64,000 nucleotides of DNA, taken from assembly GCA_039704465.1 (NCBI GenBank), contig JASFAU010000020.1, positions 558,001 through 622,000 on the forward strand. The letters run 5' to 3'. The position numbers and the translations under genes were made by a program. This stretch comes from Plasmodiophora brassicae (Eukaryota; Endomyxa; Phytomyxea; Plasmodiophorida; Plasmodiophoridae). Positions 1-64,000 of the stretch are shown here, in pieces. How positions within the stretch are numbered: the first letter of the stretch is position 1; each line of letters opens with the position of its first letter. Below the pieces are notes generated by a model. The model was not told the DNA's origin and ran no database searches. It saw only the letters and a list, made by a program, of their open reading frames with translations.

Positions 1-212
1 TGCTTCCACTGTTTCAAGGTCCCCCCACGTTTGGGGATCACGGGCACAAACACGCGGCCATGGCGGTGTTTGTACCCTCCAGTGCTCATCCAATACACAC
101 TGCACCATTTTCATCAAATACGTTGAGGGGAGGATGGTATAGCCGATGGTAAGCATGCTGAGTAGGGTGGTCGTGGATGGCAAACGCAACGCAGCCGCTG
201 CTGGGTTTTGCT

Positions 213-1085
213 GGAGTCATTAACGTCCTTGTAGGTTTCGTGTGCTTGGGTACAGCTGTGCATACATGACGTTCTGCCCTCATAAATATAGGCATTACCG
301 CGTCGATTATCTGAAGGCTCTTGGTGGCCAGAAGATGCCGTTAATCTGTACACCTATGAGTACACACGTCTCAGTAAGAACATGACAACCTTCGACTTCT
401 AGCGACGTTAATGACGTTCCGTTGGCAGTGGTCAAGCAAGAACTGTCCAAGCGGCGAACTCATCTGGGCGTTCTGGTCCAGAAGGAAGGCTCGAAAAGTC
501 GCCTGAAGAGACGCCGGCCTCCCATAATCGGCGACACGGGATCGAGAAAGCTCGAGTTCCTTTCAAGCCTATGGCAGGAGCTGAGGAGCGACGAGGACGG
601 GAGTGCCGAGCGCTCCTTGCGTTAGTCCATACGGCACTCCTCAGCTCCTGCCATAGGCTTGAAAGGAACTCGAGCTTTCTCGATCCCGTGTCGCCGATTA
701 TGGGAGGCCGGCGTCTCTTCAGGCGACTTTTCGAGCCTTCCTTCTGGACCAGAACGCCCAGATGAGTTCGCCGCTTGGACAGTTCTTGCTTGACCACTGC
801 CAACGGAACGTTATTAACGTCGCTAGAAGTCGAAGGTTGTCATGTCCTTACTGAGACGTGTGTACTCATAGGTGTACAGACTAACGGCGTCATCGGTCAG
901 CTGATCGTCCCGCAGGCGCAACCAATCTGCAAGCTGTTGGTGTATCTTCATGGTTATGGCCTTTTTCTGGCCACCAAGAGCCTTCAGATAATCGTCGCGG
1001 TAATGCCTATATTTATGAGGGCAGAACGTCATGTATGCACAGCTGTACCCAAGCACACGAAACCTACAAGGACGTTAGTGACTCC
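213..1085. repeat. Large imperfect inverted repeat (palindrome)
   Basis: The left arm (about 213-588) is the reverse complement of the right arm (about 638-1085), around a 49-bp centre. The arms match almost base for base apart from scattered single changes, but the left arm lacks about 72 bp present in the right arm (right-arm region roughly 880-955). The same peptide start, MAVVKQELSKRRTHLG, is therefore read on both strands at 422 (+) and 803 (-). The repeat includes the end of a small open frame (see 823-1056). It could be an inverted duplication, a remnant of a mobile element, or an assembly foldback. The 72-bp difference and point changes argue against a simple artefact. Confidence 0.9.
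823..1056 (-). CDS. Unrecognised small ORF in the right arm of the inverted repeat
   Basis: A 77-residue open frame ends in TAG, with a plausible amino-acid mix: charged, with a YRHYRDDYLKALGGQKK stretch and a TYEYTRLSKDMTTFDF end. A splice-acceptor-like stretch (CTAACGTCCTTGTAG) lies just upstream of its reading start near 1060-1075, so it may be a last exon rather than a whole gene. A second, damaged copy lies in the left arm (about 281-402, + strand), broken by the 72-bp deletion, which shifts the frame. I recognise no family. It may be the C-terminus of a mobile-element protein, but nothing in the sequence proves that. Confidence 0.3.
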   Translation of the reverse strand: MLGYSCAYMTFCPHKYRHYRDDYLKALGGQKKAITMKIHQQLADWLRLRDDQLTDDAVSLYTYEYTRLSKDMTTFDF

Positions 1086-3530
1086 ATTTCGGCTCGCAGG
1101 GCCATCCGCTGAGGTGTCTTCTGAGCCCGCACATCTTGCGGTGACAGGTACCGCGCAAGTGGTCCAGACGGGATTGGACGCCGACGCGCATCAGGTGCGA
1201 AGGGATCAGCAGGGCTAACAACCCTGCCTTCGCTTTGTCTGCGGTCATCGTGAGACGTTGATAGCAAACGCATGAACAGTGACCTGTCCACCAACGTGGA
1301 TGATTCTTCTTCTCGCGAAGAAGACCGCGTGGGTGAACGTGATGGGGACCGTGACGTACGGCGACCGTGAACGCGGAGGGGATAATGACGGCGACCGGGA
1401 CGAAGATCTCGAAAAGTCACTCGGCGCAAGTCCATAATGTTGACGAGACTAATAAGGCAATGAGACGGCGCAGGTACGGTTGTATCGTTGGTGTGGCGTT
1501 ACGCGCCGCCTCGGCTCCTTTAGCGGCCGGTGCACGAGGACGCGATCGGCGAGCCATCCCGGTCGATGCGACGAAACGATCCAAACATTGACGATAACAA
1601 AGTGATACGTAACAGCGGACATTGGACGTGAACTTGCCACGGGGGTTACGCCTGTTACCGACGTGCCAGCGGCGGTTTGGCGCACGCGGAGTTTGTGCCG
1701 GGGTTGCCGCCGTGCTGCACCAAAGTTGAAGCCCTGCAGTGGAGTCCTGCGGTACATACGTTCACAGTTTCGGTCAATCGGCAATGTCCTACCGTACACC
1801 GCGTCTGCTGGAAGGTCGTAAGCGTGCGCGCCTCGATCGGACCGACGTGTCGAACGTAGTCCCAATGGCTCGCCGATGGTGCCCGAGCAACGAAATGGGC
1901 TAGCGAATCTTTGGTGCCCATGGTTTGTGTCAACTTAGGCCTGGGCGCAGAGCTTCGATGAAGAAGGGGGCTCGTTATGCTATTCGGCATGGTGCCTGCC
2001 CAAGCTTCGGGGGAAGTTCACGAACTTATACGCAGGTGTGGCGATCGTCTGCACATTTCTGTACGCCGTAGCTAATTGATCTAATTGTTGTAGCTTGCAA
2101 GTCGTCGAGCATAATATCGCTTACCAGTTCGCGGTCCCTCGAGAAAACTCGTGTGGGTGTATCAAATGGTTCCGTATGATGCACCTCCATCAGGTATATG
2201 TGATTTTCCGTCGATTCTATCAGCATGTCTTATTAGTTTGTTCAGGGACATGACTACGTACGTGGAACTCGCCAAAGTTGCGTCCCCTGGCCTCTCATGG
2301 ATTGGAGAATGCCTGCAATCTATGCACTGTCTCGGGAGTCTGTGTCAACGTCAACATCCTGCCAGTGCGAGCAGCAGCGTGCAATAACGGAAATTGGGAA
2401 CCGTACGTACACATAGTCGGGATCGTTTAATGCCTCTAAACTTCTTTTCCCCAAGGTTACCTACCGAAGGCGTTCAATTCGGTTGGAAAGGATGTCTATT
2501 CCAAAGGCATCGCATCCTATTTCTCCCACTCCGCAATGTTCACATTATGCACTTTCCATTCCCTCTTACTGAACTCGATGCAACGCGTGTTCGACATTGT
2601 TAATTTCAAGGGGGAAACAATTATTACTTCCAACCGGTATACGAACTTCCTCCTGTGGCATATAACATTTTCCGACTAACATGTGAACACATTGCAAGGT
2701 CGAGGTGCATTTCGGAAATCAGTATCATTCGTGTTCGAGTCGCAGTTCGTGCTCCGAATGCCCACCTTGGTGTCCCCCTGTTGGTTCCAAAAGGAATCCA
2801 CCTTCTGGGAAGAAGACATCTGCATCGATGAGAATGCAGCACATATTAGGCAGAATCGCCTGGCCTACTGGTAACAGTTTGATCGCATGACGCTCAGTGC
2901 CTGAATGTGCTCATGTGACTATCAGGGAACGGAGACAAGCCACCGAATCCGTTTGATCGATCTGGCTGGAAAGCGCACAACTCGATCGCACGGGTCGGCG
3001 ATTTCGGAATCGCCGCTTTCTTCAGTTTGTGCTCTCCAAGGGTCTGGCTGGACACGCGGAAACGCAGGCATTTCTGGGCAGCGTTGTTTTCGTTTCTGCA
3101 CTGCGCGAATCCATTGCTATTAAAATCGCTTTCCAAGGATCTGCTCGGTGCGACCGCCGTCGAGTTCAGAGCGGCGTTAGCTGAGCTAGAACTATTAGGT
3201 CCGGCAACGCTAATGACATTTTCTTTAAGGTGCCGCGGGCGACATTGCGTGCATTGGCTTGTGTTTAACGTCGTTGGGGTAGGCTCACTCTCTGATTCAA
3301 TATTCCTGATATCGTGGAACAGTTTCGGTCCGATCAAAGGATTTGTGTGGAACTTCTACCTGGAGCAATGGATGCAGTTTATGCAGTCGTCCCTATCGGC
3401 GACGATCGCGTTCGCGGTCAATGTCGCCCACGCGTAACAGCTGATGTCAGCCGCCGCGAGGAACAGGTTGGTTTGTAGATGGCGTTTCAAGCATGAAATG
3501 TTATTACTGACGCGCTCGGGGATCGCTCAG
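1086..3530. other. Gene-poor stretch, no supportable gene
   Basis: This stretch is less GC-rich than the rest of the window, with only short open frames on both strands. Some short stretches read like protein, for example 2026-2226 on the minus strand, 2394-2640 on the plus strand and 2683-2870 on the plus strand. They carry no family motif, no consistent frame and no convincing splice sites. A Ser/Arg-rich open frame (1064-1435, minus) overlaps the edge of the inverted repeat. The region is best read as decayed coding or mobile DNA. Confidence 0.5.
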
Positions 3531-3911
3531 GGCGGATTTCGCTGACTCATATCCAACGATCACCGGCAACCGGTTCACATACGGCGCATCACCGTCTCCA
3601 GGATTCGACGATGGAGGTCCCGAGCTGCCGCTCAGACTGGATGACCCTAATGGTGAAATGGATCTCGGGGTTCGTGACCGTTGCTGGGTACATCATCATA
3701 TGTACATCCGTCAAGACTGGGAGACGGCGATGCCGGAATAGGGGGACATCTTCGCCGGATATCTCGACGCGTGCGATAGTTTCGTGACCGCGACTGGTCG
3801 TCGGGTTCGCAACTATCACGAGATGTTGCAGAACTTGGACGCGTTCGACACTTGGTGCCGGGGCATGTTTCGCGATATAGCGCTGCCAACTAGGTCTGCT
3901 CCCTGTGCGTA
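3531..3911 (+). pseudogene. Possible decayed gene fragment with an in-frame stop
   Basis: After an acceptor-like sequence (a CTGAC branch-like motif, then CTCAG at about 3525-3530), one frame reads as plausible protein for about 125 codons. It includes ITGNRFTYGASPSPGFDDGG and FAGYLDACDSFVTATG, and is interrupted once by TAG at about 3739. It ends in TGA near 3917. I do not recognise the family. One in-frame stop, no visible upstream exon and degenerate surroundings suggest a broken gene. A chance open frame is the alternative. Confidence 0.3.
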
Positions 3912-4119
3912 TTGATCAATCCAATATGTACCTATCATCAATTACGACGAGCATAGGCAGGATGGCATATGCTTAATTGGCGTGCGGTGACCCGTTTTAT
4001 TAATGTCATAACCGAAAACTGAACAGATGTCGCAATGGACGACCTCTGCACGCAACTAGACGGCGATGTAATTGCACAGAAAATACCCAACTCGCCATTC
4101 TTAGTATTAAGGATTCTGA

Positions 4120-5685
4120 TTACACGGGTACAATCCGTGGGAGATGAACATTGGGGCGAACGTTGCGTTTCCAAGCACACAGCGCCATGTATCGGTCAAC
4201 GGCGGAGGGCTTCGGATGGAACGTTGTCAGCAAAGCACTGCCTGAGATCAGACCCACCACCTGGCTTATGCCGAATGCAATCAGGAAGTTGAGCGGCGAC
4301 GTGTTCTGAACTGCAAGAACGACGACGTGGGACGCAAGTGTGATCGTGGCCACCGTCCACGTTGCACATAATCGTGCTGCGACTTTTCGCCCGGTTGTTT
4401 GGGCGCCATCAGCGTGTCCTACTTGTCGACGTCTGCTTGTCAACCCTCGAACAACATATAAAACGCTGATCCCCTGCTTCACTGTGTAGACGATGCTGTG
4501 CGAAAGGAAGATCAGGTAAAGTGCGACAATGCCCATCGGAAGGACCTGCGTGACTGTTGCAATACCCACAATGGCGAAGATGCCGACTGTTGCGAAAAGA
4601 CCCACAGCGAAACCGAATCGAACAGATGTGGTCACCCAACGTTTCTTCACCTGCTGTTCAAGCAACCCCGTTGATATCAGGGCAAGCGCGGTGCGACCCG
4701 CGGCAATTAACGGGCAATCAGCATACCGAAAAAGGATAAGCACAGGGTAGCTGAAGCCCTGCTCATGGGACCAGGCCAAGTTGCAGGCCCTGATACTATG
4801 AACAGCATAGCCCAGCATGAAGAAGCAAAGCGTCATAGCGGCTGGCAACGGCGGCTTCCGCAACCTGCCGTTCTCGTTCACCACGAATTGCAGGAGCTTG
4901 CCGAAGTACAACATAGAGAGCAGCGCGTACACGACGGCGACAAAGCCGTAGAAGGCAATGGTTGACGGCAGCATGAGCGCGACAGCTGCTGGGTTCCGTT
5001 CGGTCTCGGACATGTCTGCTGTCATCGTAACGAGATCGGAAGGGACGACTGTCCCAAGTTCATCAACGACGGTGCAGACTGGCAGCGTGGAGATGGCTCC
5101 AGGATTGGGGACCCAGTACGACCAGGCCAGAAGCAGCAAGACCGTTCGCAGCAGGCTGGACGGGCGGGCGTAAAACACGAGGCCAACGCAGCCGTTACTG
5201 TCGCAGGCGTTTGCCCAGTTTGCAACATTGACCGTAACAGTGGTCACCTCAACGAATACGATTCGGCCGCGAGCCTCAGCACTGATCATTGATGGGTGCT
5301 GAGCGATCCCAGGCCACGGCGACGCTGACACGTTGAACGTCGTGTTTCCCGATGCGAATCCGTAACTTGCCAGTGTGCGAAGCTGACCTCCTTCAGATCG
5401 AATCGTCAGCGCGAACGACACCGACGTCGATATAATGGCGGCGAAAGCAGGGACCGACAGCATCATCGTGGATGATCGTTGGTTCAGCTGTACCACCCAG
5501 GGATCAAGTGGTACCGGCAGATATTCCACAACAAGCCTGCCTGTTGTGTTAACGATGCAACAAGTGATCGAGCCCTGAGAGTATCTACGTGCCCGGTCGA
5601 TGGACATTGTGGCAAATATAACGATGGCGTGCGGAAGCGCCCGCAGTGATCGTCGATGGGTGCGGGACGTAGACCAAGCTGGCAT
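4120..5685 (-). CDS. Orphan seven-transmembrane protein with a large N-terminal ectodomain
   Basis: A single open frame of 521 residues. The first about 230 residues are mixed beta-like sequence with several Asn-X-Ser/Thr sites. Seven hydrophobic helices follow at about 236-490: FYGFVAVVYALLSMLYFGKL, a helix with GYAVHSIRACNLAW, one around LIAAGRTALALISTGLL, then four more. A short basic loop (LTSRRRQ) separates helices 5 and 6, and a short tail follows. The layout resembles the TOM1/TOM3/GPR137-like 7TM group and, loosely, the 7TM part of the two receptors at 31-47 kb (compare the RxxxCxxNLA motif in helix 2), but I cannot prove homology. There is no GPS motif. No clear signal peptide is visible, so the true start may lie in an upstream exon. 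It diverges from the hydrolase gene across 208 bp. Confidence 0.6.
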   Translation of the reverse strand: MPAWSTSRTHRRSLRALPHAIVIFATMSIDRARRYSQGSITCCIVNTTGRLVVEYLPVPLDPWVVQLNQRSSTMMLSVPAFAAIISTSVSFALTIRSEGGQLRTLASYGFASGNTTFNVSASPWPGIAQHPSMISAEARGRIVFVEVTTVTVNVANWANACDSNGCVGLVFYARPSSLLRTVLLLLAWSYWVPNPGAISTLPVCTVVDELGTVVPSDLVTMTADMSETERNPAAVALMLPSTIAFYGFVAVVYALLSMLYFGKLLQFVVNENGRLRKPPLPAAMTLCFFMLGYAVHSIRACNLAWSHEQGFSYPVLILFRYADCPLIAAGRTALALISTGLLEQQVKKRWVTTSVRFGFAVGLFATVGIFAIVGIATVTQVLPMGIVALYLIFLSHSIVYTVKQGISVLYVVRGLTSRRRQVGHADGAQTTGRKVAARLCATWTVATITLASHVVVLAVQNTSPLNFLIAFGISQVVGLISGSALLTTFHPKPSAVDRYMALCAWKRNVRPNVHLPRIVPV

Positions 5686-5893
5686 CGCCGACCCGTACGT
5701 GGGACGTCGTGCTGAACGTCCATAGATGCTCTGTCACTGCATGAACCTGTCTACTGGCGGATCGTTTCGCCAACGCCACGACAGGGGCTACTAATACGAC
5801 GTCAGCACGGATGCGCTGGGACGCTCGACACAAATATCTAGCGCGCGAGGGACGGCGCCCAACCCGGTCCTCACACCCTGCTCATGATATCGT

Positions 5894-7537
5894 GTGGCGA
5901 AATATCTCAGTACGTGGGCGCCCATATCGTATCAAGGGCTGACGTGGACAATGTCGACGGCGTCGATTCTGAGTGCCCCGTTTAACGGGAGGATCGACAT
6001 GACGCCGTCGGCGGTGGACGAGTACCTGTCTGACTTCACGAGTCGCTCTCCCAGGAACGTCAATCAGATCCTGCGCGGCGAGGCCCCGAAACGTATCGCC
6101 CTGTTCCTCGACGGCACCTGGAACGAACCTGGGTCCAACACGAACATCTGGCGGATCCACAGTATGGTGGACAAGAAGGGGCTGGACGGGATCCGGCAAC
6201 AGACCTTCTACGAGAAGGGCGTCGGCACGACGTTTGTCGACAAGCACTTGGGCGGCCTGTTCGCTGTGTCCATCGCGTCCTACATCATCAGCGCGTACGA
6301 ATGGATGGTGGCGAACTACAACGATGGCGACGAAGTCTTCATATTCGGGTTCTCGCGGGGCGCCTTCATCTGCCGAACGCTGATGGGCATCATCGACCAG
6401 TACGGATTGCTGGACGTCGGGGCGCCCATCAAGGTCAGCCAGCTGTACGACCGGTACTGCCAGGGCGCCAGCGAGGTGGACCGCCCGGCGAACCTGGACG
6501 AGATCCTGTCCGACCTGCCCGCCTTCGACATGGAGAACTTCTTCCTCGAGTACACGCTGGCGCGGCACTCCCGCAAGATCAAGTTCAAGTACGTCGGCCT
6601 GTTCGACACCGTCTGCGCTCTCGGCATCCCGATCCTGCGCGAGATCCAGGGCGACAGCCAGAACCTGCTGGACCTGAAGCGGATCGGCCTATCGCCACTG
6701 ATCGAGAAGGGGCGACACGCCCTGGCCATCGACGAAAACCGGGTGGGGTTCACCCCAACGCTCTGGACGGACAACAACCCGGCCTACAACCGCAAGACGC
6801 GTCGCGCGCGCCTGGATGCCTCCAACCTGATCGACGGCATCAGCAGGTACCACGATCGCATCGAGCAGCGGTGGTTCGTGGGCGCGCACACCAACGTAGG
6901 CGGCGGGTACGACAACGACCCGTTGCAGCAGATCACGTTGAACTACATCGTGACGGGCGCCGAGAAGCAGGGATTGCACTTCCGCGGGTACCAGCCGCTC
7001 TCCGGCATAGAATGCATCGCCGGCAGCCCGCACCCGTCGCTGGAGACGTTCATGTACGGGTTGTACCAGTGGATACCGGTGGTGGGACGACGGTACTGGC
7101 GCCCGATCGGATCCGTCACCGACGTCGAGCGCCTCAACGTCCACGAGACGATCGACGCGAGCGTGTTCCACAGGTGGCAGAAGGTGCCGTCGTACCGCCC
7201 GGCGAACCTAGCCGCTTGGGCGAAGCGGATGAACATCGATCTCGACCAGGACCCGTGCGTGACCAGGTCGGCCCGGACAGGCGTCGCTGTCATGCTGTAC
7301 CGGAACCGGATGTCGCTGGAGCGCGGCCCGGAATGGCGCATGTGCTCCGAGGAGCAGCGCAAGCAGCTGCTGGAGCAGATGAAGAACCTGATCAGGTTCC
7401 GCCGCGGGCAGACGCTGTTCGGCGGGTTCGACGGGTCACCAAGGCCCCTCGAAGGCGGCGACCCGATCGAAGGCGATAGCGACGAAAACGAATCGATTGA
7501 TACGAAATCAGAGAAGGACGGTAACGATGAGAAGTGA
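5894..7537 (+). CDS. DUF2235 / Tle1-like alpha/beta hydrolase
   Basis: A single-exon frame of up to 547 residues. From residue about 66 it follows the DUF2235 family (catalytic domain of Tle1-type phospholipase effectors, also found in fungi and protists). The opening strand is RIALFLDGTWNEPG, the nucleophile elbow is GFSRG (Ser about residue 154), and a GLFDTVCALG strand follows. The late motif FVGAHTNVGGGYDND supplies the likely catalytic His and Asp. Expected activity is ester or phospholipid hydrolysis; the substrate is unknown. The C-terminal 50 residues are acidic and low-complexity. There is no signal peptide and no helix, so it is probably cytosolic. The start is uncertain: in-frame Met codons at 5894, 5951 and 5999 all precede the domain. 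Confidence 0.85.
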   Translation: MAKYLSTWAPISYQGLTWTMSTASILSAPFNGRIDMTPSAVDEYLSDFTSRSPRNVNQILRGEAPKRIALFLDGTWNEPGSNTNIWRIHSMVDKKGLDGIRQQTFYEKGVGTTFVDKHLGGLFAVSIASYIISAYEWMVANYNDGDEVFIFGFSRGAFICRTLMGIIDQYGLLDVGAPIKVSQLYDRYCQGASEVDRPANLDEILSDLPAFDMENFFLEYTLARHSRKIKFKYVGLFDTVCALGIPILREIQGDSQNLLDLKRIGLSPLIEKGRHALAIDENRVGFTPTLWTDNNPAYNRKTRRARLDASNLIDGISRYHDRIEQRWFVGAHTNVGGGYDNDPLQQITLNYIVTGAEKQGLHFRGYQPLSGIECIAGSPHPSLETFMYGLYQWIPVVGRRYWRPIGSVTDVERLNVHETIDASVFHRWQKVPSYRPANLAAWAKRMNIDLDQDPCVTRSARTGVAVMLYRNRMSLERGPEWRMCSEEQRKQLLEQMKNLIRFRRGQTLFGGFDGSPRPLEGGDPIEGDSDENESIDTKSEKDGNDEK

Positions 7538-7946
7538 ATGAGGCCGGTCACCAGGCCAACACAACAGCACAATGGGTGAAAACATGAAAATCAGATAACA
7601 TTAGCCTTGCTGGAGGTCGTCCCTCTGCGTTCAAAACTCGAATTAGCCTTTCTGTTGACGATCGAACAGACACAGCGATGCGTCGGCGCTCCCGGATGTA
7701 GGTCCAGCTGCGACGACGCGCGCGTTGGAGACGGTACCTACCAGTAACGTATGTCAGCCTCGTGGATTATCGTGAGCATCACGACGCTACATAGCGGACC
7801 AGTTCTATTCCCAGAGCGGGCTCGTCTAAAACGGGACGGCGCAATGGGTTCGTCCCAATTTGGCGAACCCGCTGCTGACGACCGAATCGGCGTCATTCTG
7901 TCAAACGTCGCTGACGGGCTGATCACATCGAAGCGCAGGCAACGAC
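7538..7946. other. Intergenic stretch upstream of the fimbrin gene
   Basis: About 400 bp between the hydrolase stop and the fimbrin start. It presumably holds the 3' end of one gene and the promoter and 5' leader of the next. Short open frames here show no family features. I looked for an EF-hand-coding exon for fimbrin and saw none. Confidence 0.5.
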
Positions 7947-9633
7947 ATGGTCGGCATCTCGAACAAGGGGCAGTCGTCCGACATGATCCAGATCCACGGG
8001 CAGTCTGGCGGCGTGCACTCGTTCTCGCAGGAGGAGATGACCGCGTTCGCCGAGCACATCAACAACTCGCTGGCGAACGACGCCGACCTGTCCTACCTGT
8101 TGCCGATCGACACGACCGGCCAGCAGCTGGCCAGCGCTGTCACCGACGGTGTGCTCCTCGCCAAGCTCATCAACAAGGCGGTCGCCGACACGATCGATGA
8201 GCGCGCCGTGAACAAGCGCAGGGACGGGAAGGCGCTGTCGCTGTTCCAGGTCAACGAGAACCTGAACCTGGCGATTGCGTCCGCCAAGGCCATCGGCGTG
8301 CAAACCATCAACCTGGGCGCGTCCGAGCTGGCCGATGGTGCCGCACACCCGCACCTGGTCCTCGGCCTCGTCTGGCAGATCGTCAAGCTCCAGCTGCTGA
8401 ACTCGATCAACCTGAAGAACCACCCGGAGCTGATCCGCCTGCTCGAGGACGGCGAGGACCTGGCCGCCCTGCTGCGCCTGCCTCCCGACCAGCTGCTGCT
8501 GCGCTGGTTCAACTACCACCTGAAGAACGCTGGCCACAAGGGCAAGGTCGCCAACTTCTCCAGCGACGTCAAGGACTCGATCGCGTACACCGTCCTTCTG
8601 CACCAGATCAACGCGGGCAAGTGCGACAACTCGGCGCTGAACGACGCCGACCTGCACGTTCGGGCCGGCAAGGTCCTGCGCAACGCCAGGAACCTCGACG
8701 TGCACGCCTTCATCACGCCCGGCGACATCGTCCGGGGCAACGCCCGCCTGAACCTCGCGTTCACCGCCTCGATCTTCAACACGTGCCCGGGCCTGGACCC
8801 GCTCACCGAGCAGGAGGCCATGGAGCTCGCCGGCATGATGGACGACGACTTTGGCGACTCCCGCGAGGAACGCGCGTTCCGCATGTGGATCAACACGCTC
8901 GGCATTGAAGGTGCGTCCATGCGATGGGGCCCATCGTACGTGAGACTCGTCATGTGCTGACCGATGTTGCATCGCAGGCGTGTACGTGAACGGGTTGTAC
9001 GAGGACTGCCGCGACGGCCTCGTCCTGCTGCGCGTGATCGACCATGTCGCGCCCGGCACGGTGGACTGGACAAAGGTGGAGATGTCGCCGAAGAACAAGT
9101 TCAAGAAGCTGTCCAACTGCAACTACGCCGTCGTGCTGGGCAAGTCGCTCAAGTTCTCGTTGGTGGGCATCGGCGGCGCCGACATTGTCGACGCCAACCG
9201 CAAGCTGCTGCTGGCCCTGACCTGGCAGCTGATGCGATTCCACATCATCTCGTTCCTGACCGGACTCGGCGGCGGCGTTCGCGTGTCCGACGACGCGATC
9301 ATCGCCTGGGCCAACGCGCAGGTCAAGGCGGCCGGGAAGCCGTCGACGATGGCGACATTCAACGACGCGTCCCTGAAGACGTCCCAGTTCTTCTTCGACC
9401 TGCTGTCGGCGGTCGAACCGCGCATCATCAACTGGGACCTGGTCACGCCCGGCGACACCGACGACGACCGCCTGATGAACGCCCGGTACGCCATCTCGGT
9501 CGCCCGCAAGCTCGGCGCCACCATCTTCCTCCTGCCCGAGGACATCGTCGAGATCAAACCCAAGATGATCATGACCTTCACGGCGGGCCTCATGGCGGTT
9601 GCCCTGTCGTCACCGGATACCGCCAGCAAGTGA
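7947..9633 (+). CDS. Fimbrin/plastin, actin-bundling protein
   Basis: Two exons, 7947-8910 and 8978-9633, with a 67-nt intron (GTGCGT...GCTGACC...GCAG), give 539 residues. The protein contains four calponin-homology domains as two actin-binding domains. ABD1 starts at LPIDTTGQQLASAVTDGVLL and holds the fimbrin signature DERAVNKR and LVLGLVWQIVKL. ABD2 begins around REERAFRMWINTLG and holds NCNYAVVLGKSLKFSLVGI and the terminal LPEDIVEIKPKM. Fimbrins crosslink actin filaments into tight parallel bundles in filopodia, microvilli and endocytic patches. The usual N-terminal pair of EF-hands is not present in the frame or visible upstream, so bundling may be calcium-independent. The splice keeps GIE-GVYVNG in frame. 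Confidence 0.93.
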
Positions 9634-9805
9634 CCGCCGTTCAAATACAAACCGCACAGGGGGTATATCAATGTCCATTGAGTGGCCAAAGGCAACGAGA
9701 GAAGCCCTATCCGTGGCAGTGCATTCGTTCGGCCGCGGCGACTGGGAGAGCTGCAACGTGTGCCACGGAGTGCGTGAGACAGGACTGACACGTCCCACCC
9801 AGACG

Positions 9806-11413
9806 ATGTCATCCAGCCCGGTGCCGCCCGCCGGCCAGGGCGATGCCCACGGCAGCGGGCATCGGGACCGGCCGCGCAGGCTATCGCAGACGTCGATGAT
9901 GGTGTCGCTCATGGAGAGGAACCCCAGGCAATCGGGACCCGCGGCGTCGCCCGTCAATGTCTAAAATGACGCCCTCTGCGCAGCAAGTACGACCTGTCGA
10001 GCCTGGCCGTCGAGGGCCCGTCCAGCAGCGAGCAGATGAAGATGCAGATGGAGATGGAGTCGGAGCTCCTCGACAACATTCGTCGTAAGCGGGGCGGTGG
10101 GCCCCCCAATTTCCAGTTGGCGGACATGCTGCCGTTCCTGTTCGAAGGCATTTCCGTTGTTGTCGAGGTCCGCAACGACTATCCGTCTATCGCATGGCGT
10201 CGTGTGTGACCTGTCGTCTGTATAGGACGGTTTCCACAAATGCTTCCAGGAGACCCCCGTCCGACAGTGGAACTTTGCTCCTTGGCTCTATTGCCTATGG
10301 TGTGTCGGCGTTGTGATTCGATTCGGAGTGCTGTTCCCGATTAGGTACGTTCGTCGACCTTGGTCGTGCGGTTTGTGGGCGTGCGTGCGTGTGACACGTT
10401 CCGCAGGTGCCTCATCCTGATCGGCGCACTGATCATCACGACCGTCGGGTACCTGATCGGCGCGCTGACCATGAGCGGCCGGAAGCGAAATTCCTGGAAC
10501 GTAACGAGTCCATCGGCCCGACTGTGTCGGCGAACGGTGCTGAACGAACGTATACGCTGCACAGTGCCGATGCATCCAGTTCCTGGCGTCGGCGTTCGTC
10601 TTCTCGTGGTCCGGTGTGATCCGGTACCATGGGCGGCTGCCGGATCGCAAACCCAACCAGATATACGTCGCCAACCACACCAGCATGATCGACGTATGGC
10701 GAAGGTGTTCCCGTGTGCGCGGCAGCGCTGACAACGTCCGTTAGGTGATCATCCTGCTTCAGGTGGCGCCGTTCAGCGTGGTCGGCCAGCACCATAAAGG
10801 CTGGGTGTCCTTCTTCCAGGATCACGTCCTGGCCTGCCTGGAGTGCATCTGGTTCCAGCGGTCGGAGATGAAGGATCGGTCGGTGACGGCGGCTCGCATC
10901 AAGGAGCACGTTGGCAAGCCGGACGGGAACCGCCTGCTGATCTTCCCCGAGGGCACCTGCGTCAACAACGAGTACTGCGTCCAGTTCAAGAAGGGGTGCT
11001 TCGAGATGGACGCCACGATCTGCCCCATTGCCATCAAGTACGACAAGAACTTTGCCGATGCGTTCTGGAACAGCCGCGCGCGGCCGTTCCACTGGCACCT
11101 GTTCGACCTGATGACGACCTGGGCCGTTGTGGCCGACGTCTGGTTCCTGGATCCCGTCGAGCGCGGCCTGGACGAGACCCCGATCCAGTTCGCGGCGCGC
11201 GTCCAGAAACTCGTCGCCGACCAGGCGGGCCTCCGAGCCGTCGACTGGGACGGGTACCTGAAGTACCTCGTCCCCTCGTCCCGGTTCATGCAGAAGCAGC
11301 AGCTGATCTTCGCCCAGGGCCTGCAGCGAAAGTTGCAGGACGGCGCACGCGACGCGCCGGCGCCAGCGACGTCCGACCCTGGATTACGCCTGCGAAAGCC
11401 CGCCTCGTCTTAA
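9806..11413 (+). CDS. Glycerol-3-phosphate acyltransferase, GPAT3/GPAT4 type
   Basis: Proposed exons are 9806-9945, 9984-10167, 10226-10344, 10407-10500, 10580-10693 and 10745-11413 (439 residues, typical for GPAT3/4). The first junction (38-nt intron) is tentative. Membrane spans lie near WLYCLWCVGVVIRFGVLFPI and LILIGALIITTVGYLIGAL. PlsC-type motifs follow in order: block I NHTSMID (the catalytic His-Asp, split from what follows by an intron), WFQRSEMKDR, block III FPEGTCVNN, and block IV ICPIAIKYD. Then come MTTWAVVADVWFLDPVER and a C-terminal lysophospholipid-acyltransferase tail. The enzyme acylates glycerol-3-phosphate at the ER as the first step of glycerolipid and triacylglycerol synthesis. 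All key residues are present. Confidence 0.9.
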
Positions 11414-11517
11414 TCGTTCGTCCTTGCACGTGCAATTCCTATTACTTTAGTACATATCGCGCATGCTTCGTCGGCGTCGCCCTGGAAAGTCCGCGACACA
11501 ACTGACGGTGCGTCGCG

Positions 11518-11883
11518 ATGGATGCGACGCAGGCGGCGCGCCTGGCGGCCGACTCGGAGGCCCGCGATCGCGTGCTGAAGCTGCTCGAGGACGAGCCGAT
11601 CCGGATCACGCAGACGTCGGGCAGCTCGGCCGGCGCCGGCAGCGGCGACTTCCACCACTACCGGCAGCAGCGCCGCGCCGAGCTCGCGCGCATCGGCCAG
11701 ATCGAACAGGAGTTCCTGCAGGAGAAGGCCAGCGAGGAGTTCCGCAAGCGCAAACAGCAGCTGGACGCGGAATGCGCCGAACGTACCGCCAGGAAGGCCG
11801 CCAAACGGCGCAAGAAGAAACTCGCCAAGCAGCACCAGGAGGAGGCCACCGGCGCTTCACGGCAGGGTTCGTCAGGCCCCTAA
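11518..11883 (+). CDS. PRKRIP1-like (DUF1168) spliceosomal protein
   Basis: A single exon of 121 residues. The region after a Gly/Ser-rich linker, GSGDFHHYRQQRRAEL, matches the conserved FHxYRxxRRxE core of the PRKRIP1/DUF1168 family. It is followed by a long charged helix with LDAECAERTARKAAKRRKKK. In humans PRKRIP1 is a long-helix component of the catalytic spliceosome and binds double-stranded RNA. The N-terminus (LLEDEPIRITQ) resembles the family's short upstream motif. The length is shorter than the human protein (184 aa) but normal for protists. Confidence 0.8.
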   Translation: MDATQAARLAADSEARDRVLKLLEDEPIRITQTSGSSAGAGSGDFHHYRQQRRAELARIGQIEQEFLQEKASEEFRKRKQQLDAECAERTARKAAKRRKKKLAKQHQEEATGASRQGSSGP

Positions 11884-12265
11884 ACGACCTACACCGCCTA
11901 TTTATTCAGCGCCCGTTCCATTGTGTTCTGCTGTATTCGAGCGGGAGAATGTCGTGTCTGCAACACCTGGTCGCGACGTCGACCCGAGTCGAACGACGGG
12001 GGGACGTCGCCCTTCTTGGACGCGTACCTGGGTCTATGCGTGGACGCACCCGGGACCTGATTTGGGGGAAGCTCCCGCGGTGGTGGCACTGCAGTGGCGC
12101 GGCGGGCGGCACGAACACGATCTTTTGTCGTATTTTTTTGGGCCGGTCGAGCGAGGGCCGAGGAGGCTCCTTGTTTTTGTTGCGTGGTTGGAGAGTTGGT
12201 GCGCGCGCGGGGGGAAGTCCGTGGCGCTCGGCGGCCCAGTGACGTTGGCGGGTGTCATTTGTCGA
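11884..12265. other. Intergenic stretch before the RRM gene
   Basis: Some 380 bp without a supportable gene. It is open in the frame leading into the RRM gene, but the codons there look non-coding and the first Met close to recognisable sequence is at 12266. It probably contains the promoter and 5' leader. Confidence 0.4.
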
Positions 12266-13556
12266 ATGGCGAACGACGACGCGCGGTCGCCGGGCGACCA
12301 TCGCAGGGGGCGGTCGGATCCGGATCAGGCGGCGCCGGCGGACAACCGGTGCCGGCGGCTGTTCATCGGGGGCGTGTCCTGGGACACGACGGACGAGAAG
12401 TTCCGGGCGTACTTTGAGCAGTTCGGCGCGCTCGAGGAGGCGATCATCATGCGCGATAAGGCGACGGGGCAGTCGCGCGGGTTCGGCTTCGTCACGTTCA
12501 TGTCGCCGGACCCGGTCCCGACCGTCCTGGCGCAGAGCCTCGAGCTGGACGGCCGCCAGATCGACCCGAAGGTCGCCGTCCGCAAGGAGGAGATGGACCG
12601 GCGCAACGCGAACCTGCTGCCCCGGGACGCGCCCGACCGGAAGATCTTTGTCGGGTCCGTCCCGCCCGAGGTCACCGCCGACGCCTTCCGGACGTACTTT
12701 GAGGCGTTCGGCCCGACGCAGGAGGCGGTCCTGATGAAGGTACACCGATCTCTCTCGCGATTCGGTAAGCCAATTTGATGATCGTCTCCAGCAGGGGTAC
12801 GGGTTCGTCCGGTTCCTGGAGCAGTCGTCCGTGGAGGCGGTTCTAAACCAGGCAGAGCACCTGATCAACGGGATGAAGGTCGAGCCGCAACGGGCGACGC
12901 CTCGCCGGGCGGACCGGGGCCCGGCGCCGGCACCGCCGCCGCCCCGGTCCGACCACTATCGCGGGTCGTCGCGTGCCCCCGACGACTACGGCTATGGGCC
13001 GGCGCGTCGCGGGCGCGCCCCCGACCCGTACTACGAGAGCCGGTACCGCGATTACCCGGCGGCGTACGACCAGCGGTACGCGTATAGCGCACGCGACGAC
13101 AGGCACGCCTACTACGACGCGTCGGCCTGGGCCGGCGCCGACAGGTACGATCGGTACGGCTATGAGCCAGCAGCAGCAGCAGCCGCAGCAGCAGGGTCGG
13201 GTAGAGATTACGGGGCGCGGTCGGCCGCGACACGCTCGCCGGCCGTCGCCGACGACTATGGCGTCGTCGGCGGCCGGCAATCCGCATCGGGGTACCCCGC
13301 GTCGTCGTCGTCATCCGCCTACTACGGGTACGCGACCGCCGACACCGCCACCACCGGGTACGCCGCCGCCGCCGACTATGGGTACGGGGCCGCCGCCGCC
13401 GCCAGATCGTACGACTATGGCAGGGGCGGCGACCGGTACGCGGGCGCCGACCGCTACGAGGCGTACTACGGGCGCGACCCATATCCATCGTCGTCAAGGG
13501 CGGCGGGCACCGCCCCTGCAAGGAGCTCCCGTTACGATGCGTACCCAAGGGATTGA
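12266..13556 (+). CDS. Two-RRM RNA-binding protein, hnRNP A/B-Musashi-DAZAP1 type
   Basis: Exons 12266-12739 and 12795-13556 (55-nt intron) give 411 residues. RRM1 carries RNP2 LFIGGVSW and RNP1 RGFGFVTF. RRM2 carries RNP2 IFVGSVPP and RNP1 KGYGFVRF, and the intron falls precisely before RNP1. The RRM order, spacing and KIFVG-type linker match the hnRNP A/B, Musashi and DAZAP1 class. The C-terminal 240 residues are a low-complexity tail rich in Tyr, Arg, Asp, Ala and Gly, with many YxRY/DYG units and an Ala run, of the kind that drives condensate formation. The likely role is mRNA packaging, splicing or translation control. The start at 12266 leaves a short acidic/basic lead before RRM1. Confidence 0.9.
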
Positions 13557-13707
13557 CTGAGAGCATTCGGGCAGCCGGCCAGCAGCGTACACACTGTCAG
13601 CGGGCGTACCCCCCTCGTACACCACACAAAAACCCTAAGCGCGTAGCTCCCCGTTCGTCAGTAAACACCCACTCGCACAGGTTAGGATCCCGCCGTTGCT
13701 GGTTGGT

Positions 13708-16700
13708 TTATTCGGGCTGGCAGAGCAGGGCGGTGCCTCGCAGGATCCAGTGGTCCTGCGCCCGGTCGGTCGGCAGGTCGACGGCCAGGACGAAGTTGGT
13801 CGACTGGCCCGTCGTCGACAGGAGCCCGGCGCGCACCGACGTCTTGTAGACCGGGCAGACGTACGCCGGCTGCTGCTGCTGGTGGTGGTGCCGCGTGTCG
13901 CCCGGGATCAGGTGGATGGCCGGCATCGCCGACGAGCACTGCCCGAGCCTGGCGTCGACGATGCGTCGCGCGTCCGGGTCCCATTGGGCCCCGTCCAGGA
14001 ACAGGCCGTAGATGATGACGCCGTCGGCCGGCGCCGACCCGATCTCGTCCAGGGCGACCTCGGGGCGCACCTCGAACGCGAAGCTCAGCGTGTCGATCGG
14101 CGTCAGGTACTTGCGGGCGTGCGTCTGGGACGGTTCAACCCATTCAGAGGAGGTCGTGTGCGTCCTCGACAAGGCGAACGGACCTGCAGGACGCCGGTCA
14201 GGAACCCTTGCGGGAAGAAGAAGCCGGACAGCCAGAACGCGTTCGGCGCGCCGTTCGCCATCCACGACCGCATGAAGTCGACGCGCAGGGCCAGGTCGTG
14301 CAGCCAGGACGACAGCGGCTTCAGGCTCGGGTACGCGGCCGCCGCCCACGACTTGGGCACGCGGTTCACGAGGAACGCCGAGTACATCAGGTCGAGCGTC
14401 GTCGACATCGACACCTGCCCCAGGATCGCCTTCCCGAGCTGGACTAATGACCTGCGCACGACGACGACGACGCCGCGTCAGTGGCCGAGGCGGGCAGAAC
14501 GGGGGACGCGCGCGCGCGTTACGATCGGATGATGTGCAGGAGGCGGTTGAAGCGCTCGACCTCCTGCGCGAGCACCGTTCCCAGCGAGTGCATGACGCCG
14601 CTGGGCGTCAGCTGGAACGTGGTCGGGTGCGCCTGCGCCCGGTCCAGCGGCGGCGGCAGCGCCGACTGTTCGGCCAGCGTTGTCAGCATCGGGACGCATG
14701 CGGCCGCCGCCGACGACAACGACCGTCGTACCAGGAACGCGTCGGCCATCTGCGCCACGATCTGGTCGTTGGTCAGCCCGCCGGTGCTGACGGCGGCGTC
14801 CAGCGGCTCGACGCCGACGATCGTGTTGATGATCGACGCCGACTCGTTCATCTCGAACGTGATGTTCGCGTTGTCGTGCATGCCGAACACGTCGGGCGTT
14901 TCCTGTCGGGGGCGCGTCAGAAGCGACGCGCGGGGCCCGGCGCCCGCACACCGAATCGTACGTTGCTGGGCAGCGCCTGGATGTAGTCGACGTAGGCCTG
15001 GAGGGGGCCGGCGGCCGGCGCCCTGTACGCCCCGCTGGACGACAGGGCGGCGCCGTCGCTGAGGATGTCCACGCTGTAGTACCGCGACAGGATCGACATC
15101 AGGCAGCGCCGGTCCCAGTCATCTGTGGCGACACACAGACGAGCGCGCGCGGGTGTTAACGCCATGCAGTGCAATGCAGGTCGCGCGCCGTCTCCAACCT
15201 GTGACCCGGCCGCCGTAGTTGATCTCGCCGCACACGTAGCGCAGGGCGGCCCAGGGGATCTCGGCCTGCTCCTCGAGGAACATGCGCAGCACCTGGGTCG
15301 ACGTCTCCAGGTCCGACTCGTTGAACTCGTACCGGATGTTGAAGCCGAGCGGGCCGAACTTGCGGCGCTCCTGGACGACGGCGTGGAAGAACGACAGCCC
15401 GAACAGCAGCCTCTTCCAGACGTCCGGCCTCGAGTGCGCCTCGAACGACGCCGCATCCATCGTCAGGTACGACCGCATCAGATTCGAACGCAGCCCTGCA
15501 CCGGGTGCGGTCAGAGCGCGCGCCACCGACGACACACGCGCGCCCGATCCTGCCTTTCGGCGGCTCGTTCGTCAGCTTGACGCCGTTCTGGAGGACGGTC
15601 ACCGGGAAGTACCTGACGAACGTGTCAGCGACGGGCAAGGTCGAACACCCGTCTCCCCGTACGTGCAGGGCATGGACGTGAGCCAGAGGCGGAAATCCGG
15701 GTTCAGCAGGGCCTGGTTGTCGGCGAGCTGCTCGACGATGGCCTCCAGGGCGGGCATCCAGCTCTTGGCCAGGTGGCAGTTCTGCAGCAGGCACCAGTGG
15801 CCGGCCCGGGAGCACTCGTCGATCAGGGCGGCCGCCTTCGGACCCTGGCCCTGCCCCAGCGAGATCACGTGCAGCTTGTCCTGGAAGCCCTTCTCGGTCG
15901 CGAACCGCAGCAGCAGGCTGGTCGGGTCGGCCCCGCTCGACAGCACGAAGATGACTGTGGGGCGAACGGGTTTGGCAACGACCCTCCCGAGGGAACGCGC
16001 ATCGGCGAGGGCGCCTACCTGGCGTCTTCACGTCCGTGTCCCGGTAGACGGTCTTCAGCTCGATCGTGGGCACCTGGACGAACTTGGGGCCCAGTTGCAC
16101 GCTGACGTAGTTGGAGAACGCGAACGACAGCTTCTCCTCGCTGGACGCGTCTGGTTAGCGAGGGGGTGGCGCGCGCGCGCGTTGCAACACGCTGCCGCCC
16201 GTACCGGAACGCCTTCAGCAGGATGATTCGCTGGAACAGGTCCAGCTGGGTGTCGTACGGGGCGGGCGGGTCCGCCCTGGCCACGTCACGCTGCGAGACG
16301 TACGCGCGCCACAGGTCCACGTTGCCCGCCACGTGCGCTGTGACGCCGACGAACGCGGGCACCTGCGCCTCGACGCCGACCAGGAACGCCCAACCTGCCG
16401 CCCCCCACCCAGGAACGTCAGCGCACGCGAACACCACGTCGGGCAGAGCGCGTTTCTTCCAGACCCTTGTCGGTGATCAGATCAGTGTCGGGCGATGGCG
16501 GCGCCGCCGCCGGCGACGACGAGGCGACCGCGGCGGTCAGGCCCCGAAGCACGAGGTTCCACTCGGCGTCTGCGCGTCCGGTCAGCACAGGAGGCGACAT
16601 GGTGGGCGCACGGTCAACCTTTGATGACGCCGCTCAACCGGTGGATCATGCCGCAGACCATGAAGGAGTAGACGAGCTTGTGCGATTCGAACAGGCCGCG

Positions 16701-19700
16701 GCACACGTTCTCGTACATGGTCAGCGTGATCTCGTCCATCAGGAACGCCAGGCGCTCCACCAGGATCGTGCTCGTCGGCGCGTTGTCAATGCACGACGCG
16801 AACAGGCGGTTGAAGTAGAACAGCGAGTACTGGAGACGAGCAACAACAGCAGCATTCAGCGCTGAGGCAGAGACAGACACACACGCCGCATCCGTACCTG
16901 GTACATGGGGTCGATCAGGGCGAGGTCGGCGACGACAAAGTAGATGACGGAGCCGCGTTCCGCAACGGGGCGGTAACTCTCGCGGATCGACTCGATCGTC
17001 TTGGCGGTCTCCTCCGCCTCCGACACGCGCTCGTTGATGATGTTCGACGTGAACTTTGAGTCCGCCAGGGTGACGATCAGCTCCTGGACGCAACGGGGGC
17101 CGTACGTCAGCAGCGCTGTCGCCAAATGAGCCGGGCGGCCATTCGCCAACCAACCTCGTCGTCCAGGATGTTCCCCGTCGACTCGCTGAGCATCTTCAGG
17201 ATGCGATCGCCGATATCCTTCAGCTGCTTCTTGTCGGCCGCCAGGCGGATCACGAGGCGGTCCTTGTTCTCCTCGACGTCCGGGCGCTCCTTGCGGACGA
17301 CGTCGCCAAGGAGCTGGTCCTCGAGGCCCAGGCGCGTCACCGTGAAGTTGATCAGGTTGACCTTGATGCAGACCTCGGGCAGGTAGTGCGGGTTCGCCAT
17401 CTTCGTCGTCATGTACAGGCGGAACGCCTCGTCGTAGTCGATGGTGGAGTCGCCCAGCTTGATCATGGGGCGCCCGCCCTGACTGAAGACGGCCTTGTTC
17501 AGGATCGGGTCCATCGACGACTCCAGCGTCTCGTCGCAGTCCTCGACGAGGACCGGGTTGCCGTTGCGGATCGCCCCCTCCAGCGCGCGCAACAGGTTCG
17601 GGTTCGTCTGCCGGATCACGACCAGCTGCTTGCCGCGGTTCGCCTTGATCCACTTCTTGGCCTGGCCCTGCGGGTCGATCATCAGCGGCCAGCGCTGCCC
17701 TCGCAGGACGCAGATCGCCGAATCGATCGACACCGCATCCGTCGGTAGGCCCTGCAGCGTCCAATCGCGGATCTCCACCGGGTCGCCCAGCGCCGACACC
17801 AACGAGTACGCCGCCGACGTCGGCAACGACGCATCCGCCCCCGCCTGCCGCCATTCCGATAGCAAGCTCTCCCTGTTGCCACACCCGGTGAGCGCGCAGA
17901 CCGAGCAGGGGGTGGACCCCGATCCCAGGCAGCGAGCGACCTGAACGCGCCGGTGAACGGCCCCGAATAGGACACCGTGGCGCTGGCGAGGAACACGTCG
18001 CCGACGACGTTGTCGATGCCGCCCTTCAGCGCGGCGGCGGTCACCTCCCAGCGCACGGCCTCGTCCGCCAGCCCCGTCGTCAGCTTCGACGCGCGCCCCA
18101 AACGGTCCTTCGTCTGCTCCGACAGCGCATTCAGCCGGTTCTTCTCGTTCACCGCCGCCGTGCACGCGATCTGCAACCTATTTCGCCAGGCGGTCAGTCC
18201 TCTGTCCCTCGAATGGACGAAGTTCACGGGAAGAAACGCGTGGCGCGCAATTCCGTGCCCCGCAACAGGGCGCGTTGGAAGCGCGCCAAACCGTGCCGCG
18301 TGCACACAAACACGTACTTTTCGACTTTGTCGATGACGGCCTTGAGTTCGGCCTGTTTCTGGGCGAGCTTGGCGTTGGCGTCGGCGAGCTGGGCGTTCAT
18401 CTCGGCGAGGCGCGCCCGCTTCGGCTCGACCTCCTTGGCGACCTGCGAGTACGTGTAGATGGCCAGGCACCACTTGCAGAGCGACAGGGCGGCCTTGGAC
18501 ACCTTCGCCATGACCTTCTCGGAGAAGTCCTCCTGGGTGACGTACGCTTCGACCTTCTTGATCGTGGCCTTGGGGATGTTGTCCTTGTCGTACGATTTGA
18601 GCAGCTGGAGGAACTGCGTGTTCGACATGACCTTCTTGCAGGTGTCCCAGTCGGGTTTCTCGCCCAGCAGGATGTTGACCGCCTCGCAGACCATGACGAC
18701 GCCCTTGGGCGGTTTCGCCATCGCCTTGACTTCACTGATGTCACCCTGCGACGCCAGGCCACTTCAGGATACGGAATCCGCATCGCCCGTTCGACGACGG
18801 GGGTGACCTTGTTCAGGGAATTCAACGATTCGACGGCGGCTTCCAGGGCGGGCATGGCCGCGTCAAGGTCGGTCTGCGCTTCAGCTTGCAACTTGGAGAC
18901 GTACGCAGCCTGCTCGTTGACAACGGCCTCTTCGGCCGCCACTCTGCGCCCGCTCAGTCAGTGCTCGCCAGGAGGAACCATCTCATGGCAACGGACATCT
19001 TCTTCACACGGTCGGCGTTCTCCTGGTCCTGGGCGACCTGCGCGAGCAGCTCCTCCGTCTCCTTCGACTTGACAATCAGTTCGGGTTGCAACCTGGCGGG
19101 CAGGGGGCGTATTAGAATCTGCATTGGACGTCGAGTCGGAGGGGATCCGACTTCTTCAGGTCGCCCTGCAGCGACGCGACGATCTCGTTCGTCTCCTTCA
19201 TCTTGGTCAGACCAATGCTGAGTCGATCGTACTTGGTCTTCAGGTCGGCGCGCTTCTCGTCCAGCAGTGCCAGGAACAACGACAGCAGGTCCAGGTACGA
19301 TTTCGGCGTCGTGTAAACCTGTTGCCGGATTCAAAACTGGAAACCATGAGCCCACCCGTGGGCGTACCCGTCGTCGGTTCATGCGGAAGAACTTGTGGCA
19401 GTACTGCTCGACGCTGAGGTGGACGGTAACGCAGAGCGTCTGCAGCGCCTGACGAATGGCGTCGGATGGAAGGTCGAGCGGTTCCAGGAACCGCGAGGCG
19501 ACGGACAGAAGCGCCTGGGGACGCGCCCGTCAGACAATGAGCGATGGTGGGAATCGGGACGCGCTGCCGACCTGTTGAGGCCATGGCTGGAACCAGTCGA
19601 TAGTGGTGCAGTTGATCAGCGACGGGAACATGCGACAGCGGACGCGGAACGCGTCGCCGACGGGGCTCAAGCACAGGACAATGTGCAGGTTGTCCCGGAC

Positions 19701-22700
19701 GCGCGACACGAACGTCGAATAGATCATGTCGCGGGTCTCGGGGAGCCCCATCTTCCGAACTGACCACACAGCAGCGGTCAGTCGCTGAAGCGAAGCGGTA
19801 CCAGGGGGCGGTGAGCGTCACCCGTGTCCGTCAGGTCATCGACGATCTTGGAGAGTTCGTCGTTGGCGAACAGGTTGGGGATCTCGCCGGCGTTGAGCAG
19901 GTTGTTGATGTCCTCGAGGAAGCGCTCCTCGATGATCTGCGAGTCGGAGAACAGGAAGACGACCGGCTTGCCGGCCACGCCCGTCGTCGTCAGCACCGTC
20001 TTGATATCGTCCCGGAACTCGGTGTACCCGTACCCCTTGCGGCTCTGTCGGCAAGGGTTAGCAACCGGGAAGACGTCCGGATGGGTGTGCGCGTCGGTGA
20101 ACCTCGATCTGAACGCATTTGTAATCGGCCATGGCGCAGGCCAGACGCGTCAGGCTCTGCTTGCCGGAGCCGCCCACGCCGACCAGCATGAGGTTGCCAC
20201 GAGGCTGACGCAGGACACGGGCGATCCGCACGATGTGCCGGATGGCGTCGGCGAAGAAGACCAGGTTCATCTTGGCCGTCGAGTTCAGATTGTACTCCTC
20301 CAGGTACTCGTTCAGCGCGGCGATGCACCTGCCCATGTCCCGGCACTCCTCGTACTCCTTCTCCCCGCCGGGGCGCAGGAAGTCGGCAAACATCAACTAC
20401 GCGGGCGAGCACGCCACGTTAGCATGCAGGAACAGGGCCCGAATCGGGCAGCGTACCGGTTTGGAATCGTCTTCGAAGACGGCCTTGTGTTCCCACTGAA
20501 GGGCAAAGTTGTCGGCCAGGAGCTTGATGACGCGCTCGGTGAACCACCGTTTGTCGGCGTCGTCGATCAGGCGGTCGTACAGGCAGCGCTGCGCCTCGTG
20601 GATCCACAGGCGGACCATGACGTCCGGGTTCGGGCCGACGGCGGCCGGCTTGCACATGAGGACGCCCTGGAAGATCTTGGAGATGTCCCGCAGGTTGAAC
20701 GTGTAATGCGCCTTGGCCGGGATGGGCAGCAGCTCGGTGGAGATCGCCTGGTACAGCTGGATCGTCGACTTGACGATGGGGTCGGCCAGGGCCGCCACCT
20801 CCTTCCTGAACTGCGCGCTGGCCAGGTACCCTGCCAGGATCTTCCCGAATATCCGCCCGATGATCGACGACGACGGCGACGGCATGCAGAGCATGTGGAA
20901 GTGCCTCGTGAAGCGTTTCGTCAGCGCGTTACGCCCGCCGACAGGCGGGGCCGCCCCGCAGCACACGGTCGTATCGGTGATGGCCTTCCAGAAGAGCTTC
21001 TCGCGGTCGTAGAACCCCTTGAAGTCCTGGAACTGGCGTAGCAGCTCGATGGGGGGCTGGGCGCCGTACTGCTCCACGGCGGGCATGTTGACGTCGTCGA
21101 CGAAGATCACGACCTGCTTGCCGACCGGCCCGCCCAGCAGGTTCTTGCGCTTCTTCTCCAGCTTCGACTCGATCGATTCCTGCGTCTGCCGCGAGTTGGT
21201 CTGCGCCGAGAAGTTCATCGTGATCGCGACGCAGCCCGAGTCGCCCTTGCGCTTGCGCAGCACATCTGGGCACAGGTGATTCAGTACAACGTTGTCGTCC
21301 TGCAGCAGAGCGCGGACGCGCAGACCTGACGCGACCATGGATTTGCCAACGCCGGTCACGCCCGTGAAGAAGACGGAGCCGTTCAGGTCGAGTTGCATCT
21401 CCATGATGGTCGAGTACGTGACCGTGTCGACGGTGGCCACGAGGAGCTGGAAGTAGGGCAGCTCCAGGCTGAAGTTGAACTCGGGGACGCGCGTCTCCCA
21501 CTTCTTCCAGGCCGCGTGCTCCAGGTCGGCAAAGTACTGCCGCCCGACGTTACGACCGACTTCGTACAGCAATGGCGCGACGCGGAACGACTTACCTCGA
21601 AGACGGTGCCGCTCTTCGGGATGTGCGATTGGGGGAACAGTTCCCGAATGTAGTCAGAGAATCTGATGGGGCGAACGTCAGCAGGCGCGCGCGTGCACGA
21701 CGACGGTGCGATCACACACCTTTCGCGGCTGCTCTCGGCGATGGACCCGCCCACCGACCAGATCAGCGCAAACACGTACACAAGGTTGGACAGGGCCTTG
21801 AGGTTGTCGACGAAGACATCGGCGGCGGGAACGCTGGCCTCTGCCACACCAAACACGTCAGCAGCACGGCCGTCGTTCCGCGGCACGTTCCTAACTGTCA
21901 GCGGCGGCCGTCGATTCCGTTGTCGTCGTGGCAACCTGTTCCTGGTCTGATCCTGCGGGCGACGACGATGCCACTGCCGTTGTTGCAGGCTCTGCGGCAG
22001 GCGCCTCCCCGGGTACGGCCGCCTGCGTCGCGTTAGCGTTCTCGGCCGGCGCGAACCGCACGCCATGCTTCTCCGAGAACAACGACTGCGAACGGTTTCA
22101 ATAAACGATTACGCGAACAGCCCCCCGCGCCCCCATCCCACCTCGTAGATTCGGCAGAGCGACGCCGCCAGGTTGATGTCCACCGTCGGGATCGGCTCCG
22201 AGCAATGCTGGCGCTGGAACGCCAGCGCCAGCGGGAACGTCGCGTCGATCGTGTCGAGAAGCGCCGCGCGAACCTGCACAGTGCAGACGTGTCAGCGGGA
22301 GGTGGGCGCTTGCCCGTTTAGGGCGGCCGAACCTGCTCCGGGATGGCCTTCGAGAGCGTGTGCTGGACCCAGGATTTAATGTACGGCGCCGTACCGATGT
22401 CGCCGGCCGGCATGTAGACCATGCCGCATCGGGAGACGGTGGCGGGCGACGCAACGGCGAGGTCCTCGACCTCGAACAGCATGCGGAGCTCGCGGCGAAG
22501 CTTGATGCGCTCGCCGTTCGCCAGGCACAACGTCATGTTGTCGTCCAGGACCGTGTTCATGTTCTCGATCCAGAGGGCGTCGACGGGGCCGTCGAAGACG
22601 ACCCAGTGCCGGTTGTCGGTGCTCGGGTCCTTGATCGCCTCCCGCATGATCGTCGACGCCAAACCGTCCGTCCACTCCTGCGACAGCACCGACACCTCGC

Positions 22701-25700
22701 CGTACAGCTCCCCCATCGTTATGCATTTCGGGTTCAGCACGTGCGTGAAGATGTTCGCATACGTCGACGACGACGGGTTCTGTTAGGGGTAGGCAATCAG
22801 GGCGACGAGCAGGCCAGGCGAGACGCGCACACACAGCGACGTACTTTGGATTTCAACGACGTCATGGCCTTCACCAGCGCCCGATAGCATTCGGACTTGG
22901 CCGACCCGGTCGGCCCGACCAGCATGACACCGAACCGGACGTTGAACGTGTCGAACAGCTGGATGATCTTCTTCGTGAACGCCGGCACGACCTGCAGCCA
23001 CATTGCTGTCACACATTGCTGTGGAACGCGCGCGTCAGTCGCACGAGCCCCGCCGTCGCCCCCGTACACCGTCGGCCGACCTCGATCTCGACTTTCAGGT
23101 CGCCGTAGTCGGCGTCCGGTAGGGCAGTGCCCGGGAACAGGTCCTGGACGATCGCGCCGAACAGCGGCAGGTCGTCCGACAGGAACTTCGGCACGTTCGA
23201 GTCGCTGCACGCGGAACAGCACGTTACGCACCGTGACCTGGTGGTGGGCGCACACGTACCGCATGGCGCGAATCAGGACGGCGTCCTCGTTCAGGTTCGG
23301 CTGCGAGCGTTTCAGGGCGCCGGCCATGACGAGGACGGATTTGACGGCGCGCATGCCGAAGTCGTAATGGTCCTGCTGGCTGAGCTGCTCCGAGCTGAGC
23401 TTGTACAGCTTGACCATCTTCTTCGACAGGACCTGCGCCGTGTCGAACCCTTCGGCGAACAGCATGATCTCGGCGATCAGCGCGTAGTCCGGGATCATCA
23501 TGGCGACCGGGCGGAACAGGACCTTGAGGTTGTCGGGCAGCTCCGTCCGGCCGGCGTACCCGGGGTTCATCGTGATCATCACGCCGCAGTTGGGTTTCAA
23601 CGCGATCGTCCGGTCCATGAACAGGAACTCGCTCGCCGACTGCAGCAGCGCCTGGCGGATCTGCAGGAGCTGCTGGGCGATCACAGACAGCACCTCGATG
23701 TCGATGCGGTTGAACTCGTCCAGGCAGGCCCAGGCGCCGCTCTGGGCGAGGCCCGAGAACAGTTTCCCCATCATCTGCCCCCCGCGCGTTCAGCACGCGC
23801 ACGCGACGTTCGCAGGAGGGCGGTGGCGGTCCATACCTTGTAGTCGATCTGGTCCGAGCAATTGAACACGACACACTGCGTGCCGAGCGCCTTGGCCAGG
23901 TCCTTGACCGATTCGGTCTTCCCCGTGCCGGCCGGCCCTGCCGGCGAGCAGCCCAGCTTGATGTGCAACGCGCCCGTGATCGTCATCCAGCACCTGTACA
24001 GGCCGCCAAACGGAGCTGTGGATCCCAACCCCGAATGGCATCGTGCCAGGCGCTTACCGATCCGTTAACGGCGTGATGACCAGACGCGACGTCACGCCCA
24101 TGTACTCGTAGCCGTAGTCGAACTGGGCGTTGACCTGCCGGACGGCACAGTCGTCCCTGTCGACGTCCCAGTAGAACCTGGCAGGCGTCAGCACACGAAC
24201 CGCGTCCGCGTTATTCCAATCCAGTGCCCGGACCGAAGTTGCTGCTGCCAGCGGAAGTCGTTGTTGCTGTCGACGGCATTGTCCAGCAGGGATTTGACGA
24301 CGTCGCGCGCGTGCACGTCCGTCGTGACCAGGGCGACGACCTTCTGCCGATCGATCGACGACAGGTCCAGGCGGACGAGTTTCGTCAGCTGCGCCAGCTG
24401 CTTGACCTGCGTGTCGTACCAGGCGCGCATGGACGCCACGGGCGCCTCGCTACGAAGCGCCTGCTCGCAGCCGCGCGCCCAGGCGATCTGCGACACGGTC
24501 ATGACGACCTGGCCGAACTGCCGCAGGACCCATTCGGAGCGCTCCGTGTCGTCGTAGTCGATCACGCCCTGCTTCATGAACTTGTGCAGGCTCTTGACCA
24601 TGTCGGTCTCCAGGGCGCACAGCCACAGCTCCACGCTGCCCCTGGCCTTCAGGTTCTTCCCTATCATCATCGTAACCGGGTCAGCCAAACGCGCGCGGAT
24701 GGTCACAGCGGCACCCTACCCAGCGGGACACGTTCGCCCTCGGACGAGTTCATGGCGAGGATGTCGGTGGACTTCGGGTCCTTGCCAAAGTCCAGGCTGA
24801 CGATGTTGTCGAAGCACTTCCGCAGGTGGGGTTGCACGGCGCGGACGTTCTTCGACTGGGCGAGGATCTCGAGGAGCTCGTCGTTGGACAGGAAGTAGAA
24901 CCTCGGGAAGCTCTGCCGCTTCGTCTCCAGGTAGTCCTCCAGGCGCTTCTCGATCCGGTCCAGCGTCGCGTTGTGCTGCTGGAGCGTCTCGCGCAGCCCC
25001 GGGTACGACGTCGCCGCCTTCAGCGCGTTCGGGTCGTCCGCCGTCCTCTTCATGATCTCGTGCCACGACTTGTTGACGATCATGAACAGCTTCGAGTCCT
25101 CGGGGAGCTGCCGAACGATGTCCTGGGCGGAGAAGATCGTCTCCAGGTACCGCCATTTGCGCTGGCACGTGATCCATTCGTCGATGATCTCCTGGAACAG
25201 CAGCAGCTTCCTGTTCCACTCCTGGACCGTCTTCCGGATCGGCTCCACGTACCGCGACCCGCTGATCGTGTTGATGGACACCAGCGACTCGTCCAGGCTC
25301 GCGATGATGTCCTCCAGCGACCCCAGGATCCAGACATCCTTCTGGTCCTTGTACGGCACCAGGTTGAAGTCCAGGTCCTTCCACGTGTTCACGACCTGGT
25401 GGAGCGCGACACGTGTGAGCGTTATCGCACGAGGAGGAGTAGGCGCGGGCACACCTTGTCGAGCATGGCACTGAGGCCGGCCTCCTGCACGGCCTTGACC
25501 GAGATGGCGTTGATGGACGCGCCGTGTTTCATGGCATCGATATCGATGAGGGTACCTGCGACAACGGCAACGACGACGACGGGTCAGCGCACAGCAGACG
25601 CGATTCGAACCGGAGCGCGCGCGTTCACCGAGCGTGAACTCAGGGTCGGCCGGGATGTCGTAGTTGATCAGCTGCTGGATCTCGGCCCAGTGCCGGTCGG

Positions 25701-28543
25701 CGAGCGACGCGTTGCGCAGGTCGACGACGATCGGCATCGCCTTCTGGAAGGCGATCACCGCCGATTTGAAGATCGGCACGACCGGGTTGCCCTCCAGCAT
25801 GCGGGATGCCTTCATCGCCGTCTTCAGGAAGCGCTTCAGCTCGTCGGCGATGGCGTCGACGTCGACGTCGGCGAACTTCCGCTGCTTCCACGTGTCGGTC
25901 TTGGCGCGCCAGTCGGCCATCGCCTTGAACAGGTCGACCTTGACGTCCATGTCCTGGCGGACGGCGTCCATCTGCTCGAACTGGGTGATCTCGACCTCGA
26001 GCACCTCCTGGTAGTACTGGTACTTCCTCGACAGGGCTTCCAGGCGCGTCAGCTCGGCGTTCTGCGCCTCGACGAACCTGAGGACGTCGTCGACGGACGC
26101 CATCGGGTCGGACAGGCACGGGTCGTTCAGCCGGTCCTCGACCTTGGCGACGTTCTTGACCAGGATCGGGATTTCCGTCTGCAACTCCTTCGAGAACCGC
26201 GAGATGTTGTCCTCGATGGAAGCCTCGGCCAGCTGGACCGTCGTCTTCAGCGTCTGCCTCGTCTGCGCCAGCTTGTCGAAGATGGCGCCGTCGCCGTCCG
26301 GCACGCGAATCGCGTGCTCCTCGATCAGGCCGTACATCGCCAGGATCGCCTGGAACTCGTCGTCCAGCACGTCGGCGTGCTCGTTCGCCCGCGTCAGGTG
26401 CGCCATGAAGGCGACGAAGTCGTCGACCGAGTCCGGGATCTTGCTGATGTCCGCGTGGTACGCCCGCAGCGTCTCCAGCAGCTGCGCCGACTTGTCCCTG
26501 GCCAGCACCGGCAGCACGTTCTGCACGTCCGCCAGGCGCGCCTCGGGCGCCGGCAGCAGCACCTTCTTCAGGTTCTCCGACTCCACCCGAATGATGCCGA
26601 CCTCGCTGCGCAACGCGAACCGTCAGCCGCTTCCGCGTGGCGCCACGCCCCGCACCGACCTGCTCAGGGGCATCGCCTGGAACGACGCGATCTGCCCGGT
26701 GAACGTGTCGATGAGGTCGGCGAACGCCTGGACCTGGGCGTCCTTGAACGCCTGCAGGTCGAGCTGCGGTTCGAGGTAGATCTTCAGGAACGGGTCCAGC
26801 GTGCGCGTGAACTCGCGCGCGCCCTGGAACGCCACCGCCATCGCCGTCTGGATCCCGTTCAACGACGCCTGGAAGTCGCGGTCGGACGCCACGATCGACT
26901 GCAACGCGTTCTCGTCGTCGGCGTCCTCCCCGGCGCCTCCGTTATCGTCGGCATGCGTCTGCGTGTACTGCTGCAGGTCGTGCTCGTTGATCAAACGCGC
27001 CGAGTTCATGGCCACCTACAGCGCTGCGGTTTCAATCCCTCGCTGTCTCTCCAGCGGCACCAACCGCGGCGCGTGCACACCTTGACGGCCTCGGCGACAG
27101 TGGTTTGCAATGCGGATTGAAACTCAGCTAACGACGGCTTGAACGTGAACTGGTCGCCGTCGACGAGGACCTCGACGGAGAAGATCGGTTCGGGTTTCGA
27201 GGCGCCAACACCGGCGCCCAGCGCATCGGCGGCGGCGTCGTCCGGCGCCCGGTCGCCCTCGTCCCCAGTGGACATCGCGTTGTCCGGATGGACGTCCTGC
27301 AGCGCGTCCCACAGCTGCTTCGTACAGTGCTTCGACAGCGTCACGAGCGTGTCGATCAGGAAGTAGTCGGCCAGCTTGATGAACTTGGTCAGCTTCCGGC
27401 ATTCCGACCGGATCGCGGCACGCTCCGCGTGCGATATCTAAACAATCAGCGACGCCGTGCCACCACAGGTGCTCTGGACGAACCTTGACGGTCGCGTCGA
27501 TCGCCTCGTGGTGCGCTTCGCCGCCGTGCGCCTGGCGGAACCCGTTCTGGATCAGGAACTCGTTCAGGTCTTGGTCGCAGGCGGTGGCGACGGTGTGGTG
27601 CGCCGAATCATGCAACGTCTGCAATTGCTGGCGCACCGCCTCCAGGCGCTTCGCCTGGTTCGCGGCGAACTCTGGCAGCGCCACCGTCGTCCACCGATCC
27701 ACCTAACGCGACGCGTCAGGCATCGCAACGGTCAAGGACGCCGCGCTGGCCCGACGTGGAATAGGTCCAGGCTGGACACCTCGACGAGCGTCTCGCGGAG
27801 CCTCAGCAGGGGGTCCCGAAGGTGGTCGTTCAGGATGAGGAGGTTGTCGACGAGGACGCCCTGGCACTTGGCGGTCTTCGTGCTGCGGATGTGCTTCTTC
27901 CAGTAGAAGAACGCCTTCCACATGCGGAACTGGGCAAAGAACCGGATCCGCATGATCCGGCTGAACAGGAAGTACTCGCGCTCCCATTGACCTTTGGCGC
28001 GTGCCCACTGTCTGTTAGTCGTACGAGCAGCCGCGTCCATCGGTGACCCTCACCGAGGTGGTCAAACGTGGTCTCGCCATGGAAGAAATGTGTGATGCCC
28101 GACCGGGACATGGTGTAGTACTCGTCGGGGTTGATCTGTGTGTGGTCGACGACCTGCAGGTCGTAGGGCCCCCGGGCGGTTAAATACACGAACCGATCCG
28201 TGTTCGGGTTGGCGATCACTTCGTCGATGAACGCGAACGGCGACGTCGCTTCCGGGGCCGGCCGCTGTGCCTTCCTGCCGGGTCCCGCCCTCTCCTTGTC
28301 GTTCCCTTTCGCTTGAGCGGATCGTTGCTGCTGATTCGTCTGCCCTACGGAGGGGGTCCCGACTTCGCCGAATCGTTTCAGGGCCGGGGCAGGCGGCGGC
28401 GATGCGGCTCTGGGCGAGCGCCCCGATTGCGCATGTTGCTCGCGCCTGGCCGCCTTGATGGGAGGGATCCCGATCGGGGACGGCCCGCCTTGACGCACGA
28501 GGCGCGCTCGCAGGGAACGCTGCAACGCCTGGCTGTCGTCCAT
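13708..28543 (-). CDS. Axonemal dynein heavy chain, inner-arm (DNAH6-like) type
   Basis: One multi-exon gene of roughly 30 exons and about 4,400 residues, from Met at 28543 to TAA at 13708-13710. The first intron is clear (27992-28053, joining FDHLG to QWEREYF). The N-terminal tail contains WEREYFLF and [10 protein letters not shown], best matched by DNAH6-like chains. The motor has four P-loops: AAA1 GPAGTGKTE (about 23920), AAA2 GPTGSAKSE (about 22905), AAA3 GVTGVGKS (about 21350) and AAA4 GVGGSGKQS (about 20170). AAA1 Walker B is CLDEFNRID (about 23720). The coiled-coil stalk with microtubule-binding tip lies at about 18300-19300. The C-terminal domain has [10 protein letters not shown] and ends [14 protein letters not shown]. 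It drives microtubule sliding in cilia and is ATP-dependent through AAA1. No break was seen. Subfamily assignment is by motif resemblance only. Confidence 0.9.
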
Positions 28544-28886
28544 AACGACCAGGCTCTGGCGCCCGCACCTTGTGTAAGGACCAGCCAGGGAAGAGTCCCC
28601 GCCCACACCACCCACATGGGCTACACCGATGCCAGTCACACAGGATACCTTCGTCATTTCGCGACCCGGAAGACGTCGCCGGCCTGCAACCCGCGCGCGG
28701 CTATTGTTGGATTCGGAGGTTCGGGCCCCCCTTTTTCTTGCACGTCCTGCTGTTCCGACCCGATTGTTGTTCGTGCGCGTGACTTGTCCATCGGTGGGCA
28801 CCGTGTCCAGGATGGCAGAGGGTATTGGCCGCAAGGTCCTGATGATCAACCGCAACCGTCCTGGTTCGTCCCCCTGCAGATTGCCG
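28544..28886. promoter_or_regulatory. Divergent intergenic region between dynein and the LRR gene
   Basis: About 340 bp separate the start codons of the dynein (-) and LRR (+) genes, so both promoters must lie here or in 5' leaders. Alternative upstream Met codons for the LRR gene exist (for example 28813), but the signal peptide begins cleanly at 28887. I see no defined promoter motif. Confidence 0.4.
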
Positions 28887-30743
28887 ATGTCGTTGCGGGT
28901 GTCAGTGCTGCTGATGCCCATTGTGCTGTGCGTGCTTCTGCCGCACGACGCCGTTGCCGACAGCGTCGACTGCTCCCCTGAGCTAGTGTACAACTGATGT
29001 CCAGCATCCTGCTTTATGAAAATATTTAAGTGCCCGTGTCCAGCGATCTGCGTAGCAACGATCTCACACATCTCACCGCCGATATGTTCGCTCGGGTCAC
29101 GAACGCGGCCCTCTTGTGGGTGCCAATTCGTTCGTCTGCCGCCGTCAACTGAAGCGCCGTCCAAGATTCTTGCAGGACAACCGGGTCACGTCGATCGAAA
29201 GGGGCGCGTTCCACGCCCTGTCGAGGCTGGCCGTCCTGTATCAGCCAGATCGTCGCCGTGTCCAGCGCACCAGCTGTTCACCTTTCATGTGCGCATAGGT
29301 CGTTGGCTGGCAACGCTATCGGGTCCATCAAACAGGGCGTGTTTGACGGAATGTCGTCGTTGACCTACTTGTATGCATATTCCGCTGCTGCGGCAAGTCG
29401 TCTTAATGTCGTCCCGGTGCGATCAACCGCCCCTGCAGATCGCTGGAACGCAACCGCGTCACATTCGTTCAGAGCGGGGCCTTCAATGGGACGTCATCGC
29501 TCACTGAGCTGTGTGTACTACTGCTGATGAATGCGCAATGAATTCCTTTTGTCGTTGACTCTGTTTCAGACACTTGTCACACAACGACATCGAGTTCGTC
29601 CACAAAGGCTCGTTCCTAGGCATGCCATCACTGGCGCTATTGTATTGTTTGCATTGTTCGGCGACCTGCCTCTGTATTGTGAACTAAACCATATTGTGCG
29701 CACAGATGGCTAGACGATAATCTCATTATGGATATTCAAGGCGGGACTTTTCAAGCATTGCCATCCCTTTCTGTACTGTAAGCGCGGCGTTTACCAGCGT
29801 CATGCGGTTTCTCATTGCATGTAGGTCGTTGATTGACAACCGCCTCGGTGCGGTGAAGAAGGGCATGTTCAATGGAATATCCACCCTGGCGTTCCTGTGT
29901 GTGCAATCATCTTTGTTCCGAGAGCAGACGGGCCACCCCGGTTTAACCTCTATGTATCGTGCACAGATGGTTAAACCAAAACCGTATCGCCGACGTTGAG
30001 AACGGCGCTCTCGATGCGATGGGATCGCTAACGGAGCTGTACGTGTGATCGAGCTGACGTCTCGCCCACGTTCCAAACGCGGGGGACCAACTGCGTTCTG
30101 TATAGACGGCTGTCCGACAACCTCATCGGAAGGATTCGGAGAGGCATGTTCTGCAGGATAACATCTTTGCTAACACTGCACGTGAACCTGTTGAACGCAT
30201 CACACACCCGTACCCTGGTGACATGCGTCGTGCACAGATGGATGGACCATAATTGCGTTTCGATTGTTGAGCAAGGAGCGTTCGATCGCCTGTCGTCGTT
30301 ACGAGAGCTGTATGCCTTGACTTGAGGTGCGCATTCGAATGCGAACAGCTGATGAACTTCGTGTACAGGGAGCTGTCTAACAACTATATCGATACGGTCG
30401 AGACTGGTGTATTTAACGGGTTATCGTCACTGGCCTTCTTGTAGGCTTTATGCGCTCTGTGATATAAGTACTGACAAACACGATATTGTATACAGGCGTT
30501 TGGCCAACAACCACATCACGTATATTGAGAAAGCGGCGTTCGACGGCATGTCGTCGCTGGGCACCTTGTGCGAGACACTCATGTTCAATCCTATTGAAGT
30601 CCACTGTTGACCATGTGTGTGCTGTCATGTGTGTTCGCAGGGTGCTTACAGGGAACCCGATATGCTATTGGCTGCATTGGTCGTACCCGGGTATAGCGGA
30701 GGCCTTATGGGGACTGCCGAATCGAACCCAGGTTATATGCTGA
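28887..30743 (+). CDS. Secreted leucine-rich-repeat protein with one repeat per 72-nt exon
   Basis: Fourteen exons give 355 residues. Exon 1 (28887-28987) encodes a signal peptide (SVLLMPIVLCVLLPHDAVA). Twelve exons of exactly 72 nt follow, starting at 29044, 29166, 29299, 29439, 29570, 29706, 29825, 29967, 30106, 30238, 30369 and 30496. Each encodes one 24-residue LRR of the pattern LxxNxIxxIxxGxFxGxxSLxxL, and every junction is in phase 2 inside the final Leu codon. The last exon (30641-30743) gives a capping segment with NPICYW and ends in Cys. Introns are about 50-75 nt. Intron 10 starts GC instead of GT (30178). There is no membrane segment, so a secreted binding protein is likely. The repeats resemble those of the receptor immediately downstream. 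Confidence 0.85.
30178..30237 (+). other. GC-AG intron in the LRR gene
   Basis: The intron between the tenth and eleventh exons of the LRR gene begins GCACGT where its siblings begin GTACGT, GTATGC or similar, and ends GTGCACAG. Both flanking exons are exactly 72 nt and keep frame only with this boundary, which supports a non-canonical GC donor rather than a misread junction. Confidence 0.65.
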
Positions 30744-31043
30744 TCCCCCGCTGATGACCAAGGAGCCTATCTGTGATACAAATACAAACACATGGTTCAC
30801 ATGCTGCTGACGAACTCGTTGTGAGGAGGTGCCCGAACCCAGGGGCCGGAGAGTCAGCTGTCATTGCTTGATCGAGCCGGGAGTCGTTAATTGGCTGCTG
30901 AAGGTCTCGATCACGTGGTGGGTCACTCGTATGGAATATGTGCAAACTCTGCTGATATCCCCGTTTGGGTCTACATATAATGGTACAGTATGGGCCCGGC
31001 CGGGACGGGACGCGATCGAATTCCGTACCCCAACCTAAACTAG
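30744..31043. other. Intergenic stretch between the LRR gene and the LRR receptor
   Basis: 300 bp without a recognisable gene. A new signal peptide at 31044 shows the two LRR-containing genes are separate. Confidence 0.45.
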
Positions 31044-34000
31044 ATGCCGACGTCGCGGATCAGGCCTGCGTCGGCGTCGTGCGCGGCGTGGCTAATCGGC
31101 TCCTGGACGGTTATTGTTCTGTGGAGCGTGGCGCACGCGTCGAACCTGTGCACCTGGTACGGGAAGGGATGCGCCGGTTCCGTCACTCTGTATGGTGACC
31201 TGCCCAATGCATCTTCTTCGTCGGTTAATGTGCATGCAGCGATGTGTCGCCATTGACAAATCTCACCGGCGCGATCAACTCGACCTGGTTTTCGACTTTG
31301 CCAAACGTTGGCAACATTCAATTCTTGTACGGCCACGTCACGGTTGCAGAGCAACGCGCGCTCACAGTACTAATATGCATTGCAGAAGTATCCATCACAA
31401 CCCCGGCATCACTTCCATCACGACGGGTGCTTTCGACTCGATGCCGTTGCTTCAGATAATGTATATCAGGGCCCGCGCGAGAGAGCGCTGCCGAGTGTGA
31501 CCGAATCGATCGTGTGCCCAACAGAAACGTCGGCTCGGACTCGATCACAACAGTCCAGATCGGTGTGTTCAATACGTTAACATCATTGCAGCAACTGTCT
31601 GCCAGATTACGTATGCCGCTCTGTGCCACCGCTGCGTCTGACGCGTTCTGGGCCGCAGGATTATCTCTGGCAACAAGATCACGCAAGCGATAGCGACCGG
31701 CGCACTGCCCGTGTCATTGCAGAGCCTGTCGGTGATTGCACGTTGTGGCAGCCACACCGAACCGGTCGACACCCACTGACCCGCTCGTACAGGGTCGTCT
31801 CGAACAACCAAATACCGTCGATCACGGCCGGGTCCCTCGACGCGCTAACGGCGTTGACTCAGCTGTGAGGAAATGTCGAGGCACAGTACTGGGTTTGGCT
31901 CTGGCTAATTGACGTACTGGCGCCTCCTACAGGTGGTTTAGCGCCAACTCCTTACAGACCGTGCCTTCGAACGCGTTCAGGTACTTAACGGGCCTGACGC
32001 AACTGGACCTGGGTGGCAACGTCATTACGGGGCTTCCACTGGGCGTCTTCGACACACTGACAAGGCTCCAGACTCTGTATGCTACCTCCACGACGTGATT
32101 TGGGGCGAAGCGTCGGCTGAGGCTCCCCGCCCAGGTATATCTGGAACAACAAGTTGACGTCGTTGAACGCGAACCTTTTCGCAATGCTGACACGGCTGAC
32201 ATCGCTGTATGGAATACGGCGCTTGGGTCGTGGCCATATGGAACTGATCATGTGGGCGTATTTGCTAATTAGTGGTATCAACCAGAATCCGTCCATTGCG
32301 TCGCTGGACCTGTATTTGTTCCAGAACTTGACCTCGTATTCTACGTCAGGCAACCTGTACCAAGCGATAAGACGGTTCCGGTGCACAGTCTTGACCTTGC
32401 GGATAGGGATCTCAACTGGCAGATGACCGCGCTGACATGCGTTCCGCTGCCGCCACCGGTGAACTTCACCAAAGGAGGTGGCTCATACGCTGTCGGCAGT
32501 CGACCATACTGCCCTGCACCAACACCTGCACCAACACCAAGTCCCAGACCGTCAACACGGAAACCAACTATTAAGCCCAGCACAAGGCGACCTACTACCA
32601 AGCGACCTACCACGAGACGACCTACCACGGGACGACCTACTACGAGACGACCGACCACGAGGCGGCCTACTACAAAGCGATCTACTACAAGACGACCTAC
32701 TACGAAACGGCCTACTACGAGGCGGCCTACCTCAGGTCGACCTACCACGAGACGACCTACCACGATACGTCTTACTACGAGAGGTCCAACTACGAGACGA
32801 CCTACGACGAGGCGTCCAACTACGCGGCAACCCACTTCGAGGCGGCACACTACGAGGCGACCTACCACGAGACGACCCACCACGAGACGATCTACCACAA
32901 AACGTCCAACCACGATGCGACCTACCACGAGGCGTCCAACTACGAGGCGACCCACTTCGAGGAGGCCCACTACGAGGCGACCCACTACAAGACGACCCAC
33001 TGCGAATCGAATTACTACGAGGCGACCTACCTCAAGACGACCTACTACGAAAAGACCTACCACGAGACGACCTACCACCAGGCCATCTACTTCAAGGCGG
33101 CCTACTACAGGACGAGGTCCAACTACAAGACCACCGACTACGCAGCGATCCACTTCAAGGCGACCTACTTCAAGGCGACCTACTTCAAGATGGCCTACTA
33201 CAAAACCTACCGCAGGATCACCTTCTACGAGACGACCTACTACGAGACGACCAACCACGGGACGACCTACTACGTGGCGACCTACCACGAGACGGCCTAC
33301 GACGAGGCGTGCGACTACGAGACGACCTACCACAAGACGACCTACTACGAGCCGGTCTGCCACGCGGCAACCTACTATGAGACGACCTACTACGGAACGA
33401 CCTACCACGAGACGACCTTCCACGAGTCGACCATCCACAAGACGACCATACGCAAAGCGCTCAAGCACAAGGCACCCTACCACACGACAACCAAGCACAA
33501 TACGATCGACGACAAGGCCGCCCGCGACAACGCATCCAGCAACCTCGAGACGACTCACGTCAGTAAATCATCCAGCAAGCAGGCGTCCAAGTACCGCACG
33601 GCGACAGGGTCCGACCACCAGACGGTCCACCAGGCCGACGACAAAGCACCTGGCAGCGACACATCAGACGCCAAGCCACTCGACGACGTCAAGACATCCG
33701 AGTACATCAAGACGCCCGACGACAGTAGGAGGGCAAACAACAACGAGACGCCCAACGGGAGGTAAGATCAACATGACGACTATCGGCGGAACGGGGAAGC
33801 CTAATACGAGCAGCAGCCCGACTAACACGTGCCTCGACTCGTGTAACCGGCCGGGGCGTCTCGCCGGTGACAAGTTCGCCATTCTGGGTTCGCCTACAAG
33901 AGCCCCCGCTGCTGGATCCTGCCCAGCCCCTGGCGCTGTATGCCAGGATCCCGCCAGCCGCCGTCGACCGGCGCCTGGTGACAACGTCATGGCACTGTGA

Positions 34001-37000
34001 CACCCTGGACCTGTCGACCGCGTCCGGGAACGCGTTAACCCCACCGGTGAACACGCTGGCGCTCGTGCTGGCCCCGAACGTACTGCGGTACTCCACCACG
34101 TACCGGTTCACAGTCACTGCCGGCTTTCCAGGCGGCGTGACGACGACCGCTTCCATCATTCTCACCGTCCCAGCGGTACCCACAGGCGGCACGGTCAACG
34201 TGTCCTGGGCAGGCGCCGCCCAGGAGCTATCGACCATGTTCAAAGTCAGCACCTGGGGATGGCACGCCGATTCCCGTCTGTCGTACGCGTTCTCGTACAT
34301 GATCGTGGGAGACCCGTCCGGCGCCGAGTACGGTATCGTGGCGGCGGGTGACCCGACATCGCCCTCGGTGATGACGACGTTGCCTGCGGGGAACTCGGCC
34401 GGCGTTCGGCTGCTCGTTCGTGCCATCGCGTCCGGGTCGCGCGTTCGCTCGTCGCCCGCCTGGGTCGATGTTGTCGTTCAGCGGGCGCAGCCTGAAACCG
34501 TGCTGGCCAGCGTTGCTGCCAGTGCGACCTGGGCTGGGGATCCGCCCCGGGTCGCATTGAACCGCCTGCAGACGGCCACGCTGGCCCTGAATGCTCTGGC
34601 CAACGCATCAACGCCCAGCCCGACGTCGTCGTCACCCGTCGTCGTCGCGGCACGGTCCACACTGATATCGGCGCTGGTCGCAACGTGGTCGAACGCGACG
34701 AGCGTTGACGACGCTGCCATCCTGCTTGGGGCGCTGACCGCCCAGCCTCATCAGCTGTCGCCCAATACGACCCAGCAAGTCCTGTCGTTCGCCCGAACGC
34801 TGCTCGAGGAATCATTATCGGGCACAACGACGCCGACCTCATCATCATCGCTGACGTTCCTGGGGCTGACCGCCCTAGCTCAATCGGTATCGTCAGCGAT
34901 GACCGCCTCCGACCTGATGAACACCACAACGTCGCCTGTACGATCGGTAATGGCGCCCGCGCGTACCGTCGTCGACATGATTGCCATGGCGCAGGTCGCG
35001 ACAGTGTCCCCATGCCAACCCGCGTCCACGATCGCTACGCCCAACTTCGTGTCTCAGGCCTGGGCGCTGGACGGCCTCGATCACGTGAGCGGCACCTGCG
35101 ATACGACGGGCGCCGCACGCCCTTCTGCATCCGTCGTGCTTCCGTCCGACTTCTGGTCGGCGATGAACATCAGCGGCGGCGTGGGCGTACAGATGACGAC
35201 GTGGGCGGGAGACCCGCAGGCATCGGCGATGGTGAACCCGGCATCCCCTGTTGTCACCGTCCGCGCCTACAACCTGCTGCTGAACGCAGCAGGGACGATG
35301 TCATCGCCCGACCCGATCCATGTACACAACCTGTCGCCCGCGTCCCCTGTCCAGGTCGCGTTGGTACCCACGACCCGGTGGCGTCCGGGCATCGACGTAT
35401 CGGGAACACCCTCGTGTCGTGCGGCCAATGCCACCCGTCCCGTTTGCGTCACGTTCGACAGCGTGTACCAGAACTGGACCACAGCGGGATGCGCGACGAT
35501 CCTGTCCAGCAACGCCACATCGGTGACGTGTGCCTGTACACACCTGACAGACTTCGCGCTGGTCATGTACATGGAGCAGGTGCAACCAGCACCTGGATGT
35601 GGTGCGTCGACGTGGATCTCTGCTCAGCAAGCACTGGAGGCGGTCATCAGCGACGCCAACGCCGTCCATCGCGTGTTCCTGGGGCTGTACCTAGCGACAG
35701 GAAGCGTGTCTGTTGCGTTTGCCGCCCTGGCACGACGGCATGTCACCAAGGTGCACGCTCGACGTTCCGTATTCGTCTTGCTGTCGCTCTCCGTCACGGT
35801 CTGCCTGGTTCGTTCAGCGATCTGCGCTGTGAACCTGGCTTTCCCCGCCGCCATTGTCCCGGTCGCCGTTCTGTCCGTCCTGCCGTCCATGTGCGAGTTC
35901 TTCCTTCTGACGTACTTCATTCTGATGATCTGGTCGGTCGGCGACCGCATGAAGAGGATGTCGACGGGCGCACCCACGAATGTGCTGACTGGCGTCGTGG
36001 GGCCATACGTTGTCGGCAACTTGACGATATCGCTTGGCGTGCCCGCGCTGGTCATTTGTGGTGTCGCTGTGACTTCCACAGACAGCGTCGTCGTTCGGAC
36101 GGTTCCTCTGTACCTGATTCTGTTCGACGTCGCCGCCGCTCTGGTCGCCGCCGCCTGCCTTCTTTGCGGGTCCTACTTTCTGTACACCAGCCGTTCCATG
36201 CGGAACACGTTGGCGGAGGCGGCCGTTTCCATCGGGAACCATCAGCAGGGACACGCTCAGTCGTACAGGCGCGTCGGTCGGTTTGTGTTCATCACGTGCA
36301 CCCTGTTCTCGGCTGCCCTGTGCGTCGAGAGCGTGCTGTGGCTGCTGTCCATCATCGTCCCGCAGGCATACATGGCCGGGTTCCTCGGATTCTACGCCCT
36401 CTTCCTGTCCTGCGACCTGCTCTGCGTCCTACTCGTCGTCGCGTTCTGCCGCAGGACTGTGTCGACAGCGGCACAGGCCAATGCTGGCGCCGGCACGACG
36501 ATAGTGGGGAAAACCCAGCGGAAACCCGGAAGCCTGATCGGGCAATGGTCGGAAAAGAAACTCTCCGGAAAGGCGAATCAAACGCTGCCGCACCTGCCCA
36601 AACAGAGTTCAGCGGCAATCGCGGTCGCTCTGGGTGCAGCAACGACTATGGAATTCGTACCTGTAGTTGCCAACTCCAGGCTTCATAACATTCAGGCGTC
36701 GGCTGATGTCGATGCCGGAAATGGGCGACAGACCGAGCACGTCAAGTATGAAGCCGAGGCGGTCGAGGAGATCCTGGGGTGGACATGGGAGCGGGCCGTA
36801 TCCGGGAAGGACGCACTGCTGGCTAAGAACCGGCCTGATGCTGTTCGGCCTCATCGAGAACCGCAACCTGAGGACTATCTTGCTAGGACTGGCCCAGACC
36901 GTCTTCACCATCGGCAACTGTCGTTGGCGCCGGAGTCATCGTCTGGAGTTCAGGGGCCGTCTGCACGCGACATGGCACCGCAGGTGACACTACAGATGGC

Positions 37001-37106
37001 GCCAGGCTGCGCGCCCCTGGACAACAGGAACACGCAGGCACAACCTGCCCGGCGGATCGACGCTGTCGTGGGCGATCGCTCACCCGACGCCGAGGCTCAC
37101 AATTAA
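31044..37106 (+). CDS. LRR-mucin stalk-REJ-GPS-7TM receptor
   Basis: Eleven exons: 31044-31219, 31240-31326, 31386-31460, 31525-31596, 31659-31727, 31793-31864, 31933-32076, 32135-32206, 32273-32335, 32389-33761 and 33811-37106. They sum to 1,832 residues in frame. In order: signal peptide (SWTVIVLWSVAHA), about nine LRRs (residues about 60-275), a Thr-Arg-Pro hexapeptide stalk (about 300-730), and a REJ-like region (about 740-960, with GWH and LPAGNSAG). A GAIN-like segment follows, then a GPS motif CACTHLTDF with cleavage expected at HL/T (about 1311). Seven helices (about 1345-1611) include LPSMCEFFLLTYFILMIW, then a 220-residue cytoplasmic tail. REJ and GPS modules occur together in polycystin-1; GPS and 7TM occur in adhesion GPCRs. 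Role inferred: surface sensing or adhesion. The 49-nt intron at 33762-33810 is the least certain. Confidence 0.85.
32541..33480 (+). repeat. Thr-Arg-Pro hexapeptide stalk repeat (LRR receptor)
   Basis: An 18-bp unit, roughly ACNACNAGGCGNCCNACY, is repeated with few indels for about 940 bp. It codes for tandem TTRRPT-type hexapeptides. Such basic Thr/Pro-rich sequence is expected to be an extended, O-glycosylated stalk separating the binding head from the membrane-proximal part. The unit has no stop in several frames, so long spurious frames appear on both strands. Confidence 0.9.
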
Positions 37107-37457
37107 TCCACGAGTCGTCCACTGCTGCGTGTGTCACGTTGTTATCGAAATACACACGAGGTATTTGCAGACCCGCCAAGCGTTTCAGGGCTGTACGCGA
37201 GGAACAGCATGATCCAAATTTGAAGCAGCATACTGTGCGTAACGTGCGTTGCTTTCCACGGCCAGACCATCGCAAGTGTACGAGTCTCCTGTTGACTAAC
37301 GACATGGACAGGCGGTCAGCACAGTCGTCGGATCGGGATGGGCTAAACGAGTACGGATCGATGACGATCGCTCCAGAGAGCCCACGTGATCGTGACAATC
37401 GTGGCGTATCCGCGTCGACGGGTGTATGATACGGGTGAGACGGCGAAACCGCCACGA
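37107..37457. other. Intergenic stretch between the two receptors
   Basis: About 350 bp with no supportable gene. It presumably carries the terminator of the LRR receptor and the promoter of the NHL receptor. I saw no clear regulatory motif. Confidence 0.45.
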
Positions 37458-40400
37458 ATGCCGACCCATATCGCCTTCTGGAATGTTGTCCTCGTAACGC
37501 TTGCTGGCAGCGCTTGGGGACTAGCCGCAGGGTACACGGCAGGCAGCGTGTCGACGTACGCCGGCATCTGCCAGACGAGCGCCGGGTACCGCGACGGAGC
37601 CGCATCGACCGCCATGTTCAATTCGCCACGGGGCGTCGCCGTCGACTCCAGCGGCAACCTGTTCGTGGCCGACTCGAGCAACCACAGAATCCGGAAGGTG
37701 GCCCCGAACGGCACCGTCTCGACGTTCGCCGGCTCTGGCAACGCGGCATTCGCCGACGGGCAGGCGACCTCGGCCAGCTTCAACACGCCGGCCCAGCTGG
37801 TCGTCGACTCCAGCGACAACATCTACGTTATGGATTCGTACAACCATGCGATCCGGAAGATCACGCCGTCAGGTACCGTCACGACGTTAGGTGCGAGTAC
37901 TCGCCCGGTCATCATTTCGAGCGCGGCGGCCACTCATCGGACATGTTAACGTTCAGCTGGGAAAGGCGGCACCTCGGGATACGTCGATGCAACCGGGTCG
38001 TCGGCCTATTTCAACCAACCGTATGGCGGGTGCATCGACGCCAGCGGCAACCTGTTCGTCACCGAGGTGCAGAACAACCGGATCCGCAAAGTCACGCCGG
38101 GCGGCGTCGTGACGACCGTCGCCGGGAGCGGCAGTGCTGCGTTCTCTGATGGGACGGGCACGGCCGCCAGCTTCAACGGCCCGACTGGAATTGCGATCGA
38201 CGCCAGCGGGACGCTGTACGTCGCCGACCAGAGCAACCACCGGATCCGCATGGTTCGTTTCGTCAGCGCGTCCGCCGTCGTGACAACGATCGCCGGGACG
38301 GGGAGCGGCGGGTTCCTCGACGGGTCGCCGTCGCTCGCCCTGTTCAACAACCCGTCCGGGCTGGCCATCGACGCGTCCGGCAACCTGTTCCTGACCGACA
38401 GGCTCAACTATCGCCTGCGCATGCTGCAGGCGGCGTCGTCGTGGTACGTGTCGACCTGGGCGGGCACGGCATCGTCTGGCTATCAGAACGGGGCGCCCAC
38501 GTCCGCGACGCTGAACCAGCCCACCGCCGTTGCCCTGAATGGGAACAGCTCGATCTACGTTGCGGACAGCAGGTAGAACACAGTGTGCGAAGCGGAACGC
38601 CTGGCTGACGTCGTTGTCGCTCAGCAATCATTGCGTTCGCAAGGTCCAGATCGTCACACAGGCGGTACCGGCAGCGGGAACCGTGAGCACGTACGCGGGG
38701 ACGGGCTCGTCGTCCTACCAGGACGGGGCAGCGTCGACGGCCACGTTCAACACGCCGCGGGGCGTGGCCCTCGACGCATCCGGCAACGTGTACGTGGCCG
38801 ATTCGGCCAACCATCGCATACGAAAGATAACGCCGGGCGGGACCGTGTCGACGTGGGCGGGGAGCGGCTCGGCTGCGTTCGCGAACGGGCAAGGCACGAG
38901 CGCCAGCTTCAACACGCCGGCGCAGGTCGTCGTGGACGCCAGCGACAACGTCTACGTCGTCGACCTGTACAATCATGCTGTACGCGTGATCACGCCGTCG
39001 GGCGCCGTCTCGACGCTGGCGGGCGCCGGGGGCACCTCCGGGTACGCGGACGGAACCGGCACGGGCGCCAGGTTCAACCAGCCGAGCGCCGCCTGCATCG
39101 ACAGGAACGGGAACATTTACGTCACCGAATGGGGCAACCATCGCGTACGAAAGGTGACGCCGGCGGGCGTCGTGACCACCGTCAGTTCTGGGCCTGTCGT
39201 TCATGTGGGCTGAACCGGTGTGGTGACTGTGACGTCGATCAGGTGGCGGGAAGTGGCCAGGCCGCGTTCGCCGACGGCACGTTCAACGCGGCGAGCTTCA
39301 GTTCGCCCGGTGGCGTCGCCTGTGGGTCCGACGGCACCCTGTACGTTGCCGATCAGAACAACCATCGGATCCGCATGGTGACGCCGACGGGCGTCGTGAC
39401 CACGATCGCGGGGACCGGGGCGGCCGGGTTCCTCGACGGGTACCCGCTGAGCGCCAGGTTCAACCTGCCGACGAGCATGGCGGTGGACGGCAGCGGGAAC
39501 CTGTTCGTCTCCGATTCCTCCAACTATCGAATCAGGGTGCTGCGGGCGCCCACCTGGTACGTGACGACGTGGGCGGGCGGCGGGTCCCCCACGATGCAGG
39601 ACGGGGCGCCGGCGTCGGCCGGCCTAAACGGCGCGCTGGGCCTCGTCTTCAACGGGACCACGAACCTTCTGCTTGCCGACCAGTAGTACGTTATCGGCGT
39701 CTGCGGCGTGCAACGACGACGCCCCATTGACACGCGTCTGTCCAGCAACCACCGCATCCGCTCCATTGTGTCGGTGCAGGGCGAGGTACCATCGGCGGCT
39801 GTCGCCCAGACGTCGTCGTCCCTGTCGTGGTGGCCGTATGCCCCAAGTACGGTCTCGACGTACGCTGGGACGTGCACGTCGTCCGGGTACCAGGACGGGG
39901 CAGCAACGTCGGCAGCGCGGTTCAGCAACCCACGTGGCATGGCGTTCGACTCCAAGGGCAACCTGTACGTGGCCGACTCGGGCAACCACCGCGTTCGAAA
40001 GGTGACGCCCGGCGGGACGGTGTCCACGTTCGCGGGCAACGGGTCGGCGATGTTCGCGGACGGGCCAGGGACGTCAGCCTGCCTGAACACCCCCAGCCAG
40101 GTCGTTGTCGACCACGCCGCCGACGACACCGTCTACGTCATCGATCGGTACAACCACGCCATCAGGAAGATCGGCCCGTCGGGCGTCGTGTCCACCCTGG
40201 CCGGCCAGGGCAACGTATCGGGGTACGTCGACGGCACGTCCGCCTACTTCAACCAGCCGTACGCCGGCTGCATCGGGGCCGACGGCAGCATCTACGTCAC
40301 CGAGTTCGCCGGGCATCGCGTGCGCCGGGTGACGCGCGCCGGCGTCGTCACGACCGTTGCTGGGAGCGGGATCGCCGGGTACGTCGACGACCTGGGCACC

Positions 40401-43400
40401 GCTGCCCAATTCAGCAGCCCGGCTGGCATCACCATCGATGCCACCGGCGCGACCCTGTACGTCGCCGACCAGGGCAACCATCGCATTCGCGCCATCTCGA
40501 CGTCGACCGGGCTGGTGACGACGATCGCTGGGAACGGGATCCAGGGGTTCCTCGACGGCCCCGGCCTGCAGGCGCGATTCAATTCGCCCGACCTGCTGGC
40601 GCTGGACGCGTCCGGCAACCTGTACGTCGCCGGCAACCTGGACCAGCGCGTGCGCGTCCTGCAGGCGTCGTCGTCGTGGTACGTAACGACCTGGGCGGGG
40701 ACGTCGACGTCCGGGTTCCAGGACGGCGCGCCCTTGTCGTCCACCTGGAACCGACCCGTCGGCATTGCCCTGAACGGGACCGACGCCGTCTTCGTCGGCG
40801 ATTATCTGTACGTGGGTGGCACATTGCGCACCGTCGCCTACTCGGGGTTCCCTGATCCGATGGCCGGCCAGCAACCACTGCGTCCGCAAGATCACGATAA
40901 CGTCACCGTCGTCGACGACGATCGAGCCCGGCCCGATATCGACCTACTCGGGGATCGGCACGGCGGCGTTCCAGGACGGGTCGGGCGACAACGCGGCGTT
41001 CAACGCGCCCCGGGGCCTGGCCTTCGACTCGTCCGGGAACCTGTTCGTCTCCGACTCGTACAACCAGCGGATCCGGAAAATCGCCCCGAACGGGACCGTG
41101 ACGACGTTCGCGGGCACCGGCTCGGGCGGGTTCGTCGACGGGCAGGGCACCGGCGCCAGCTTCAACACGCCGGCGCAGATCGTCGTCGACGCGAGCGACA
41201 ACCTCTACGTCATGGACTGGTACAACCACGCCGTGCGGAAGATCACGCCGTCGGGCGTGGTGTCGACGTTGGCGGGCGCCTATGGCGGTTCCGGGTACGC
41301 CGACGGCACCGGCAGGAACGCTCTGTTCAACCAGCCGTACGCGGCCTGCATCGACGGCAGCGGGAACATTTACCTCACCGAGTGGGGCAATAACCGCATC
41401 CGGAAGGTGACGTCGGCTGGCGTGGTCACCACCGTAAGTTGGTGCCCTGCATCACGCTGTCGTCGATCGTGCTGACAGGTGGGCGTTCTGTCTGCAGGTT
41501 GCAGGAAGCGGGAGCGCCGCGTTCGCCGACGGGGTGGGCACGGCCGCCAGTTTCAACGCGCCCGGTGGCATCGCCGTCGACCCCAGCAGCGGCACGCTGT
41601 ACGTCGCCGACCAGTACAACCATCGCATCCGGATGATAACGACGGCGGGCGTGGTCACGACGATCAGCGGGACGGGGACGGGCGCGTTCCTCGACGGGGC
41701 GGCCGCGACGGCCGCGTTCAACCTGCCGACGCACCTGACCATGGACCGCCTCGGGAACTTGTTCGTGTCCGACAGATCGAACTATCGTATTCGCATGCTG
41801 CAGGCGTCGACCTGGTACGTCACGACGTGGGCGGGCTATGGCAGTTCGACGTTCCAGGATGGAGCGCCGACGTCGGCCGGCATGAACGAAGCGCTGGGAC
41901 TTTGCACGAGCGGCACCAGCCTATTCTTCGTCGACCAATAGTACGTGGCACCCACCTGGCCGTCCCATGTCTCGTGCCCCACTAAACGGACCGATGAACG
42001 TCAGCAATAATCGCGTTCGTCAAATGCAGGTCATTCAAGCGCCGACCTCAACCAAGACGACGCGACATGCCACAAGGCGACCAACCACGAGGCGCCGGAC
42101 GACGTCGAGGCGACCATCGACACGGAGGCCGACGACACGACGACCCACCACAAGGCATCCAACGACAAGGCGTCCCACTACGAGACGTCGGACCAGTAGA
42201 CGACCAACAACGGGACGTCCGACAACGAAGCGTCCGACAACGCGGCATCCAACCACGAGACGGCCCACAACAAGGCGCCCAACTACGAGGCGACCTACTA
42301 CAAGAGGTCGGACCACTCGACGACCAACAACCGGACGGCCGACAACGAGGCGTCCTACAACGCGACATCCAACCACGAGACGGCCCACCACAAGGCACCC
42401 AACCACCAGGCGTCCCACTACGAGACGTCGGACCAGTAGACGACCAACAACGGGACGCCCGACAACGAAGCGTCCGACAACGCGGCATCCAACCACGAGA
42501 CGACCCACAACAAGGCGCCCAACTACGAGGCGACCTACTACGAGAGGTCGGACCACTCGACGACCAACAACCGGACGGCCGACTACGAAGCTTCCTACAA
42601 CGCGACATCCAACCACGAGACGGCCCACCACAAGACGACCCACGACAAGACGAACCACGTCAAGACGTCCAACTACAAGGCGTCGTACTACGAGACGTCC
42701 GACCACAAGAGGGCCAACAACACGTCATCCGACGACGAAACACCGGACCACTAGACGACCAACAACCGGACGCCCGGCCACGAGACGTCCGACAACGCGT
42801 TATCCAACCACAAGACGACGCACAACAAGGCACCCAACGACAAGGCGCCCCACTACAAGACGTCGGACCAATGGACGACCAACAACCGGTCGGCCGACTA
42901 CGAAGCGTCCTACAACGCGACATCCAACCACGAGACGGCCTACGACAAGGCGCCCAACTACGACGCGACCTACTGCGAGACTTGCGACCACAAAAGGGCC
43001 AACAACAGGCCGGCCGACGACACGTCATCCGACGACGAAACACCACACCGCGAGGCATTCCAGTACGGAACACCCGACTACGAGGCGCCGCACGACAAAG
43101 CGCCAGAGTACCAGGCGCCGCTCATCGAGACGTGTCACAACCAGGCAATCTCCCACGGGTCATCCCACGACGCGACATCCGACAGCCGGACGCCCGATAA
43201 CGACACACCCAACAACGCGACAACCGACAACGGAGCACCTAGCAACACGACACCCAACAAGTCGTCCGACAACAACGAGGCACGCGACAACGAAACGGCG
43301 AACAATTACGAGACGCCCTACAAGCAGAAAGACGTCGACAGCAATGAGCGTATCCACGAGACGGCCAACCACGAGACAGCGTTCGACTTATCACCGGCGG

Positions 43401-46400
43401 TCAGCAACGAAACGCCAGACAACGGGGACGCACATAGGCTCTACGAGACGCCTCACCACGAAGCGACTTACATTGGACAGGACAACGACAAAACGACGTG
43501 CGACGTCAAGGCGAACAGCAACGTCAAGGCGGCCGACAGCCAGACAGGCGCCCATGACCCAAACCCACAGACGCACGACGACGACGTCTCGCAAGACGAC
43601 CATCAGGAAACAGTCCACACGGGTACCCCATCGCACGACAACGAACAAGGCATCACCATCGCATTCGGTGAGGCCGATAAGCACGAGGAACGTGCCCAGC
43701 GACCCAACCACGCCGTCACATGCCACCAGAACGTCCAGGCCACGAGGGACGCAGCAAGCGACGACGACATCGTACAGAGCGGTCGACAGGAGCCCAGCTG
43801 GCCGTCCGACAACAACAACCGCACCGGCGACGTCCCCGTTCTGGGTTCGTCTGCAATCGCCGTCGGCGATGAACCCTGCCGCCTCCCTGGTGCTGTACGC
43901 GACGATCCCATCCGGCATCGATCGTCGCCTGCTGACAACGACGTGGTCCTGCGACACGCTGGACGTGTCGATCGCGTCCGGTAACGTGCTGACGCCGCCA
44001 ACGAACACGCTGACGCTCGTCCTGGCACCGAACACCCTGCGGTACGCGACGACGTACCGGTTCACGATCACGGTCACCGTCCCAGGCAGTCGTAGCATGA
44101 CGGCAACGGCCTCGACGACGTGGACGATCGCAGCGGTGCCGACCGGGGGCACCCTGAACGTCACCTGGGCGGGTACCGCCACCGAGCTGTCGACCGTGTT
44201 CAACGTCAGCACCGGGGGATGGGATAACCCCGGCGACCCCGGCCGCCTGACGTACGCGTTCTCGTACATGTTCGTCGGGGACGCATACTCCAGCGCCGAG
44301 TACGCCATCGTGGCGACCGACCCGACGTCAACGTCGGTGCGGACGACGTTGCCGGCGGGGAGCCCCGTCAGGGTCCTCGCTCGGGCCATCGTCGCCGGAT
44401 GCGGTGTTCGTTCCGCCCCGACCTGGACGGATGTCGTCGTGCATCGCGGCACGTCGACTGGGGCGGTGCTGACGGGCGTGATCGCCTCTGCAACGAGCGT
44501 CGACGCGCCGGTACAAGTCACGATGAACCGCCTGCAAACGGCCACGCTGGTCCTGAACGCGCTGGCCAACTCAACGACGAATCAGAGCTCGTCGACGACG
44601 CTCGTCGTTGCCGCGCGATCAGCGCTCATCTCTGCGTTCGTTTCCACGTGCTCGAACACGACGTCTGCTGTCAGCGCCGACGATCTCGCCGCCCTGCTTG
44701 GGACGCTGACCGCCCAACCGCACCAGCTGTCAGCCAACGCCACGCGTCAGGTGCTGACCTTCGCCAGCAGGCTGGTCCAGCAATCGTTGCTGTCGACGTC
44801 TGGGGAGACGAGCGCATCCTCCACATCGTTGACGATGCAGGGGCTGACGGCCCTGGCCGGGTCGGTCTCGTCAGCGATCACCGCCGGTCGCCTGCAGAAC
44901 GCGTCGTCACTCTCTGCCGCCCCACTCCACCACGCCGTCGTCGATCTGATCGCCTCGGCGCAAGTCGCCAGGGTGCCACCGTGTCAGCCGGTCGCGACGA
45001 TCGCCACGAGCAACTTCGTGTCCGAGGCCTGGGCCCTGGATGGCCTGGCCCACGCGAACGGTACCTGCAACGTCGCTCAACGAGCGCCCGTCGTTCTCCC
45101 TGCCGATTTCTGGTCGGCCACGAACACGAGCGGCAACGTCGGCGTGCAGGTCACGTCGTGGGCCAGCAACCCCCAGACGACGCCCTTGGTGGACGCCGCA
45201 TCGCCGGTCACGACCGTTCGGGCGTATCGCGTCGACCAGGTGCCGGGCGTGTCGCCACCCGAGCCCATCACTGTGCGCAACCTGTCATCAGCGTCGCCAA
45301 TCAACGTGACGTTGCAGCAGACGTCGGGCGCCCAGCCCGGTCGTCGCCCTGCCTGCGTCACGTTCAACACCGTTCAGCAGAACTGGACCACGTCCGGCTG
45401 CGCGACGGTTCCCACGTCGTCGTCGTCGGGCGATAACGTGTCGATCACGTGCGCCTGCACCCACCTGACCGATTTCGCCCTGGTCACATACATGGAACAA
45501 CAGCAGCAGCAACCCGATCCTGGATGCGGGGCCACGTCCTGCAGTACCGCTGCCGACCGAAGGGCCCTGGAAGTCGTGCTCAGTGACGCGAACGCCATCC
45601 ATCGCGCGTTCCTGGGCCTGTACCTGACGACCGCCTTCGTTGCCATTGTGCTCATCGTCCGGGCCAGGTACCACGTCACGAAAGTTCACGCCCGCCGGTC
45701 CGTGTACGTTCTGCTCTGCCTCTCCATCGTGGTCTGTGCGGTTCGCGCCGCGATCTGCGCTGTGCACCTGGCGCCCGACACGGCCGTCATCACGCTCGCC
45801 GTTCTGTCCGTCCTGCCGTCCATGTGCGAGTTCTTCCTGCTGTCCTACTTCATCCTGATGCTGTGGTCGATCGGCGACCGCATGAAGAGGATGTCGACGA
45901 ACGCGCCGTCGGGTGTGCTCAGCGGGTTCGCCAGGCCGTACGCCGTCGGGAACGTGTTGATCGCGGTCGGCGTCCCGTTTCTCGTCGTTGGCGGCGCTGC
46001 TCTGCGTCCAGCACAAACGGTGGTTTTCGGCACGACCCCATTGTACATGGCCATGTTCGATGCGGCTTCCGTTCTGGTCGCCGCCGTCTGCCTCCTGTGC
46101 GGGTGCTACTTCCTGTACACGAGTCGGTCCATGCTGAAGACGTTGGTGGACGCTGCCGTTTCCATCGGACGGCATCAGCAGGGGCACGCCCAGTCGTACA
46201 GGAACGTCGGGCGATTCGTCTTCACCGTCTGCGCGCTGTTCTCCGCCTGCCTGTGCGCGGAGAGCGTCCTCTGGCTGATGTCGATCGTCGCCCCGCACAC
46301 CTACATGGCCGGGTTCTCCGGGTTCTACTCCCTGTTCCTCGCCTGCGACCTGCTCTGCATTCTCCTGGTGGCCTCCTTCTGCTACAGGACCGTGTCGACG

Positions 46401-47096
46401 GCCGCGCAGGCCAGCTCGGGCGCCGCCGCCAACCGTTCCACCGTTGTCGACGTCGCAGCGACTCGGAAGCGATGGTACCTCGGCGCGACGTCGCAGTCGA
46501 CATCGCAGAAAGCCTTGAAGAGCGGTCGCGATCCAAAGACGAATGGCCTGGCGCCGTCGCATCGTCCAAAGCAGAGTTCCGCGTCGATAACCATCGCGCT
46601 TGGTACGGCATCGTCGGGCGAATTCGCCCCTATTGCTGTCGAAGCGAGGCATCGCAACGGTTCAGCCAGCAAGATCGGGTCCCTGGCGCCCGACACGTTT
46701 ACCCTTGAGGCCGACGTGGCGGAGAGCATCCTGGAATCCTCATGGGAACATGTCGTTCGGCGCGTTCGGCGGTCACCGAATCCGCCATGCGCGGCGGCGG
46801 CCCCTGACGGGCGTCCTCAACAAGAATCGGATTTCGTCAAGCACCTGGTTAGAACGGTCAGGGAGCGCGTCCAGCATCAGCAACTGTGGCTGGCGAACCC
46901 GACGATCGGTCGCGATCCGCAGCAGGTCGTGCGCGATGTGACAGCGCAGCTGATGTTGCAGATGGCCCCAGAGCGCACATCGCTGGACAACATCCACAAC
47001 CAGGCCCAGCTTGTACAGAGGATCGATGCGATTATCCGCGAACTGGTCGCATGCAACCCGGCCGAATCGGAACAATGTGCTGAATATAGGTCATAA
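37458..47096 (+). CDS. NHL-mucin stalk-REJ-GPS-7TM giant receptor
   Basis: Eight exons: 37458-37890, 37957-38572, 38625-39180, 39243-39685, 39746-40807, 40872-41433, 41498-41940 and 42005-47096. They sum to 3,068 residues in frame. A signal peptide (FWNVVLVTLAGSAWGLAA) leads into 24 NHL repeats of the form YVADSxNHRIRKVTPxG...VSTxAGxG, arranged as four modules of six blades (residues about 33-1380). A Thr-Arg-Pro stalk follows (about 1380-1970), then a REJ-like region (about 1980-2200, SPFWVRLQ...WSCDTLD...LPAGSPV), a GAIN-like segment, GPS CACTHLTDF (cut expected at HL/T, about 2524), seven helices (about 2567-2834) and a tail sharing motifs with the LRR receptor. The likely role is surface ligand or carbohydrate sensing or adhesion; the ligand is unknown. 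The last exon alone covers everything from stalk to tail. Confidence 0.87.
37540..42040 (+). repeat. Four tandem six-blade NHL beta-propeller modules
   Basis: Module coding lengths are near-equal: exons 1+2 (1,049 nt including the signal peptide), 3+4 (999 nt), 5 (1,062 nt) and 6+7 (1,005 nt). Blade n of one module resembles blade n of the others more than its neighbours. For example, blade 2 always has SFNTPAQ or LNTPSQ, blade 3 has FNQPYxxCID, blade 5 has GFLDG and LxVLQA, and blade 6 starts WYVTTWAG. This shows duplication of whole propellers. Module ends fall at phase-2 introns inside NxRxR blades. Confidence 0.85.
42060..43620 (+). repeat. Thr-Arg-Pro stalk repeat with 240-bp higher-order period
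   Basis: The same TTRRPT-type hexapeptide array as in the LRR receptor, but longer and organised in larger blocks. Landmark strings recur exactly 240 bp apart: GACGTCGGACCAGTAGACG near 42185 and 42425, and GGACCACTCGACGACC near 42308 and 42548. Later blocks (to about 43000) are less regular, and from about 43050 the unit decays into a general Thr/Arg/Ser-rich stretch. Confidence 0.9.
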
Positions 47097-47101
47097 ACGG
47101 T

Positions 47102-47530
47102 CTAGTATTTAGCTTCGTCGGCGAGCCTGGGCGGTGGGACGTCCTCGGCTGTGAGATGGGCGTAGTATTCCTTGTCGGCGACAATCTTTTTCAGGGCATC
47201 GCGCTCCTTCAACAGGATACGGTACCCGTTCTTCAGCGTGATCAGGACGTTCATGGCGAGCTCCTTATTGTCGCCGAAGCGAACCTTATCCTCCTGGGTC
47301 CATTCATTGAACGGGACTTTCAGCTGCGCCTGGAACGCCGCCATCTTCTCCCGGTTCATCTTCATTTCCTGTTCCACCGACCACAGGTGCATCTCGTTCA
47401 GCTTCTGCGGCGACCACGACAGCGATCGGCGCGCGACCCCTGTTCTGTAGCCTGGGCTGACCGCAAGGCGCTGTTGCCCGATGGACTTCCTAGCCCATGC
47501 TACCACCGACGCACGCAACGACGACGCCAT
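47102..47530 (-). CDS. Small protein with mitochondrial-type N-terminus
   Basis: A single exon of 142 residues. The first 35 residues are rich in Arg, Ser and Ala with no acids (MASSLRASVVAWARKSIGQQ...RTGVARRS), a typical mitochondrial targeting sequence. The rest is a helical, charged region with LSWSPQKLNEMHLWSVEQ, KVPFNEWTQEDK and YRILLKERDALKKIV. A W-x-L-LHLW-like start and a late ERDA segment faintly recall mitochondrial ribosomal protein uL29m (MRPL47); a respiratory-chain accessory subunit is another possibility. Neither can be settled by eye. Its stop codon lies only 5 bp from the stop of the convergent NHL receptor. Confidence 0.65.
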   Translation of the reverse strand: MASSLRASVVAWARKSIGQQRLAVSPGYRTGVARRSLSWSPQKLNEMHLWSVEQEMKMNREKMAAFQAQLKVPFNEWTQEDKVRFGDNKELAMNVLITLKNGYRILLKERDALKKIVADKEYYAHLTAEDVPPPRLADEAKY

Positions 47531-47829
47531 CTTCGCAACCAGCCGATCGCCATGCGCCTATGTTTAGCGTTGCGCCGCGCCCGTTGAACATCATCGTACC
47601 CCTCTCTCGTACTACTGGCGCCGAGCTTCTTACGAGACGACGCGTTCCGACATAAGCGACGTCGACGGTTGTTGGTGCCGCCCGCGAGAGGAACCAAAGC
47701 GCGTAAAGTTTGGCACAAACGCAGGCGAATTTTATCCGCCCATCTCAGGACAAGTACGAGTCAGCATTCATTCGAATACCATTGTCCATCGTGGCCCACA
47801 GGAGACTGTGCAACGCGGGTCCGCTGGGC

Positions 47830-49557
47830 CTAGCTGACGGCTTCGACGCGGTTGAAGACGGCCGATGTGAGCTTGTGGTCGCCGGAATCGGCATCGATGC
47901 CCCAGATGGACACGCCTTTCAGGCCCAGCGAGAACGCGTAATCGATCTTGGCGACCAACGTCTTCGCATCATCATACGCGACAAACCTATATACCATCGT
48001 CAGTCAACCGCGATCACGCCTCGCAGCGTCGACAGCGCCGAATCGTACTGGTCGGCGTCGTAGGTGAAGTATTCGCACTGCTGGACGGTGTCCAGCTGGA
48101 CGACCGGCTGCTTCTTCGAAACGATGTCGTGGATCTCGAAGTAGGCCAGGTACCCGGGCTGTCTGGTGCACCCGGCGTTCGCCTCCTTCTGCGCGCCTGT
48201 ATACGCGGGAGCATTCATCGCGGGCCCTGCGGCGCCGACACAGTTTCAGGATCAGTTGCCCCGATAGACGGGCCGTCCCCGCCGACCTGCTTGACCGGTC
48301 GGGACAGGCGTCTTCAGCGCGTAGGCGATGCCCCAGAACGACAGGCCCAGGTTGAACTTGCCGGGACCGTGCCCGGTGGAATTCGCCTGATCCAGGAAAT
48401 ACGCAATGGCAGCCGCCTGGGAATCGCCGTTCTTGTCCGCGTTGTGCAGAGCGGCGGAGCACCCCGTGTAGGGCTGCCATGTCCCCAGTACCTGCAGGGG
48501 GCGCCACCGTCATACGAATGATACGCATCGTCGGGCAGCAGTGCCCTGAACCGACGTTGTATCCCAGGATGTTGATCCAGTCGACGTAGGCGACCATCTC
48601 GGGCACCCGATAGTTCTTGCCCCAGCCAGGGCCACCCGGAACAATGGTGGACAGGACCAGGCGCGATTGCCCATCGGACAGCACCTCGCTGTCGATCGCC
48701 TCGCGCATGGCCCTCATCAATGCGGCGAACGATTCGGGATCGTTGGTGCTCCCTCCACGCGACGTGTCCCCGGGGAACTCCCAATCGAAATCTGGGGACG
48801 CAGGGCATCAGCAAACATCCTGGGACCCTTCACCCGACGAGCAACGTACCCAGGCCGTCGAATCCGTACCTGCGCGCGAACTCCACCGTTGCCTTGGCGA
48901 ACGTCTGGCGGCGAGAGGCGTCAGCAGACATCTGCGACATTGGCGCCACGCTCTGTCGACAATACGAGACTTCATCAGACATTGGTTCAGGCGCCGTCGA
49001 CGGCCAGCGCGATTACAGGGATGTCGCCACCAACGGACAGCATGGTGGTCAGCAACGGGTGCGACCTCTTCAGCGCGTTGAACGCCCTGTAGTTGTTCGC
49101 CTCCGCCTCGCTGGGGTCCTCGAGCACCCAGGTCGTCAGGCTGACCGGCGGCGAGAACGAGTAGATCAGGTGCGTGTACAGGTGGGCCTGGACCGTCTCG
49201 GGGGTCAGCTGGGGCACCGACGTGCAGTTCCCCGAGCTGATCGTCTGGCGCGCACAGCCCCTGTGAGCACACACGCGACGCGGATGGCGCGTTCGCGATC
49301 CTTACTGGGTAGTAGTACCCGATCATGCGGTTGTCGGTCGCGAACTTGGTCGGGTAGGCGGCACCTGCCCCACCCGCGGGCGCCGACGGGCGCGCGCCGA
49401 ACGCCGCGCCAATCTGCTTGGCGTACGCGGCGCACAACGCGATCGCCACAATGACGATGACGAAGGCGGCCGCGGCGCCGTGCGTCGCGCAGCGCTGACG
49501 GCGACGCTCGCGAAGGTACTCGTCGACGCCGCCGCTGAAATCGTCGTGCTGCAGCAT
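47830..49557 (-). CDS. Membrane-anchored GH18 chitinase-like glycosidase
   Basis: Seven exons, read from 49557 down: 49306-49557, 49017-49244, 48850-48952, 48556-48791, 48296-48491 (end uncertain by 9 nt), 48049-48226 and 47830-47986. They give about 449 residues. A cytoplasmic lead is followed by one helix (AAAFVIVIVAIALCAAYA), making a type II membrane protein. The GH18 barrel then follows: IGYYYP (strand 1), THLIYSF, TTMLSVGG, the catalytic DGLDFDWE (split by an intron before the second Asp; proton-donor Glu present), GYN, LSFWGIAYAL, and the closing VAYDDAKTLVAKIDYAF and GVSIWGID. Expected reaction: hydrolysis of beta-1,4-N-acetylglucosamine polymers outside the cell, as in bacterial prey walls or its own chitin. 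The active site looks intact. Confidence 0.9.
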
Positions 49558-49758
49558 TGGGGCTCCTACCCACAGTTACCAGAGTGACGACAAACTCGGA
49601 CGATAACAAGTTCGGCGGAACTGAAGGCACCCTCACTGGAGATTCCCTCCGAAACGACCCGCGCAGTTTCCGAAACACTGCGCCGCGAGCTACTTACTTC
49701 ATACGCGGCACACACCAACTGCTCGCCGCAGACGTTATAGGAACGGGGAGCGATCGGT

Positions 49759-51300
49759 TTACGGATGAGGAGCGTCGGACGGGGCCAGACTGATGCCGAC
49801 GCTGGCCAGAGCATCGACGATCCAGCCGGGGACGGCTCTGCGATCCAGGCTGGCGCCGTTGCGGGTGCGTCGTTCGGTGAAGTACCGCGACATGAACTGG
49901 CGAACGAACTCGGGGAACCGGCGCTGGGTGATGCTGTCGCGCATGTCGCGCATGAGACGCATGTGGAACGCGATGTTGTGCACGCTGACCAGCTGGCAGG
50001 CGCCGTGCTCGCCCAGCGCGAACATCATGCGGATGTGACTTCGCGTGTAGTCTCGACACGTACTGCAATTGCAGTCCTCCTCGATCGGCGAGTAGTCGTG
50101 TTCGAAGGACGCCCGTTTCAGATGCAGCGTGCCCCGGCGCGTCAACGCGTTACCCATCCTCTACAACGAACGCAAGGTTATTGGTCGCGGCATTGCACAC
50201 GTCATTGCTGTGAAACCAACCGCGGTGCGTGTGGGAAACACTGAACAGCCACAACAGCAGCAACAATCAGTTCATGCTGTCGCCAACACTGAACCATGGA
50301 CATACCGCAATCAAACATGTCAACGCCAAGGGCGACGCAGACGACCAGGTCTTCCGGGAACCCGACACCCATGCAGTAGCGAGGCTTTTCTTCGGGGAGG
50401 AGATCGGTGCACAGGCTGACGCTACAAGCGGGCCGTTCAGCACGTCAAGCCTGCCGGTACAGACGCAAAGCTACCATCTCCAGAATTCGTCTTTGCTTTC
50501 GCCACCGGATAGACCGCCGATGGCATACCCCGGGCAGTTGCGCTTGACCATCTCCTCAACGCATATGCGTCGCAGGTCGTGGTCCAGCCCGCCCTGGACG
50601 ATGGCGAACAGGTTCTGGTCCTGACGTCGCTCGTGCGCTGCCAGGCACCGATCCAGCCACCGAATCGATCTCCACATGGCCTCCTCGACCCTGCACATCG
50701 TCGTTAGCATGGCGCCTCATCGCGACCAACCATGGGTGGCACCTCGGTCCAGTTGTGGTGGATGAAACGACATCGTCGAGTTGCATCATGATGTCGCTGC
50801 CGATGGCATTCTGCATGGCAATGGAATCCTCGGGCCGTAGGACGAGTTCCGTGGCGTTATCACGATGCGACACGAACGTCACGCCTTGCTCAGTTACATT
50901 CATGAGCTTGGCGAGCGACACCATCTGAAATCCGCCAGAATCCGTTAGGATCGCCCTCGGCCACCGCATGAATTTGTGTAGGCCGCCGTACGTGTTCTTC
51001 ATACGTTCCAGGCCCGGCTGCAACGCCAGGTGGTAAGTGTTCCCCAGGATAATCTGACAGTCCAGCTCAGCCAGCTGCGACGTCGTCAGACCTAGTGCCG
51101 CACAAATGGAATAATGAGACGGCGCGCGAACCGGGGCGACACGAGCCACGACACGCACCTTTCATGACGCCAGACGTCGCAACCGGCATGAACATGGGCG
51201 TCGGCGCATTCGCCAGATGCGGCAAGGTCATGCGCGACACGCGCGCCTTGGTCGTTGGGCATTTGGCGTCAATGGTAAACCGCAGCGGCCACGGCTGCAT
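49759..51300 (-). CDS. QTRT1: Queuine tRNA-ribosyltransferase catalytic subunit
   Basis: Six exons: 51159-51300, 50743-51091, 50475-50690, 50306-50421, a 20-nt microexon 50221-50240, and 49759-50160. They give 414 residues, close to the human length. Motifs in order: [38 protein letters not shown], the substrate-binding [34 protein letters not shown], and DMFDCVFPTRTA with the nucleophile Asp. The zinc site CNCSTC is followed by His. The enzyme swaps guanine 34 of tRNA-Asp, -Asn, -His and -Tyr for queuine, working as a heterodimer with QTRT2, which is encoded head to head. Met 51300 starts exactly where family similarity begins. Confidence 0.95.
50221..50240 (-). other. QTRT1: 20-nt microexon of QTRT1
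   Basis: A 20-base exon encodes the FPTRTA segment that follows the nucleophile Asp. It is bounded by GTTCAG upstream and GTTGGT downstream. Without it the conserved DMFDC-VFPTRTA-R motif cannot be read, and with it all six exons sum to 415 codons including stop. Flanking introns are 65 and 60 nt. Confidence 0.85.
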
Positions 51301-51460
51301 CGTCCTTGGAGGTGTCGTCGTCGTCGTCGTCGTCGCGCAGTGTCGCCGCGCGCGCCACGGACTCCGCAGCAGTCTGCGACAGACTCTGTTCGACTGTGCC
51401 ACGGAGTCCGCCACGGACTTGGGCCTCTCCGCTATTTCTGTTCCTGCACATTCTGCCCCG
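51301..51460. promoter_or_regulatory. Shared divergent promoter region of QTRT1 and QTRT2
   Basis: Only 160 bp separate the two start codons. The interval holds a GTC microsatellite (about 51311-51330), a small inverted repeat AGTCTGCGACAGACT and flanking complementary copies of GGACTCCG and CGGAGTCC. The last two could form a stem or bind a dimeric regulator. Transcription start sites cannot be seen. Confidence 0.6.
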
Positions 51461-52630
51461 ATGCCGGCGGCCTCGTCGTTCACTGTCCGCGCGCGTTCGG
51501 GTCGCGCCCGGGCGGCGACGCTGACGGTCCGCCGGAAGACGCTGCAGACGCCCGCATGTCTGCTGCCCGGCAGCAATGGCGTCATCCCGCACGTGACGGG
51601 CGACCTCGTCGCCACGGTCGCGGGTGCCTCGGCGTGCTACGTCGCCCTGGAGGCGTACATCCCGCTGCTGACGGAACCGGCGAACCGGAGCGCGATTGAC
51701 GAGCGGCGCCTCGCCGATTTCACGCAGCGGTTCCCGGGCGGCCTGCTCAGCTACCTGAGGAGGTGCCGCAAGATCGGCGCTGTGCCTGTCGACGACGACG
51801 ACGACGGCATCCAGTTCCATGGTCTGCATCCAGCGCCCCGGTGCCTTCGAAACGAGCTGTCGCACACGAAATCGCATGCGTCTGCGACGCACAGCAGCGG
51901 GTCCGTTTATCGTGTGTCGCCGGCGACGTTCGCGCGCGCCGCCATGACGTTCGGTGCGGATGTCCTTGTTGCGACGCCCGGGCGCGTCACCGACGACGAC
52001 CGCGCCCGGCATACGACCCGGCACACATGCCATCTGAAGGAAATCCTCGAGGCGTGCAGAGCGGTCGAGGATCGCCCCTCCGTGTTCGCCTACGTCGACG
52101 CGCCCTGCGTTGACTCCATCGTCGGCACGTTCGATAGCGACGTCGACGGGTACATCGTTCCGTTCGCTGCGACACATGACGCTGTCAATGTCCCCGATCA
52201 TAAGCCCCGGCTAGCGATCGGCATCTCGTCGTTCGCTGACGTCGTCGACGCGGTTCTTCAAGGCGCCGACGTGCTGGACAGCAGCTGGCTGGAACCGTTA
52301 TCGATGGCCGGCACGGCGATCGTCATCGACGAGGAGGCATTCGAGCGCCTGGACCTGAAGGCCTGGGACAGGTTCGCCGACGACCTCGCGCGCCTGGACA
52401 CGACCTGCGCCTGCTTCGCTTGCCAGCACGGGCACACGCGCGCCTACATCAGCCACCTGTTCGCCATGGACGACCTGCTCGGCTACGTCCTGCTGACGAT
52501 GCACAACGTCGCCCAGCTGAACCGCTTCTGCGAGCGGCTGCGCGGCGCCATCGAAGCGGGCCGCCTGGCAGCGTTCCTGGCGCCCTATACGCCATCCATC
52601 ACCGTTCCAATACATAGTACGACGGCATAG
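51461..52630 (+). CDS. QTRT2: Queuine tRNA-ribosyltransferase accessory subunit
   Basis: A single exon of 389 residues from Met 51461. It begins with the QTRT2-type opening (RKTLQTPACLLPGSNGVIPH, matching the QTRT2 pattern TPxCLLYTxxGxxPHLT). It continues through FAYVDAPCVDSIVG, DGYIVPF, KPRLAIGIS, and VLQGADVLDSSW, where catalytic QTRT1 has its nucleophile region. It ends with the zinc site CACFAC-QHGHTRAYISHL and LLTMHNVAQLNRF. QTRT2 is the non-catalytic partner that helps bind tRNA and anchors the heterodimer at the mitochondrial outer membrane in animals. The upstream frame is open to 51095, but that part overlaps QTRT1 antisense and shows no similarity, so 51461 is preferred. Confidence 0.92.
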   Translation: MPAASSFTVRARSGRARAATLTVRRKTLQTPACLLPGSNGVIPHVTGDLVATVAGASACYVALEAYIPLLTEPANRSAIDERRLADFTQRFPGGLLSYLRRCRKIGAVPVDDDDDGIQFHGLHPAPRCLRNELSHTKSHASATHSSGSVYRVSPATFARAAMTFGADVLVATPGRVTDDDRARHTTRHTCHLKEILEACRAVEDRPSVFAYVDAPCVDSIVGTFDSDVDGYIVPFAATHDAVNVPDHKPRLAIGISSFADVVDAVLQGADVLDSSWLEPLSMAGTAIVIDEEAFERLDLKAWDRFADDLARLDTTCACFACQHGHTRAYISHLFAMDDLLGYVLLTMHNVAQLNRFCERLRGAIEAGRLAAFLAPYTPSITVPIHSTTA

Positions 52631-52721
52631 GTGAATAGGCAGACCTAACGCCTGTCTATTCTTAGCTCGCGCGTCGTCCGCCCGGACGCGACTCGACGTG
52701 TTGAGGAGGCCGCCCTACCCG

Positions 52722-53245
52722 ATGCAGTGGTTGCTGAAGCTCGCGCCCGGTGAGACGAACCCGAACTGGGCGATCATCGAGTTGCAGGGCAGCATCGAGG
52801 CGCCGGCGCAGGCGAGCCTGCAGACGATGCAACTGGGCTTGTTCACGGGCGCGTCCGAGGTCCGCACTCATCCGCGCGCGTGGGATCGTGCGCCCGGACG
52901 CAGCTGACATCGCTCGACAGGGGGATCCAGTGACGCTGGTCGTCGGCAACCACAAACTCGAGGGCCGCATCGAACAGTTGCAGAAGCCGCTGGCTATTGC
53001 CGACGTGGCGTCGTCGTTCAGTGCCGCAGACCGCATGGACGGCAGGTACGTTGCTGGTCTCTGTCGTCGTCGTTCTGGTCATGGAACGTAGGTACTCACT
53101 AACCAGTGATCGCACGATCGGCATCGTCGGCATCGTCAGGAAGAAGTACGCCGCATGTGGTGCACGTTTGCCTGGTGTACTGACCTGGTCGCTCAGGTTC
53201 GTCTTCAGCAGTCGGCCGCTGCCGATCGCGTCCCCACGCGCCTAA
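52722..53245 (+). CDS. CTF8: Chromosome transmission fidelity protein 8 (RFC-Ctf18 subunit)
   Basis: Four exons, 52722-52859, 52921-53045, 53107-53145 and 53197-53245, give 116 residues (human protein about 121). Family motifs: WAIIELQGSIEA, then after the first splice DPVTLVVGNHKLEGRIEQL and KPLAIA (compare IVGHHILYGKIIxLEKPFAVL). The end, IVRKKFVFSSRPLPI, is assembled across the last intron by donor GTACGC and acceptor GCTCAG and matches the KxKxLFKTRPxPI tail. Ctf8 with Dcc1 and Ctf18 forms the alternative clamp loader that loads PCNA for sister-chromatid cohesion and leading-strand synthesis. The tail binds Dcc1. Confidence 0.88.
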
Positions 53246-53553
53246 CGGAGGTCGTACAGCACCACCAAATGCTAAACGTATATATCGTCGAGCTTGGCCA
53301 AGCACGCTGACTTCGTGAATATTGTTCTTTGACGTCGTCGACGTCGTTGCCGTTGGCGCGCGTTCGCGACCGGCAGCCCCATAACAATAGTACGCTGTGA
53401 AGGTTGCTTCCTCGTTACGTGTTGATTGGGTCGGCGCCAGTGGCGAGATATGATTGTGTGTAACCGGGGGTCGACTGCACCAGTGGCCGGCCGGGGAGGA
53501 GGGTGGGGAACGAATGCGCACCAAGTCAGTTGGGATTTCGGTGCGTTTCGTCA
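53246..53553. other. Intergenic stretch after CTF8
   Basis: About 300 bp, locally AT-richer, with no supportable gene on either strand. Confidence 0.4.
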
Positions 53554-53898
53554 ATGGTCGCTGTCGTTGCAATCGCTCTGTGCTGCGTCTCGGCACGTGC
53601 GAACGACGAGAGCGACGACGGTTGCCGGGCCCTGAACGCGGTCGTGTCGCCGCAGTGGCGGAGTACTTCATGCAGGATATTGATTCTGACATCGATGAAT
53701 ATGAGAAGAATGAACGCTGTCCTGAAACTGAGCGGCCTGTTAAACGACACCTGTTCGCATGGTTCCAAATTTCAACCACTATTGCGGCATATCCGCCAAT
53801 GGCGCCAACCCGAAAGCCAGGCCAAATTTCTGGAAGTGCCCCCCCCCCCCCTGACGGTGCGGCGTGCCATGCCATCAATCCTCGGCTCCGTCGGCTAG
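53554..53898 (+). CDS. Putative small secreted protein, possibly broken
   Basis: Met 53554 begins a textbook signal peptide (MVAVVAIALCCVSARA) followed by an acidic mature start. The frame runs 115 codons to 53898 and crosses a run of 13 C bases (53839-53851), a likely slippage site. A second frame (about 53650-53940, with YFMQDIDSDIDEYEKNE) also looks protein-like, so the original gene may have been frame-shifted or spliced differently. No family recognised. Confidence 0.35.
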   Translation: MVAVVAIALCCVSARANDESDDGCRALNAVVSPQWRSTSCRILILTSMNMRRMNAVLKLSGLLNDTCSHGSKFQPLLRHIRQWRQPESQAKFLEVPPPPLTVRRAMPSILGSVG

Positions 53899-54036
53899 GT
53901 GCGTTTGGGATGTTTGGGTTTGCAGAGAGGATATTGGATGGCCGCGACGGCAACCTGGGGCCGTCGAACGTCACGCTGCGATCCAATACGCGGTGTGACA
54001 GTACTCGGTTCGTCATCTGGCCACGTTTCCCGATGT

Positions 54037-54483
54037 GGATGACGTCGTGGGCTAGCCGCGATCGCGGGTTGCGACGGTGCCGTTGACTCCCTGACGCTAC
54101 GCTCGAGCGACGCCGTCCACCACACTGTGGACACCGCGCTCGCCGTCACCCATCCGCCGTGCTGAAGCAGGTGGTCGACGAATTTACGACGTGATCTGCA
54201 CGCGGGAGCCAGGGTTCTTGCCGAATATCGCCAGCACCGAGTTGCATCTGATCGTGGACTTCATAACTCAACCTTCCCGGCGTATGGCACCATATGTGCG
54301 GACCCCCATCCTCTTCTACCTGTTTACGATACGATTGCTAACAGGGCGTCGGTGCTGATGTCCACCCGTGCTGCGGATCGGCTGGCGCTGAACGCGACGC
54401 CACTTGCTGTGCAATGCCGATTGCTGGAGGGGGCCGATTACCTGACACTGGTCGTCACTCACATGCGCATTAGTCCGCTGTAG
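54037..54483 (+). pseudogene. Decayed copy of the BTB/SKP1-like exon
   Basis: This aligns along its length with the BTB part of the intact gene at 56713: TGTGGATGACG..., SLTLRSSDAV..., LPNIASTELHLIVDF. It then passes through a relic of the intron (ending CTAACAG near 54345) and into the start of the second exon (CRLLEGADYL). A one-base deletion at about 54150, a TGA soon after and loss of the ankyrin part make it non-functional. Confidence 0.8.
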
Positions 54484-54560
54484 GTATAAATTCGAGGCAA
54501 GTTGTATTCCGAAGAGGTCTGGGACATAAGCGGGGAGAGAGACGTCGGGAAGGTGGAGTA

Positions 54561-54710
54561 CTAGCGCGTGAACAGGCGGTAGTAGTCATAGATTTGACAG
54601 TCGTTCAACTTATGGGAACGTTGAAGGTGCGTGGAAAGAAGGTCTGCATGGACAGACGCCTCGCAAAACACGCAAATCTGAACAGGACGAGCATCAAGAT
54701 GCTCTAACAT
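54561..54710 (-). CDS. 49-residue C2H2 zinc-finger ORF
   Basis: The frame from ATG 54710 to TAG 54561 reads with VQICVFCEASVHADLLSTHL, then QRSHKL and a Tyr-rich end. Cys-x2-Cys-x11-His-x4-His with a central Leu fits a zinc finger of the kind found at the front of OrsD-like and transposon-associated proteins (pattern ICxxCxxAVxxxxLxxHLxxxHKL). Only the finger survives, so this is probably a fragment of a larger protein or a domesticated remnant. Confidence 0.45.
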   Translation of the reverse strand: MLEHLDARPVQICVFCEASVHADLLSTHLQRSHKLNDCQIYDYYRLFTR

Positions 54711-54714
54711 GCCG

Positions 54715-55122
54715 TTAGTGCCATAGATCAGGCTCCCACAAAAATATGGGCAGTGGATTCCTGGGACCGACTGGCACTGCTTTTGATAATGTGTGGCGGG
54801 GCCCAGCGTGGTGAATCAAGGCTGGATGATCCGCCGGGGGAATCTCAAAATTCAGGTTCACATTGTCATATTCCCAATCGTGCTGCGCAACGGATTGGGC
54901 GTCTGGACAGGCGTCGCGCGTGCGGGAAACGGAAGGCCCCGGCTGGACGTTGGCGGTGCCACCCCCGTCAACAAAGTGCTGGGCGTCGAACGCGTTGGAG
55001 TCGAAGAGAGTATCAACCCAGAGATCGTCATCGGTAGCGGATCCGACGACGTTCGACTGGAACGTCAACAGAAGCGCACACACAGAAACTCCCAGAAGCA
55101 TTTGCATAGTTCCGCTCGGCAA
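54715..55122 (-). CDS. Hypothetical secreted protein
   Basis: 135 residues. Met 55122 is followed by a signal peptide (MQMLLGVSVCALLLTFQSNVV), then an acidic region (ATDDDLWVDTLFDSNAFDAQ) and a neutral, Pro-rich remainder with NLNFEIPPADHP. There is no membrane anchor, repeat or known domain. It stands alone between BTB remnants and ends four bases before the zinc-finger frame on the same strand. Signal peptide plus uninterrupted frame make it a reasonable gene, but with no recognised homologue. Confidence 0.5.
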   Translation of the reverse strand: MPSGTMQMLLGVSVCALLLTFQSNVVGSATDDDLWVDTLFDSNAFDAQHFVDGGGTANVQPGPSVSRTRDACPDAQSVAQHDWEYDNVNLNFEIPPADHPALIHHAGPRHTLSKAVPVGPRNPLPIFLWEPDLWH

Positions 55123-55164
55123 CGACGTGTTTTGATGTCTGACGGGCTACCGCGGGCCAGGTCC

Positions 55165-55231
55165 GCTGCGGACTGCCGGCCTGCCCTCTGCGGACTGCCG
55201 GCCTGCGCCGCTGCGGACTGCGGGCCTGCGA
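55165..55231. repeat. Three tandem copies of a 22-23-bp GC-rich unit
   Basis: The unit CTGCGGACTGCCGGCCTGC is repeated three times with short spacers. It lies just upstream of the secreted-protein start on the minus strand, so it may fall in its promoter. Confidence 0.85.
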
Positions 55232-55379
55232 GGAGGTCTGTGTTTGACAGCACGTGGCCCTGGTCTATTTTTGCCCGCGGCAGAGCCGAAAGCTCCGGAG
55301 ACTGTCCCAGACCGTGCGACGCGCCAGCCCCTCGCCTCGGCCGACTATGTATGTAGGTAGACGCATTCTGCGTCCTTCG

Positions 55380-56000
55380 GTTGCAGGGGACAGCTGCCCG
55401 CACAGACGACCCGGAACGCATCGACAGCCTAACATCGATCCGGAGGTTCTGCCTTGTGTTCCACTCCAGTTCGCGCACCAGGCCACGTCGGCCAATCGTG
55501 ATCGCGGGTTTCCATGGTGCCGTTGACGCCCTGCCGCTACGCTCGAGTGACGCAGTCGACTACTTTGTTGACAACGCGCTCGCCGTCAGCCGCTCCAGTA
55601 TGCTAAAGGACATGGTCGATGGACTTGGCGCTATTTGCGTGCGGGATCCAGTAATATTCTTGCCAGATATCGCCAGCACCGAGTTGCACCAGTGATCGTG
55701 GACTTCATGGACGCATTCGTCCCGGCCAGGTATATCGCACAGTGTGCTGACGCATCCTCATCTGCCTGTTCCTAATTACTGCTGACTGGACGGCGCTGTT
55801 GACCGTACAACTGTTGCCTGTTGCTGCGAAGTGCCGATTGCTAGTGGCGGCCGATTGCCTGGAAATGCCTTTGCTCATGGACTGCGTTGCGTCGATGGGC
55901 GGTCGATATTGTCGAAATGCGCGGCACGCTACGTACCTGCTGGTGCTGTTCGCCTCCTACTTAGCTGTAAGCTCGTTTCTTTGCAAAGGAACACCGAATG
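55380..56000 (+). pseudogene. Second decayed BTB/SKP1-like copy
   Basis: This is collinear with the intact gene, including about 90 bp upstream of its start (ACATCGATCCGGAGG...CCAGTTCG...CAGGCCACGT). It reads DALPLRSSDAVDYFVDNALAV, SMLKDMVDGLGA and LPDIASTELH. A two-base insertion then breaks the frame near 55690. A relic of exon 2 follows (CRLLVAADCLEMPLLMDCVAS, about 55828-55900), with loss of the ankyrin repeats. Confidence 0.82.
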
Positions 56001-56712
56001 TCGGTCCTGTGTTGGGCTGCACGGCCCATGGGAGGAACTGGTAGGTTGTGCGGCGCCCTCTGGTGATCTCACCTATGCGCTTTGCACGCTGCTGCCGCAT
56101 AAGGCGGCGGTAACACTGCTCGGTGCCGCTAGTGGCGCCCGAGATTAACGTTATCTGGTGAGGTCGTTTTACCGCATGACAGCACAGCATTGGGCCCCGC
56201 AATCAGAGCCCCGTGACGACATCACCCACGGGAAATCAGTGTCTGTCGTGAAGACCATTTACAAAACATGAGCGCACTGTACCGTTAAGAGCACCTGAAC
56301 TGGACGCCGACGTCCGACGAGGATGTAATGGCCCATCAGTCCTTCCATGAACGCTGTAAGATCAACAAGTCGCTAATCAGACAGAACAAACTGCCGCCTA
56401 TCCAGGACAGCTGTACTGATGTGTCGTGATGGTGTTTCCAGGAGGTGATGTCTCGAGCGCTTCGCAAATGAGTTAACGGGATGGTCGTGACAAGCAGCGG
56501 GACAGTCTTGCAAAGTGTGCAGAATTATCCGTTCGCCGCGCCTTCCAGCTGGGTGACCGTGCGGGCGCGCAATTCCCGCCATCGGCCAGACGCGTTCGGG
56601 CGTGCATAGGGTTGCAGGGGGCCGGGCGCATCCTGCCGGCGAACATCGATCCGGGGATATGCCCTGTGTTTCACGCCAGTTCGACGTCAACTGCAGGCCA
56701 CGTGATCTCCCG

Positions 56713-58818
56713 ATGTGGCGCACGTGGCTGATCGTGATCGCGAGTTGCAATGGCGGCGCTGTTGACGCCCTGACGCTACGTTCCAGCAACGCCGTCGACT
56801 ACACGGTGGACACGGCGCTCGCCGTCATCCACTCCACCATGCTACAGCAGATGGTCGATGATCTTGGCGTCGCTTGCACGCAGGAGCCCGTCTTCTTGCC
56901 AAACATCGCCAGCACCGAGTTGCACCTGATCGTGGATTTCATGTACTCAGCCGCCCTCGGCGAGGTATGGCATCGTTTGCGGACGTCTCTGCATCCTCTT
57001 TCTACCGGTTTACGATATGACTGCTAGCAGGACGGCGCTGTCGACCGTGCTGCTCGCTGGGCCCGACGCTGGCTGACATCGGAGGCGCCTACTGGGCAGT
57101 GCCGTTTGCTGTTGGCGGCCGACTATCTGGACATGCCTCTGCTAATGGTCGGCATTGCGTCCCGGCCGCGCCGATGGGCCGATATTGTCTCAATGCGCGA
57201 TATGCTGCATGGCGATGCATTTCGGCTCGTACTGAACCGCACCCGCGCCCTCGTCCGTCTTGATGAGCACATGCGCACCGATCGAAACCGGGCGCTCGTC
57301 AGCCAGATCCGCGCCCAGCTGGCGGTCGGCGGCGGGACGGCTTCATTCGTTAACAACGCGGAATGGGATGGGGCGATCAAGGTCTATCGAAGCCTGATGC
57401 ACTGGGCAGCACGCCATGGCGAGGGAGCCGTCATCGACTTCTTGAGGATGGCACCTGGCGTCGACGTCAACGTCCCCGATCAGCATCAGCGGACGCCTTT
57501 GCACCTGGCCGTGAAGCGACCCACCGGTAAAGCCATTGAGTTGCTGGTCGAATTGCACGGCATCGACGTGAACGCGCGAGACGATGAGCACGAGACGCCC
57601 CTGCAACGGGCAGTACGCTTCGGCAACGTCCACGCCGTTAAGGCATTGCTGGCGAGCCGTTTCACCGATGCTGATGTGCGCGATGGTCGCGATGGAACGC
57701 CGCTGCACAACGCTGCTGAACGGGGCGACGTTCCCGTCGTCGACGCTCTACTTCGAGCAGGCAACCGCGTCGACGTCAACGCTCGTGACTTGTCTGGCCA
57801 GACGCCGCTACACGTGTCTTGCAATACTTACGGAGACGAGCACATCGTCGAGATGCTTCTGTCGGCGCCTAGGGTTGACGTCAACGCCCGGGACGCGGAC
57901 GCCCGAACGCCACTGGAACTCGCCGCGTATTCAAGACGCGACGATATATTCAGGACGTTGCTGAACACAGCCGGCATCGACATCCTGGCGCGTGATGCGC
58001 GCCGGAGGACGCTCCTGCACCGGGTGGAGGAACTCAGCTTCCCAATCATCGTCGAACTATTGACGGTGGCAACCGGGGTTGTCGTCAACGCACGCGACGA
58101 AACCATGGACACGCCGTTGCATCGGGCTGCGTATCTGGGATTGGGCCACATCGTCAGAGTGATGCTGGACTCGCCCTGGAGCGATGTCGATGCGCGCAAC
58201 AGGCTCGGGCACACCCCGTTGCACAGGGCCGTCGTCGGCGGCCACGCTGACATTGTCCAAATGTTGCTACCGCAGACGGGGATCGCTATCAATGCTCGGG
58301 ACACTGGTCAGCAGACGCCTCTGCACCTGGCGACTTCTCTGGGCTACACATCCGTTGTTTCCGCGCTACTCAGCGCCGCGTTCATCCACGTCAACGTTCG
58401 TGATGCCTCCCAGCAGACGCCTCTGTACAAAGCAGTCGTTCGTGGATACGTCGACGTCGTCACGTTGCTGCTGGGTAATAGCGGGATCGACGTCAATGCG
58501 CGTCACGACGGCTCCCAGACCGTTCTACATCAGGCGATTGACGGAGGGGACCTGGAGATGATCACGTTGCTGGTGGGCGCCTCTGCAATCGACGTGAATG
58601 CTCGCGACACGCTCCGGCAGACACCGCTTCATCGCGCCGTTGAGAAGGGCCGTCTGGACATTGTGGAGTTGTTGCTGGGCGTACCCGCAATTGACCTGCG
58701 TCTCAAGGATTGCCATGGCCGGACCGCCCACCGATGTGCCAAGCAGCGACGCTTTGACGAGATCGCCAAGCGGCTCAAGGTGCGACCACGACTAGCGTGG
58801 CTATGGTCACATACGTGA
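56713..58818 (+). CDS. BTB/SKP1-like N-terminus plus ankyrin-repeat protein
   Basis: Exons 56713-56964 and 57031-58818 (66-nt intron, GTATGG...CTAGCAG) give 679 residues. The first about 150 residues read as a BTB/SKP1-type fold: DALTLRSSNAVDYTVDTALA, a TMLQQMV helix, LPNIASTELHLIVDFMYS, then, after the splice, CRLLLAADYLDMPLL. A helical linker precedes about 12 ankyrin repeats (residues about 225-650) of the form VDVNARDxxxxTPLHxAVxxGxxxIVxxLL. BTB or SKP1-like modules usually recruit cullin ubiquitin ligases and ankyrin repeats bind partners, so a substrate adaptor is likely. Two broken copies lie directly upstream. The ATG context CCCGATGTGG is shared with one of them. Confidence 0.85.
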
Positions 58819-59209
58819 TGTGCACACACTTCGCTACGCGAACGCGTATCGTGCTTTCGAATGCATACACAACTATATTCGCACTGACGTCGACCTCGAC
58901 GTACCGTTGCTATGAGACCACCATTGCGCGCGTGAAACGGATCTCGGCAATGGGGGGCATGCAACACCCGGACGACCTTCGTCCCGCTTATCGACGGTCG
59001 TCGTTGGCGCCTGCAGCAGAAGCGGGGCACGATGGACGTGACTCATGCATTGCTCGGCGCCCCCCGTGATTCATGCCCATGCGCGTGTTTCCGCCGGCCA
59101 GCCCGCCCTCGTTTAGATTCCCAATCAGTGCCTCCGAGCGACGTCTACGAAATCGTTGCGGGACACGGTCGCCCCTCGTCGAAGGAGCGCAGAGCACTAG
59201 GTAGAGGCC
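58819..59209. other. Intergenic stretch before the MscS gene
   Basis: About 390 bp without a supportable gene. The two genes are transcribed in the same direction, so this should hold the channel promoter. Confidence 0.4.
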
Positions 59210-61227
59210 ATGAGCGACGTCAGCGGCAACGGCACAACGGGCGGCGTGCGGCGCCGATCGTCGGGGCGTCGTCGTAGCAATCGCTCGTCGCTGCGCGTCG
59301 GCGACCTGGTCGCCCTCAACGAGGCCGGCGACGACGTCGACGACGTTAACGCGGGCAACGACCTGACGCGCGAGTTCTCCATGATCGAGGCGGCCGCCGG
59401 CGACGACGTCGAGCTGGACGACGCCAGCGCGATCAACGCGGAGGAGCTCCTGTCCGGGCACGAGAACCGGCGCCGGCACCTGGCCTGGTGGCAGAAGTAC
59501 GCGGCCGTCTGGGGCGACCGCCTCCCGTGGCTCGTCTTCGTTCTCGTCGTCTCCGTCGGCCTGCTCGCCGTGGTCATCGTCGACCGGCGCAGCGATTCGC
59601 TGCTGAAGGCGCCGCTCGTCAACATGAGCGCCTGGATGGTCCTGTCGATCCCGCCGTTCCTCCTGGCGCTCTACGTCGTCGTCGAGCTCGTCCAGCGCCT
59701 CCTCTGCGTCGTCGTCCTGCGCGTCGCCTCCCGGTCGTCGTGGCTCGTCCAGCTCGTCCTGAAACAGTTGCTGCGACGATGCGGCCTGGCCCTGTTCGCC
59801 ATCGTCGCCGACCACCTCGTCCTGCGGTTCTGGATGCACGACCAGGGCGGCGTCGCCCTGGAGCGCATGTACGTCGCCCAGTCCGTCTGCCGCCTGATCT
59901 ACCTGATGTGGATCCTCTGGGCGCTCCGCAACATCGTCCTGCGCGCCCTGCGCCACCACGCCGCCCTGCACGTGTTCCGCCGGCGCGTCGACGACCTGAC
60001 GTTCGCCAAGGACGCGCTCGTCCTGCTGTGCGCCATCGACAACGTCGGCGAGCGTGACCGGATCCGCGCCAAGTGGGCGGCGAACAAGGCCCGGGACGCG
60101 TTCGACAACCGGCTGCGGCGGGCGGCGACCAACACGATGCAGCTGCCGCTGCAGATCGTCGAGGACGGGCAGACGGGCGAACAGCGCTGGGCGTACTCGG
60201 CGCGGGCGCAGGTCGAGGTCGGCACGCGCCAGCAGGCCAAGTGGGTCGCCGCTGGCCTGCGCGACGCCCTGTTCCGCAACGCCCGCACCCTGAGCTTCGC
60301 GCGCCTCCGCACCATGCTCGGCCTGGACGACCACGACGTCGAGCGATGCTTCGAGACGCTGTTCCACCGCAACGAAGGTTCGTCAGGGTTTGTTTGCGCA
60401 CGCGTGCTTTCGACGATCCTAAGAGCGACGTCGTTCCAGGGGACTACGACGCGATCAAGCCCGACGAGCTGTTCGTGTCGGTGCAGACGCTGTTCAGCGA
60501 CCGGTGCGACCTGCGGCAGAGCGCCGAGAGCTTCGAGAACGCCGCCGACATCGTGACGACGATCTGCAACGTCGTGTTCGTCGTCGTCGGCGCGGGCCTG
60601 GCGGCGCACGCGTTCGGCGCCAGCTTCTCGGCGCTGACGGTCGGGTGCACGACGGCGTTCGCCGCCGTCGGCTTCAGCCTGCACGGGACGATCTCGGCGG
60701 TCGTCGTGTCGATCGTGTTCGTCCTGGTGCGCCGCCCGTACAGCGTCGGCGACCGCGTCGCGATCGACGGCGGCGAGTACACGGTCGCCCGCATCCGCAT
60801 GATGACGACCGAGTTCGTCGGCCTGGACAACAAGCTGATGACGATGCCGAACGCGCAGCTGGCGACGATCCCGATCTTCAACCATCGGCGGGCGGGCCCG
60901 GCCGTCATCAGCGTCAAGGTCAAGGTGGCGTACGCGACGCCCCGCGCCAAGATCGACGCGTTGCACGCGGCGATGCGCGCCTGGGTCGCCGCCCTGCCCG
61001 ACACGTGGACCGAGACCGTCGACCTGGAGCAGGCCGACCTGTCCGACGGCAACGCGCTGCTGCTCGAGTTCAAGTTCCAATGCCGGTCCATCTGGCACGA
61101 TTCCGTCGTGCCCGGCGCCACCACCGACGTCGTCAACGCTGTACGCCAACGCATGCTGGAGACGGGCATCGCCCAGAGCGACCCGGCCGCGTGGGTCAGC
61201 ACCGATGCGGATGGGCGTCCACTCTAG
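59210..61227 (+). CDS. MscS-family mechanosensitive ion channel
   Basis: Exons 59210-60377 and 60440-61227 give 651 residues; acceptor TTCCAG restores the frame as RNE-GDYDAI. A cytosolic N-terminus precedes four helices (LVFVLVVSVGLLAVVIV, MVLSIPPFLLALYVVVELV and two more). A long intracellular loop follows, then SFENAADIVTTICNVVFVVVG and the pore-lining helix (FGASFSALTVGCTTAFAAVG). The beta domain has the family signature PYSVGDRV-x-DGGEYTV and ends with LDNKLMTMPNAQL. The helix count and loop match the plant MSL10 and fungal Msy type rather than short bacterial MscS. It opens under membrane tension to release ions during osmotic downshock, either in the plasma membrane or contractile-vacuole/ER membranes. 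Confidence 0.9.
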
Positions 61228-61333
61228 TCGTAGTAGGCAATGATGAAGCCACACACACACACACAACGGCACTGTGATACAGCACAACCATTGGGGATCC
61301 TTTATTCGCAACGCGATGTGCAGGTTGGGGAGC
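61228..61333. other. Convergent 3' intergenic region with a CA repeat
   Basis: 106 bp between the stop codons of the channel (+) and the surface protein (-), including a CA microsatellite at about 61247-61264. Polyadenylation of both genes must occur within or across it. Confidence 0.6.
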
Positions 61334-64000
61334 TCAGGCCCATGCGAAGCAGGCCAGCGCGGCCACGACGACCAGCTGCAGGAAGAGGCCCGGTGCGGCA
61401 GGCGTCGCCGCCGGGCTGACCTTCAGGACACCCTCTCCGGGCGTCGACGCCGGCGTGGGCGCAGGCGTCGGTCCCGCCGGTGTGGGCGCAGGCGTCGGTC
61501 CCGCAGGTGTGGGCGCCCGCGTCGTCGTCATCTTGGGCTTCTACACACAGCACCACGTTCGTCAGCGGCAGCAGCGCCACACACACACACACTGACCTTG
61601 ATCGTCGTGACGACCAGGCTGGCCTGCTGCTGCCAGTTGGCGGCCAGCAGGACGGGGAAGTAGGTGCCGTCCGCCTTCAGGTCGACGGTCGTCACCGACC
61701 CGGACGACGCGTTGACGGCGATGCCCGTGACGGGCACGACGAACGCGTTGTTGACCAGGGCGCCGATCCAGGCGACCGTGTACGCCGACGTCCGGTTGAT
61801 CAGCACGTTGAAGTTGAGCGTGATCGTCGCCGACGACACCTGCGCCAGGCCGCTGATCGCCGACCCGTCGCCCAGCAGCTGCCCGACGACGGCGCCGTTC
61901 GTCGACGACGCGCGCACGACGGCGTAGCTTGCCACGCCGTTCACCATGACGGCCAGGCTGGCCGCCGTCGTCACGCCGACCGTCACCTGGACCGTGTTGC
62001 CGCCGCCGGCGGCCAGCAGGCGCCGCCGGTGCTTCGACGTGGCGTTCGACGACGCCACCGACACGATCAGCTTGCAGCCGGTCGACTGTGTCTGCGACGT
62101 CATGCCCGGCGCCAGGACGAGCTGTGCCTGGGGCACCGGCGGCGGCAGCGTCCCGAAGCAGTTGCGGGCGGCGCCGCCCGGCGTGCAATCGCAGGCGACC
62201 TGGTCGAAGAAGTTGGACAGGAAGCCGTACGTGCCGACCAGCTGGTTGTACGACTGCTGCGCCTGCAGGACGGATGCGGCCGCCATGAACAGCGTCTGCA
62301 TGTTCTGGTTGGCGACCTGCAGGCCCCACATGTTGGCGTTGACCCACTGCTTCGCCTTCCACTGGAACGGCACCATGCTGGCGTTGACCTGGGCGCACGT
62401 GTCAGGAGCAGCAGCACGATGCGCACCGTGACCAGCTGCGTGCGCCGCGACGTACCCATTGGCCCGGCGACCACCGGTAGATCGGGCCCATGACGCTGTT
62501 GCAGGCGGCACAGTTGGCCGCGTCCATGTTGTTCGTCCACTCGTTGCCCTGCGGGTGGCAGGCCTGGTCGGCGAGGCAGGCCGCCTTCGTGAACGCCTTG
62601 TCGCGCCACAGGCCGCCGTACCGCGCGCACTGGGTCCCGTTCGTCAGCGACGGGTCCGAGCAGGTGCCCGGCAGCGACCCCCAGTTCAGCATCGTCGACG
62701 GGTTCGCCGGCGACTTCCGCGACTGGCACTGCACGTTGCCGTTGACGTCGGGCGGGATCTTCAGGTAGCACGTGCCGAACGACTGCCTGCCGTTGTTCCA
62801 CTGCTGGCGGTCCCAGTCGTTGCATTGGCCGGCGATGGCCTGGCACGACGCCTTGTCGGGGCAGGGCGCCCACGGCTGGAACTGGCAGTTCAGGTACGGG
62901 GCGATCTCGCCGAGCGCGCCCGTCGCGCTGCACGTCGTGTCGTTCGTCGGCAGCTGCGAGCACGACGCCCAGGCGACCTTGACGTTGTACTTCGTCCCGG
63001 TCGACAGGCAGGCCGGCTGCGTCACCGACCCGTCGCCGATCAGGCACCGCGCGTTCTGCCAGGTGTCAGATGGCGGGCGCCGCAACGACCCCCGGGGCGC
63101 ACACGTACCCCGCCGACGACGCTGCTCTGCCACTGCCCGTTCAAGGACAGGCAGGCGGTCTGGTTGAACGCGTTGCCGGGCACGTAGCAGACGTTGTTGC
63201 CGGCGCCGTTCGTGCGCTGCGCGAAGCACCTCGGGCAGGGCATCGTGCAGAACTGCTTCTGGACGCACTGCTGCGGCGACAGGTTGCCGCCCCACTCGAG
63301 GCCCTGCGGGTCCTGCCAGCTGATGACACAGACACACGCACGCGTCAGTGATCGACACGTCTGGGCGCACGACACGGGGGAACGTACTTGCACTGGCCGG
63401 CGGCGCACGACTCGGGCGTGTTGTACTGGCCGGCGTTCCAGTTGTACCCCTCGAAGAGGCGGATGGTGGCGTTGCCGACGGCCGGGGCGAACGACGAGCA
63501 GAACGCCTGCGTCAGCGGGACCTGGCTGCCCCACTGCTGGTTGAACCCGCACAGGCCCTTGCCGTCGTTCATCCAGTTCATCCAGTACTGCGCGAGCACG
63601 GGCACACACCGATTCAGCGATCCGCCCACCACCCCGGTACAACGCTGCTGCCTACGAGCTGGTACGAGTTGCTGTCGCCGGAGAACGTCTTGCGCGTCTG
63701 CCACGCGTTCTGGCAGGCCTGCTGCGTGACGTTGGTCGCGACACACATCATGGAGCCGCACGCCCATGGGTTCTGCGTCCCGCAGATGCTGGGCGGCGTG
63801 CACGTCGCCTGCGTCGTCTTGTTCGTGTCGACGCAGAAGCCCTGGCAGTTGGCGCACTGCGACCACGGGTTGTACCAGGTCAGGTTGCGGGCCGTGCACG
63901 CCTGCTGCGTCTGGTAGAACGTCGCCTGGCAGTAGCTGGGCTGCGACTGCTTCCAGCAGTTGGTCGGCGAGCTGCACTGCCCGCAGAACGAGCTGGACTT
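61334..64000 (-). CDS. Cysteine-rich surface protein, probably GPI-anchored (5' end beyond window)
   Basis: Exons 61334-61540, 61597-62388, 62456-63055, 63109-63312, 63388-63587 and 63656 to beyond 64000. The visible N-terminal half is tandem Cys-rich units with CxxC pairs and many Trp/Gln/Asn (for example CARYGGLWRDKAFTKAACL, CPRCFAQRT). Next comes a beta-rich domain with several Asn-X-Ser/Thr sites and a basic SKHRRRLLAAGG stretch that looks like a processing site. A PTPAGPTPAPTPA spacer and a terminal hydrophobic run LFLQLVVVAALACFAWA with no basic residues after it follow, the classic GPI-anchor signal. No family recognised. Location: outer cell surface. Role possibly adhesion or protective coat. 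Introns carry short TG/CA tracts. Confidence 0.75.

Follow-up and report, generated by a model that had tools for sequence, protein, structure and literature searches.

The locus analysed here raises two questions: whether positions 37458–47096 of the window (the whole stretch of 64,000 nucleotides of Plasmodiophora brassicae DNA that was examined) encode one receptor, in which NHL repeats, a stalk, a GPS and seven transmembrane helices (7TM) are joined, and what kind of receptor that would be. A sequence-only reading had proposed such a single receptor and had put it forward as an undescribed system. The first proposal is borne out by a paralogue, C18, that has the same layout and seven introns, and by predicted GAIN and GPCR folds. 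The second goes too far, as the gene is of the adhesion-GPCR or REJ-GPS kind and belongs to a family in which different heads are carried on a common core. We consider it probable that the gene specifies a single-gene, adhesion-GPCR-like, autocleaved receptor of P. brassicae with a tethered agonist.

Gene structure

The gene lies on the plus strand, and its eight exons, spliced in frame, encode 3,067 aa followed by a stop codon, the start and stop being exact. The seven introns (Table 1) are each bounded by GT..AG and are 52–66 bp long. The exons and the frame are as originally read, and the 3,068 residues originally counted include the stop codon. Codon-usage dynamic programming recovered exons 1–3 and 5–7 exactly, misplaced exon 4 by 18 bases at one end and 3 at the other, and split the stalk with false introns; this is no independent test, because the codon table was trained on the receptor gene and its neighbour.

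Table 1. Features of the receptor gene and of the adjacent paralogue in the window
Feature	Position	Strand	Basis or remark
Signal peptide, residues ~1–24	37458..37529	+	Hydrophobic segment, residues 5–23; start codon, frame
NHL propeller 1, residues 29–367, exons 1–3	37542..38676	+	Pfam NHL, blade HMM, propeller limits
Intron 1	37891..37956	+	Phase 1; position and phase identical in C18 paralogue
Intron 2	38573..38624	+	Phase 2; also in C18
NHL propeller 2, residues 368–715, exons 3–5	38677..39845	+	Pfam NHL, blade HMM, propeller limits
Intron 3	39181..39242	+	Phase 0; also in C18
Intron 4	39683..39745	+	Phase 2; C18 alignment column differs by one
NHL propeller 3, residues 716–1055, exons 5–6	39846..40929	+	Pfam NHL, blade HMM, propeller limits
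Intron 5	40808..40871	+	Phase 2; also in C18
NHL propeller 4, residues 1056–~1382, exons 6–8	40930..42038	+	Blade HMM, propeller limits; last strand NNRVRQMQ from exon 8
Intron 6	41434..41497	+	Phase 0; also in C18
Intron 7	41941..42004	+	Phase 2; also in C18
Exon 8	42005..47096	+	Last NHL strand, stalk, REJ/FN3-like pair, GAIN/GPS, 7TM, tail, stop; open frame 41886–47096
Basic Thr/Arg/Pro stalk, (R/K)PTTR repeats	42045..43829	+	Composition; tandem repeats, 15-, 60-, 120-, 240-bp periods
REJ/FN3-like pair of beta domains	43830..44447	+	
GAIN domain, helical part A then beta part B	44457..45491	+	
GPS motif	45348..45482	+	Pfam GPS; predicted cleavage HL/TDFALVTYM before Thr2526 (codon 45468)
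Seven transmembrane helices, GPCR fold	45549..46427	+	Hydrophobic segments; AlphaFold; fold comparison
Cytosolic tail	46428..47093	+	After last helix
Adjacent paralogue with LRR head in several small exons, then RPTTR stalk, REJ/GAIN/GPS, 7TM	31044..37106	+	Approximate codon model, GPS match

The C18 paralogue has an NHL head and an identical architecture, with eight exons encoding 2,363 aa plus a stop. Intron phases are 1, 2, 0, 2, 2, 0 and 2 in both genes, and six of the seven introns fall in the same alignment column, the other being off by one. Four joins of the C18 model were corrected by hand to canonical splice sites sought near the window-gene positions, which leaves the comparison of introns less than fully blind; introns 4, 6 and 7 are unchanged from the first model. 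A chimera created in assembly was rejected, as two genes on different contigs have the same layout.

The best protein match to the receptor is from P. brassicae (Rhizaria) and is 98 % identical. A public gene model for the same locus in another assembly, P0001, begins within the core and includes neither the head, the stalk nor the start of the core; compared with window positions 43830–47093 it looks truncated. Taken at face value, this core-only annotation might suggest two genes, one for a secreted NHL protein and one for a separate REJ-GPS-7TM receptor, and P. brassicae does possess NHL genes that lack a GPS, for example at L031 and L029. Against this, intron 7 lies inside the last NHL blade, and the final strand of that blade shares one stop-free exon 8 frame with the stalk, GPS and 7TM. 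As the same junction is found in the C18 paralogue, separate genes for the NHL head and the GPS-7TM part are unlikely; in addition, the start methionine of P0001 corresponds, when compared by eye, to a Thr codon in the window. We regard the two-gene reading as highly improbable, and one gene is assumed below.

The L031 gene (C14, minus strand, ~3606–6516) encodes NHL in two exons, then a stalk rich in Pro and, by eye, a single TM helix, and its product looks like a single-pass protein without GPS or 7TM as far as it was read. At L029 (C9, 2741–10000) lies a tandem pair of genes in which NHL precedes CUB domains (PF00431, E 0.007 for the first gene and 1e-15 for the second), with no GPS as far as read. 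Elsewhere in the window, a dynein heavy-chain exon is found on the minus strand at 24706–26622 (DHC_N2, PF08393, E 2e-112; further exons are probable) and an exon for a chitinase-like protein of glycosyl hydrolase family 18 is on the minus strand at 48004–48807 (PF00704, E 3e-11).

The NHL head

Pfam NHL (PF01436) matches the head with E = 2e-124, with 19 stretches individually at E ≤ 1. A blade HMM matched 26 stretches, namely 22 full blades (E < 1e-15) and four partial ones, the first six blades, from which the HMM was built, matching by construction; a shuffled head used as control gave four matches at a loose cut-off of 1. Judged from these profile matches, the head consists of 24 NHL blades that fall into four sets of six, the closing blades being split, in agreement with the 24 repeats and four six-bladed propellers first proposed.

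The head also matches the teneurin NHL family TEN_NHL (PF25021; E 2.5e-77). A protein search in which 8,000 candidates with lengths of 0.55 to 1.75 times that of the receptor were scored found 4,098 relatives of the head. The best 120 of the 4,098 share 30–51 % identity with it; precomputed Pfam annotation shows a GPS in none of these 120, and of the minority among them that bear a species name none is from P. brassicae. The head closely resembles multi-NHL proteins of bacterial and metagenomic origin and the NHL part of teneurins.

The stalk

The stalk is made up of 596 residues (34 % Thr, 27 % Arg, 13 % Pro), encoded by 15-bp units nested in longer repeats of 60, 120 and 240 bp. It had been described as mucin-like; it is indeed rich in Thr and Pro, but it is strongly basic, with 176 K/R versus 5 D/E. 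Between 42005 and 43829 the (R/K)PTTR frame contains no stops; the two remaining forward frames have 4 and 7, and the three minus-strand frames have 9, 8 and 29. An open frame produced falsely by the repeat was rejected, as in the stalks of both the window NHL gene and the LRR gene beside it five of the six frames contain stops and (R/K)PTTR alone is open.

The (R/K)PTTR repeat stalk is common to several family members at the DNA level. Counted within one frame, PTTx words occur 63 times in the window NHL gene, 45 times in the LRR neighbour, 36 times in C16c and 169 times in C2, and C16b has 79–80 in each of two frames. They are nearly absent from C12 (1), C18 (1) and C16a (at most 5).

REJ, GAIN and GPS regions

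The receptor matches Pfam GPS with E = 3e-6 to 7e-6, and the GPS-bearing domain is predicted to adopt the GAIN fold. The canonical HL/T dyad noted earlier, one of the HL/T or HL/S cleavage motifs of adhesion GPCRs, is present, and the motif THLTDFA is unchanged in all eight family cores. The part from the GPS to the C-terminus amounts to 542 aa in the gene model, close to the fragment of about 540 residues that had been anticipated.

The REJ-like region of the sequence-only reading gave no Pfam match to REJ in the window member at E ≤ 1. Five of the eight family cores do match REJ (PF02010), in the C-terminal half of the domain where positions are given. Genome-wide, PF02010 matches 13 places, the window core not among them. 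A further gene, L017 (C4), has a near-complete REJ (E 4e-49), a weak EGF-like match and a GPS in one frame, and is a polycystin-like relative.

The seven-helix domain

Beyond the GPS there are seven hydrophobic segments (residues 2573–2829), and AlphaFold predicts seven helices with a GPCR fold directly after it, the folds having been compared with VIA-align 2. The 7TM proposal, which missing helices could have overturned, is in this way supported by the predicted model. Seven such segments (once eight) are found in all eight family cores.

Assignment of this domain to a class is less simple. The class B2 type domain 7tm_2 had no match in six of the 7TMs with a limit of E ≤ 10, and none across the genome at E ≤ 1, where the control searches were equally without a match. 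From their names, the GPCR structures matched by fold look mostly like class A, and class A dominates the GPCRs in the PDB. Sub-threshold Pfam hints to the plant TOM1/THH1 family (C18, E 0.022) and to Tmemb_40 (C2, E 0.18) were not relied on. The receptor would work like an adhesion GPCR, and membership of class B2 is not established because the 7TM matches no Pfam GPCR family.

A family with one core and different heads

The window's own genome, the one rhizarian genome searched (25.3 Mb in 21 contigs), includes 14 GPS places, and a search with the core found 11 places at E ≤ 1, the window core included. When the core was compared with 5.8 billion proteins (scores being computed for the 8,000 candidates with the most words in common), three P. 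brassicae proteins were found; an eight-row core profile, again with 8,000 candidates scored, returned two of the same three and a distant REJ protein, P0004.

Across the family, one REJ-GAIN-7TM core carries NHL, LRR or CAP heads. NHL heads are found in the window gene and C18, LRR heads in the adjacent window gene and in C12 (P0003), and CAP heads in three C16 genes (PF00188; P0002 E 1e-8, and the first exons of the other two E 2e-5 and 3e-5). The core of the tandem LRR neighbour is 60 % identical to the window NHL core, and its LRR head shares 40 % identity with the P0003 head over 228 columns. In this neighbour, donor 33762 can be joined in frame to three acceptors, ending at 33810, 33813 and 33816. 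Further LRR-like one-repeat exons, by eye apparently without a GPS-7TM core, lie at ~28860–30700 on the plus strand of the window. In C2 (L013/L014), a GPS-7TM core follows a very long (R/K)PTTR stalk and is strongly divergent, with an end branch of 2.23. Codon-usage models of C17, C2 and the stalks were unreliable, the start of the C17 model resembling an unrelated gene and the stalk models being split by false introns, and the core parts alone were used.

The window and C18 genes share 68 % identity in their heads (929/1,369) and 39 % in their cores (351/907). Window propellers 1, 3 and 4 each have their own counterpart as best C18 match (67, 68 and 70 %), and propeller 2 is 67 % identical to its counterpart and 68 % to C18 propeller 4. 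The dN/dS ratio is ~0.39 for the head (0.224/0.579) and ~0.68 for the core (0.684/1.011). This faster evolution of the core might be expected of a large surface adhesin that has lost signalling, its 7TM serving only as an anchor and its GPS being vestigial. However, the core still has a dN lower than its dS, all eight cores retain the GPS motif unchanged and each keeps the set of hydrophobic segments, and we consider a non-signalling adhesin very unlikely in comparison with a signalling receptor.

Histories of heads and cores

A maximum likelihood tree built from nine cores places the window NHL core with the core of the LRR neighbour and those of the three C16 genes (support 100/100), with unsupported branch order inside this group, and leaves the C18 NHL core outside it. 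Without C2, the relative order of C12 and C18 is not fixed. Trees in which the two NHL cores were forced together were rejected (AU p 8e-5, or 5e-6 without the long C2 row), as were those with the two LRR cores together (p 4e-4), in tests where the groups were defined after the identities had been seen and C2, C17 and C18 have long branches. By parsimony, three head changes are required, where a single gain of every head type would need two. On these comparisons, heads and cores appear to have different histories.

The point of exchange would not be intron 7, as exon 8 holds the end of the head and the core together. The PTTR repeat is located exactly at the head/core junction, and head exchange driven by the repeat is a hypothesis with partial support, since three of the eight members are without it. 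Our tentative view, held with somewhat less than even confidence, is of a rhizarian GAIN-7TM family outside Holozoa with interchangeable heads, in which NHL, LRR and CAP heads moved between cores (or cores were overwritten beneath heads), the (R/K)PTTR stalk was the likely place of exchange, and the adhesion-GPCR plan is either older than Holozoa or was invented twice.

Relationship to known receptors

The adhesion GPCRs (class B2, for example ADGRB3/BAI3, the ADGRL latrophilins, ADGRD1 and CD97) have the same long modular ectodomain, a GAIN domain with an HL/T GPS, seven helices directly after it and a tethered-agonist-like strand. The P. brassicae receptor differs in a 7TM sequence that is not recognised as class B2 and in its rhizarian host. 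Its NHL heads would be a further difference: in the parts available of two adhesion-GPCR papers (eLife 2025, in which the domain table ends with 'etc.', and Pharmacol Rev 2026), the word NHL occurs 0 times.

Polycystin-1, sea-urchin REJ and PKDREJ share the order REJ then GAIN/GPS with this family, and NCBI names P0001–P0003 PKD/REJ-like. The gene may encode a gamete or zoospore recognition protein of the REJ/polycystin type, cut at the GPS, with a 7TM that regulates adhesion or an ion channel and does not signal through G proteins. The REJ matches in the family and at the 13 genomic places fit this reading, as do nine matches to the polycystin channel family (PF08016) at other loci. So does a gene of brown-algal male gametes, Ectocarpus Esi0130_0068, in which REJ and GPS are followed by 6–7 helices (PMC4700764); it comes from the same SAR group and is a possible precedent there. 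The features reported for it in the part of that paper available are the GPS, the REJ and a polycystin-channel match, with no mention there of an NHL, LRR or CAP head or of an RPTTR stalk. However, polycystin-1 and REJ proteins are distinguished by PLAT and 11 TM helices. The P. brassicae cores have neither a PLAT nor a channel domain in Pfam at E ≤ 1, the TM segments number seven and the 7TM has a GPCR fold. A REJ/polycystin-type function outside G-protein signalling is therefore rather unlikely, and an adhesion-GPCR-like receptor is preferred. The family also differs from these proteins in its NHL, LRR or CAP heads and in REJ matches that cover the C-terminal half where positions are given.

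Proposed mechanism

What the analysis shows directly is the gene model with its domains, the folds predicted for them, the conservation of the intron pattern and the family, and the steps that follow are those that an expressed, surface-located receptor would take. The four NHL propellers would form a recognition head, kept off the membrane by the extended basic stalk, and the REJ/FN3-like pair would join the stalk to the GAIN domain. Since an intact GAIN domain with HL/T is followed directly by a 7TM of GPCR fold, autocleavage and a tethered agonist can be argued by analogy with adhesion GPCRs, for which the tethered-agonist mechanism is described (eLife 2025, PMC12716839). The GAIN domain would cut itself at HL/T, leaving the head part (2,525 residues, signal peptide counted) held non-covalently on the 7TM fragment. 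On binding a partner, such as the host wall, another cell or matrix, the head would be pulled or shed, and the buried strand TDFALVTYM, once exposed, would act on the 7TM as tethered agonist; autoproteolysis and tension sensing are both what we infer from this arrangement. The activated 7TM would then couple to heterotrimeric G proteins. Because the core also occurs with LRR and CAP heads, one signalling output would serve several recognition heads.

A search for G-alpha-like sequences gave 82 exon-level matches, falling by our own grouping into 25 places with at least one row over the cut-off, some of which may be related small GTPases. This set is large for a 25-Mb genome, and several of its members are neighbours within a few kb (C7, C15, C18 and C20). 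Bi et al. 2019 reportedly dealt with GPCR signalling in P. brassicae and may list these receptors.

Significance

The family matters because, according to a 2025 survey in the parts available, the GAIN-7TM fusion and complex heads arose within Holozoa, the fusion in stem holozoans. A rhizarian family with GAIN, an HL/T GPS, a GPCR-fold 7TM and NHL, LRR or CAP heads speaks against a Holozoa-only origin, or else shows convergence. In both cases, how self-cleaving receptors arose can be tested directly in an organism that is not an animal. The receptors may act as sensors of nutrients or of the host wall, or in recognition between zoospores or gametes, as suggested for the brown-algal REJ-GPS gene. 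P. brassicae is not known to grow in pure culture. The family provides named candidate sensors for this important crop parasite.
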